From an uncultured cyanobacterium (lineage in GTDB: Bacteria; Cyanobacteriota; Cyanobacteriia; CACIAM-69d): a stretch of 46,426 nt of DNA. A program made the position numbers and the translations under genes. Where the stretch lies: the NCBI GenBank assembly GCA_937883785.1, contig CALGDE010000077.1, positions 1-46,426 on the forward strand. The letters run 5' to 3'. This document shows positions 1 to 46,426 of this stretch, piece after piece. The notes under the pieces are model-generated. The model was not told the DNA's origin. It did not search any database and worked only from the letters and a program-made list of their open reading frames with translations. Positions within the stretch are counted from its first letter, which is position 1. Every line of letters starts with the position of its first letter.

Positions 1-33
1 CTCTAAAAGCCGCTCTATGGCTACCCTTCACAG

Positions 34-53
34 ACTTGTGCCTAATGGATAGC
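34..53 (+). repeat. 20-bp repeat, inverted copy at the far end of the window
   Basis: ACTTGTGCCTAATGGATAGC here is identical, in reverse complement, to positions 46373-46392. Similarity continues weakly into the following G-rich bases. The distal copy lies inside a short element with inverted ends, so this is probably a fragment or a second member of the same dispersed family. Nothing else was recognised between base 1 and the end of glmU. Confidence 0.75.
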
Positions 54-178
54 CTAGGGGAGAGAGACTTTAGAAAATCCCGATTTCCACTTATGGACGT
101 GTCTTCGTTTTTCCCTCCGTTTATTTCTCGTTATTTCTTGCTTGTCATTCTTTGGTTGTCTGTTTCTTCTGGTTTGCC

Positions 179-1585
179 TTACTGACTCTTGCCAGAAGGC
201 TTTTCTGTTGAAGGTCTTGATTTAAGGCGCCAGCCGGGTTTTATCATTTGCCGCGATCGCGCCACCACCAGCGCATCATCCTGCACGTTCTTGGTAATGG
301 TGGATCCAGCGCCCACGGTCACGTCATCGCCCAAGGTAATAGGAGCCACAAGAACGCTATTGGAACCGGTTTTGGTGCGATCGCCAATCACTGTTTTATG
401 TTTATTGACGCCGTCGTAGTTGGCGGTAATGGTACCCGCGCCGATATTGCTACGGTTGCCGACAGTGGCATCACCCAAATAGGACAAATGGGAAACGTTG
501 GTGCGATCGCCGAGGGTGGTTTTCTTCAGCTCGACGAAGTTACCAATGCGACATCCTTCGCCGGTGACCGCATTGCCGCGCAAATGGGCAAAGGGACCCA
601 CTCGCGTGCTGGGTCCCACTTCGCTATCCATCACCACCGAGTGCAGCACCTTGGCATCAGCGCCGATAACCGCGTTTTCTACCGTGCTGCCGGGACCGAT
701 AATGGCTCCCGCTGCGATTTTTGTGGCGCCACGCAAGTGGGTTTGGGGCTCAATTACCACATCAGCCACCAGCTCCACAGCGTCGTCAATGGTGACACTG
801 GCGGGGTCCAAGATTGTTACGCCCACCCGCATCCATTTTTCCTTGATGCGTTGTTGTAAAACTTGATACGCAGCGCTGAGCTGTACCCGGTCATTAATGC
901 CCCAAATTTCCTGGGGATCCTCCACGTCCACGGCGATCGCCGGTCGTAGCTGTGCCAGCACGTCTGTTAGGTAATACTCTTGCTGATCATTGTCGTTGCT
1001 GAGATTGGGCAAAATTGCCGATAGATCCGCCCAGCGAAAGCAGTAAATACCAGCGTTAATGCGGTTATTGTTGCGCTGTTCCGGAGAACAATCCCGATGC
1101 TCAATAATTTCCTGCACCGCCAGTTGGTCGCCAGATTCATCGCAGAACACCCGCCCGTAGCCCGTTGGGTCTGACAATTGCGCGGTCAGCAATGTGGCGG
1201 CGCTGGCGGCGTCCCGGTGGGAGCTCAACATCGATTGCAATGTGCTGGGGCGCAGTAGGGGCACATCCCCGTTTAACACCAATAAATCTCCTTCAAAATC
1301 CTTTAGGGGCTCCAGCACCTGCTGCACGGCATGCCCGGTGCCTAACTGCTCCGTTTGCTCCACAAACTCTAGAGATTTGCCGTTAATGGTTACGTCGGCC
1401 AGTCGCGATCGCACCAGGTCCGCTTGATGTCCCACCACCACGAGACAGCGCTCCACGTTAATTCCATCCAAACTGTCCAGCACCCGCTCCACCAGGGTTT
1501 TACTCCCCAGGGAATGGAGCACCTTCGGCAGGTCAGATTTCATGCGCGTGCCTTTGCCCGCAGCCAAAATAGCAACAGCAACCAT
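179..1585 (-). CDS. glmU: Bifunctional UDP-N-acetylglucosamine pyrophosphorylase / glucosamine-1-phosphate N-acetyltransferase
   Basis: GlmU makes UDP-GlcNAc, the precursor of peptidoglycan and lipopolysaccharide, in two cytosolic steps: acetylation of glucosamine-1-phosphate and then uridylylation. The 468-residue product opens with the nucleotidyltransferase signature LAAGKGTRM (residues 7-15), followed by the GTGHAVQQ and NGDVPLL segments of the uridyltransferase domain. The second half is a left-handed beta-helix with hexapeptide repeats, including GPFAHLRG, the NFVELKK segment and [10 protein letters not shown]. Length is normal for the family. The ATG at 1585 sits directly before the conserved [13 protein letters not shown] start. 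The gene stands alone; the next gene is divergent. Confidence 0.97.
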
Positions 1586-1955
1586 AGATTTTTGGGGACT
1601 TTTTCAAGAATGTCTTAGGAATTAAACCGTTGGCATCCTACCAGCGATCGCCTAAGCAACACCCTGACAGAGGCAGCAAAGACATCAAAGCTGGGCTCGA
1701 TACTGGTCAAAAGTCCTAAGGAACAGCCCCAAAGTCACTACTATAAATAATTTCACCGAGAAAAATGATATTTATTTTACAAATACGACCATGGGCAAAC
1801 TTCAAAATTTAAAATCCTTGCCATGCCTTTTCGTTACAGGGCATACAAAATTTTGGGGTGTTACGGCTGAAAGTCCGGAATAGTGGAATCTGCGTGGAAA
1901 TACTGAAACAGGAGGCTAAGTCCCCAGGCTTTTTCCCGTTGGGGCTTCATTTTCC
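1586..1955. other. Divergent gap between glmU and a small coiled-coil gene
   Basis: No gene was found in these 370 bases. AT-rich sequence around 1740-1790 could hold promoters. Two adjacent short hairpins are visible: GGCAA at 1794-1798 pairs with TTGCC at 1818-1822, and ATGCC at 1823-1827 pairs with GGCAT at 1840-1844. A further imperfect hairpin (AAG-CCCC against GGGGCTT, about 1918-1948) lies immediately before the 1956 start codon and could sit in its leader. There is a HIP1-like octamer near 1645. Confidence 0.5.
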
Positions 1956-2420
1956 ATGTTAAATATCGCCATGGGTTTCACGGTTTGCCTATCCCTTGTG
2001 GCTGCCTTTCGCAGTTGGGGGCTATCGCGGGATATTCGATCTCTGCGAAAGCGACTAAATCGTATGGATGACGCGATCGGTGCATTGACCCGACGCTTGG
2101 AGCTGCGCAGCAGTGATGAAAGAATGCGCCTGCGCACCCTGGAGGATGTGACCCGAGGAAACCAGGGACAGCTGAAATTTTTGCTGGGGCGAATTCAGAG
2201 AATTGAGGGATTTTTGAAAGAGCAGGGCTATGAAACCACCACGGAGCTGCGAGGAACGTCAGAAAATGTTAGCCGTCTGGACCTAAAGAGTAGTAAAAGT
2301 ACTAGCAGCGTAAGCCCCGTTTCGCCTGTGCCTAGTCCAAGGCAGGTTTCACGGTACGTAAAGCCTAAATCTGAAGATGTGGCTAGCCGGGTGAAAGATA
2401 TGTGGGGGTTGGGAAATTAG
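1956..2420 (+). CDS. Hypothetical membrane-anchored coiled-coil protein
   Basis: I do not recognise a named family. The 154-residue product begins with a single hydrophobic stretch (about residues 3-20), followed by a long charged region rich in Arg, Leu and Glu (about 25-90) that looks like a coiled coil. The tail (about 105-145) is rich in Ser, Pro and Val and probably disordered. This suggests a small protein anchored in a membrane by its N-terminus, possibly self-associating; that is inference. The ATG at 1956 has no good Shine-Dalgarno sequence, but an in-frame stop about 40 bases upstream and the absence of other start codons leave little choice except the ATG five codons later. Confidence 0.7.
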   Translation: MLNIAMGFTVCLSLVAAFRSWGLSRDIRSLRKRLNRMDDAIGALTRRLELRSSDERMRLRTLEDVTRGNQGQLKFLLGRIQRIEGFLKEQGYETTTELRGTSENVSRLDLKSSKSTSSVSPVSPVPSPRQVSRYVKPKSEDVASRVKDMWGLGN

Positions 2421-2525
2421 CTTGCCACTGCTGTCACCGATAGCGATTCTAGCTAGCCGTCCATAGATTCATCACGGCACACCGGCCCCAGTCCCATTGC
2501 TCGTTAGGATTGAGGAGACGTTCCC

Positions 2526-4181
2526 GTGTTCACTATGCCCCAAACTGTTAATCATCCGGGATGGGGGAAAGCCCCCGGTGCTTTGGCAACCTTGGCAACA
2601 AATCCTGTTTTGGCGGCGATTGATATTGGCACCAATTCAATTCATATGGCGGTGGTGCGTATTGATCCGAGGCTACCGTCCTTTGAAATTATTGCTCGGG
2701 AAAAGGCCACGGTGCGGCTGGGCGATCGCGATCCTAAAACCGGCGAGCTGACCCCTGAGGCCATTGGGCGATCGATAGAAGCCCTATCCCGATGTGGCGA
2801 TTTAGCCACCAGTTTGCAAGTGGATCACACTGTCGCCGTAGCCACCAGCGCCACCCGGGAAGCTCCCAACGGTCGAGATTTTCTCCGCCAGGTGCGCGAT
2901 AAGTTGGGGTTACACATTGATTTAATCGCTGGGCCGGAAGAGGCACGGCGAATTTATTTAGGCGTTCTATCGGGGCTGGAGTTTGAAGGACGTCCCCACG
3001 CAGTTATCGATATTGGCGGCGGCTCTACGGAATTGATCCTCGGTGATGGGCATGAGCCCCGCTATCTCAGTAGTACCAAAGTGGGAGCGGTGCGCCTAAC
3101 GGCGGCTTTTGTAAAACACGATCCCCCCACGAAAGAAGAATTTATTGCTCTCCAAGGGTACGCCCGAGGCATGCTGGAGCGGGCGGTAGAGGATCTTCAG
3201 GAACAGCTTCACGCCCACGAAACTGTTAAAGATGTCACCCTGGTAGGCACGTCGGGCACCATCGAGTGTTTGGCGGAATTCCATGCTCGCAGCACCTTGG
3301 GTATGGTGCCATCGCCGCTGCAAGGGTACACGCTGACCCTAGAGGCGGTGCAGGATACGGTGGAGAAGTTGCGATCGCTAACGGTGCAGGAACGGCGAGA
3401 GCTGCCGGGAATGAACGAGCGGCGGGCGGAAATTATTGTCGCCGGTGCAGTGGTATTGCAGGAGGCGATGGATCTGTTGGGGTTGGATCAGCTAGTGGTG
3501 TGCGAGCGGGCGCTACGGGAAGGAATTGTGGTGGACTGGATGCTGTCCCACCGCTTGATCGAGGATCGACTGCGGTTCCAAAGCTCTATTCGGGAGCGCA
3601 GCACGTTGGCGTTGGCGAATAAATATCAAGTGAACTTGGCGGCGGCGGAGCATGTGGCCAAGCTGTCGATGATGCTGTTTGATCAAACTAAGGGGCTGCT
3701 GCACAACTGGGAAGAAGAGGAACGGGAGCTGCTGTGGACTGCTGCGATTTTGCACGGCTGCGGGCTCCACATTGGACACTCGGCTCACCATAAGCACGCC
3801 TATTATCTAATTCGCCACGGGGAGCTATTTGGGTTTACGGAAACGGAGGTAGAAGTGATTGCTAACCTCGCTCGATACCACCGTAAAAGTGCGCCGAAAA
3901 AACGCCACGATAATTATCAGAGTTTGTCGGGAAAGTCGCGACGTAGGCTGGTGGAAGAGCTAAGTCCCCTATTGCGTTTGGCTGCGGCGTTAAATCGCCG
4001 ACAAATCCAAGCAGTCAGGATGATTCAGTGTCAGATTTTGGGAGACGGTGATAAATTTCGCTTGCTAATTTCCCCTGCCAATCCAGATGATTCCTGTGCC
4101 TTGGAACAGTGGAGTGTCAACCTAGAGAAAAAAGTCTTTGAAGAACAATTCGAAATGCCCTTGGAGTTGGTTGTGGAGTAG
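2526..4181 (+). CDS. ppx: Ppx/GppA-type exopolyphosphatase / pppGpp phosphohydrolase
   Basis: Ppx/GppA enzymes, members of the ASKHA fold, release phosphate from polyphosphate or convert pppGpp to ppGpp; sequence alone does not separate the two activities. The N-terminal domain shows AAIDIGTNSIHMAVV (about residues 30-45) and the second phosphate-binding loop DIGGGSTELI (about 160-170). The C-terminal third (about 380-500) has an HD-like helical domain with LLWTAAILHGCGLHIG and HHKHAYYLIRH, the long Ppx architecture. The start is taken as GTG 2526 because GAGGAG at 2512-2517 lies 8 bases upstream; the ATG at 2535 would be too far away. It is convergent with the next gene, only 44 bases away. 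Confidence 0.93.
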   Translation: MFTMPQTVNHPGWGKAPGALATLATNPVLAAIDIGTNSIHMAVVRIDPRLPSFEIIAREKATVRLGDRDPKTGELTPEAIGRSIEALSRCGDLATSLQVDHTVAVATSATREAPNGRDFLRQVRDKLGLHIDLIAGPEEARRIYLGVLSGLEFEGRPHAVIDIGGGSTELILGDGHEPRYLSSTKVGAVRLTAAFVKHDPPTKEEFIALQGYARGMLERAVEDLQEQLHAHETVKDVTLVGTSGTIECLAEFHARSTLGMVPSPLQGYTLTLEAVQDTVEKLRSLTVQERRELPGMNERRAEIIVAGAVVLQEAMDLLGLDQLVVCERALREGIVVDWMLSHRLIEDRLRFQSSIRERSTLALANKYQVNLAAAEHVAKLSMMLFDQTKGLLHNWEEEERELLWTAAILHGCGLHIGHSAHHKHAYYLIRHGELFGFTETEVEVIANLARYHRKSAPKKRHDNYQSLSGKSRRRLVEELSPLLRLAAALNRRQIQAVRMIQCQILGDGDKFRLLISPANPDDSCALEQWSVNLEKKVFEEQFEMPLELVVE

Positions 4182-4225
4182 AAAAAGAGAGAGTAAGTTC
4201 CTACATCATTCGAAACAGTATTTGA

Positions 4226-5158
4226 CTATGTTTGAGAGCTGTCAAACTCTTCTTCCGTCATCCAGATCTTCCCATCATTGCTGTACAGAGCTTCACGGCC
4301 TTCGTGATAGCGATTGGTGCCGTCGACGATATACTGTGTTGCTCGAATACCAGGAAGATTTAGATATGGACAGTCGTCGACGGTGTTGTGCAGCTCTAAC
4401 GATTCATCCTCTGAGCTAATCCACCACAGCTTACCTGTTTGAATCCACGGTGCCAGATCAAAATCTCCCTCATATGGGATGCCTTCAGCAGCTAGCAGCA
4501 TCTTTGTTTTCTCATCAAGCCGCATGTAGTATTCACTTCCCCACATGGGCGGCATTTTTAGACCTTCCTCTGGATTGGGAGCATCGAGTGGGTGAAGATA
4601 GCAAAGCGTCCCTTCCCACGAGCGATCGTATATAAACCTTAAATCTGGCTTTACTTCGCTGTAGTAAAAAATGGGATACGCAGTGTTTTTACCGACAGGA
4701 ACGGATGAAACGGTTGCTTGAACAAATTCACTTTCAATCAATTTAGGCACTACAAAAGGCACCTCAGGACCAGCTTCAACCTGAAGTTCGGAATGATGAA
4801 GCGGATAGTGCAGTTTCATCGCGCCCAGTAAAGTTAGAAAATGAGAGCATAGCTGACTCCCATCCAATGCAGGTCGCTTGTCGGCGTAGCACCACCACAG
4901 ACCGTCTATCCCTTCAATATCCATGGGAAACGCGTTAATCTGACCACAGTAAGGACATCGACTCAAAGGAACCGGTCTGAGGGTGTCGTAGTACTGTTTA
5001 TATAGCTGTCTGCCCTTTTCTAGCTGAATCTCGTAAGGTTCTCCTGTTCCTTTGCAGCCAAAGTGTTGTTCGAGATATAGAATTATGGGTTTGCATTGAT
5101 CGAGTAATGATTGGCGATCAGTGGGAGGGTTGAAAGAGGTCGGTTGTTTACTCATCAT
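4226..5158 (-). CDS. Orphan protein with a Cys4 putative zinc site
   Basis: The 310-residue protein matches no family I can name. A CPYCGQ motif (C68, C71) followed by C90 and C104 could form a zinc-binding knuckle. The rest is soluble and rich in Trp, Tyr and acidic residues, with no signal peptide or membrane segment. Base composition is visibly more AT-rich than its neighbours and only one HIP1-like site is seen, which may point to later acquisition. AGGA lies 5 bases before the ATG at 5158, inside the end of the preceding small membrane gene, so the two are probably co-transcribed and translationally coupled. Confidence 0.75.
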   Translation of the reverse strand: MMSKQPTSFNPPTDRQSLLDQCKPIILYLEQHFGCKGTGEPYEIQLEKGRQLYKQYYDTLRPVPLSRCPYCGQINAFPMDIEGIDGLWWCYADKRPALDGSQLCSHFLTLLGAMKLHYPLHHSELQVEAGPEVPFVVPKLIESEFVQATVSSVPVGKNTAYPIFYYSEVKPDLRFIYDRSWEGTLCYLHPLDAPNPEEGLKMPPMWGSEYYMRLDEKTKMLLAAEGIPYEGDFDLAPWIQTGKLWWISSEDESLELHNTVDDCPYLNLPGIRATQYIVDGTNRYHEGREALYSNDGKIWMTEEEFDSSQT

Positions 5159-5165
5159 TGCAGTC

Positions 5166-5363
5166 CTACCAGCGTCGCCGTCCTACTCCTGAAATGGCGA
5201 TGATGGCTAGGGCGATCGCCACCCCCAGCAGCACCCACAACACAATCCCTGGCAAAAAGGTTAGCAAGCCCAATCCCCGCAGCACCCACACCAGTACAAA
5301 TCCACCGGTCGCCCAGGCGCACCAGATCAGAACCGGGGATTTTCGGGGCGATCGCATGGACAT
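5166..5363 (-). CDS. Small two-helix membrane protein
   Basis: The 65-residue product has a basic N-terminus (MSMRSPRKS), two hydrophobic helices (about residues 11-29 and 33-57) and a basic tail GVGRRRW. Such a hairpin would sit in the plasma or thylakoid membrane with both ends on the cytoplasmic side. No family was recognised. Its stop lies 7 bases before the ATG of the Cys4 gene, which suggests a two-gene operon. It could be a chance ORF, but the ordered charge and hydrophobicity pattern and the tight spacing argue for a real gene. Confidence 0.6.
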   Translation of the reverse strand: MSMRSPRKSPVLIWCAWATGGFVLVWVLRGLGLLTFLPGIVLWVLLGVAIALAIIAISGVGRRRW

Positions 5364-5440
5364 GGCAGTGTTTCCTTGTAATTTTTCCTAAGTAATTTTT
5401 GGCGGGGCGTCAGCGTTTGCATTGCCATTGTGTCATCGTT
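5355..5440. repeat. Intergenic block also present upstream of the MFS gene
   Basis: This stretch contains CATGGACATGG, then TTTCC, and then GTTTGCATTGCCATTGTGTC followed by ATCG. The same words in the same order occur at about 12042-12115. Both copies overlap or directly precede the 5' end of a minus-strand gene (5363 and 12031). Within this copy GCGTCAG (5407-5413) can pair with CTGACGC (5447-5453). The role is unknown: a shared promoter or leader, or copies of a short dispersed repeat. Confidence 0.55.
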
Positions 5441-5469
5441 ATAAGCCTGACGCTCGGGTACGTGTCTAC

Positions 5470-8133
5470 TTAGAACTGGGCGCGAACCTGTATGCCAAAC
5501 GTTCGGCGATCGCCATAGGCAGCGATGGTATCACCGCTAAACCCAGGAAAAGCAAGGACCACATATTCAGTATTGAACAAATTATTGGCAAATAAATAGA
5601 CCCCCACCTTGTCAAATTCATAGCCAATACGAGCGTTCACCAAAGTGTACGGATCCTCCTTCGACTCATTGGCTTCATCAAAAAACACCGTGCCAATTCC
5701 CTGCAACTCCAATCGCCCAAAAAGCCCGTTGGGGCTGCGATACTGCATGGCAATGTTGTAGGTGTAATCAGGGGCGTAGATCAGCTGATTGCCATCAAAG
5801 TTTTCCCCGGTGGCTGGGTTGGTGTTGTCCGTAAACTCGGCGTCCGTATAGCCAAAGCCAGCAATAATATCGAATCCTGCGAACGGGGTCGCCCTAAGTT
5901 CCAGCTCCACCCCAAGGGCGCGAGCCTCCGCATTGGAAATATCCGCAAAGGTGAACGAATTATCCAGCACCAGCACCTGGAACTTATTGATGTCGTTATA
6001 AAACGCCGATAAATTAATTCCGAGGCGATCGTCAAACCAAGACGTTTTCACACCCAGTTCGTAATTCCAAGAATTCTCTGGCTCCACAATTAACTCTTGA
6101 TCGCTCAGGGCTAAATAGTTGTGGGTGCCCGGACGATAGCCTCGGGCAACGCTGCCATACACCGCCACATTGGGACTAAGTCGATAGGTGGCCGCAAACC
6201 GTGGCAGCCACACATCTCCATCAATGTCCGACCCATCAATGGCAGCAGCGGGCCTAAACTCCGACGGGATCTCGCTACCATCTGGGTTTCGGAAGACCTG
6301 AGCGTCGCGGTTCAGATCCTCCTGCCAATATTCGTAGCGCAGCCCGGCAGTTAACGTTAAAGCTTCAATGGGGCTGTAATCCACTTGCGCAAACCCTGCA
6401 TAGGTGGTTTGGTCGTAGGTGGCTTCACCAATATCTGTGCCCGTAGGCGGAAGATCTAAACTATCGCCAATGCGCAGATAACGGTCCTGGAAGAATGCCC
6501 CCACAATCCACTGCAATGGGTCCGCCGGATCCGAAGACTGTAGCCGCAGTTCCTGGTTGAAAATGCTTTGGTCGTAATCGCTAATAGTCACGGAGCCAAA
6601 GTCGTCGCTGACGCTGTTGTAGGCGTAATCCGTGTCGCTGTAAGAGGTAATGGACGTGAATCGCACCTTATCCCCTGCATAGCTCACCCTTAAGGATTGG
6701 GTGGTGGTATCTAGGTCGAATTTGCCGTTGTCGCTGCGGGACACTTCGAAGGGATCGTCCTGATCAACGCCGACATAAACGCTGGCATCGTCTCTGGTGC
6801 GGGCGATGGTGGCATTTAGGTCGATGCTCCAACGGTCGGAGGGGGTCCAGAGGAAATTAATACGACCGGCGATCGCGCTTTGATCTTCCGCGTTGTTGTC
6901 AAGGAACGTGTTTTCCGTAAAACCGTCCAGCTCTCGGTAAGTGGCTGAAAGGCGCACCCCCAGCGTGTCTGGAACGATGCTGGTGCTCATGGATAACTGT
7001 GCTTGGCGTTGACCGACGTTGCCCACCAGGACGCTGCCCCGCAGTTCAGGGTCTTCACTGGGCGGGCGGCTCGTAATATTTACGACTCCAGCCTGGCTAT
7101 TGCGCCCATAAAGGGTGCTTTGGGGACCGCGCAGAATTTCCACCTGTTCAAGATCAAATAGCTCGGTGGGGAAAAACTGATGCACATTATCGTAGGGCAC
7201 ATCGTCAATGTAAAAGCTCACCGAGTCGCGCACCAGAATATTGCTGCTGTTGCCGAGACCGCGAATGCTGTACAGGGTAAAGACGCGATCGCCCGGCGTG
7301 AAGTAGAAATTGGGGGTATTGGCCGCCACCTGGGAAATGGAATTAATTTGGCTATCCTCCAGCTCATCTTCCGTGAGGACGGTAAGGCTGACGGGCACGT
7401 CGCGCGGATCTTCGGGAGTCTTCTCGGCGGTGACTGTGATTCGCAGAATACCCTCGTCCTCCTCCACATCGGCAGCAACGGGAAGAGGGGACACGCTCAG
7501 GGCAAAACCGTTGTCCCGCGATTGAATATCTCCCACCGGTGCCCCTTCGCTGCCGGTCACGCGAATACGCACTAGGTTGCCTTCGAGTTGGGTGACCCTA
7601 ACGGAAGAAATTCCAGTGCCGGGCTCAATGGCTTCAAAATTCTGAGCACCAGGTAAAGCAAGGCGGGCGTTGGGGATATCGCTGACCAAACTATTGCCGT
7701 CAGTGGTGGGCGCTGGTGGCGAAAGCGCTCCGGTGGCGGTTTCCAAAACTACGTTAAGTCCAGTGTCTGTGGTCTCTAGCTGCACATTAACGATGTCTAC
7801 GGTGGTGTCCGCCTGTGCCGTTTCCAGTTGGGCTGGCTCTGTCTGAGTCAAAAACGCTGCCGATGGCGATGCTGCTTCCTCAGGGGGAATCGATTCTGAA
7901 TAGGTTGGGCGATCGCCCCCAGCTGATTCCTCTGTCGACCCAATCAGTGTGGGATTTAGGGAAGCGGCGGCGGCAGAATTAAACGCCAGATGCCCAAGAG
8001 TAATTGTGCTGAGCCCAGCCCATAAAAGAATCTTGGGATGCAAATTCTGGGTGCTCAGCAATGGCTGGCGATCGCCCAAGAATAAACACCACTTGCCATG
8101 TTGAACACTTTGATTAGTCACTGTATATCCCAC
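5470..8133 (-). CDS. TonB-dependent outer-membrane siderophore receptor with AMIN-like N-domain
   Basis: The 887-residue product is an outer-membrane beta-barrel receptor for active uptake of ferric siderophores. After an unusually long N-terminus with a hydrophobic segment ending near SAAAA (about residues 35-58) comes a region with the AMIN-like pattern DIVNVQLETTDTGLNVVLET (about 112-131). The plug domain follows (TVTAEKTPEDPRDVPVS, YSIRGLGNSSN, VEILRGPQSTLYGRNSQAG), then the 22-strand barrel, ending in an aromatic residue (VRAQF), the usual outer-membrane assembly signal. It resembles the two receptors at 26-32 kb. The GTG at 8133 is uncertain; the GTG three codons later is an alternative. 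Divergent from the fecB-like gene across a region with paired operator-like dyads. Confidence 0.93.
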   Translation of the reverse strand: MGYTVTNQSVQHGKWCLFLGDRQPLLSTQNLHPKILLWAGLSTITLGHLAFNSAAAASLNPTLIGSTEESAGGDRPTYSESIPPEEAASPSAAFLTQTEPAQLETAQADTTVDIVNVQLETTDTGLNVVLETATGALSPPAPTTDGNSLVSDIPNARLALPGAQNFEAIEPGTGISSVRVTQLEGNLVRIRVTGSEGAPVGDIQSRDNGFALSVSPLPVAADVEEDEGILRITVTAEKTPEDPRDVPVSLTVLTEDELEDSQINSISQVAANTPNFYFTPGDRVFTLYSIRGLGNSSNILVRDSVSFYIDDVPYDNVHQFFPTELFDLEQVEILRGPQSTLYGRNSQAGVVNITSRPPSEDPELRGSVLVGNVGQRQAQLSMSTSIVPDTLGVRLSATYRELDGFTENTFLDNNAEDQSAIAGRINFLWTPSDRWSIDLNATIARTRDDASVYVGVDQDDPFEVSRSDNGKFDLDTTTQSLRVSYAGDKVRFTSITSYSDTDYAYNSVSDDFGSVTISDYDQSIFNQELRLQSSDPADPLQWIVGAFFQDRYLRIGDSLDLPPTGTDIGEATYDQTTYAGFAQVDYSPIEALTLTAGLRYEYWQEDLNRDAQVFRNPDGSEIPSEFRPAAAIDGSDIDGDVWLPRFAATYRLSPNVAVYGSVARGYRPGTHNYLALSDQELIVEPENSWNYELGVKTSWFDDRLGINLSAFYNDINKFQVLVLDNSFTFADISNAEARALGVELELRATPFAGFDIIAGFGYTDAEFTDNTNPATGENFDGNQLIYAPDYTYNIAMQYRSPNGLFGRLELQGIGTVFFDEANESKEDPYTLVNARIGYEFDKVGVYLFANNLFNTEYVVLAFPGFSGDTIAAYGDRRTFGIQVRAQF

Positions 8134-8515
8134 ACTTAAAACACCCTAAAAAGCCTACACTTTGACTTTCAATAGCCAGTCAAATGTTGCAATTGACAAC
8201 AACTTTATCGTAGTAAAATTGCCTTGGCAAATGGTTCTGTAGATTTCTGCATTTATCTATTATTCGTGTTTGACACTGTGTCTAACGTCAATTTAAGTCC
8301 GTATTTGACACTATGTCTAACGCGAATAAATCCTCTGAATCCCTTATTGTTTGACTCATTTCCAGGAAAGTTAGATTAAAATTCAAGTTTGAAATTAAAG
8401 CTTGAGTATTTGATGATCTATGGTAATTTCTTGTTCACGCTAACCATAGATTTCAAGTCATTGAGCTCAAAGCTATGTGATAGGTTTAGGGCTGCATATT
8501 TTGGGGGCTGAAGCG
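8134..8515. other. Divergent regulatory region between receptor and binding-protein genes
   Basis: There is no gene in these 382 bases. Besides the paired dyads listed separately, TTTGAC occurs four times (near 8160, 8269, 8304 and 8350). A small inverted repeat GTCAA...TTGAC lies at about 8176-8194. The region is AT-rich and presumably carries the promoters of both divergent iron-transport transcripts. Confidence 0.6.
8266..8322. promoter_or_regulatory. Two tandem 22-bp repeats, each with a 17-bp dyad; putative operator pair
   Basis: Positions 8266-8287 and 8301-8322 match at 20 of 22 bases, 35 bp apart. The core of the first is TTTGACACTGTGTCTAA, a dyad around a central T (GACAC-T-GTGTC). 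The second differs at two bases and is slightly less symmetric. Such spacing and symmetry fit a dimeric helix-turn-helix repressor or activator. The site is about 130-190 bp from the receptor start and 190-250 bp from the lipoprotein start, so it could control either. It does not look like the AT-rich Fur consensus. Confidence 0.65.
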
Positions 8516-9589
8516 ATGAAGCGTCTGCGATTTATTGCCCTTTGTTGGGCGACGGTAGCTATTTTGATGGCCTGTCAGGGAGACCGGCTAACGAATCGCC
8601 CATCACCACTTGCTGAGCCATCGCAACTTGAGTCCGTAGAAACTTTCGACAGTGGCGCGATCGCCGCGTTGATGGACGACTTACCCCCAGCTCGGCCGGA
8701 TATGTCCACCTTCCCGGTGACCATTGAAAACTGCGATCGCCCCCTTACCTTTTCCCAGCCTCCCCAGCGAGTAATTAGTCTTTGGCAACCGCCCAATGAA
8801 ATGCTGCTAGCCCTTGGGGTGGAAGAGCAGCTTATTGGTTTTGCTGGGAACTATGCGCCCCTGCCGCCAGCCCTTGAGGACGCCGCCGCCACGGTTCCCA
8901 CCTTGGGAGAAGCCCTGCGCTGGCCGTCCCGGGAAGTTATCCTGTCCCAAAATCCTGATGTGATTATTTCGGAGGGGCTTAGTGGCTTTGCCTTTGACCC
9001 AGCCCAGGGATATGCCACCGTCGCCGAGCTAGAGGCGGCCGGCATTCAGGTAATTTCCACCGGTTCCAACTGCAATCCCCTTCAGGCATCCGAAAGGGGC
9101 ATTGACGCGGTGTATGGGGATTTGCAGATGCTGGCTCAGGTTTTTGGGGTGTCGGCGCGCGGTGACGATCTGGTTGAACGACTCCGACAGCGGCAGGGGG
9201 AAATTACTCAGCAGGTTAAAGATCTGCCCCGGGTTCCCACCGTTTTCTATAACGGCGGCGAAGGTCCGCTTGCAGTGCTGGGTTCTGGAGTTTGGGGCGA
9301 TGCGGTGCGCCAGGCGGGCGGTGAACCGGTGTTTGATCCGTCGGTTTTTCAGGTGGGGCGCGAAGAGTTTGCCAACTCCAACGCTGAGGTGATTCTGATT
9401 GGCACCTATCCAGGACAAGATGCTGAGGTTTTGAAAGCTTTTCTCGTGGAAACGTTTCCCAACTTGCCTGCGGTACAGGGCGATCGCCTTTATCCGATTC
9501 CCACCATTGAGACCGAAGCCAGCATTCGGGTAATTGCAGGGCTAGAGCGCATTGCCCGCGCAATTCATCCCGGCGCTTTTGCCCCATGA
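8516..9589 (+). CDS. Iron-siderophore ABC transporter, substrate-binding lipoprotein (FecB/FhuD type)
   Basis: This periplasmic binding protein delivers an iron chelate to an ABC permease. With the ATG at 8516 the product starts MKRLRFIALCWATVAILMAC, a lipoprotein signal with lipobox L17-M18-A19-C20. The longer reading from GTG 8477 adds 13 residues in front of the basic n-region and is unlikely. The mature part has the class III binding-protein pattern: CDRPLTFSQPPQRVISL, then LALGVEEQLIGF and NPDVIISEG, a long linking helix, and HPGAFAP at the end. It overlaps the permease gene by 4 bases (ATGA), which indicates an operon. The substrate cannot be read; a TonB receptor next door favours a ferric siderophore over cobalamin or heme. 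Confidence 0.9.
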   Translation: MKRLRFIALCWATVAILMACQGDRLTNRPSPLAEPSQLESVETFDSGAIAALMDDLPPARPDMSTFPVTIENCDRPLTFSQPPQRVISLWQPPNEMLLALGVEEQLIGFAGNYAPLPPALEDAAATVPTLGEALRWPSREVILSQNPDVIISEGLSGFAFDPAQGYATVAELEAAGIQVISTGSNCNPLQASERGIDAVYGDLQMLAQVFGVSARGDDLVERLRQRQGEITQQVKDLPRVPTVFYNGGEGPLAVLGSGVWGDAVRQAGGEPVFDPSVFQVGREEFANSNAEVILIGTYPGQDAEVLKAFLVETFPNLPAVQGDRLYPIPTIETEASIRVIAGLERIARAIHPGAFAP

Positions 9590-10632
9590 GCAAGCCATTT
9601 TTAGTGCCCTTTAGGGTGGGGTTGATTGGGGTGGCGATCGCAACGGTGTTGGCGATCGGGGTGGCAGTTTCCGTGGGCGCAGTGGCGGTGCCTCTCCCTC
9701 AAGTGGGACAAATTATTGTGGCCCATGTGTTTCCCGGCTTAATTACCCCCACATGGACCCCGGCTGCCGACCAAATTGTTTGGGTTTTCCGGCTACCACG
9801 GGTGCTATTGGCGACGATTGTCGGGGCGGCCCTAGCCGTTAGCGGCACCACCCTCCAAGCCGTTGTGCGCAATCCATTGGCTGATCCATTTCTCTTTGGA
9901 GTGTCCTATGGTGCAACCGTGGGTGCCGTATTAACGCTGACCGCGGGAGCGGGGGCTTTTGGTGGAATTTCCCTAACGGTGGCGGCTTTCCTGGGGGCAT
10001 TAATCGCCATGGGCTTGGTTTATCTTTTGGCGCAGCAGCGAGGACGCCTGGTGCCCCTGCGGTTGATTTTGGCTGGCGTTGCCCTTAGCTATACCCTTTC
10101 CGCAATCACAAGCTATTTAGTTCTTCAGAGCAGTCGTCTAGCTAATAACCAAGTGGGCTTAGTGCTGTCCTGGCTGGCGGGGAGCTTTGGGCGGGCGCGT
10201 TGGGAGCACTTGGGACTGCCGGCGTTTATCGTGATCGTGCTGACGGGCTATTTGATGGTGCGATCGCGCCAGCTAAATGCCCTATTGATGGGGGACGACA
10301 CGGTTATCGGGCTAGGAATTAACCTAGAACAATTTCGCTTGCAGCTATTTGTGATCACCTCGTTAATCGTTGGTGCCGTTGTGGCGGTTAGTGGGGCGAT
10401 CGGTTTCGTTGGGCTAATGGTGCCCCATATTGTTCGCCTTGGCGTTGGCAGCGATCACCGTCGCATATTGCCTTTAGCTGCCCTAGGGGGTGCCCTGTTT
10501 ATGGTGATTGTGGATTTAATTGGGCGTACCATTGTTGCCCCGGAGGAATTACCTGTGGGGATTGTGACAGCGGCGGCAGGAGGACCTTTTTTCCTTTGGC
10601 TGCTGCGATCCAGTGGAGAAATGAAATTTTAG
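9586..10632 (+). CDS. FecCD-family ABC transporter permease
   Basis: The 348-residue inner-membrane protein has about ten hydrophobic helices typical of the BtuC/FecCD family. Family landmarks include LPRVLLATIVGAALAVSG, VVRNPLADPFLFGVSYGA, GLMVPHIVRLGVGSDHR and LPVGIVTAAAGGPFFLWLLR at the C-terminus. It moves the substrate brought by the preceding lipoprotein, whose stop codon it overlaps. The matching ATPase (FecE/FhuC/BtuD) is not next to it or anywhere in the window; the following gene is on the other strand. Confidence 0.94.
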   Translation: MSKPFLVPFRVGLIGVAIATVLAIGVAVSVGAVAVPLPQVGQIIVAHVFPGLITPTWTPAADQIVWVFRLPRVLLATIVGAALAVSGTTLQAVVRNPLADPFLFGVSYGATVGAVLTLTAGAGAFGGISLTVAAFLGALIAMGLVYLLAQQRGRLVPLRLILAGVALSYTLSAITSYLVLQSSRLANNQVGLVLSWLAGSFGRARWEHLGLPAFIVIVLTGYLMVRSRQLNALLMGDDTVIGLGINLEQFRLQLFVITSLIVGAVVAVSGAIGFVGLMVPHIVRLGVGSDHRRILPLAALGGALFMVIVDLIGRTIVAPEELPVGIVTAAAGGPFFLWLLRSSGEMKF

Positions 10633-10660
10633 TTTTATGGCGTAAGTGCTGCCAAAAAAA

Positions 10661-12031
10661 TTAGCTAATCTTTCTGACGGTTGGGCTTAAAGTCAGCAAG
10701 GCACTGAAAATTATCATGGCAAGCCCTGTGCCGCCGAACAGGGTCAGAAGATTAACGTTAGCGAGGATACCGGCTAGGGCATAGGAAAACGGCGTGACGC
10801 CAAGGGAAGCAAGGAGGCTGACGCCCATTACGCGCCCCAGGATTTCGGGAGGCGTCTTTTTCTGAATCCAGGTGGTCGCAATCAGGATAAAGAAGCTGCT
10901 ACAGCCGCCTAAAACCAAACTGACTAAGCTAGCCAGGAGCCAGTGGGGGACAAAGCTCATCGCCACCATTCCAATCCCCTGAATGCTGGCCAACAGGAGC
11001 ATTAAGGTGCCTAAGGGCGGTAAATTCGGTATCCACTGGGGCAGTAAGGACCCTAGGAGCCCCCCTGCGCCCCACGCTGAAATGGCAATCCCCAAAGCCA
11101 AAGCACCGGCGGCGGCAAACCGATCTTGGGCAAGGGCGACGATGCCCACCTGGAGCGGACCAATAAATAGAAAGTTGTAGACCGTTAAAGATAAAAGGAG
11201 AGCCCTTAGGGGACGATTTTGCCAACTATATTGCAGCCCCTCTGAAATATCGAGCATTAAACCTTTGGGGGCTCCATTGGTAACGGCTGATGAATCGACG
11301 GCTGATGAATCGACGGCTGATGAATCGACGGCTGATAAATTGGCGGCACTGCTGTCGGAGGCACAGCAGCTATGGGCTGTAGGAGAGGTTAGGGAGGGCG
11401 ATCGCCGGGGATGAATCAACAGTAGTGCGGTGCTGGACACGAGGAAACTGAGGGCATCGATGGTAAACGCAGCGCCAACCCCCACCGCCGCAATCACGGC
11501 TCCAGCCAAAGCCGGCCCAATAAACAGAATTAATTGGTTAGCGCTTTGCCCCAGCACATTGCTGGCAACGAGCTGATCTTTGCTGACTAGGGTGGGAACG
11601 ATCGCCTCAGCGGCCGGCGAAAAGAACCCTTCAATGACCCCAAAGCTAAACGCCAGCAAATACAGGTGCCATAGCTGCGTTGCTTGGAACCCCACCAGCG
11701 CTGCCAAAATTGCCGTAAGGACCACCCGCAACCCATTGGAAATCAACATCACATTGCGGGGGGAGAGGCGATCGCTTAACGCTCCCCCCAAAACCATTAG
11801 GATGGCGCGGGGAATGGCCACGGTCATTAGCACCGCGCCCAGGTCCAAGGGCGAGCCCGTAAGCTGAAGGGTTAGCCACGGCAGGGCCACAAAATAAAAC
11901 TGGTCGCCAAAGTTAGACACCGTTTCGCCAATAGCGAGGAGGCGAAAATTGCGATTGGTTAGGAACGGTTGCCACAGGGAAACGGCGGGTTCAGGTGTCT
12001 GCTCAGGGTGTTGGGACGGGAGATCAGTCAC
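10661..12031 (-). CDS. MFS transporter, probable siderophore or drug exporter
   Basis: The 456-residue product is a major facilitator protein of the type with the motif NFGDQFYFVALPWL near residue 40 and SDRLSPRNVM after the second helix. It has about twelve hydrophobic helices, two halves, and a central hydrophilic loop (about residues 215-255). That loop contains a VDSSA repeat encoded by a 15-bp DNA tandem repeat. Convergent with the FecCD gene 28 bases away and in the iron block, it may export a siderophore; that is inference from context, since the family also includes drug exporters. The start is a GTG at 12031 with no clear Shine-Dalgarno sequence. Confidence 0.88.
   Translation of the reverse strand: MTDLPSQHPEQTPEPAVSLWQPFLTNRNFRLLAIGETVSNFGDQFYFVALPWLTLQLTGSPLDLGAVLMTVAIPRAILMVLGGALSDRLSPRNVMLISNGLRVVLTAILAALVGFQATQLWHLYLLAFSFGVIEGFFSPAAEAIVPTLVSKDQLVASNVLGQSANQLILFIGPALAGAVIAAVGVGAAFTIDALSFLVSSTALLLIHPRRSPSLTSPTAHSCCASDSSAANLSAVDSSAVDSSAVDSSAVTNGAPKGLMLDISEGLQYSWQNRPLRALLLSLTVYNFLFIGPLQVGIVALAQDRFAAAGALALGIAISAWGAGGLLGSLLPQWIPNLPPLGTLMLLLASIQGIGMVAMSFVPHWLLASLVSLVLGGCSSFFILIATTWIQKKTPPEILGRVMGVSLLASLGVTPFSYALAGILANVNLLTLFGGTGLAMIIFSALLTLSPTVRKIS
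11285..11344. repeat. 15-bp tandem repeat inside the MFS gene
   Basis: Three identical units of GGCTGATGAATCGAC occupy 11285-11299, 11300-11314 and 11315-11329; a degenerate fourth (GGCTGATAAATTGGC) ends at 11344. On the coding strand each unit encodes V-D-S-S-A in the central cytoplasmic loop. A related unit recurs at 33842-33871 and 36802-36846. Confidence 0.95.
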
Positions 12032-12041
12032 GGAGGCAATC

Positions 12042-12115
12042 CATGGACATGGTGGCTATTTCCCCAGGGGCGGTGTTTGCATCGCCATTGTGTCATCGTG
12101 TGTGTCATCGTTGAA
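12042..12115. repeat. Second copy of the intergenic block seen at 5355-5440
   Basis: CATGGACATGG, TTTCC and GTTTGCATCGCCATTGTGTC appear in the same order as at 5355-5440, with a shorter middle. The end is extended by a local duplication of the TGTGTCATCG word. It lies between the divergent MFS and pentapeptide genes, so it may carry a promoter for either. Confidence 0.55.
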
Positions 12116-12144
12116 ATAGGTTCTGTTTTTACTCCACAACTCCT

Positions 12145-13182
12145 ATGCGCCCTTTGGTTTTGTCCCTGGTGACGCTGGCTGCCACTGCGGCGATCGCCCC
12201 CGCCACCCCATCAGCTTTTGCATTCGACCCCGAAGATTTACAGCAGCTAAATACCACCGGCCAGTGCCCCGGCTGCGATTTGCGCGATGCGGAGATTCGT
12301 AATCTGGACGTGCAAAATGCTGATTTGGCTGAGGCGGATTTAAGTGGGGCAACCATTACCAACTCGAGCTTGGTGGGGGCGAACTTTTCTCAGGCAGCAT
12401 TGATTGGGACTACGTTTGACACGGTGGATTTGGGGCGATCGCAATTTTTCCAAACCCGATTGCGCAACGCCAAATTTCGCGGTGTAAATTTCGCCGGGGC
12501 AAGCATCCGTGAATCTTGGTTGCGGGGCGCGAACTTAGCGGGGGTGAACTGGCAGGGAGTGACCGTTAAGGCATTGGTGTTGCGCGAGGCGAATTTGGCG
12601 GGGGCGAATTTGGCGGGGCTCGACTTAAAAGGGTCGCAGTTTGTTGAAGCCAACTTGACCGGGGCGAATCTGACTGGGGCGATCGCCATTCGGGCAAATT
12701 TTGAGGGTGCAACGCTGACCGGGGCGATCGCTGGGGAAGTGGACTTTACTGGGGCGAGCTTTCAAAATGCCACGGTTCGACGGGCAGATTTTTTCGGAGC
12801 CAACCTATCGGCAGTTAATAGCAATGGGGCGGACTGGAGCGAGACGATGTTGGCGGGCAGCAATTTGCGGGGAGCGTCGTTTCGGGGAGTCCAGGCGGAG
12901 CGGGTAAATTTGCAGCGGGCGATCGCCACTTCTAGCAACTGGACCGAGGCTAATGTGTCTGGCTCGTCGCTGTATCGGATGAATTTTGGGGCGAGCATTT
13001 TGCGATCGCTCAACCTATCGGGAGCCGATGCCCGCCAGGCTAACTTTGGTGGGGCACAGCTTGCGGAGGCAGACTTCACCGACACCAATGTGGATCGGGC
13101 TTACTTCTTTGGGGCGGATTTGGCTGGAGCAAATTTTGCAGCGGCGATTGGGGGCGATCGCGCCAGATTCGCCCAGTTTTAG
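12145..13182 (+). CDS. Secreted pentapeptide-repeat protein
   Basis: The 345-residue product starts with a clear signal peptide (MRPLVLSLVTLAATAAIAPATPSAFA, cleavage near residue 26). A short segment with CPGCDL follows, then almost the whole chain is A(D/N)LXX pentapeptides from about residue 45 to 340. These fold as a right-handed quadrilateral beta-helix. The cyanobacterial signal peptide implies the periplasm or thylakoid lumen. The CPGCDLRDA cap before the first repeats recurs in cyanobacterial lumenal pentapeptide proteins (from memory of the family). No function can be assigned. The coding DNA is dense in GGGGCGA words because of the repeats. Confidence 0.92.
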   Translation: MRPLVLSLVTLAATAAIAPATPSAFAFDPEDLQQLNTTGQCPGCDLRDAEIRNLDVQNADLAEADLSGATITNSSLVGANFSQAALIGTTFDTVDLGRSQFFQTRLRNAKFRGVNFAGASIRESWLRGANLAGVNWQGVTVKALVLREANLAGANLAGLDLKGSQFVEANLTGANLTGAIAIRANFEGATLTGAIAGEVDFTGASFQNATVRRADFFGANLSAVNSNGADWSETMLAGSNLRGASFRGVQAERVNLQRAIATSSNWTEANVSGSSLYRMNFGASILRSLNLSGADARQANFGGAQLAEADFTDTNVDRAYFFGADLAGANFAAAIGGDRARFAQF

Positions 13183-13196
13183 ACGCTTGAATCGTA

Positions 13197-13232
13197 GCAA
13201 AAAGCCCCTCGCCGATTTTGGGCAGAGGGGCT
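13197..13232 (-). terminator. Intrinsic terminator of secA
   Basis: AGCCCCTC (13203-13210) and GAGGGGCT (13225-13232) form a perfect 8-bp stem with a 14-base loop. Read on the minus strand the hairpin is followed by TTTTTG, so it terminates secA. Read on the plus strand there is no T tract, but it may still help separate the convergent pentapeptide gene. Confidence 0.85.
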
Positions 13233-13267
13233 ACGAAGGTTGGCTTCTACCTATACGGCAAACCGTT

Positions 13268-16069
13268 TTAAACCGTTTCCACAGGCTCCGGTTCTGGCGA
13301 GCCCTGGGCTTCAAACTCAAACATGGAGTACACCACGTTGCGGCGCATGTTGGTCATCATTTCGAGGAACAGCTCATAGCCCTCTCGCTTGTACTCAATC
13401 AGCGGATCCTTCTGACCATAGCCGCGCAAGCCGACGGACTCGCGCAAGCCATCCATTTGCTGGAGGTGCTCACGCCACAAGGTGTCGATTTGCTGAAGGA
13501 TAAAGAATCGCTCCGCCTGGCGCATTAATCCAGGCTGCACCGCGTCAATATTGCCTTCCTTCATATCGTAGGCAATGCGCACCTGTTCGTGGAGGAATAG
13601 ACGAATTTCCGGCAGCGCCATATCGTCCATTTGCTCCGGTGTTAGGTCCGACAGGATTTTCACAAACTGCTGAACCTTGTCCACCAATTTGGGCAAGTCC
13701 CACTCATCGGGGGGCAAGTCTGGGTTGATATACGCCGACACCACATCATCCATGGTTTTCTCCGCATACTCGATAACCCGCTCCTTCAGGTCCTCCCCTT
13801 GCAGCACCCGGCGACGTTCAGCGTAAATGGCGCGACGCTGGTTGTTCATCACCTCGTCGTACTCAAACACCTGCTTCCGGATGTCGTAGTAATAGGTCTC
13901 AACCTTACGCTGGGCGCCTTCCAAAGACTTGGTTAGCATCCCCGATTCAATGGGCATATCCTCTTCCACGCGGAAGGCGTTCATTAGCCCTGCCACGCGA
14001 TCGCCCCCAAAGATGCGCAACAGATTATCCTGCAAGCTTAGGAAGAATCGGGTAGAACCTGGGTCACCCTGACGCCCCGCACGACCACGAAGCTGGTTAT
14101 CAATCCGTCGAGACTCGTGACGCTCAGTGCCGATTACGTGCAGACCACCAAGATTGACCACCTTGTCGTGCTCCACATCGGTCAGAGACTCGTAGGTATT
14201 ACGAACGGCGGTGATGGCTTCCCGTAGTTGCTGGATGATGGGATTGTCGGTGGGAGCTTTCTCCGCTGCCACTGCCACCATTTCCTCCGCCTCCAGTTCC
14301 GTCATGGACTGAAGCCCGTATTCTTTAACGGCTGTGTCCACGGCGTCCTTTAGAAGCTGTTCCGTTTCCGGGGACAACTCTGTGGGGAAGATATCGGCGG
14401 ACACTTTCCAGGTTTTCTGCTTTTTATCGTCGCCAAAGCCAGCGGACTTTTTACGGCTGCCAACGCCGGGAACGCTAACCGCTAGCTCGTCCTCTTCCGG
14501 CTTAACGATTTTGGGCATAAAGTACTCGCGCACCTTGAGGCGTGCCATGTAATCGGCGTTGCCCCCAAGGATAATGTCCGTACCCCGTCCAGCCATGTTG
14601 GTGGCGATCGTCACCGCGCCGCCGCGACCGGCCTGGGCCACAATTTCCGACTCCCGCTCCACATTTTCTGGCTTAGCATTTAGCAGATTGTGGGGAATTT
14701 CTAGCTGGGACAACAGCTGGGATAACACCTCAGATTTTTCCACGCTGGTGGTACCCACCAACACCGGTCGCCCTGTGTCGTGCATTTCCGCACACTCTTC
14801 GGCTACCGCCTTCCACTTCGCCTCTTCGCTCTTGTAGACCATATCGGACACATCTTGGCGAGCGTTGGGCTTGTGGGTGGGAATAATCGTAACTTCCAGG
14901 TTGTAAATCTTCCCGAATTCTGCCTCTTCCGTCTTCGCCGTACCGGTCATCCCCGCCAGTTTGGGATACAGCAGGAAGAAGTTTTGGTAAGTGATAGACG
15001 CTAGGGTCTGGGTTTCTTTCTGAATATCAACGTCTTCCTTTGCCTCGATCGCCTGGTGTAAACCATCACTCCAACGACGACCCGGCATCACCCGCCCGGT
15101 AAATTCGTCGACGATCACCACTTCGCCACCGCGAACAATATAGTTAACGTCTTTAACGAACAATTCCTTAGCTTTAAGCGCATTGAAAATGTAGTGAGCC
15201 CAAGGGTCTTTTGGGTCGTACAAATCATCCACGCCCAAAGCTTCCTCCGCCGCAATAAAGCCCTCGTCGGACATAATCACGGTGCGCGCTTTCTCGTCCA
15301 CTTCATAGTGGTCCTCGTTCACCAAGCGCCGCGCCAGCTCCGCCGCCGTGACGTACTTCTCTTGGGGTCGCTCCACCTGACCAGAAATAATTAGCGGCGT
15401 CCGGGCTTCGTCCACCAGCACCGAATCCACCTCGTCAATGACGCAATAGTTAAATGGACGCTGCACCAGTTCGTTGCCGCTGCCGGCCATGTTGTCCCGC
15501 AGGTAGTCGAAGCCCAGCTCACTGTTGGTGGCATAGGTAATGTCGCAGTTGTAGTTGCGGCGGCGCTCTTCGGGGCTCATACCCTGCTGGATCAAACCAA
15601 CGGTCAAGCCCAAAAAACGGTGGACCTGTCCCATCCACTCCGCATCTCGGCGGGCCAGGTAGTCGTTAACGGTTACCACGTGGACGCCGCGACCGCTAAG
15701 GGCGTTGAGGTATGCGGGCAAGGTGGATACCAGGGTCTTACCTTCCCCAGTTTTCATTTCGGCAATTTGACCGTTGTGGAGAACGATGCCGCCTAGCACC
15801 TGCTCGTCGTAGTGGCGCATGCCCAGAACTCGCTTGGCGGCTTCGCGCACCACCGCAAAGGCCTCGGGCAAAATGTCGTCGAGGATATCTTCTATTTCGT
15901 CGTCGCTGTCTGCCTTCTCTAGCTTTTGGCGAAATTCAACAGTTTTATTCGCCAACTCTTCATCAGATAGGGGTTGGATATCCTCTTCTAACAGTTGGGT
16001 TTCCGCCACGTCGGGGCGAAACTTTTTCAGTTTCCGCGCGTTGGGGTCACCCAGCAGAGCTTTAAACAT
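13268..16069 (-). CDS. secA: Preprotein translocase ATPase SecA
   Basis: SecA is the cytosolic motor that pushes unfolded preproteins through SecYEG in plasma and thylakoid membranes. The 933-residue product shows the Walker A segment [10 protein letters not shown] (about residue 105), [15 protein letters not shown], the Walker B-like [39 protein letters not shown], and [29 protein letters not shown]. It ends in a short acidic tail ([10 protein letters not shown]) without the Cys-rich zinc motif of proteobacterial SecA, as is usual in cyanobacteria. The loop around residues 520-560, with [14 protein letters not shown], resembles cyanobacterial insertions. The start is the ATG at 16069, and the terminator is at 13197-13232. 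Confidence 0.98.
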
Positions 16070-16530
16070 GGCAGTGATAGAACTTGGCTAAGAAAAGGTG
16101 GAGAACAGGATAAAAAGACGGCGAAAAACGGCGTCTTAGGGTTAGCGACGGAAGTTGCCGTTGCACACGTTTCAAATGATTACAATCCTATCACTGGGAC
16201 CATCGTTGGGGCGTGGCGCTTTGTGGGGCGATCGCCGAACCAAAAAGCCTTACATTTACCCAGGCTTTCCCAACCCTTTTCCCGAAGGCTGCAAAATCGC
16301 GAAAACACTAAGATTTCCGTTAAACCATCGCTAAAGTTGCAGCGTTCCGTGCCAAGCTTTTACTTTTCAAGCCACCGTCCACTTCGGCTTAATCCCAACA
16401 TTATCCTGGCGCAGACCCTGGTAGAGCGGGCTGTCTACCCTTGCGAAATAGGCGATCGCCACTCACTAGCCCGTATTGGCTTCCGACATTGGCTTCCGAT
16501 ATTGACTTTCGATTCAAATCTGTAGACGTC
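16070..16530. other. Gap between secA and a small gene, with a 13-bp tandem repeat
   Basis: No convincing gene lies in these 461 bases; ORFs that cross it run into the antisense of secA. Three consecutive 13-bp units lie at 16476-16488 (TTGGCTTCCGACA), 16489-16501 (TTGGCTTCCGATA) and 16502-16514 (TTGACTTTCGATT). Two HIP1 sites are present. The secA promoter is presumably in the first 150 bases. Confidence 0.6.
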
Positions 16531-16956
16531 TCAAGATTCCAAAGTTGCCACACCCCAGTCCTCTAGCTCTCCTGGAGCCTGAGGGTGGCGATCGCCCCAC
16601 ACTGCTGCCACCCACTGGGCAAATTGGTCATCATCGAGCTGCATCAATGCCTGCTGCACGATCACCCCGAAAGAACCGGAATACTGGGATAGCTCCATGG
16701 GCATTGCCACCTGACCGATACGGTCCAGCACCTCTGCCATTTCCATGCGCCAGCGATTTTGGTGGGCGGTTAGTACCGTCAAGGTGCGCTGGATAGCTTG
16801 GGTACGAAATTCTAGGGAACAGGTGGGCGATCGTTGAAGATCCCTCGGTGCCAGGGCGGATGATGCCTTAAACGGTGATGGTTTAAAAGGCGACGATTTA
16901 GCAGACGATTTAACTAATGCCTTGGACGACGGGCTTGGTTCCGGTGTTAACCCCAT
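16531..16956 (-). CDS. Hypothetical protein, helical C-terminal domain
   Basis: I do not recognise the family. The 141-residue product has a low-complexity N-terminus of Ser, Lys, Pro and Phe (about residues 1-45). That segment is encoded by degenerate repeats of about 15 bp (GGTGATGGTTTAAAA, GGCGACGATTTAGCA and similar, on the plus strand). A compact helical region follows (about 48-141) with LDRIGQVAMPMELSQYSG and DDQFAQWVAAVWGDR. There is no signal peptide or membrane segment. The ordered C-terminal part looks like a real protein; the N-terminus may be a repeat-expanded, poorly conserved leader. Confidence 0.6.
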   Translation of the reverse strand: MGLTPEPSPSSKALVKSSAKSSPFKPSPFKASSALAPRDLQRSPTCSLEFRTQAIQRTLTVLTAHQNRWRMEMAEVLDRIGQVAMPMELSQYSGSFGVIVQQALMQLDDDQFAQWVAAVWGDRHPQAPGELEDWGVATLES

Positions 16957-17228
16957 TGCGTTACCCCGCGTTTCTACCTTGCAGTCCCGCTTTTCAGCTA
17001 AAGACAGTCACCATTTTCAAGGCATTTCTGGGAGCTGATGGCGAATGATGATATCCCGCTACAAAACCCCATGGGCATTAACAAACCCTGTTATTTGTTC
17101 GCAATGTTATTTGTCCGCAATCACAGGGGGCTGTCCCAACACTCCAATATCTGCTAAAGGCTGTCATCATTAAATGCCCAAACTCTTTATCTGCAACGGT
17201 TTCAGCCCTAGCATTTTTTGTTTTGAAA
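16957..17228. other. Gap holding the left part of a dispersed repeat
   Basis: Between the small gene and the hairpin at 17229 no gene is convincing. A 66-codon minus-strand frame here overlaps the repeat and is not credible. The stretch from 17159 onward belongs to the GGCTGTCATCA repeat family described next. Confidence 0.6.
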
Positions 17229-17282
17229 GGGCATGTATCTGCCACTGCGTAAAGCTTCTGACACTTAATTGATGACATGCCC
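17159..17282 (+). repeat. Dispersed repeat copy A, with terminal 54-bp hairpin
   Basis: The element begins GGCTGTCATCATTAA and ends TTAATTGATGACATGCCC, so its outer ends are inverted repeats. Inside, 17229-17282 forms its own hairpin: GGGCATGT pairs with ACATGCCC around a loop containing GTAAAGCTTCTG and TTAATTGAT. Copies B (35397-35538) and C (25751-25950) share the left end, the T-rich run and the hairpin. E (29764-29816) and D (42888-42932) share mainly the hairpin. The right end of this copy touches the stop codon of the exonuclease gene at 17282. The family has the structure of a non-autonomous miniature inverted-repeat element. Confidence 0.8.
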
Positions 17283-17917
17283 TAGTGCTCAAAAATATTG
17301 TCGTAATGCATTAGGTCCAAAGTAACGATGGTGGGTAGGCAATCGAAGCAATCCTGAGCCAACTCAGTACGCTCTTCCCGATCCAGCATCACTTCTAGCT
17401 TTTCTTTAGCGGTAATCAAATAGCGCACGTCGTTGCTGGCATATTCCAGCTGTTCGTCCGACAGAGCCATGGCATTACCCCAGTCAGAGGATTGGGCACC
17501 TTTATCTAGCTCCACGCCCGCCAGTTCTTCCACCAAGGCTTTTAAGCCGTGCTTGGGGCTATAAGTGCGCACCAGTTTGCTCGCGATTTTGGTGCAAAAC
17601 ACTGGGCTGGCTTCGATATTGAGGTGATACCACAGGGTTGCCACATCAAAGCGGGCAAAGTGAAAAATTTTGGTGCTGTCGGCATTTTCTAGCACCGCCT
17701 GTAGGTTAGGGGCTTCTTCTTGGCCGCGCTCGATGCGCACCACGCTCACTCGCCCTTCGCGATCGCAAAGCTGCACCAAACACAGGCGATCGCGCCACGG
17801 TCGCAGCCCCATGGTTTCCGTATCCACCGCCAGCTCACTGGCATTCAAGTAGGTATCCCGGGCGATCTCCGATAAATCCCCATCAAATACCTGAAAGTTG
17901 CCCAGCGCAGAAGCCAT
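17282..17917 (-). CDS. rnd: RNase D-like 3'-5' exonuclease (DEDDy)
   Basis: The 211-residue product is a single DEDD-family exonuclease domain. Exo I is VDTETMGL (D32, E34), Exo II contains FHFARFDVATL (D91), and Exo III is YASNDVRYL (Y159, D163). These are the four acidic metal ligands plus the tyrosine of the DEDDy type. It lacks the HRDC domains of E. coli RNase D, as do many short cyanobacterial homologues, and probably trims structured RNAs such as tRNA 3' ends. The start is the ATG at 17917. The stop codon TAG at 17282-17284 is flush with the inverted end of repeat copy A, so the repeat lies directly in the 3' untranslated region. ycf20 lies 18 bases upstream in the same direction. Confidence 0.92.
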   Translation of the reverse strand: MASALGNFQVFDGDLSEIARDTYLNASELAVDTETMGLRPWRDRLCLVQLCDREGRVSVVRIERGQEEAPNLQAVLENADSTKIFHFARFDVATLWYHLNIEASPVFCTKIASKLVRTYSPKHGLKALVEELAGVELDKGAQSSDWGNAMALSDEQLEYASNDVRYLITAKEKLEVMLDREERTELAQDCFDCLPTIVTLDLMHYDNIFEH

Positions 17918-17935
17918 GGTCCAAATCCTTTGTCG

Positions 17936-18319
17936 TTAACTGCCTAACTTGAAGCCTTCCAAGAATAACCCGTACATTAGCCCGATTTTTAGGAGGTTCA
18001 GCGCCGTTATTAAAGGGCGGCGGCGGCGGGGCGGGGGCAGGTCCTCTGGCGATCGCGTGGTGGTCAAAGCGGGCGATCGCTGCACCTCGCGACGATAGAC
18101 CAAAATGTTGATGAATTCGCACAGGGCAATAAGCACCGCCGTTACGCTCATATCCCACACCGCCGCCTGTCCTGCGGTGGTGACCGCCGCTCCCGCCAGA
18201 AAAAAGCCCAGCAGCAGGGCGAATCCTTGAACGGAGGTGCGTCGCCAGGGATTTGCTAGCCATCCATTAAGCTGACGGGCACTGGCGGCAATAAGATTAT
18301 TGAGGCGCGTGTCTTGCAT
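17936..18319 (-). CDS. ycf20: Ycf20-like protein (DUF565)
   Basis: The 127-residue membrane protein matches the cyanobacterial and plastid Ycf20 family. It has NPWRRTSVQGFALLLGFFLAGAA (about residues 23-45), a second hydrophobic segment (WDMSVTAVLIALCEFINILVYRR, about 54-76), a basic linker (PPPRRRRP), and the conserved ending LNLLKIGLMYGLFLEGFKLGS. In algae and plants Ycf20 homologues affect non-photochemical quenching; the molecular role is unknown. It lies 18 bases upstream of the exonuclease gene on the same strand, so the two are probably one transcript. Confidence 0.9.
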   Translation of the reverse strand: MQDTRLNNLIAASARQLNGWLANPWRRTSVQGFALLLGFFLAGAAVTTAGQAAVWDMSVTAVLIALCEFINILVYRREVQRSPALTTTRSPEDLPPPRRRRPLITALNLLKIGLMYGLFLEGFKLGS

Positions 18320-18330
18320 GGTTTCGCTAG

Positions 18331-18391
18331 TACCGTCTTAGATACCGTCTTGAATGGCATTTTAGATATCGTCGTTATCTGTCGTTTTAAG
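18331..18391. repeat. 12-bp tandem repeat in a divergent gap
   Basis: Five successive units of 12-13 bp are visible: TACCGTCTTAGA (18331-18342), TACCGTCTTGAA (18343-18354), TGGCATTTTAGA (18355-18366), TATCGTCGTTATC (18367-18379) and TGTCGTTTTAAG (18380-18391). They decay away from ycf20. The array occupies the presumed promoter area of ycf20 and of the glycosyltransferase gene. Confidence 0.7.
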
Positions 18392-18476
18392 ACTGCCAAT
18401 ATGTTGCCAGTTATGTGGCAAATATCTACGTGGCAGATGTCCTAGTCAATTTCCTTTACCGATTTCTGGTTTCCCA

Positions 18477-20471
18477 GTGTCCCCCAACTCCAACCCGTTT
18501 CCTGCCGATATTTCCTTGGACAGTCCCCCTCAGAATAAATCCAATGGTCTCCCATCGTCGCGTCCCCTGGGCACTTCTTCGCTCCCAAGCTGCCCCAAAA
18601 ATCGTTCTATGGCGATCGCCCTGGCAGGACTATGGATACTGGCGCTGTGGAGTATTTTCTATGGGTGGCATCTAGGCAGCGTGGGGCTGGTGGATGAAAC
18701 GGAGCCGCTATTTGTGGAAGCCGCTCGGCAAATGACCGTGACCGGCGACTGGATTACTCCCTATTTCAACGGCGAAACTCGCTTTGATAAACCACCGTTG
18801 ATTTATTGGGGAATCGCGATTTTTAACGGAATTATTGGTGCTAACGAATGGTCGGCGCGGTTGCCGTCGGCATTGTCGGCACTGGCATTGATGGTGGGCG
18901 GATTTTGCACCCTTTGGAACTTTGTGCCTGCGGCGGAAGCGGTGGAAAGCGGTGACAAAACAGCGTTATCGAAAAAATTGGAGTCCTGGGGATTGGACGG
19001 ACGCTGGTGGACGGCGGCGCTGGGGGCAGCCATTATCGGATTAACGCCGGAAACCATTGTGTGGGGACGGGCGGGCGTGTCCGATATGCTTCTGAGCGCC
19101 TGTATTGGCAGCAGCCTATTCGCCTTTTTCTGGGGCTATGCCACGGCGGAGCGATCGCCCAAAATGCGCTGGTACTGGGTGAGTTATTTGGCGATCGCCC
19201 TAGGCATTCTTACTAAAGGGCCCATTGGTTTTGTGCTGCCCGCCCTAATTATTTTTTGCTTTGGGCTATACCTGGGCGAATTGGGAACAATCTGGCGAGA
19301 AATCAAACCCTGGCGCGGACTGGCGCTGATCTTAGCCATTGCCCTGCCTTGGTATGTGGCCATCATCACCATCCATGGTCAAACCTACATCGACTCATTT
19401 TTTGGCTACCATAATTTTTCCCGCTTCACCCGTGTAGTTAACCAACATGCCGCCCCCTGGTATTTCTATTTCATTGTCGTCGCCGTGGGATTTTTGCCCT
19501 GGTCTGTGTCCTTACCCTGGAGCATTGCCCGGCTAAATCTGCTTAACCGCAACGCCTGGATTAATCGCCCCCGCCGCGATCGCCTCAGACTATTCGCAGG
19601 GTTCTGGCTAATTGCTATTTTTGGATTTTTCAGCATCGCCGTCACCAAGCTACCCAGCTACGTCCTGCCTGCCATGCCCGCCGCCGCCCTTTTAGTAACC
19701 TTCTTGGTGCGGGATATTTGGACGGGGCACTGGGACGATACCCCCCGATCACCACGACCGGGCACCAATAGCTTTTTGAACTCCAGCAAAACCTGGGGAT
19801 TTCGCGCCAGCCACTGGGTCCTCGTTGCCACCTTCGCCCTGCTCACCGTGGGATTTATTGCCTCACCCCTGTGGCTACCCACCATCCGCGACCCCGACAT
19901 GCCCAATATTGCGATCGCCCTAGGTCAGTCTGGTCTGCTCCCCCGCGCCACCGTGGTTTTTGCTGCTGCCACCGTTTTTAGCGCTTTGGCAATTTTGAAG
20001 GATCGCGATCGCCACCTGTCCCTCATTACCGGACTCACCCTGGTGGTGTTTTTTATCACCACCGCCATGCCGATTATTTTCCTGCTGGATAGTCAGCGCC
20101 AACAGCCCCTGCGGGAAATTTCCGTCGCCGCAGTGCAAACCCGCCAGCCCAATGAACCCCTAGTGATGGCTGGCTTTAATAAACCCAGCATGGCGTTCTA
20201 CACCCAACAGCCTATGCACTTCTTTAAACGTCTAACAGACGCCCAGCGATCCATGGCCCAACCCACCTGGCCCGAACCCGGCAAAACCCCCGCCGGCGAT
20301 CACGCCCAACCCAGTACAACGGTATTGCTAGTGGTGGGCGACGATAAATATAAAGAGGCTAACTTAGCGGCAATTCCCACCGGCAAGCCCATCGCCCGCA
20401 TTGGCGAGTATCATTTATTGCGTATTCCCCGCACAGACCTCGCAAACCATGAACCCCCGCCAGATGAATAG
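18477..20471 (+). CDS. ArnT-like (GT83 / PMT family) membrane glycosyltransferase
   Basis: This 664-residue integral membrane enzyme resembles the undecaprenyl-phosphate-sugar-dependent transferases of the ArnT/PMT clan. The acidic first-loop signature is LVDETEPLFVEAARQM followed by GDWITPYFNGETRFDKPPLIYW, and at least ten hydrophobic helices follow. A soluble C-terminal domain (about residues 540-664) holds MAGFNKPSMAFYTQQP. It transfers a sugar from a polyprenyl phosphate donor on the periplasmic face to lipid A, protein or another lipid; the acceptor is unknown. The GTG at 18477 gives a Ser/Pro-rich 44-residue N-tail. The ATG at 18609 just before the first helix is a plausible true start. 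Confidence 0.88.
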   Translation: MSPNSNPFPADISLDSPPQNKSNGLPSSRPLGTSSLPSCPKNRSMAIALAGLWILALWSIFYGWHLGSVGLVDETEPLFVEAARQMTVTGDWITPYFNGETRFDKPPLIYWGIAIFNGIIGANEWSARLPSALSALALMVGGFCTLWNFVPAAEAVESGDKTALSKKLESWGLDGRWWTAALGAAIIGLTPETIVWGRAGVSDMLLSACIGSSLFAFFWGYATAERSPKMRWYWVSYLAIALGILTKGPIGFVLPALIIFCFGLYLGELGTIWREIKPWRGLALILAIALPWYVAIITIHGQTYIDSFFGYHNFSRFTRVVNQHAAPWYFYFIVVAVGFLPWSVSLPWSIARLNLLNRNAWINRPRRDRLRLFAGFWLIAIFGFFSIAVTKLPSYVLPAMPAAALLVTFLVRDIWTGHWDDTPRSPRPGTNSFLNSSKTWGFRASHWVLVATFALLTVGFIASPLWLPTIRDPDMPNIAIALGQSGLLPRATVVFAAATVFSALAILKDRDRHLSLITGLTLVVFFITTAMPIIFLLDSQRQQPLREISVAAVQTRQPNEPLVMAGFNKPSMAFYTQQPMHFFKRLTDAQRSMAQPTWPEPGKTPAGDHAQPSTTVLLVVGDDKYKEANLAAIPTGKPIARIGEYHLLRIPRTDLANHEPPPDE

Positions 20472-20905
20472 GAATACCCATTAATCCGGCGAGGGACGAC
20501 TCTGTAACTAGAGCAGAGGTTACAGACTTTGAAATTAACTGAAACTATATTTTTGGCAAGGATTTTTGCAAGACTTTAAGCAGGGAATAAATACTTACAA
20601 GCACTACTTACAACTCAATTAATCGTTCCAGTTCAAATCTCTTTGAGACTTATGATTTGGATCGCCAGAAAATGGCTGCATTCCAGTGGCGGGATAGTTA
20701 TCATCGCTAGGGGAAAATAACCGTGCTGTTGCCTCCAAAAGATATCGCGTTGCGCCCTGCACAGATTGAACAATATTCATAAGTTTATTCACCTCTTATG
20801 ACGCCTTATTGCCTATTAGATCACCACTATAGAAGACATCTTTAACCATTCGTCCCCTGTTTATATCTCGATAGAAGCTGATACTTTTCTCAATGGGTTT
20901 TCACC
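20472..20905. other. Gap holding a small gene and a hairpin
   Basis: The stretch contains a 53-codon minus-strand gene (20619-20780), listed separately. A perfect 7-bp hairpin CTGTAAC (20502-20508) / GTTACAG (20519-20525), without a T tract, may end the glycosyltransferase transcript. The 125 bases between the small gene and glutaminase presumably carry divergent promoters. Confidence 0.6.
20619..20780 (-). CDS. Small conserved-looking cyanobacterial protein, 53 residues
   Basis: An ATG at 20780 opens a 53-codon frame ending in TAA at 20619-20621. It reads MNIVQSVQGATRYLLEATAR and then continues with LFSPSDDNYPATGMQPFSGD and an acidic, Trp-containing tail. GAGGTGA lies 9 bases before the ATG, a good ribosome site. 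The amphipathic N-terminal helix followed by a DDNYP...QPF.GDP segment resembles a short conserved cyanobacterial protein family as I remember it; no function is known to me. There is no membrane segment or signal peptide. It is divergent from glutaminase and convergent with the glycosyltransferase gene. Confidence 0.72.
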   Translation of the reverse strand: MNIVQSVQGATRYLLEATARLFSPSDDNYPATGMQPFSGDPNHKSQRDLNWND

Positions 20906-21994
20906 ATGGCACAACAGCCCACTGCATCACATCCTAAAGGATCAAACCATCAGAAAAACGGCGCAAAAAGCTTACCTAAAGAGAGCCAAACTAAATTCGA
21001 TGACTACTTAGAATCTCTTCGCCTTCGCTATCAAAGCGTTATTGAGGGGGCAGTGCCAGACTATATTCCCGAGTTAGCTTTAGCAAATCCTAACTGGTTT
21101 GGTATTAGCATTGCCACTGTCGACGGCAGGTATTTTGAAGTGGGTGATTGCACTCGGTTGTTCACCATTCAATCGATTTCTAAAGCGTTTGTTTACGGGC
21201 TAGCTTTAGAAGATCACGGGCGAGATTATGTGCAGTGCAAAGTAAGCGTTGAACCCACCGGGGAAGCGTTTAATTCAATTATGTTGGATCAGTCTACAAA
21301 TCGACCCTATAACCCCATGGTGAACACCGGGGCGATCGCCACAACGGACTTAATTAAAGGAGCGAACCCTACGGAACGATTAAAGCGAATTTTAGAAATG
21401 TTTCGGCGCTATACGGGGCACCGTCACGACGTCAACATGCCGGTTTTTTTGTCGGAACGCACCACCGGGCATCGCAATCGGGCGATCGCTTATCTAATGC
21501 TAAATTTCGGCATGGTGACCGAGCGCATTGAAGAAACCTTAGACCTATACTTTCAGCAGTGTGCGGTGATGGTGACGGCCCGTGATTTGGCCACAATGGC
21601 GGCGACGCTGGCCAACGGGGGCGTCAACCCAGTGACGGGAGAACGGGCCCTGGATGAACGCTATGTGCAAGATGTGGTCAGCGTGATGTTTACCTGCGGC
21701 ATGTATAACCATTCCGGATCCTGGGCGTGCAAGGTGGGGCTGCCGGCAAAAAGTGGGGTGGGCGGTGGCATTACGGCCCTGGCTCCAGCCAGACTAGGTA
21801 TTGGGGTATTTTCTCCGCCGCTGGATGCGCGGGGCAACAGCGTACGGGGAGTGGGAGTTTGTCGAGACTTGGCTAACGATTTTGGGTTGCACGTGTTTGA
21901 TATCGCTAAGCCTGACCACGATCTAGAAGCGTTTATGACTGCGCAGGGAGCTGACTCCTCTGACTCGCCTGATGTGATGTGGGATAAAACTTGA
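20906..21994 (+). CDS. glsA: Glutaminase
   Basis: Glutaminase hydrolyses glutamine to glutamate and ammonia in the cytosol. The 362-residue product belongs to the serine-dependent beta-lactamase-like glutaminase family, with catalytic SxxK in [10 protein letters not shown] (S90, K93), NPMVNTGAI around residue 145, and [14 protein letters not shown] and [26 protein letters not shown] in the C-terminal half. The first 30 residues are a Lys/Gln/Ser-rich extension. A tail after about residue 345 adds Asp/Ser-rich residues without a further domain such as STAS or cNMP-binding. The ATG at 20906 has no clear Shine-Dalgarno sequence. Confidence 0.95.
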
Positions 21995-22009
21995 GACAGG
22001 GCGGCATCG

Positions 22010-22045
22010 GCGATCGCGCACTATCGCTGTGCTGTGCGCGATCGC
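22010..22045. terminator. HIP1-containing hairpin between convergent genes
   Basis: GCGATCGCGCAC (22010-22021) and GTGCGCGATCGC (22034-22045) are perfect 12-bp inverted repeats with a 12-base loop. They lie in the 66-base gap between glutaminase (plus) and the ABC gene (minus). Each arm contains a HIP1 octamer. No T tract follows on either strand, so it may be a transcript-end stabiliser rather than a classic intrinsic terminator. Confidence 0.6.
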
Positions 22046-22060
22046 TAACGGCTTCGTCAC

Positions 22061-23803
22061 TTATGCCGCAACCCGCCAGTCTTGAGCCCGCTGCTGTATT
22101 TCCCACATAGTTGCGTAACGTCCCTGGCTCGCTAGCAACTCCCGATGTGAGCCTCGTTCGATGACTTTGCCTTCTTCCAGCACGAGGATTAAATCGGCAG
22201 CGGCGATCGTGGACAGGCGATGGGCGATTACGATCACCGTTTTATCCACCACCAGTTGGTTGATTGCATCTTGCACTGCCACCTCACTTTCAGTGTCTAA
22301 CGCGGACGTGGGCTCATCGAGCAAGACGATGGGGGCGTTTTTCAGCATGGCGCGGGCAATGGAAAGGCGCTGACGCTCACCGCCGGACAGGGCACCACCG
22401 ATGTCGCCAATACGAGTGTTGTACCCCTGGGGAAGTCGGGCGATAAAGTCGTGGCAATTGGCGGCGCGGGCAACGGATTCCACTTCGGTATCGGTGGCGT
22501 CGGGCTTTGCCATGCGGATGTTGTTGAGGATGGTGTCGTCGAACAGGTACACATCTTGAAAAACAACGGAAATGGAGTGCATTAGGTGGGCAGGGTCCAC
22601 GTCCCGGATATTGACATCGCCGATGCAGATTGTCCCGGCTTGTATATCGGCGTAGCGGCTAATTAGGCGAGAAATGGTGGTTTTGCCGCTGCCGGAGGGT
22701 CCCACCAGCGCCGTTAGCGATCGCGCCGGAGCCTGGAATGAAACGTCCTGGAGCGCCCATTGGGTTTGGTTATCGTAGCGAAAGTACACCTGGTCGAAGT
22801 GAATATCGAATCGGGTTAGCGCGGTGGGAGAGGGTGGCGCGGGCAGTGCCGGAATCGCCAGCACTGCTTCAATGCGCTTAAGGCTGACTTCCATTAGATC
22901 AAAGATGCTGGTGAGCCCAATAAGCTGGGAAACGGGCTCGGTAAATCGCATCGCAATTACAATCAGCGCAAATAAAGCGGGCGTGGATAGGGTGCCTTGC
23001 AAAATAAATAGAACGCCTAAGCCAATAATGACCAAGATTCCGATCTCAACCAGGGTGGCCATTGTGGCTACGGGCACACTAACGAGGCGCTGCCCCTGCT
23101 GTTGAGCGATTCTTTGACCTTCCAACGCTGCCCGTAGCCTTTGGGAGCGCTCCCCCACCTGATTATTAGCGCGCAGAACCGGTAGTCCCTGGGCATATTC
23201 CACTACCCGTGAGGCAGCATCAACATTGGCGTCGGACGCTTTACGAAAGCTGGCTTGGGCTCGCGATCGCATCTGTCGATAAATTGGCACCGCCAGCGGG
23301 AAGAAAATGAGTAAGGCCACGGCGAGCCGCCAGTCAATTAGCAAAGTGAAAAGCACCGTAGTTAATGGCACTACCACCGTTCGAATCAACAGCGTCACCA
23401 GACCGCCAATCCACATCACCAGCTCGCTTACATTGCCGCTCATCACCACATTTAAGTCGCCGGAACGCCGCTGGTTTAGATCCTGCAATGGGATCTGCCG
23501 CAGCTTCTCCCCGAGGCGTAATCGCGTTTCGTGGGCCACGTCCAAGGAGGTCGTCCAGCTAAAATCTAACTCTTCCCAGCGGATTGCTCCCTCCACCACC
23601 ACCAGAAGCCCAAACAGCCCTAACAAGATCCAGGCTGGCTGAGCGTCAATGGGCTGGGACATCAACGCCGATAGCAACGGAAAGAACAGGGCGAAGATGA
23701 TTCCCTGGAGAATGGAAGCAATAACTGATAGTAAAAAAGACTTTTGCAGTTGTGGTTTGTAAGAGCCGGCCACAACCATCATGCGCCTGTAGGTTTTAAG
23801 CAT
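22061..23803 (-). CDS. ABC half-transporter, siderophore-linked (partner 2)
   Basis: The product has an exporter-type transmembrane domain (six helices, about residues 15-310) fused to an ATPase domain: Walker A GPSGSGKTT, Q-loop VFQDVYLF, signature LSGGERQRLSIARA, Walker B IVLLDEPTSALD, and switch IVIAHRLSTI. It pairs with the next gene as a heterodimer. Placed downstream of TonB receptors and AraC regulators, the pair resembles YbtP/YbtQ and IrtA/IrtB, exporter-fold proteins that import ferric siderophores; export is the alternative. The start is taken as ATG 23803; the frame also opens five codons earlier at a TTG. Confidence 0.9.
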   Translation of the reverse strand: MLKTYRRMMVVAGSYKPQLQKSFLLSVIASILQGIIFALFFPLLSALMSQPIDAQPAWILLGLFGLLVVVEGAIRWEELDFSWTTSLDVAHETRLRLGEKLRQIPLQDLNQRRSGDLNVVMSGNVSELVMWIGGLVTLLIRTVVVPLTTVLFTLLIDWRLAVALLIFFPLAVPIYRQMRSRAQASFRKASDANVDAASRVVEYAQGLPVLRANNQVGERSQRLRAALEGQRIAQQQGQRLVSVPVATMATLVEIGILVIIGLGVLFILQGTLSTPALFALIVIAMRFTEPVSQLIGLTSIFDLMEVSLKRIEAVLAIPALPAPPSPTALTRFDIHFDQVYFRYDNQTQWALQDVSFQAPARSLTALVGPSGSGKTTISRLISRYADIQAGTICIGDVNIRDVDPAHLMHSISVVFQDVYLFDDTILNNIRMAKPDATDTEVESVARAANCHDFIARLPQGYNTRIGDIGGALSGGERQRLSIARAMLKNAPIVLLDEPTSALDTESEVAVQDAINQLVVDKTVIVIAHRLSTIAAADLILVLEEGKVIERGSHRELLASQGRYATMWEIQQRAQDWRVAA

Positions 23804-23927
23804 GGTGGCGAGTACCAAAGGTAATGGAGATTGAACAATGAACCGTCACGGGAAAAAGTGGGAGCGTTATTGAGAGCGTTGGAAATTACAGAACAGATAG
23901 GGATACGAATGCGGTTGGTCAGACTGT

Positions 23928-25727
23928 TTATTTCTCCGTTGGCGCTGTGGAGGCACTTCCCCTCAACTCCCAGTTTTGAGCTTCTTGGTAGCGCTTCCAC
24001 AGGCGAGAATAAACACCCCCAAAAGCGACTAATTTATCGTGATCCCCCAACTCCACCAGCCTTCCTCGGTCAAGCACTGCAATTTGATCCGCATTGATAA
24101 CTGATGGCAGTCGATGGGCGATTACGATTAGGGTCTTATGGCGGGTGAGGGCGGCGATCGCATCCTGGATCAAAGCAGCGTTTTCAGGGTCCGCGAAGGC
24201 CGTTGCTTCGTCTAGGACCACGATGGGGTTGTCCTGCAAAATCGCCCGAGCGATGGTGATGCGCTGGCGTTGTCCACCGGATAGTCGGGAACCCCGCTCC
24301 CCCGCGATCGTGTCGTAACCGTTGGGTAAGGCCAGAATAAACTCGTGGGCTTGGGCAGCTCGAGCCGCCGCTTCCACCTCCTGATCGGTGGCGTTAGGAC
24401 GTCCTAACTTGATGTTGTCTTTAATGGTGTCGTGCAGCAAAAAGGTGTCTTGGAAAACAAACGAAACCCAGGACATCAGGGTTTCCGAAGTCATCTGTCG
24501 CACATCCACGTCCCCAACTTTGATCGCCCCCTCTGTCACATCCCAAAAGCGAGGAATGAGCCGTGCCAAGGTGGTTTTACCGGCGCCGGAGGCTCCCACC
24601 AGTGCGGTTACGGTGCCAGCGGGTATGGTCAGGGATACGTCCTGTAGGGCGGTGCGATCGCCATTGGCAAGATCACCGTATAAGAAGGTGACGTGGCTTA
24701 GGGTAACCGAAGCATCTTGAGGAGATTTAGGGTGGGTTGGCTGGGGAAGGGCGGGCTCCGCCAGCACCGAACCGATACGCATAGCCCCCGCCTTTGACTG
24801 ATTAACAAAGTGGGACAGGGTAAGGATTGGTTTAAATGCCCCGCACAGACGAGGGGCTAGCAGGAGAAACACCAGCAGCTGAGGAAAAGTTAACGAGCCC
24901 TGAGCCATTAACCAGGTGCCGACGGCGATGATCGGTATTAGGAGCGGTAGGGGTTCAAAAAGCAGGGTTGCTAAGCTTCCCGGCAACTTGGTTTTAGCGT
25001 TCCAGTCCCGCAGACTTTGGGTAAAGGCATTGAGGGATTTTTGAAACCTGGCAAAGGAGCTGCTGCCATCGTCAAAGGTGCGCACCACCTGCATACCCTG
25101 GACAAATTCGATAATGACGCCATTAATTTCCTCGTTGGCGCGATCAGTGGACTCTCGGACTTCCGCATAATCCCGCATCGTTAGCTGAATCAAAGCCATA
25201 CCCAACGGGAGCAGGGCAAAGGTGGCGATCGCCATCCGCCAGTCGGTAATCAATACAATTACCAAGGACAGCGTCGGAATCGTATATACCTGACCGATAA
25301 GGGGGGTCGTGTCCGCCACAAAGGCGTGCAGCGACTGCACATCATCCTGCATCCATTTTTTAATGGCACCGGAGCCATGGGTCACTACGTAGCCTAGGGG
25401 TACCTGAGCCAGGTGTTCCGCCATGGCGGTGCGCAAAATCACTTCAAGCTTAAAAGCCGCTAGATGGGAAATGGCAGAGGACGCCAGCCGTGAGGTAAAG
25501 GCGATCGCCACCAGCACCGCAGCAAGCCCTAACCAACGCCAAATAACGGCAGGATCCGGCGATTCGGACAGTAATTCGACGGCAATCTGAGGAATCATCA
25601 ACAGTGAACCGAGGCTGGCGATCGCACTGAAGGCTGCAAGGGCGATCGCTCCGGCAATGCGCCCCTTAACCGGAGCCATAATGCTCCAAACTCCGGTTGG
25701 CGGCTTAGTAAAAGCTGACTGAGTCAT
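23928..25727 (-). CDS. ABC half-transporter, siderophore-linked (partner 1)
   Basis: This second exporter-fold half-transporter has six helices (about residues 20-310) and an ATPase domain: Walker A GASGAGKTT, signature LSGGQRQRITIARA, Walker B IVVLDEATAFADPEN, and switch IVIAHRLPSV. The ATAFADPEN D-loop replaces the usual ATSALD. From memory it recurs in YbtPQ/IrtAB-like siderophore transporters, which supports an iron-uptake role. The frame extends to an ATG at 25760, but that codon lies in the inverted end of repeat copy C. The ATG at 25727 (MTQSAFTKPP) is preferred. The partner gene follows after 124 bases. Confidence 0.9.
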   Translation of the reverse strand: MTQSAFTKPPTGVWSIMAPVKGRIAGAIALAAFSAIASLGSLLMIPQIAVELLSESPDPAVIWRWLGLAAVLVAIAFTSRLASSAISHLAAFKLEVILRTAMAEHLAQVPLGYVVTHGSGAIKKWMQDDVQSLHAFVADTTPLIGQVYTIPTLSLVIVLITDWRMAIATFALLPLGMALIQLTMRDYAEVRESTDRANEEINGVIIEFVQGMQVVRTFDDGSSSFARFQKSLNAFTQSLRDWNAKTKLPGSLATLLFEPLPLLIPIIAVGTWLMAQGSLTFPQLLVFLLLAPRLCGAFKPILTLSHFVNQSKAGAMRIGSVLAEPALPQPTHPKSPQDASVTLSHVTFLYGDLANGDRTALQDVSLTIPAGTVTALVGASGAGKTTLARLIPRFWDVTEGAIKVGDVDVRQMTSETLMSWVSFVFQDTFLLHDTIKDNIKLGRPNATDQEVEAAARAAQAHEFILALPNGYDTIAGERGSRLSGGQRQRITIARAILQDNPIVVLDEATAFADPENAALIQDAIAALTRHKTLIVIAHRLPSVINADQIAVLDRGRLVELGDHDKLVAFGGVYSRLWKRYQEAQNWELRGSASTAPTEK

Positions 25728-25750
25728 GGTTTGTGGCACCCATAATCTAA

Positions 25751-25950
25751 GGGCTGTCATCAGTTAAGGAGGCTTACGCCGCCATCTTTAAACGCTCAAC
25801 GGTAATCAAAGCTAAGGAGCCTGAGGCAAGGGGAATATTCTCTGTAATGCTACTGACGTGTAAAAGAAAAAAGGCGCTTTAAACGCATTTTTGATACGGC
25901 GTGTACTTCCCACTGGGTAAGACTTTTGGAAATTGATCGATGGCATGCCC
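25751..25950 (+). repeat. Dispersed repeat copy C, with terminal 53-bp hairpin
   Basis: The left end is GGGCTGTCATCAGTTAA and the right end is GATCGATGGCATGCCC. The inner hairpin spans 25898-25950: GGCGTGT pairs with GCATGCC if G-U wobble pairs are allowed. Its loop holds GTAAGACTTTTGG, matching the other copies. It lies between the TonB receptor (ending 25988) and the first ABC gene, inside what would be one minus-strand operon. The left end offers an extra ATG in frame with the ABC gene. Confidence 0.78.
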
Positions 25951-25987
25951 TAGGTTGGACCTTCAAAACTCATTGAACGCCCTAACT

Positions 25988-28492
25988 TTAAAACCTGGTT
26001 CTAAATTGAATGCCATAGGTTAATGGGGCTCCAAAGGAGGCAATATCTCCAATGGGAGGAAGAGCAAATGCTTGGCTAATGTACTCAGTATTAAAGAGAT
26101 TATTTGCAAATAAATAAACGCCAAAACCATCCGTTTCATAGCCTAGGCGAGCATTCACAATGGAATGGGGATCCTGCTTAAGCGTGTTGGCATCATCAAA
26201 GAAAGTCTCCCCTACTCCTTGTAGTTCAACCCTGCCGAAAATTCCCATAGGGCTACGGTATTGAACCGCTAAGTTGTAGGAAAAGTTAGGGGAAAAGGTT
26301 AGCTTATTGCCGCTTAAATCATCTCCAGAAAAAGGATTATTAGAATCAGAAAATTCAGCATCCACTAACCCAAATCCTGCAATAACATCAAGCCCAGCCA
26401 TTGGTGTTGCTCTGGCTTCAACCTCGAAGCCAGTGATGCTGACATCAGCGTTCGCCAAAAATGCCGAGCCCAAATTATCAAATGACAGCACCTGGAAGTC
26501 GTCAACCCGACTATGAAACACAGCCAAATTAACCACTAGACGATCATCAAGCCACGAAGATTTCAAACCGCCTTCATAATTCCAAGATCGCTCAGCTCCA
26601 TAGGTCGCAGTTTCCGCATTACCCGGAATTAAATTGGCACCAGGCGGCCGATAGCCTCGTGTGATGCTGCCGTAAGCCATCAGATTCGGGGTAAAACGAT
26701 ACTCTGCAACAAAGCGAGGTAAAAAGGTATCGCCGTCTTGCTCAACATCCCTGAGGGAAAGCAATGTTGTATCTGGCAAACCGGGGGTGCTAATAACGCG
26801 ATCAAAGTTTTCCAGCGTGCTATGAGTGGATTCATAGCGGAGCCCCGCCGTTAGGGTAAGAGCGTCAATGGGACGGTAGCTTAATTGCCCAAAAAGAGCA
26901 AAGGTTTTACTATCAACCTCGCCATTGCTTAAGTTAAGGGTGCCTTCTGGAAACGGTATTCCAAAGTTTGCAGCACTAGCGCCGTAACGAAAGCCATTAT
27001 CCTTTGAATCGAGCTGGCTTGACTCGTAATACCCTCCTAGCAACCATTCGAAGCGGTCTGCCGATTCAGGGGATTGTATCCGTAATTCTTGGCTAAAGAT
27101 CCGGTTACTCGCTTCATCGGTTAAACGTTCCAGAGCGTCAAGAACCGTGGGGTCACCATCACTGTTGAATTGACTACGAGACTCGCGGCGAGCGGTGATA
27201 GAAGTAATGCGAAAGTCAGGGTGAGTATAGGCAATTCGAAAGGCTTGCGAATTGATTGTTAGGTCGTTGACTCCGTCGATGTTCTGCTCGACTTTAAATG
27301 GATCGTTGCCCTCGCCCAGGACAATATTGCTTCCGGTACCGTCTTCATAGTCGTCAAAGGCGACATTTAAGGAGACTTCCCAGGCTTCGGACGGGGTCCA
27401 CAGCAGTTGCGCTCGCCCTGTGCCTCTGGAGTTTTCATTAACGTCCTCATTTAGGAATGGGTTGCGCAAGTAACCATCCCATGAATCGTAGCTTCCGGAT
27501 AATCGGAAGAAGAGTTCATCTTCAATGATTGGCCCGCTGATTCCGGCTCTTAAGTCTAAGTCGTCAAATCTTCCATAGCCAGCAACGGCGTTAAATTCAA
27601 ATTTATTCGTAGGTTTGCGGGTGATTAGGTTGACAACCCCTGCAATAGAATTACGCCCGTACAAAACATTTTGAGGACCGCGCAGCACTTCTATTCTTTC
27701 TAGATCGGGGAGGTTGACGTCAATAAATGATAAGAAGCCGTAAGGAACTCCGTCGATGTAAAAGTCTATGGGGTCGCGATTAGCGATAAAGGAAGAGTTC
27801 GAAAGCCCGCGAATGCTGTACACGGCGAAGGAGCGATCGCCAATGGGAAAGAAGGAAAAGTTCGGCACATTGCCAGCGATCGCCTGCAATGAAGTTAGAT
27901 CCGCATCTTCAATTTCCTGCCGCGTAATGGCGGTGACGCTGATGGGAACATCCTGCAAATCTTCAGGGGTTTTCTCTGCCGTAACAACAATTCGAATCCC
28001 CTCATCATTAGGAGTCGGATCGTCTGTCGCTAGCCCACTCCTGCCCGGCATCACCCCTAATATCCAGGTTTGTCCATCGGTCTCAATCGCTGCAGTGGGT
28101 GGAGCCTCCAAGCCAGTCATAACGATCTGAACATCATTGTCCGATACGTTAGAAACCACTATTAGAGCAATGCCCGCCGCAGGATTGGCAATTTCAAAGG
28201 TGTCCTCGCCTGCCAAATTTAGCGCTGCATTAGGGATATTGACGATTAAGGCATTTTCGATGACGGAGGTTGATACCCCTTCAAGCAATCCGTCAGCGGT
28301 TTCCAAGAGAACATTCAAGCCAGTCTCAGTTGTATCGACTCTTACCTCCGTAATTTGAGTCAAACTTGCTTGAGTTTGCTCCAATAGCGGTTCCCTTGCC
28401 TCCTGGGCTGAAACCGGTTGGGCGATCGCCATCGCGATCACAGCAGCCACAGAGGATCTGCACAAGCCATCAGATAACCACTTTCTCACCAC
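25988..28492 (-). CDS. TonB-dependent siderophore receptor with AMIN-like N-domain (intact copy)
   Basis: This outer-membrane beta-barrel receptor is probably for a ferric siderophore. After a signal peptide (KWLSDGLCRSSVAAVIAMAI, ending at VSAQE) comes an AMIN-like segment (ITEVRVDTTETGLNVLLET). The plug domain has RIVVTAEKTPEDLQDVPIS, YSIRGLSNSSF, and LERIEVLRGPQNVLYGRN; the barrel ends in FRTRF. The frame can be read from GTG 28525. GTG 28492 is preferred: AGGAG sits just upstream and the broken paralogue starts at the equivalent place. It follows an AraC regulator by about 120 bases and precedes the ABC pair. Confidence 0.93.
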   Translation of the reverse strand: MVRKWLSDGLCRSSVAAVIAMAIAQPVSAQEAREPLLEQTQASLTQITEVRVDTTETGLNVLLETADGLLEGVSTSVIENALIVNIPNAALNLAGEDTFEIANPAAGIALIVVSNVSDNDVQIVMTGLEAPPTAAIETDGQTWILGVMPGRSGLATDDPTPNDEGIRIVVTAEKTPEDLQDVPISVTAITRQEIEDADLTSLQAIAGNVPNFSFFPIGDRSFAVYSIRGLSNSSFIANRDPIDFYIDGVPYGFLSFIDVNLPDLERIEVLRGPQNVLYGRNSIAGVVNLITRKPTNKFEFNAVAGYGRFDDLDLRAGISGPIIEDELFFRLSGSYDSWDGYLRNPFLNEDVNENSRGTGRAQLLWTPSEAWEVSLNVAFDDYEDGTGSNIVLGEGNDPFKVEQNIDGVNDLTINSQAFRIAYTHPDFRITSITARRESRSQFNSDGDPTVLDALERLTDEASNRIFSQELRIQSPESADRFEWLLGGYYESSQLDSKDNGFRYGASAANFGIPFPEGTLNLSNGEVDSKTFALFGQLSYRPIDALTLTAGLRYESTHSTLENFDRVISTPGLPDTTLLSLRDVEQDGDTFLPRFVAEYRFTPNLMAYGSITRGYRPPGANLIPGNAETATYGAERSWNYEGGLKSSWLDDRLVVNLAVFHSRVDDFQVLSFDNLGSAFLANADVSITGFEVEARATPMAGLDVIAGFGLVDAEFSDSNNPFSGDDLSGNKLTFSPNFSYNLAVQYRSPMGIFGRVELQGVGETFFDDANTLKQDPHSIVNARLGYETDGFGVYLFANNLFNTEYISQAFALPPIGDIASFGAPLTYGIQFRTRF

Positions 28493-28563
28493 ACCACTCC
28501 TCAACGACTCAAGCTTGAATTGCACGATTTATGAGTTCAGAGTAAATAAGAATTAATCTCAAC

Positions 28564-28580
28564 ACAGCTCCAAGCGGTAT
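28564..28580. promoter_or_regulatory. 17-bp motif shared by both AraC-receptor gaps (copy 1)
   Basis: ACAGCTCCAAGCGGTAT lies in the gap between the AraC regulator and the intact receptor, 72 bp before the preferred receptor start. The equivalent gap of the sister module has ACAGCTCCAAAGGGTAT at 32590-32606 (15 of 17 identical). Weaker similarity continues for about 25 bases on the plus-strand right side. It could be the binding site of the PchR-like regulators; duplication ancestry alone could also explain it. Confidence 0.5.
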
Positions 28581-28613
28581 CTTTTCTGACCCGAGAGGTA
28601 TTTAGCCTCTGCT

Positions 28614-29654
28614 TTAAGATGCGGATCGGCTTGATTTAAAGGCTGTGGGCGTAATTCCATACTTTTTCTTAAATGCCGCCGCAAACTTCCCCGGGTGAGT
28701 GTAACCAACCACCTGTGCGACCTGAGTCACGTTTAAGCGCCCCAGCTCCAACAGCCGCCTTCCTTCTTCCATACGGTGCGTATACAAATAGCCAAATACT
28801 GTGGTGTTGAAAACCTGGCGGAATCCTTTTTTTAATTTGAGACTATTAATGCCAGCCTCTTTCGCTAATGCCAATAAAGACGGGGGAGTATCCAAATTAC
28901 GAATGAGAATATCCCTCGCTAAATAAATCCGAGCAACATCATCAGACTTCAGGCTAGAGGAGGATGGGAGAGCAGGGACTTTCTCACCCAGCGCATCAAG
29001 CTGTAATGCCATCAGCTCTAACGCCTTACCTTCCAAGTAAAGTCGTTTTGTTAAACCTCGATAGGGGCAATGAATGATTTGACGCAGGGCAATTGCCATC
29101 GTGGGCGTTATATTGCGAGTCTCCCACTGGAACCCTGCTTGACTATTGGAAAAAATCTGGTCTAAGGACTTTTGGACGTCGTCCGCTGAATCCTCTAACA
29201 ACTCACCCAATAAATCTGGGTTGACATCAAGCTGTACAAGGGAAACCTTTTGTCCAGACATCACTTCTGACACCGCCTTAATGTCGCCTTGGAACAACCC
29301 AGATTGGGCTTCAGAAGTGCGTGTTTCCATGTCTACAGTTGAGCCGGATATTTTCGTCAAAAAACCGCCAGAAAGGCAAAAGCTGAAGCCAAAGGAGGGT
29401 TGAGCCTGGCTGCTCATCGTAAGACTGAGATCTTGGGTCATATCCCACTCAGCCACCGATAAATTGAGGCCCTTTCTCAGGGAAATGGAACGATTAAGCA
29501 TCGTTCCAAAGGGTTGATGCAGCCGCCATAAAATCTCATTACCTTTGACTTGATAATTTATGCCTGTTTCAGGGCGTTCTGCTGCCTGCTGTAGTTCTGC
29601 CAGCATTTCTTGAAGATCGCTGTAGTTCAGGGAGAGATGATGGCGGTTAAGCAT
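28614..29654 (-). CDS. AraC-family transcriptional regulator, PchR-like (copy 1)
   Basis: The 346-residue product has a C-terminal AraC DNA-binding domain (about residues 240-340): LARDILIRNLDTPPSLLALA, then KLKKGFRQVFNTTVFGYLYT, HRMEEGRRLL and VTQVAQVVGYTHPGKFAAAFKKKYGITPT. The N-terminal 220 residues resemble the sensor part of PchR-type regulators, which respond to a ferric siderophore and activate receptor genes. It lies directly upstream of a TonB receptor on the same strand and is clearly paralogous to the gene at 32651-33685. The start is the ATG at 29654, where MLNRHHLSLNYSDLQEML aligns with the sister protein. Confidence 0.92.
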   Translation of the reverse strand: MLNRHHLSLNYSDLQEMLAELQQAAERPETGINYQVKGNEILWRLHQPFGTMLNRSISLRKGLNLSVAEWDMTQDLSLTMSSQAQPSFGFSFCLSGGFLTKISGSTVDMETRTSEAQSGLFQGDIKAVSEVMSGQKVSLVQLDVNPDLLGELLEDSADDVQKSLDQIFSNSQAGFQWETRNITPTMAIALRQIIHCPYRGLTKRLYLEGKALELMALQLDALGEKVPALPSSSSLKSDDVARIYLARDILIRNLDTPPSLLALAKEAGINSLKLKKGFRQVFNTTVFGYLYTHRMEEGRRLLELGRLNVTQVAQVVGYTHPGKFAAAFKKKYGITPTAFKSSRSAS

Positions 29655-29763
29655 GAGGATTAGGCGTCAAAAAGAGGTGGCATCATCGAGCATTGCATTA
29701 GGTCCTGCCGCCAATTCAAGTCGAAGTTCAGTCGTCACAGCCCTTAGTGTTTTCTCTTCTGGG

Positions 29764-29816
29764 GGATGCGTATTCCTATGGACGAAAACTTTTGGATGTT
29801 AATTGATAACGCATCC
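29764..29816 (+). repeat. Hairpin element copy E (53 bp)
   Basis: GGATGCGT (29764-29771) pairs perfectly with ACGCATCC (29809-29816). The interior has CGAAAACTTTTGG and GTTAATTGAT, aligning with the loops of copies A, B, C and D. To the left, CAGCCCTTAG and a T-rich run also match copy A. No clear GGCTGTCATCA left end was found here. It lies about 110 bases before the start of the AraC gene, in its presumed promoter region. Confidence 0.75.
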
Positions 29817-29938
29817 TAATTATGCGATCGCTCTTCACAACGCTCTCAGACTATTGATAGAGTTTATCAACAATCTAATGGGCTTCTCGCCTGGCGGATC
29901 TGGGAGCGCCACAAAAAAGGACGATGCACCGTAGCGCT

Positions 29939-32449
29939 TTAAAATCGAGCCTTAAACTGAATACCGTATGTACCAGGGGCGCCATAGATGCCAAGGTTGC
30001 CAATGGGAGGCAAAGCCAACGCCTGATTCACGTACTCGGTGTCGAAAATATTATTGGCAAACAGGTAAACGCCGTAGTTGTCCCCTTCGTAGCCTAGGCG
30101 GGCATTTACGATCGCATAGGGATCCTGTTTGACAGAATTATCAGCCTCAAAATAAGTGATACCAGCCCCCTGCAACTCCACCCGCCCGAAGAATCCGCTG
30201 GGGCTGCGATACTGCACCGCCAAGTTGTAGGTCAGATCCGGCGCATAGGTCAGCTTATTGCCCACAAAATCATCATTGTTGGGATAATCCGTAAATTCGG
30301 CATTGACGTAGCCCAGTCCAGCGATGATGTCTAAGCCATCTAACGGCGTTGCCCTCAGCTCCAGCTCAGCGCCAGTGATACTGACGTCGGCATTTTCAAT
30401 CACTGACCCCAGCTGATCGTCAAAGGTCAATACCTGGAAATTTTCCACCGGGTTATGGAATACCGCCAGGTTAATCCCTAGGCGATCGTCCAACCAGGAA
30501 GACTTCAGTCCAATTTCATAGTTCCAAGACCGTTCCGCCTCAAACGTAGCCGTCTCTTCCGTGGATGGCGTAAGGTTCACCCCCGGCGGTCGATAGCCCC
30601 TAATGATGCTGCCGTACACCATCAGATTGGGATTAAAGCGATATTGGGCAATAAACGAAGGGAGCAGTTCAGTATTGTTTTGCTCAATATCCTCCAGAGA
30701 CACCAGGGTTGACGGGGGGCTGCCGGGCATAAGCAGAAAGCGATCAAAGCTTTCTAAGGTGCTGCGGGTGGACTCGTATCGCAACCCTGCGGTTAAGGTC
30801 AACGCTTCAACGGGCTGGTAACTAACCTGACCAAAGAGAGCAAAGGTGGTGGTATCGACTTCCACATCGGCAAGGTTGCTGGCACCGGGAGGAAACGGAA
30901 ACCCCAAAAGCGCCACATCGGCTCCAAACTCAAGACCATTATCAGATTGAGTGATCTGGCTTGATTCAAAATAAGCGCCAGCGGTCCATTGGAATTTTTC
31001 AGCATCCTCTGGTGACTGAATTAGCAGCTCCTGACTGAAGATGCTGTTATCCGCTTCATTCAGGGTGCGCAGTAGCCCATCAATGGTGCTGGCATCACCA
31101 TCAAACTCAAACGCCGTGCGAGAAAAACGTCGCGCGGTAACTGAGGTAACTCGAAAATCAGGATGGGTATAGGCGATTCTCAAAGATTGAGAGTCGGAGG
31201 TCAGCTCATTGAAACCATTAAAGTCCTGCTCGGATTCAAAGGGATCTGATTCGCCGAGTGCTACATAGGGGGCACCGCCCTCGTCATAGTCTTCAAAGGA
31301 AGCGTTAAGGAGGATATCCCACTCCTCCGACGGTACCCATCGCAGTTGAGCGCGGCCGGTCCAACCAGACTGATCATCCACATCCTCGTCTAGCAGCGTG
31401 TTGCGCACATAACCATCCCGTGATCCATAGCTACCCGACAGCCTGAAAAATAGCTCGTCGTCGATAATCGGACCACTGATGCTGGCTCGCAAATCAAGAT
31501 CGTCGAAGTTGCCATACTGAGCGCTGCCGGTAACTTCAAATTCATTGGTGGGCTTTTGGGTAATGATATTCACCACCCCAGCGATCGCATTTCTGCCGTA
31601 GAGAACACTTTGGGGACCCCGCAGGATCTACACCCGTTCTAGATCGGGAAAATCAAAGTCGGTGAAGGCTGCCAGGCTAGTGGGCACTCCGTCGATGTAG
31701 AAGTCGATGGGATCTCGATTCACTAGGCTGGAGGCGTTGGAGATGCCTCGGATGCTGTAGAGGGAGAAGAATCGATTACCGCTAGGGAAGAAGGAAAAGT
31801 TAGGGGTGTTCCGGGCGATCGCGTCCAAAGAAGTAATGTCCGCATCTTCAATATCCTGTTCCGTTAGGGCGGTCACGCTAAGGGGAACGTTTTGAAGATC
31901 CTCGGGCCTTTTTTCGGCGGTGACGATAATCCGTAGCGCTCCGTCATCTGCCCTAGCCGGGGACTCTGCGATGGGGGAGTCTGGGGCGATCGCCAACACC
32001 AACCCTTGCCGATCAGCACTGACGGCCACCACCGGTGGAGCCTCTAAACCTGTGATCGCCACTCGAACCACATTGTCAGGGGATTTAGCAACCGAAATCC
32101 GAGCAATACCGTCAATGGGGTCAGTGGCCTGAAAATTTTCCCCGTCAGATAAATTAAGCGTTGCATTGGGAATATCCACAATCAGAGCATTTCCCAAGAC
32201 TGATGTTGGTGGAATATCGAGAGTCCCCGCCGCCGTACTCAAAACAAGGCTTAATCCGGTTTCCGTTGTCTCTAACTGAACCCCTGTAATTTCAGTGACG
32301 CTTACTTGATCTTGCTGCGATATAGGTTCTTCTAGCCCTTGGGCAATACCCGGCTCTTGAGCAACAACAGGTTGTGCGATCGCCACGGCAATCATCGCCG
32401 AAGCCAAATACCAGCCATCCTAGCCCTTGAATAACCACTCTCTCACCAT
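29939..32449 (-). pseudogene. TonB-dependent siderophore receptor broken by two amber codons
   Basis: The original start is ATG 32449 after GGAGG (32456-32460), giving MVREWLFKG before an in-frame TAG at 32420-32422 in the signal peptide. The frame stays open from there (259 codons read from ATG 32407) through the AMIN-like and first plug segments to a second in-frame TAG at 31628-31630, where LERV*ILRGPQ replaces the LERIEVLRGPQ of the intact paralogue. It then continues without frameshift through the barrel to FKARF. The second stop fits a single change of GAG to TAG. Total length is 837 codons against 835 in the intact copy. Both lesions could be assembly errors, or fragments could still be made from internal starts. 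Confidence 0.88.
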
Positions 32450-32589
32450 GCCATTCCTCCTATACAACACCTCAAATCACGAGGCTCATAAGGCTAAAGC
32501 AAGCGCAGACTTCCAGCGTTGACGGCTCCTCGCCGAGAGTATGCGCTTACCTTGCTATGGAGGCAGGTTAAAAAATATCCCCTCTTGAG

Positions 32590-32606
32590 ACAGCTCCAAA
32601 GGGTAT
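32590..32606. promoter_or_regulatory. 17-bp motif shared by both AraC-receptor gaps (copy 2)
   Basis: ACAGCTCCAAAGGGTAT lies between the end of the AraC gene and the broken receptor, about 140 bp before its ATG. It matches 28564-28580 at 15 of 17 positions. Confidence 0.5.
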
Positions 32607-32650
32607 TTCCTTAAGCCCTGTAGGGATCTGGAGGTTCATCAACGCGCCGA

Positions 32651-33685
32651 TCAACGCGACCTAAGGGTCTTTGGCGTGATTCCGAATTTTTTCTTAAATG
32701 CTGCGGCAAATTTACCCGAGTGGGCGTAGCCAACGGCCTGTGATATCTGGGTAACGTTGAATTGCCCCAGCTCCAATAGGCGCCGCGCCTCTTCCATGCG
32801 ATGGGCATGCAAATATCCAAATACCGTGGTCTTAAAAACCTGGCGAAATCCCTGCTTGAGCTTGAAACTGTTAATGCCAGCTTGCTTAGCCAACGCCAAC
32901 AACGACGGCGGATCGCCCAAATTCTCAATCAAAATATCCCGAGCCAAATAAATCCGAGCCATATCTTCAGGCTTAAGGGTGGGAGAAGATTGTAGAGAGG
33001 ACTGGTCTTCATTGAGCTGATTAAGTTGAAGGGCAATCAGCTCCAGGGTCTTGCTTTCCAAATAAACCCGCCTTGTTAAGCCCTGGTAAGGACATTGCAA
33101 AATCTGGTGCAGGGCGATCGCCATAGCAGGGGTGACTTTCTGAGCCCGCCATTGAAACCCCTCCTGAGTACTAGAGAAAATCCCATTCAAAGGATGCAAA
33201 GCATGATCCGGCGGTGTGTCCGTTAACGCTTCCAGCAGGCACGGGTCAACACCGAGCTGCACCAGCGTCACCTGTTCCCCCGCCGCCGCCTGGTTGGTTG
33301 TTTTAACATCCCCTTGGAAAAAGCCCACATGACCTTCGCTAGGATCAGCGTTAAACTCAGCATCAGAGCCCGCTATTTTGGTCAGGAAATCGCCGCCAAC
33401 ACAGAAGCTGAACCCAAACATCGGCTGCATTTGTTCGTCGATGGTGAGGCTGAAGTCTTGCTGTAAATCCCATTCGACGACAGATAAGTTTAGCCCTTCC
33501 CTCACATCAATGGCACGGCTCGACCACCGACCGAAAGGGTTATAAAGCTCCCAGGACACCTCGTGTCCCTCTGCCCGGTAGCTTGACCTCATCTTCGGCG
33601 ATGTTTCCTGTTGTTTTGGAACTTCTTGAGATTCTGCCAACATTTCCAGAAGATCGCTGTAGTTCAAGGAGATGTCGTTAGCCAT
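32651..33685 (-). CDS. AraC-family transcriptional regulator, PchR-like (copy 2)
   Basis: The 344-residue product is colinear with the regulator at 28614-29654. It starts MANDISLNYSDLLEMLAE and ends with the AraC domain LARDILIENLGDPPSLLALA, KLKQGFRQVFKTTVFGYLHA, HRMEEARRLLELGQFNVTQI and GYAHSGKFAAAFKKKFGITPKT. It probably senses a ferric siderophore and activates the adjoining receptor, now broken. The intact reading frame shows that the regulator has not decayed together with the receptor and may act elsewhere. Confidence 0.92.
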   Translation of the reverse strand: MANDISLNYSDLLEMLAESQEVPKQQETSPKMRSSYRAEGHEVSWELYNPFGRWSSRAIDVREGLNLSVVEWDLQQDFSLTIDEQMQPMFGFSFCVGGDFLTKIAGSDAEFNADPSEGHVGFFQGDVKTTNQAAAGEQVTLVQLGVDPCLLEALTDTPPDHALHPLNGIFSSTQEGFQWRAQKVTPAMAIALHQILQCPYQGLTRRVYLESKTLELIALQLNQLNEDQSSLQSSPTLKPEDMARIYLARDILIENLGDPPSLLALAKQAGINSFKLKQGFRQVFKTTVFGYLHAHRMEEARRLLELGQFNVTQISQAVGYAHSGKFAAAFKKKFGITPKTLRSR

Positions 33686-33841
33686 AGGAAAGGGGCACTA
33701 AAAGCCCATTGTTAAAACGTGAAACTGAGAATATGGGGCTAATCCTGCGATCGCCCCTCCCCACTCTTTTAGCTTGCTGAGAATTGATGTCAATAAAGTA
33801 TTAAGCTTTTGCCAGCAGACGTTACGTACGCTGGATTAGTC

Positions 33842-33871
33842 GCCGTCGAGTCAATAGCCGCCGAGTCAACT
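33842..33871. repeat. 15-bp tandem repeat in the AraC-yidD gap
   Basis: GCCGTCGAGTCAATA (33842-33856) is followed by GCCGCCGAGTCAACT (33857-33871). In reverse complement and rotated, the unit matches the 15-bp units inside the MFS gene (11285-11344) at about 12 of 15 positions. Confidence 0.75.
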
Positions 33872-33887
33872 ACTTGAAGGGAACGCT

Positions 33888-33913
33888 TTATGGCTGCAAA
33901 TTATGGCTGCAAA
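33888..33913. repeat. Perfect 13-bp tandem duplication
   Basis: TTATGGCTGCAAA occurs twice without a gap (33888-33900 and 33901-33913), in the region downstream of yidD and upstream of the AraC gene. Confidence 0.95.
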
Positions 33914-33937
33914 TCCTAAGCCACAAGCGTGAAATGA

Positions 33938-34267
33938 CTATGGTTTTGTCGAGTTTTGAGGCGCTCGGGGCAGTGGGGCATTTACATTTAATAGTGAGTC
34001 GGTGTTAAACGTATTGCCAGTCAAAATATCGCCGTTCGTGGAGAGAGAAGGCACAGGATCGTAGCCATTGGGTCCCCAGGGATTGCACTTTAAAATTCGC
34101 CGCAGTGCTAGCCAGCTTCCTTTGAACGGTCCAAATCGCTCGATCGCCCGAATGCAGTAGTGGGAGCAGGACGGGTAAAACCGACAGGTGGGCATCGACA
34201 GGGGGGATACCAGCAGCTGATAAGTCTTGATCAGACCGGTTAAAAAAGCGATTAAAAAGTGCCGCAT
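33938..34267 (-). CDS. yidD: Membrane protein insertion efficiency factor YidD
   Basis: YidD is a small membrane-associated protein that helps YidC insert membrane proteins. From ATG 34267 the 109-residue product starts [23 protein letters not shown], an amphipathic helix. It carries the family signature [19 protein letters not shown], then [21 protein letters not shown]. The frame is open to 34402, but the extra 45 residues overlap the divergent kinase gene region and match nothing in the family. The C-terminal tail after DPVP is longer than usual and polar. It is not next to rnpA/yidC here. Confidence 0.93.
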
Positions 34268-34359
34268 AGGTAGCGATGAACCCGATTGCAACTGGATCTT
34301 CGTCTGTATGATAACGGTTGAGCAGTATCCACAGAAATACCGTAGGCGGGCTGGGAAAT

Positions 34360-35064
34360 ATGGCGGCTGAGGCGATCGCTGAAAACGTGGGAACCTTTCC
34401 AATTTGGCAGGGAATTATCCTGGTGGCGGCGTGGCTGGGGGGCTTGGTGCTGCTGTCGGAGGTGCTCTACCGGCGAGAGTTAGCGAGCGCGGAGGTGGGG
34501 CGGAAAATTGTCCATATTGGCACCGGCAACGTGGTGCTGTTCGCCTGGCTATTAGGAATCCCCGCATGGATGGGAATTGTGGCGGCGGTGCTGGCGGGGG
34601 CAGTTGCTCTGATTTCTTATCGAGTGTCCATCCTGCCCAGCGTTAACGGGGTGGGACGCAAAAGTTTGGGCACGTTTTTCTATGCCATTAGCGTGGGGGT
34701 GGCGATCGCCATTTTCTGGGGCGTTGATGAACCTTACTTCGCAGCGCTGGGCATCGGCGTAATGGCGTGGGGGGATGGATTAGCCGGGCTAGTCGGGCAG
34801 CGGTGGGGGCGACACCAGTATGAAATTCTAGGCGGTCGCAAAAGCTGGGAGGGATCGGCGGTGATGGGACTGGTTAGCGGTTTGGTAACGGCGGGAGTGC
34901 TATGGCTGGCGTTTGGAAGTTTCCCCCAGCTTTGGTTAATTGCCGGGGGAGTGGCGATCGCAGCTGCGGCACTGGAAACAATTTCCTTCGTCGGTATTGA
35001 TAACCTAACGGTGCCCTTAGGTAGCGCCGGGCTTGCTTATGGACTAGTGCACTGGCTAATTTAG
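34360..35064 (+). CDS. Phytol/dolichol kinase-like membrane protein (VTE5/VTE6 family)
   Basis: The roughly 234-residue integral membrane protein belongs to the CTP-dependent polyprenol kinase / cytidylyltransferase clan. Signatures are [26 protein letters not shown] and [32 protein letters not shown], followed by EDD-like acidic positions and [15 protein letters not shown]. In cyanobacteria and chloroplasts such kinases recycle phytol from chlorophyll to phytyl phosphate or diphosphate for tocopherol and phylloquinone. About seven hydrophobic helices are visible. ATG 34360 is preferred to the TTG at 34318 that extends the frame. Confidence 0.86.
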
Positions 35065-35396
35065 GGCGCAACTAATCCAAACCACAGCGAGTTCCCTGAA
35101 GCGCCTTATTTCCTGAGGGTCAGAAGATTGACGCAGCGATAGGAGGTACATGATGTTTAAGGGAAAAGATGCTAAGAACTAAAGCCTTTGCCGCCATTAA
35201 TTTTGGGGGCTATTTGAGATCCAATGGGGAAAGCCCCTGGACAATTGGCATAAAAAATTGGCATGGGTAGAATCGGTACATTCAGCTTGTTAATAAACAC
35301 CCATCAAGAATTATCGATTTCGTTCAAATCGGTTCATAATGGGGCGAATAGTTGCCGAGGCAAAGATTTCAGCCATTACTCAGCCATTAACTTTGA
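35065..35396. other. Gap with a strong ribosome site before a 10-codon frame
   Basis: AGGAGG at 35141-35146 precedes ATGATG (35150-35155) and a frame of only ten codons ending in TAA at 35180-35182. This could be a tiny peptide, a leader, or the remnant 5' end of a lost gene. Nothing else was recognised before repeat copy B. Confidence 0.4.
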
Positions 35397-35538
35397 GGGC
35401 TGTCATCACTAAGCCTCAACATTTAAGTCTCAAACTCATATCCGTGGGAAGTAGCCCGAGGATATTCTGTTTGTTTTGTTGTGAAAGGCGTGTATTTCCG
35501 ACGGTATAAAGCTTCGGGAGCTTAATTGACCACACGCC
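35397..35538 (+). repeat. Dispersed repeat copy B, with terminal 52-bp hairpin
   Basis: The left end is GGGCTGTCATCACTAA and the right end is TTAATTGACCACACGCC. The inner hairpin at 35487-35538 pairs GGCGTGT with ACACGCC and contains TATAAAGCTTCGGG. CAAACTC, AGCCC and the GTTTTG run to the left align with copy A. Its right end lies 30 bases before the preferred start of the next gene, so it sits in that gene's leader or promoter. Confidence 0.8.
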
Positions 35539-35567
35539 TTCGCCTGCATACAAAGTCAGGAGTGATC

Positions 35568-36449
35568 GTGGATAGCCTAAGCAAACAACGTCAGAATGAC
35601 GACGATAGTTGGCTTGAGCGCAGTGATTTTGACGATGTGTATCGCCAAGCCTGCGGGGGAAGCATTGCCGCTATTGTGCAGGTGCTTAACCATCGCCTTG
35701 GCAGTGGAGGGGTAAGAACGCGAGCCATGTTATCGGGGCGCACCCTAAAGCTGCTGTGTGAAGCGCCCGATGCTGAATCGCTGGACCAGGACAAAACCGT
35801 TAATCGGATTTGGCAAACGCTGGAAAATATTGCGCCAAAGGGGATTTCACGGGTGCATTTATTTGGACGGCTGGTGCGGGAACAGCAGTTGCTATGGCTG
35901 GACGCCATTGAACGTAATCCAGAACATTTGCTGTGGTCCCATCAAGGGAAATTGAAGCGATCCCACTGGTTTCGTTGGATATGGCGGGACTTAAATCAGC
36001 AGCAGCCCAAAACGGAATTGCCGGGGCTAACCCAAAGTGAAGGTTGGACCGCGGGGGCTGAGAAAAAATCCTCCACTCGCCCGCTGATTTTGGGAGCCGT
36101 TGGCGGGGCGATCGCCAGCGTTGCCCTACTCGGGGGGGCAGCCTGGCACTTCGGGTGGCTAGGTCCCGCGTCCCCAGGTTCCACCCCAGCCTCAGCTCCC
36201 GTCCCCAGCACCGATCCCTTTGTGCAAGCGGTTCGCATTGCCGAAGCGGCCTCCCTCAATGGTCAAAAAGCAAACACCCGCGAAGATTGGGAAAGCTTAA
36301 GCGATCAGTGGCGAAAAGCGTCCAATTTAATGGGGCAAGTTAAGCCTAGCGACGCCCGCTACAAGACGGCCCAGGAGCGCCAAGGAGCCTATCTTCAAAA
36401 CAGCATTGTGACTCGGAAACAGGCGGAAAAATTATCCCCCGATTCATAG
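35568..36449 (+). CDS. Cyanobacterial one-TM protein of unknown function
   Basis: The product (about 293 residues) has an N-terminal soluble region (about 1-150). In it, GSIAAIVQVLNHRLGSGGV, then TLKLLCEAPDAESLDQ and ISRVHLFGRLV form a pattern that recurs in cyanobacterial proteins of unknown role. One membrane helix follows (PLILGAVGGAIASVALLGGA, about 165-185), then a Pro/Ser linker and a C-terminal helical segment (FVQAVRIAEAASLNGQKANT, EDWESLSDQWRKASNLM). GTG 35568 has AGGAG five bases upstream; the frame itself opens at a TTG at 35526 inside repeat copy B. Confidence 0.78.
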   Translation: MDSLSKQRQNDDDSWLERSDFDDVYRQACGGSIAAIVQVLNHRLGSGGVRTRAMLSGRTLKLLCEAPDAESLDQDKTVNRIWQTLENIAPKGISRVHLFGRLVREQQLLWLDAIERNPEHLLWSHQGKLKRSHWFRWIWRDLNQQQPKTELPGLTQSEGWTAGAEKKSSTRPLILGAVGGAIASVALLGGAAWHFGWLGPASPGSTPASAPVPSTDPFVQAVRIAEAASLNGQKANTREDWESLSDQWRKASNLMGQVKPSDARYKTAQERQGAYLQNSIVTRKQAEKLSPDS

Positions 36450-36601
36450 GTTGGGACTGGGTCTATCCTTACGACAGTGGGTAGATGCGTTGTAAGGCAC
36501 AATCTCCTAAACTATTCAAAAGGCGAATAGCTAAAGAACAAAAATAATTAATTTAATTCAAAAGTTTGTTTGAATACAGGGACTAAAGCGCCGTAAAAGC
36601 C

Positions 36602-36646
36602 AGCGTTCTAAGTATCAGTTTTCCAAGCATTAGCGTTCTAAGTATT
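36602..36646. repeat. 15-bp tandem repeat upstream of the permease gene
   Basis: Three units: AGCGTTCTAAGTATC (36602-36616), AGTTTTCCAAGCATT (36617-36631) and AGCGTTCTAAGTATT (36632-36646). They end 32 bases before the ATG at 36679 and therefore probably overlap its promoter or leader. Confidence 0.85.
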
Positions 36647-36678
36647 TAGTTTCATTTTTCAGCTTCGAGGAATTACCT

Positions 36679-38013
36679 ATGATTGGGTCCGGTTTATCCG
36701 ACGCCGCCTCATCTCGATCCAATAGCCCTGACAACGCTGCAAATGAGTCCAGGGTTGAAGAAGCTGGAAAAAAATCCCAAGCCCTTGGAAAGCCGTCTAA
36801 CTCGATGGCGGAAGAATCGGCGGCGGAAGAATCGGCGGCGGAAGAATTGGTGATCGAACCGGTGGTTTCCCCCAGCAAGCTAATGCAGTGGTGGAGCACC
36901 CTATCCCCCCTAGCTCGGGTGGTGGCGATCGCCCTGGCAGCCCCCTTAGCAGTGCTTAATGCCTGGGCATTGGCCACAATTTTCGGCTATTTCCAATCTT
37001 TAATTGCTGTCCTACTGGTGGCGGCATTGCTGTCGTTTTTGCTGAACTATCCCGTTACCTGGCTAAGCGATCGCGGCTTTCCCCGGGGACCGGCGGCGGT
37101 TTTAGTGTTTCTGCTTGCCCTGTCAGTGTTGGTCAGCATCGGCGTCACCTTGGTGCCCCTCGTGATTGTCCAGGCGCAGCAGTTGGTGGCGCGGCTGCCG
37201 GACTGGATCGACTCCGGGCAGCAGCAGCTGATGAACCTAAATGACAAGGTGGATATTTTTGGTCTTCCCGTCAGCCTTGACGGAGCCATTAATCAGTTAA
37301 ATGATCGCCTTAAGTATGAACTGCAAAGCATTGCCGGGCGATCACTCAATATTGCCCTTAGCCTAACGGTGTTAACGGTGGTGCGCTTGGTGGACGTCAT
37401 CCTGGCAGTGGTGCTGACCTTTTACCTACTGCAAAACAGTCGCGAAATTTGGCGCAGCCTGGTTAATTGGCTACCGCGCCAGTATCAGAAACCGTTCTCG
37501 TCCACTTTGCGCCTAAGCTTTCAAAATTATTTTATCGGTCAGCTCCTAATTGCCAACTGCATTGGGCTAGGACTGATCGCCATGTTTGTGCTGCTAAAAA
37601 TCCCCTTCGGCCTTTTGTTTGGCATCACCATCGGCGCCATGGCGCTGGTGCCTTTCGGCGGCGCGGTGGGCATTGGATTAGTGACATTTTTGGTGGCGCT
37701 GCAAAATATCAGCCTGGCGCTAAAGGCCCTGGCGGCGGCGTTGCTGGTGCAACAGGTGGTGGAAAATCTAGTGGCACCGCGGGTGTTGGGCAGCGTTACC
37801 GGCTTAAATCCCTTCTGGGTTTTCGTCTCAATTTTGACCGGTGCACGGGTGGGTGGTCTGTTGGGAGTCATTTTGGCCGTGCCCACAGCGGTGGTAATTA
37901 AGGAAGCCCTGGAATTTTTGCGCAATCCCCAAAAGCCGGATCCTGAAACGGCGATCGCTCCCGCTGTTTCCATTGCGGCCGTTGATTCGCCATCGATGCA
38001 AGAGGCAAAGTAG
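36679..38013 (+). CDS. AI-2E family transporter (PerM/TqsA family)
   Basis: The 444-residue inner-membrane protein has the AI-2E/PerM arrangement: two N-terminal helices (about residues 77-120), a long extramembrane stretch, and a C-terminal half with the conserved run LLKIPFGLLFGITIGAMALVPFGGAVGIG and VVENLVAPRVLGSVTGLNPFWVFVSILTGARVGGLLGVILAVPTA. Substrates in this family vary and cannot be read here. An acidic low-complexity N-terminus (SAAEE repeats) is specific to this protein. GAGGAA lies 6 bases before the ATG at 36679. Confidence 0.92.
   Translation: MIGSGLSDAASSRSNSPDNAANESRVEEAGKKSQALGKPSNSMAEESAAEESAAEELVIEPVVSPSKLMQWWSTLSPLARVVAIALAAPLAVLNAWALATIFGYFQSLIAVLLVAALLSFLLNYPVTWLSDRGFPRGPAAVLVFLLALSVLVSIGVTLVPLVIVQAQQLVARLPDWIDSGQQQLMNLNDKVDIFGLPVSLDGAINQLNDRLKYELQSIAGRSLNIALSLTVLTVVRLVDVILAVVLTFYLLQNSREIWRSLVNWLPRQYQKPFSSTLRLSFQNYFIGQLLIANCIGLGLIAMFVLLKIPFGLLFGITIGAMALVPFGGAVGIGLVTFLVALQNISLALKALAAALLVQQVVENLVAPRVLGSVTGLNPFWVFVSILTGARVGGLLGVILAVPTAVVIKEALEFLRNPQKPDPETAIAPAVSIAAVDSPSMQEAK
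36802..36846. repeat. 15-bp tandem repeat inside the AI-2E-type gene
   Basis: Units TCGATGGCGGAAGAA (36802-36816), TCGGCGGCGGAAGAA (36817-36831) and an identical third (36832-36846) encode S-A-A-E-E repeats in the cytoplasmic N-tail. The unit is 12 of 15 identical to the plus-strand unit TCGACGGCTGATGAA of the MFS gene, although the two genes lie on opposite strands. Confidence 0.9.
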
Positions 38014-38368
38014 GCGATAAAAAAGCGCCGACGAAACCATCAGGAATTTTTTCCAATCTTTGTGACGCTTATTGGGGCGGCAAGGATGTTTTGTGGCGTT
38101 TAAAAAAGTGGGTTGTTCAATAGGATAACCACAAACTTTCCAGTCACAATAAACAGGAATCGAAACGCAAAAGAAATTGCTGAAAACCAATCGATTCCAT
38201 CGCATCTCCCTAAAATACAGCCCACGATCAAAAGCTATCAAGACGAAAAAATAGCGGGTCATCATTCATTACAGGCTGTTATTTTCTCTAGGTTAACCAG
38301 TCGATCTCCTCACCGTATCGACTCGTTTCCTACGCAATTTTTCCCAATCTTTTCTTTAGGTTTTAGCC
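38014..38368. other. Gap between the permease and beta-helix genes
   Basis: No gene was found. A 16-base phrase of the type ATTTTTTCCAATCTTT occurs near both ends (about 38045 and 38337), perhaps a short duplication. No clear intrinsic terminator was seen for the permease gene. Confidence 0.5.
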
Positions 38369-39499
38369 ATGTATCATCTATTGCAACAGTCCCTATCCCG
38401 CCCCACTGTTCGTCGTTGGGCGATCGCCCTAATCATTCCCATCACCATCGCCGCCACCGTTCCCAAAGCCCAGGGCAGCGAACAGGATATTGTTCCCGCT
38501 GACGTTATTGCTGATGTTATCGATTCCGACGTTATTGATGTTGATGTTGATGTGATTGACGTCCCAGGCGAAACCCCAAGGGGCATTGGCGAAGTTGTGG
38601 AAGCCCCAGAAAAGGGAGCGATCGCCGATATTGCCAGCGAAGATAGCAATCAGAACGGTACCTCTCGCATTTTGCAGGTGAATCCTAATGGTGGGGAAAC
38701 GTTTGGCACTTTGACTGAGGCTTTGGCGATCGCCCAGTCAGGGGACACCATTCAACTGGCCGCGGGCACCTACAGTGCGGAAACTGGCGAACAATTTCCC
38801 CTGATCATTCCTAAGGGTGTAACCATTGTGGGCAATGAAAATACTGAAGGAAAAGGAGTAGAAATTATCGGCGGCGGTGCTTTTATTAGTCGCACCTTTG
38901 CCCGACAAAATGTTGCCCTGGTGGTGACCCAAGACAACATTAAAATTGGCGGCATTTCCGTTAGCAACCCCAATATTCGAGGCACGGGGCTATGGATCGA
39001 ATCGGGCAACCCCGTTGTGCAATTTAGCCGCTTTCACCAAAGCCATCGAGATGGGATTTTTGTCACCGGCACGGCTCGTCCCCTGATTAAGAACTCCCTG
39101 TTCCATAAAAATGGTGGAAACGGCATTTCCGTCGCCCGCAATGGGGGGGGCGAAATCCGCGATAGCTGGTTTCAAGACACCGGCTTTGGTTTAGCCATCG
39201 GCGGCAACGCTAACCCCAAAGTAATTAACAACAATATCGTCAACAATAACGATGGTCTTGTGGTATCCGGGTCAGCTCGTCCCATGCTGCGGGGCAACGT
39301 GATCCGCAAAAACCTGCGCTCCGGCATGGTGGCGATCTCCAACGCCGCCCCCGACCTAGGCACCGCCGCTGATCCAGGTCAAAACCAGTGGATTGACAAC
39401 GGACAGTACCACTTTCAAAATGCCACCCGAGCCGCCATTCTTGCCGTGGGCAACCAATTTAACGGGGGTGCAAATATGGGCTCAGTGATTACCCAATAG
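38369..39499 (+). CDS. Secreted right-handed beta-helix protein (DUF1565-like)
   Basis: The 376-residue product has a signal peptide (RRWAIALIIPITIAATVPKAQG, cleavage near residue 36) and an acidic, repeat-like linker (VIADVIDSDVIDVDVDVIDV, about 45-65). The DUF1565-type opening follows: GGETFGTLTEALAIAQSGDT and IQLAAGTYSAETGEQFPLII. Beta-helix rungs run to the end, with motifs such as GDGIFVTG-like RDGIFVTGTARPLIKNSLFH, NGGNGISV and NPKVINNNIVNNNDGLVVSG. Related folds occur in alginate epimerases and pectate lyases, but no catalytic motif was identified. It faces the lyase-fusion gene, 36 bases away, so a shared polysaccharide target is possible. Confidence 0.87.
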   Translation: MYHLLQQSLSRPTVRRWAIALIIPITIAATVPKAQGSEQDIVPADVIADVIDSDVIDVDVDVIDVPGETPRGIGEVVEAPEKGAIADIASEDSNQNGTSRILQVNPNGGETFGTLTEALAIAQSGDTIQLAAGTYSAETGEQFPLIIPKGVTIVGNENTEGKGVEIIGGGAFISRTFARQNVALVVTQDNIKIGGISVSNPNIRGTGLWIESGNPVVQFSRFHQSHRDGIFVTGTARPLIKNSLFHKNGGNGISVARNGGGEIRDSWFQDTGFGLAIGGNANPKVINNNIVNNNDGLVVSGSARPMLRGNVIRKNLRSGMVAISNAAPDLGTAADPGQNQWIDNGQYHFQNATRAAILAVGNQFNGGANMGSVITQ

Positions 39500-39535
39500 G
39501 CTGCTCCTTTTGGATTCCAGATCTTCCCAACACCG

Positions 39536-42500
39536 TTAAAAACCCAAGTTCCAATAAGGTCGAATGCCGTCATGGGGAAAGAAAACAGCCTTGGTGTTGT
39601 AAAGATCTGGAGCCGCTTTAAGGGGCTTAATATTGGCGTCAGGGTACTGATGCTTTGCGGTCCAGTACAAAGGCAGCAGGCGATCGCTATCAAAGGGATC
39701 AATTTGTTGAAAGGGCCAATCTCGCCCATAAAAGGGAATTAACCACTTTAAAGCCTGTTTTAAACTGCGGCCATCATGGGATTCAACGGACCATAAATCG
39801 TAGTTAATACAGTCTGCTAGTCGCGCTAAATTCACCGAACTTTGCAAGTTAAACGCACAATAATGGGCGGTGGTTGTTCGTCTTAATTCCTCCGGCTGCT
39901 CCCCCGTTGGTGCAATTTGCTGCGCAATTCTTAGCTGCGATCGCTGGAAAATATGAGATAAAGCTCGCGGATCATCCAAGTAGGCACAAATGGACGCAAG
40001 CTGTAAATCAAAGCAGGTGCCATGGTTATTTTTTTCCCTTAATTCCTTTTGTCCCTGGGGGCTTTCTTCCAGCCACAATCGGAATTCAGATAGCCAACTT
40101 TGCAGACTTTTCCTGTCACCTTCAGTCCACTGCCCCGACCGCTCTAGCAGTCTCACCGCGTCTAAAAGAAAGTAAAAGTCCTTAGTTTCAATAACTCCAA
40201 AACTGCTTCCCTGATTATCATTGTGACCCAGGCGCACTTGGGAATATTGCAAATGGGGATTCATGCGAGTTTCGGGTTCGATAAACCACGTGCGCACCAG
40301 GGCTGCTCCCCGTTCCGCATAAGCTAAATTCCCGGAAAAATACCACGCCAAAGCTAAGGTTATGGTCTCGTCAAACAGTCGTTGCAGGCGGGTGCGATCA
40401 TAGCGATCGCTCTTAACTTCATACATCCGAGTTCCCTCCACCCGCTCCCCGTCACGGCGAATATAGGGCAATCCATCGGCAGTATCGGGATTTGGCCACC
40501 AGTAGGGAGCCGGATGCCAATAATCATGGGCATCGCCACTGGGGGGCAAGGTTGTTTTATGGGTGACCGAGTACAGCGGATTATCTAAACTATCGTCTGC
40601 AGCCCGTAGAAGTTGGGTGATAATTCTCTGAATGGCGGGATCTTGATCGTTCCAGCGATCGCGATTCTCCTCCAAAGTTTTCTCTTGATAAATACAGAGT
40701 TTCTCCGCCGAAAATTCCTGCCGAGCAATATTTTCGTCCAGGGTGTCTAAGAAATTGCAAATAGCGAAAACCCTCTGTTGCCCTCGATTTTTAATGGCTG
40801 CAATATCCCCCGTTTCCAAATGAGATACCCCAGAAAATAAGCGGGCTACCCAGCCAACCGGCTTGAACTGAAATACCTCATCAGATTCAACCCAATTTTT
40901 CCGCTCCCAAGGGTCAAGCCTCCACCGATCCCACTTCCCTGGAAACTTCAGTCGCCACAACATTTCCACCTTAGGACGACGCCCATATCTCGCCTTTTCA
41001 TTGAATAACTCAATGGAATCCCGACGAAATAAGATCTGAGGCTCTTCCACCGGGTTGGGTTCTAAATTTGGATCCAATAAATCTTGGTTATCCAAACATC
41101 GCATCATAGGAACAATAAAATATTTATGATGGGGCGCACCTTTAACCCCTTCAACAATTTCGTTCCAAGCTCTCTCGGTCAAAAAGCAGTTTCCATCCCA
41201 GGGTAAAACCCACTTTGCCCTTTTCTTGCCATCCAAAAGAGCTGCATTTCGAGCACCATTGTTGTTCATTACGTAACAATTCTTGCCCGAGTAAGGGTGC
41301 TCTAACGCTCGGTTTTTGGCGGTTTTGTCTAAGGCTTCAAAAGCTTTGCTGTAAAAATATCCAGGCTCTGGAAAGTCATCTAAATCAAAGTTCACTGCTG
41401 CGTACTCTGATTCCACATAGGGAATAGAAAAATAGCTTTGATTATAAGATTTCAGCAGCTCAATCAGCCTGGCTTCCTGCTCAGGATTAACAATACGATT
41501 TAAGACCCAGCGCTTTTCACAGTGGGGCAGCTCAGGCTCATTTTCCAGCAGAAAGGTCACGCTTTTAATGGTTTGCTCAGGACTATGGCGCGGCGGTAAG
41601 TCATTCCCTAAAATCCGGTACAGAACAAAGGTATCGGGTTCCTTTGAAATCTCCAGCTGCCCATAGTCATCCTTTAAAATCTGTTGTTGAATGGGGCGAA
41701 TGGGTAACACCAACGCCAAGGTTTGTTGCCATTGCTTTTGGTCCGTTAAATGGTCCGCATTGAATGTTTCCCCAATTTCTTCAGCGAATTTTTGAAAACT
41801 TCGAATCCAATGGCTAGGGGCAGCACTACGTAAATGGGGGCTGAAACTGAGCGATCGCCGCAAATACCGCCCCATTTCCTCAAACTCCCCGCCGCGATAC
41901 AGCACCCAGCTAAGCCATACATAAGTGTTGTATCGCACCTCTCCCTCTAAATCTTGAATCTCTCTCCCTAACCCAGGCTGTTGGAAAAATCGATCTAGCC
42001 ACGCCTGCACGGACTGGGCTTGAACCCGCGCCTTGCGAGTGGTGTTGGCACCATGCTGTCGGTAGGCCACCGCGATCGCCCGCCACCAGATTGATCGACA
42101 GCCCGCCTGGGTTAGCCGCAACATCAAATCCACATCATGGGACTGACGCAGGGATCCATCAAAACCACCCACCTTTTCCAGCCACCCCTTACGCACCAAC
42201 AGCCCACTAAGGCGAATCGGCTTCCATCGCAGCCAGTCCACGAGGTCTAAATTAGGCGCATTATCCCAAGGCGTTACCTCTCGAATGCAGTGCCCACTGT
42301 CGTCCACCCGCTGCCAGCCCGTGTGCACACAGTCCGCCCCCTCCTGTTCCGCCAGCGCCAACTGCTGAGTGAGCTTATCCGCCCGCAGAAACCAATCATC
42401 ACTGTCTAAAAATGCAATCCACTTTCCCGCTGCCGCCTTAATGCCCAAATTTCGCGCCGCCGCCGAGCCCTGGTTTTCCTGCTTAATCACCTTTAGGCGA

Positions 42501-42694
42501 TCGCCTCGCACCGCCAGCGCCCCATCAAAAGCCTCCTGAATCACCTGCTGAGTATTGTCAGTGGAGCCATCGTCCACCACAATCAACTCCCAACTTTGAC
42601 ACGTTTGCTCACAGACACTTTCCAAAGCACGACCAATCGTCGCAGCGCTGTTAAAAACCGGAACAATAACGCTAATGGAAACTGCCATAGTCAC
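39536..42694 (-). CDS. Fusion: family-2 glycosyltransferase, unassigned middle region, PL5-type alginate lyase
   Basis: The product has 1052 residues (1050 if ATG 42688 is used instead of GTG 42694). Residues 5-230 are a GT-A glycosyltransferase: ISVIVPVFNSAATIGRALES, VVDDGSTDNT, the metal-binding LDSDDW (D97, D99) and VGGFDGSLRQSHDVDLMLRL. Residues about 355-640 form a separate module (YRILGNDLPPRH, CEKRWVLNRI, WVLPWDGNCFLT) that I cannot assign. Residues about 690-1030 are an alginate-lyase domain: DAHDYWHPAPYWWPNPD, NNHGTCFD and TTAHYCAFNLQSS. N890-H891, R938 and Y945 keep the same spacing as the catalytic Asn191-His192, Arg239 and Tyr246 of Sphingomonas A1-III. There is no signal peptide, so the lyase part is presumably cytosolic unless exported otherwise. 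Confidence 0.88.
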   Translation of the reverse strand: MTMAVSISVIVPVFNSAATIGRALESVCEQTCQSWELIVVDDGSTDNTQQVIQEAFDGALAVRGDRLKVIKQENQGSAAARNLGIKAAAGKWIAFLDSDDWFLRADKLTQQLALAEQEGADCVHTGWQRVDDSGHCIREVTPWDNAPNLDLVDWLRWKPIRLSGLLVRKGWLEKVGGFDGSLRQSHDVDLMLRLTQAGCRSIWWRAIAVAYRQHGANTTRKARVQAQSVQAWLDRFFQQPGLGREIQDLEGEVRYNTYVWLSWVLYRGGEFEEMGRYLRRSLSFSPHLRSAAPSHWIRSFQKFAEEIGETFNADHLTDQKQWQQTLALVLPIRPIQQQILKDDYGQLEISKEPDTFVLYRILGNDLPPRHSPEQTIKSVTFLLENEPELPHCEKRWVLNRIVNPEQEARLIELLKSYNQSYFSIPYVESEYAAVNFDLDDFPEPGYFYSKAFEALDKTAKNRALEHPYSGKNCYVMNNNGARNAALLDGKKRAKWVLPWDGNCFLTERAWNEIVEGVKGAPHHKYFIVPMMRCLDNQDLLDPNLEPNPVEEPQILFRRDSIELFNEKARYGRRPKVEMLWRLKFPGKWDRWRLDPWERKNWVESDEVFQFKPVGWVARLFSGVSHLETGDIAAIKNRGQQRVFAICNFLDTLDENIARQEFSAEKLCIYQEKTLEENRDRWNDQDPAIQRIITQLLRAADDSLDNPLYSVTHKTTLPPSGDAHDYWHPAPYWWPNPDTADGLPYIRRDGERVEGTRMYEVKSDRYDRTRLQRLFDETITLALAWYFSGNLAYAERGAALVRTWFIEPETRMNPHLQYSQVRLGHNDNQGSSFGVIETKDFYFLLDAVRLLERSGQWTEGDRKSLQSWLSEFRLWLEESPQGQKELREKNNHGTCFDLQLASICAYLDDPRALSHIFQRSQLRIAQQIAPTGEQPEELRRTTTAHYCAFNLQSSVNLARLADCINYDLWSVESHDGRSLKQALKWLIPFYGRDWPFQQIDPFDSDRLLPLYWTAKHQYPDANIKPLKAAPDLYNTKAVFFPHDGIRPYWNLGF

Positions 42695-42887
42695 GATATA
42701 AGTTTCAATAAAAGTCGCTAACTTGGTTAAAAATCAAACAAATTTGAAGTTGAGCAGAATTGTACGATGACGGCATCACCACAAAACAGGTGGTTCAAAG
42801 CAGGTCATAAATCAATTACCAATCCCTAGCCGTCAGGGATACTGCACCGTCTTTTCAGAGACATTTGTCAGGGGGCGTAAACCCTGT

Positions 42888-42932
42888 GGCAAGTGTCTTG
42901 AAACTTATGAAATTTAATTGATGACACTGCCC
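42888..42932 (+). repeat. Hairpin element copy D (45 bp, diverged)
   Basis: GGCAAGTGTC pairs with GACACTGCC apart from one bulged base. The loop holds TTGAAACTTATGAAA and TTTAATTGAT, matching the loop of copies A and E (about 17 of 23 positions against E) but lacking eight bases. TTAATTGATGACA is shared exactly with copy A. No GGCTGTCATCA left end was seen. It may instead be part of the neighbouring structured RNA. Confidence 0.5.
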
Positions 42933-42960
42933 AACGGGTGTCTGGGATAGGTGCCTAACG

Positions 42961-43111
42961 CCTAGGTAAGTTCTTCCGTTACTTTTGCCACTCCCCGGAG
43001 TATTGTCCACTTCAGTGGAGCGACCTTTGGCATATGGATATTTGGTTTATCCCTGCCCCAGTGTATTGCTCCCGTGAATAACTTTCCCAGCTTAGTGGCT
43101 GTCCATTCACG
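42961..43111 (-). ncRNA. Candidate structured RNA (multi-hairpin)
   Basis: Within 150 bases four hairpins follow each other. CGTGAAT (43073-43079) pairs with ATTCACG (43105-43111), enclosing CAGC/GCTG. GGATA (43036-43040) pairs with TATCC (43048-43052). TCCAC (43006-43010) pairs with GTGGA (43015-43019). ACTC (42990-42993) pairs with GAGT (42998-43001). There is no coding frame. More stems (CAGGG/CCCTG near 42870-42885, ATCCCT/AGGGAT near 42823-42842) may extend it. The strand is a guess. The layout recalls the HEARO/omega RNA class known from cyanobacteria, but no IscB-type gene is present, and an unknown RNA is equally possible. Confidence 0.4.
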
Positions 43112-43828
43112 ACCTTATTTGAGGACAAATTCGCCCAAACTCAAAGGCATTTTCACAGGCTGACGTTCTTTGGGCAGGTCATTGGTGACGATTACAACCT
43201 TTCTAGCGAATCCTTGCGGCGATCGCCCTCTGGCTCAAAGGCAAACGCGAAATCAATACACACGACGTCAACACTGTTAATTCAACTTCAGTTGATTAAC
43301 AGAATAAACCAAATCTACCTTTAAAAGCTTTCACCCTAGATCTAGGTAAGCCGCATCAAGTGCACTTAAAACGTAGCAAATTTAGTCCCTGAAACAAATT
43401 GAGTCTGTAGGCGTGATTCTCAAACCCTATCCACCCTTAAAGCCGGGCTTCTTAGGGCACACTTTCATACCCGAAACCATTAGCTTTAAACGACTTAACC
43501 ACCAAAAAGTATCGAACATGGGCCCCTTTTTACTCGTTATTTGCTTTGTGGACTTCTGTAACGATCGTTTATCAAAAATTCACAAGTCATCAGATATAAA
43601 AAAGGCATATTTCTTGATGGATCTACCTGTGGAAAGAGGCGTTACATGTGGGACTGTGCCGTAAGTTAACACTGTTGACGCTACCAATAAACTTTCCTTT
43701 TGGACTATTTTATTTATCCTTTGTCGAAGGGAAATTGAAGGATTGGTAACTCCCTTTACAACATAAATATTGTTGTCAGTGCTAGGCTAAAAACATCCCT
43801 TAAATATTGCAAAAAACTGGTGATTGCC

Positions 43829-44173
43829 ATGGCTCAAGTTCTTGATCCCGTTCCTTCTTCAGATGGCTCTAAACCCATCCTGTGTTGCTACGTTAATGCG
43901 ACCAGTCGTATTCAAGTTGTACGTATTACTAACGTGGCTAATTGGTATTTTGAGCGCGTTGTCTTCCCTGGGCAACGACTGGTGTTTGAAGCTCCTGGTA
44001 TGGGGCAGTTGGAAGTGCACACTGGCATGATGGCGAGCGCTATTTTGTCCGACCGAATCCCCTGTCATAAGCTGGCGGTGCAAGAGGAGTTGAACGGGAC
44101 TTTGGAGCTGTTGGACCGCGGCGAGGAAGGGGCTGAATCCTCAGAATCTCCAGTGATTTCTGCGGCAATGTAG
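43829..44173 (+). CDS. DUF1830 domain protein
   Basis: The 114-residue soluble protein matches the cyanobacterial DUF1830 family through ILCCYVNATSRIQVVRITNV, then NWYFERVVFPGQRLVFEA and IPCHKLAVQE. The function is unknown; the family is small and almost confined to cyanobacteria. The frame is open from a GTG at 43820, but the ATG at 43829 (MAQVLDPVP) is more likely. The acidic, Ser-rich C-tail is variable. A strong terminator lies about 150 bases downstream. Confidence 0.88.
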   Translation: MAQVLDPVPSSDGSKPILCCYVNATSRIQVVRITNVANWYFERVVFPGQRLVFEAPGMGQLEVHTGMMASAILSDRIPCHKLAVQEELNGTLELLDRGEEGAESSESPVISAAM

Positions 44174-44585
44174 GGGGTTTTTGGGCAGTTTCCTGTGATG
44201 ACTTTAGTCAAACTTTAGAATCACTGACCTGTTTAAATGCAAGACCATTGTAATGAGATAAATGGGACTAATAGCTTTGCGAAAATGCTTAGCAGCTGCT
44301 AATAAGTATGCTAGTTATGGTCTCTGAATAGCGACCTGGATGTCGACACAGAACTAATCCAGGTCGTTATTTTTATGACACTTATGACGTTGCATTTAAC
44401 CCACTGGATTAGCGCAACATATTCAGTGCTTAATTCGGAGGGACAAATAGGTTGGACGGTCAAGGATTTAAGTACAGATTTAAAAAAGGTTTCTGACAGA
44501 AATCTAGATAAAGATTTGGACCATTCTCTATGGTTTTATAACGCCTGCTGGTGGGGCGATAAATAAGCCCATTGCGGTAGATATA
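44174..44585. other. Gap with palindrome and strong terminator; possible small RNA
   Basis: Between DUF1830 and the DUF4079-like gene there is the perfect palindrome TTAGCAGCTGCTAA (44289-44302) and then a strong terminator (listed separately). The terminator is 150 bases from the DUF1830 stop, leaving room for a long 3' untranslated region or a separate small RNA. A 63-codon frame at 44375-44566 has no recognisable family or ribosome site. Confidence 0.5.
44332..44375 (+). terminator. Intrinsic terminator
   Basis: CGACCTGGAT (44332-44341) and ATCCAGGTCG (44357-44366) form a perfect 10-bp stem with a 15-base loop, followed by TTATTTTTA on the plus strand. The outer bases AATA/TATT can lengthen the stem. 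It ends the DUF1830 transcript or a small RNA. Confidence 0.85.
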
Positions 44586-45083
44586 GTGGGGCTATTGTTA
44601 CTTTGGCGATTCGTCGAGACTGTGGCACTACCGGATTTTATGTGGCTGTGGCGAGCGGCAGCTTGGTCGATGGGCGGGGCAATGGTGGCCTACGTCATTT
44701 TGGCGGGCAGCGGTTTCTTTATTTTTCGCTGGATTCGACAGCCAGCCAATTTACCGGAGGATGAGCGGCGTGGGACGATCACCACCTTAGCCATGGTGCA
44801 TATGGGCTTCGGTGTTGTGATGGTGCTGCTGATTTTATTTCTATTGGCGATCGGGGTAGTGGGTACGCTGGGGCATTTTGGCAGCCTAGGACATTCGGTA
44901 CATTTGCCCATTGGCATTCTTGCGGTGCAGCTAACGCTGGTTTCGGCATGGAGTGCGATGCAGATTTTACAGGGAAAGTCTTGGGCCCGGCGAGTCCATT
45001 TAATAAGTAATGGGGGGATTGCGATCGCCCTTCTTTTGGCATTGATTTCCGGTTGGAGCGTGGTGCAAAAGTATCTGCCTTAA
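44586..45083 (+). CDS. Four-helix membrane protein, DUF4079-like
   Basis: The 165-residue product has four hydrophobic segments (about residues 26-48, 68-94, 105-125 and 138-158) separated by short loops. WLWRAAAWSMGG near the N-terminus, GVVGTLGHFGSLGHSVHLP in the middle and SGWSVVQKYLP at the C-terminus match my recollection of cyanobacterial DUF4079 proteins. The function is unknown; conserved His residues in GHFGSLGHSVH could bind heme or metal (inference). The start is uncertain: GTG 44586, GTG 44622 or ATG 44640. It is convergent with sodX across a shared terminator. Confidence 0.8.
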   Translation: MGLLLLWRFVETVALPDFMWLWRAAAWSMGGAMVAYVILAGSGFFIFRWIRQPANLPEDERRGTITTLAMVHMGFGVVMVLLILFLLAIGVVGTLGHFGSLGHSVHLPIGILAVQLTLVSAWSAMQILQGKSWARRVHLISNGGIAIALLLALISGWSVVQKYLP

Positions 45084-45134
45084 AAGCGCAAGCCCGAGAG
45101 TTATCTCCTCGATAGTTGTGTCTCCTAGTCCTAT

Positions 45135-45180
45135 AAAAATATCCCAAGCGCCAACAAGGGGAGGCGCTTGGGATATTTTT
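45135..45180. terminator. Bidirectional intrinsic terminator
   Basis: AAAAATATCCCAAGCGCC (45135-45152) and its exact complement GGCGCTTGGGATATTTTT (45163-45180) form an 18-bp stem with a 10-base loop and T-rich ends on both strands. It serves the convergent DUF4079-like gene and sodX. Confidence 0.95.
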
Positions 45181-45196
45181 AGTTGGGATTTTGATC

Positions 45197-45571
45197 CTAA
45201 GGGAGTCGACTGGTGACTTTGCCTAAAATTTGATCCAGCCCAATGGCGCCGAAATGGCGACTGTCAGTACTTTCATCAGGGTTGTCACCGAGTAAGCTAA
45301 ATTTCTTCCCAGAGCCAAAAGTGTTCGACACACGCTTCACTAAACCTCGACCTTTCTCCCTTGGGTCCCAGGCAACCACTAAATCACCCACCTTTGGAGA
45401 AGCACGGTCGTAGGCACGACAATCAACAAACACCTGATCTCCCGGACGTAGGGTGGGAAGCATGGAACTCCCCGATACCTCTACCCGGCGGCGCGATCGC
45501 CACAGCCATAGCCAAAATTCACCCCAGCCACTGTCCGGAACCGGCGACAATAACTCCGCGGATCCAAACAA
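45197..45571 (-). CDS. sodX: Nickel-type superoxide dismutase maturation protease
   Basis: This small S26-family signal-peptidase homologue is thought to cut the leader from SodN so that the mature N-terminal His can bind nickel. The 124-residue product has the serine box SGSSMLPTLRPGD (S36 nucleophile), the general-base lysine in GRGLVKRV (K79) and the C-terminal box LLGDNPDESTDSRHFG. A Trp-rich N-terminus (FWLWLW) may touch the membrane. The start shown is a TTG at 45571. No ATG or GTG precedes the serine box and no Shine-Dalgarno sequence is seen, so translation may depend on coupling to sodN, which ends 30 bases upstream in the same frame. Confidence 0.9.
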   Translation of the reverse strand: MFGSAELLSPVPDSGWGEFWLWLWRSRRRVEVSGSSMLPTLRPGDQVFVDCRAYDRASPKVGDLVVAWDPREKGRGLVKRVSNTFGSGKKFSLLGDNPDESTDSRHFGAIGLDQILGKVTSRLP

Positions 45572-45601
45572 AGCTGGGCTTATGTTTAAGCTGGCGCTGC
45601 C

Positions 45602-46075
45602 TCAGCTAGCGGTATACCAGCTGACATCGCGCCCCTTAGTGGACCAAAAGATGTTGTGGATTTTTTCCACAGCTTCCATTAGCTCAGCAGCATGGGTTTC
45701 GCTCACTTCTACCTTGCAGGCGGAGCATAGCTTGGTAGCTTTCCAGAAAGTGTCGTGTAGATCGGGATACTTCTCCAAGTGAACAGGCTTGAAGTAGTCA
45801 GTCCACAGCACCAACATTTCAGTTTTCGCTAGGTGAGCCTGCTCTTCCTTGATCGCCACATAGCGAGCCACAGTGTTTTGGTATGCAGCCATCGCCTTTG
45901 CGTCGCCAGCGCTGGGAACTTCCAAAGCTAGGATTTTCTTGGTCATCGAAACAACGGCTTCAGCAGCAACGCGAATCGAAGAAGGATCATACACACCGCA
46001 AGGACCATCGCAGTGAGCATAAACGGTTTCACTGGGGCGATTGGACTTAATCAAATGTGAAATCTGCTTCAGCAT
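45602..46075 (-). CDS. sodN: Nickel superoxide dismutase precursor
   Basis: SodN converts superoxide to oxygen and hydrogen peroxide with a nickel ion held by its N-terminal hook. The hook HCDGPCGVYDP is present: after cleavage before His, His1, Cys2 and Cys6 are the ligands. From ATG 46075 the precursor has 157 residues, with a 20-residue leader (MLKQISHLIKSNRPSETVYA) and a 137-residue mature part. The frame extends upstream to a GTG at 46129, but the shorter leader fits the family better. The four-helix body shows AKMEML-like AKTEMLVLWTDYFKP and WKATKLCSACKVEVS. It forms an operon with the protease gene sodX. Confidence 0.95.
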   Translation of the reverse strand: MLKQISHLIKSNRPSETVYAHCDGPCGVYDPSSIRVAAEAVVSMTKKILALEVPSAGDAKAMAAYQNTVARYVAIKEEQAHLAKTEMLVLWTDYFKPVHLEKYPDLHDTFWKATKLCSACKVEVSETHAAELMEAVEKIHNIFWSTKGRDVSWYTAS

Positions 46076-46426
46076 GGTTTTCGTTCTGTTAATTTTTCTC
46101 AGCATTTGTAAGAGTTTAGCGTGATCCACCGGGGTTCGCTCCGTTTATTTTTGACAGCGTTCAATCGTCATACCTAACAAGCGAGCCGTGAAAAGATCTC
46201 TGGGGAGCAATGCCGCGCCGAATATAGCGCGTTGCTATTTCAGTCCAAAGCAGATTTGGAAAGCTTGTACGCAGGCTGGAGTCGTTCAAAATTAGGGGCA
46301 GGGAAGTCTTCAGCCAGGACTTACGCAAGAAACCTGAATGCCCCTCATCCCCCGGCCCCTCATCCCCAGGTAGCTATCCATTAGGCACAAGTCGGCGTAA
46401 TCCTTACTTGGCATAGCTTTTCGCCA
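46076..46426. other. Upstream of sodN; ends in a short inverted-end element
   Basis: No gene was found. The sodN promoter should lie within about 46080-46250. The last 110 bases hold a mobile-element-like repeat (listed separately) that may continue beyond the window. Confidence 0.5.
46317..46403. repeat. 87-bp MITE-like element
   Basis: The ends GGACTTACGC (46317-46326) and GCGTAATCC (46395-46403) are inverted repeats with one base missing. The interior has the tandem phrase CCCCTCATCCCC twice around a CGGC, and the 20-mer shared in reverse with positions 34-53. ACTTACGCA ends with CCCCTCA/CCCCGG-rich interiors are common in cyanobacterial intergenic repeats and at insertion-sequence ends (general knowledge). 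Confidence 0.7.

Follow-up and report, generated by a model that had tools for sequence, protein, structure and literature searches.

The window (the whole stretch of DNA analyzed, 46,426 nucleotides from an uncultured cyanobacterium) encodes a protein in which a family 2 glycosyltransferase domain (GT2, residues 1-235) precedes a middle domain (M, 353-690) and a PL38-like lyase domain (L, 691-1052). M and L are a conserved two-domain unit (M+L), and L most likely performs C5 chemistry on glucuronate while surface glycans are being made. Because M+L sits in the surface-polysaccharide gene clusters of many bacteria, L probably edits a polymer during assembly rather than digesting seaweed alginate. 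The parts are of known kinds (GT-A and PL38), and their M+L combination appears to be new; an incomplete search of the open-access literature found no description of the M+L family or of such a glycosyltransferase-lyase fusion. The features of the gene are as follows.

39536 to 42694, minus strand: whole gene, 1,052 codons, with GTG as the listed start and the ATG at 42688 as the likely true start
42005 to 42682, minus strand: GT2 (GT-A) glycosyltransferase domain, residues 5-230 (PF00535, E 7e-37; K4CP in the PDB, 3e-27)
42395 to 42406, minus strand: DSDD, metal-binding motif of the GT2 domain, residues 97-100
40625 to 41638, minus strand: domain M, residues 353-690, of predicted GT-A fold (alignments, AlphaFold2, Foldseek)
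41189 to 41197, minus strand: DGN of M, residues 500-502, candidate DxD-like metal site
39539 to 40624, minus strand: PL38-like lyase domain L, residues 691-1052 (PF05426; 3nfv and 8bdq; Foldseek)
40019 to 40030, minus strand: NNHG, residues 889-892, in 34 of 34 relatives; N890 corresponds to BoPL38 N242 and H891 to H243
39860 to 39880, minus strand: R939 to Y945; R939 corresponds to BoPL38 R292, H944 to H297 and Y945 to Y298

The gene is a single ORF with no internal stop in any of its codons, and its start is placed at the ATG because the copy in a same-genus MAG (contig L012) opens with MAVSIS at the same point. That copy has the same domain layout at 89% identity, and its neighboring beta-helix and AI-2E genes stand in the same order as in the window. 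Between the two copies dN/dS is ~0.05 in each of GT2, M, and L, which shows purifying selection, although the value is only rough because dS is near 1. The fusion is real and the locus is one gene, as the sequence-only reading had it when it described a single chain joining a GT2 and a lyase-like domain. That an assembly error merged two genes, or that they fused by chance, is hardly credible: a single in-frame TAA close to where M meets L in the same-genus copy would fit such an origin, but the layout recurs in that second assembly, all parts share the low dN/dS, M and L are joined in about 30 other loci, and in the sister genus M is accompanied by a weakened GT2-like part. The TAA may be a sequencing error or mark a broken copy. 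No signal peptide is evident, also as first read, and the only hydrophobic peak coincides with the opening strand of the GT2 fold; the three-part protein would be soluble and cytoplasmic. The gene is solitary, standing among unrelated genes and outside any polysaccharide locus. Tail to tail with it, 36 bp apart, lies a gene for a secreted-looking right-handed beta-helix protein (38369-39499, plus strand; DUF1565/NosD-like), and the order of these two genes is kept in the same-genus MAG.

In the GT2 domain, PF00535 matches residues 8-135, and the LDSDDW motif is present, as first noticed, at residues 96-101 with its DxD-type DSDD. The closest solved relative among PDB sequences is the chondroitin synthase K4CP. 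Like K4CP and PmHS2, the GT2 chondroitin and heparosan synthases that make GlcA polymers, the window protein has two GT-A domains per chain, but its second, M, is not recognizably GT2 by sequence. To our knowledge, no chondroitin/heparosan-type GT2 synthase carries a lyase-like domain.

A Pfam search of the whole protein, as the sequence-only reading had proposed, matched the GT2 and Alginate_lyase families and none between them. The residues in between had been passed over as a spacer; those from ~353 to 690 are a separate conserved domain. Alignments of M show the conserved motifs YRIxGNDLxPRH, NNNGARNAAL, and WVLPWDGNCF; in the DGN of the last, D and G are invariant in 25 sequences and N is present in 90% or more. 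No Pfam or PDB sequence family matched M, apart from a sub-threshold Glyco_transf_49 in 4 of the 25 sequences, and to judge from sequence its family appears to be new. An AlphaFold2 model of M alone (pLDDT 88.5) gave 26 Foldseek matches at E ≤ 0.001 to GT-A glycosyltransferases, the best being GalS1 (4e-5), SpsA, TarS/TarP, and K4CP, with LARGE1 also among them. Since these matches reach TM-scores of only 0.3-0.4 of the query, the model makes a GT-A fold class credible and does not reach a family assignment. Relatives of M were found neither in viral contigs nor in plasmids.

L is PL38-like and not PL5, the family to which it had first been assigned. Pfam places Alginate_lyase (PF05426) at residues 709-989 (E 3e-74), and the best PDB sequence relatives are 3nfv (BACOVA_01668; E 1e-70) and BoPL38 (8bdq; E 2e-63), with 36% identity to BoPL38 over 333 aligned positions. 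3nfv is a structure related to the PL38 lyases BoPL38 and CUL-I glucuronan lyase. Among PDB sequence matches no PL5 chain appeared at E ≤ 1, and a profile of 34 relatives reached one only at 1e-4, against 2e-72 for PL38. An AlphaFold2 model that includes L is mostly above 90 pLDDT in this region (the GT2 part is modeled poorly, as no other row of the alignment contains a GT2). In Foldseek the L model matches the helical barrels of PL38 structures with TMt 0.79-0.87 and rmsd 2.2-3.1 Å; the comparison with A1-III that had been suggested earlier (1qaz; TMt 0.61, rmsd 6.6 Å) is clearly poorer. PL5 enzymes (A1-III, AlgL, Smlt1473) have a related fold and the same kind of motif, NNH followed by Arg and Tyr, but they differ from L in structure (TMt 0.55-0.65, rmsd above 6 Å), in an Arg-to-Tyr distance that is one residue shorter in L, and in being periplasmic or secreted. 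Membership of L in PL5 was rejected on the sequence, profile, and TMt values.

The catalytic residue set appears complete from the alignment. Eight BoPL38 active-site residues were checked, namely those mutated in BoPL38 PDB entries according to the entry titles (Y91, D108, Q173, N242, H297, Y298) plus H243 and R292, and all eight are identical in L (Y731, D748, Q819, N890, H944, Y945, H891, and R939, respectively). All 34 relatives share N889, N890, H891, G892, R939, H944, and Y945. Of the set first proposed, NNHG and Y945 thus stand, while R938 does not: only 1 of 34 relatives has Arg at position 938, and R939 is the catalytic Arg. The exact match to the A1-III spacing falls with it, as the His-to-Arg and His-to-Tyr distances are 48 and 54 in L and 47 and 54 in A1-III; the apparent match was a coincidence that arose from picking the wrong residue. 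A pocket geometry for N890, H891, R939, and Y945 is one that we infer from the alignment to BoPL38. In BoPL38, the residues that take H5 during syn and anti elimination are Y298 and H243 (PMC13169297). H727 and E836/K838/D839, which are beside active-site positions in sequence, are invariant in L of the M+L family; BoPL38, 3nfv, and a stand-alone relative lack them.

A scan with residues 359-1052 recovered M+L in 35 loci from at least eight phyla: Bacillota, Pseudomonadota, Thermodesulfobacteriota, Verrucomicrobiota, Planctomycetota, Deinococcota, Atribacterota, and Cyanobacteriota. One Woesearchaeota MAG was also found. The M+L tree does not follow the species, which suggests transfer. The GT2 domain of the window shares homology with those of M+L chains from Desulfobacterales (L013) and Hyphomonas (L018), so a GT2 in an M+L chain is not unique to the window. 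The survey of domain order called for earlier had a positive outcome, and the layout is no peculiarity of this cyanobacterium, as had been supposed: the lyase and its adjacent domain are widespread, and the same-chain GT2 recurs.

Within Cyanobacteriota M+L is rare, being present in 4 of 386 sampled genomes including the host, plus the same-genus MAG. In the other three (L011, L048, L050), M is more or less intact and the lyase residues are lost, so L is dispensable there. This loss counts against a synthesis-editing role, as do the lone position of the window gene and the in-frame TAA of the same-genus copy. The three eroded domains would suit a clamp, in which L has lost catalysis and binds a uronate polymer for the transferases, and so would an alphaproteobacterial chain (L021:664-4455) in which two lyase domains flank M, the upstream one lacking the NNHG histidine (GNNITLWYY). 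We regard a clamp as improbable, given the seven residues identical in all 34 relatives and the low dN/dS. In the Marinospirillum celere M+L frame (L022:9605-13681), an in-frame TGA lies inside the lyase part.

The fusion partners of M+L are varied. It occurs with GT1, two GT2, and a methyltransferase in the Desulfobacterales chain (L013:4340-13078, 2,913 aa), with a sulfotransferase, GT2, and GT1 in the Hyphomonas chain (L018:3815-12139, 2,775 aa), with an FkbM methyltransferase in Pararhizobium (L027), and with Rhamno_transf in Salinicola (L019). Besides their many sugar-transfer domains, the first two chains contain a duplicated 220-aa domain of unknown function, which is a free gene adjoining M+L in L028. 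Similarly, an LDADD domain is fused in Bacillaceae and Opitutales and is a separate gene adjoining M+L in L019 and L045. The neighbors of M+L include GT2, Wzy, WbaP-like, ABC-2, dTDP-rhamnose, and sulfotransferase genes. In 9 of the 21 genomes, where 0.35 would be expected, genes of the UDP-Glc/GDP-Man dehydrogenase family lie within 15 kb of M+L, an excess that places M+L in polysaccharide loci with a uronate supply but does not by itself prove that L acts on that uronate. Some loci hold several PF05426 genes: three in Salinicola (two of them M+L), two in Desulfobacterales, and two in Pararhizobium.

The host has one PF05426 gene, that of the window, and one PF03721 gene (UDP-Glc/GDP-Man dehydrogenase family), adjoining a UDP-xylose-synthase-like gene. 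From the family and this neighbor, we take the PF03721 gene to be a UDP-glucose dehydrogenase. If that call is right, the host makes UDP-GlcA and has no second dehydrogenase for GDP-ManA, which makes alginate, the substrate first envisaged, an unlikely natural one. Since the lone dehydrogenase gene adjoins one that is UDP-xylose-synthase-like, the substrate of L is likely glucuronate and not mannuronate. One of two host sulfotransferase genes adjoins a GT2 and a Wzt-like ABC gene. A catabolic alginate or glucuronan lyase fused to a transferase by chance would account for the family name and the fold, but it is very improbable with no signal peptide, relatives in synthesis loci, and no other PF05426 lyase in the host. 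Aly38A, a PL38 domain alone, is placed outside the cell (PMC9029943); L differs in its fusion to two GT-A domains, its lack of a signal peptide, and the synthesis setting of its relatives.

We tentatively propose, short of calling it probable, a synthesis-editing enzyme with L as a C5-epimerase. From fold and motifs, GT2 and M would add sugars, and the target of L would be a hexuronate, most likely glucuronate, of the glycan that M or its partners make. N890 and R939 would hold the carboxylate and Y945 and/or H891 would remove the C5 proton, roles carried over from BoPL38 and related lyases to residues that are themselves observed. The aim would be editing of a growing chain, not feeding. Once the proton is removed, we slightly favor re-protonation (C5 epimerization) over bond breaking, because of the synthesis loci, the two to three M+L genes in some of them, the transferase fusion, the bases that the PL38 site has on both sugar faces, and the clade-specific H727 and E836/K838/D839. 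The catalytic residues themselves do not discriminate between a lyase and an epimerase.

An active lyase is possible, though we have slightly more doubt about it. L would beta-eliminate a glucuronate-containing nascent chain, which would terminate or free it and give the non-reducing end an unsaturated uronate; polymer length would be set, or misassembled polymer cleared, as by AlgL. Because L is 36% identical to a true lyase with the full active site, lyase chemistry could be expected in vitro, and the PL38 fold (TMt about 0.82) and the glucuronan lyases among other PL38 members (PMC9029943) point the same way. AlgL is described as a true lyase that works during synthesis (PMC8829089). AlgL, a PL5 lyase of alginate secretion, is a distant relative of L but a separate periplasmic protein with a mannuronate substrate. 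Cytosolic cutting of the cell's own precursor would, however, be wasteful, two or three PF05426 copies in some loci are more than a length cutter needs, and the site flanks are unlike those of degradative PL38. Of the earlier view that the lyase is probably active and tied to assembly, the retained residue set and the synthesis setting of relatives are borne out, while cleavage appears only possible.

The epimerase reading has a parallel in dermatan sulfate epimerase (DS-epi1/DSEL), where a lyase-like helical toroid is used in synthesis, as proposed for L. DSEL carries a sulfotransferase domain, as does the Hyphomonas M+L chain. These enzymes of the animal Golgi differ from L in having lyase relatives of PL8/12/15/21 type and an extra beta domain, and DS-epi1, unlike the window protein, has no transferase in the chain. 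Their C5 chemistry is by His/Tyr (PMC8006597). An Agl32-type epimerase was rejected as a relative, its fold being AGE-like (PMC13308652). That M+L represents a novel class of hexuronate-editing synthase in bacteria, with a dedicated GT-A transferase and a PL38-fold C5-epimerase making iduronate- or guluronate-type residues of surface polysaccharides, is rather unlikely; if true, it would be a bacterial counterpart of dermatan sulfate epimerase that evolved from another lyase family.

M+L proteins would normally be annotated as alginate lyases, and CAZyme surveys would score them as degraders. Should they be synthesis enzymes, degrader counts would be wrong for a recognizable clade, a nameless transferase family (M) would be revealed, and a clonable candidate for bacterial uronic-acid editing during surface-glycan synthesis would be at hand. 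M+L chains of ~700 residues without membrane segments open the question to in vitro work. In the N-termini of three Rhodobacteral M+L proteins (L032, L034, L040), a basic patch is followed by a single hydrophobic segment (ILILLSPVLVLLSPVLLPI) that might be a re-entrant membrane anchor.

Elsewhere in the window, two clusters (5470-13182 and 22061-33685) resemble siderophore uptake, with three TonB receptors (two with an AMIN domain), a FecCD permease, a periplasmic binding protein, an MFS exporter, two ABC exporters, and two AraC regulators. A nickel superoxide dismutase gene (sodN) lies at 45602-46129 on the minus strand.
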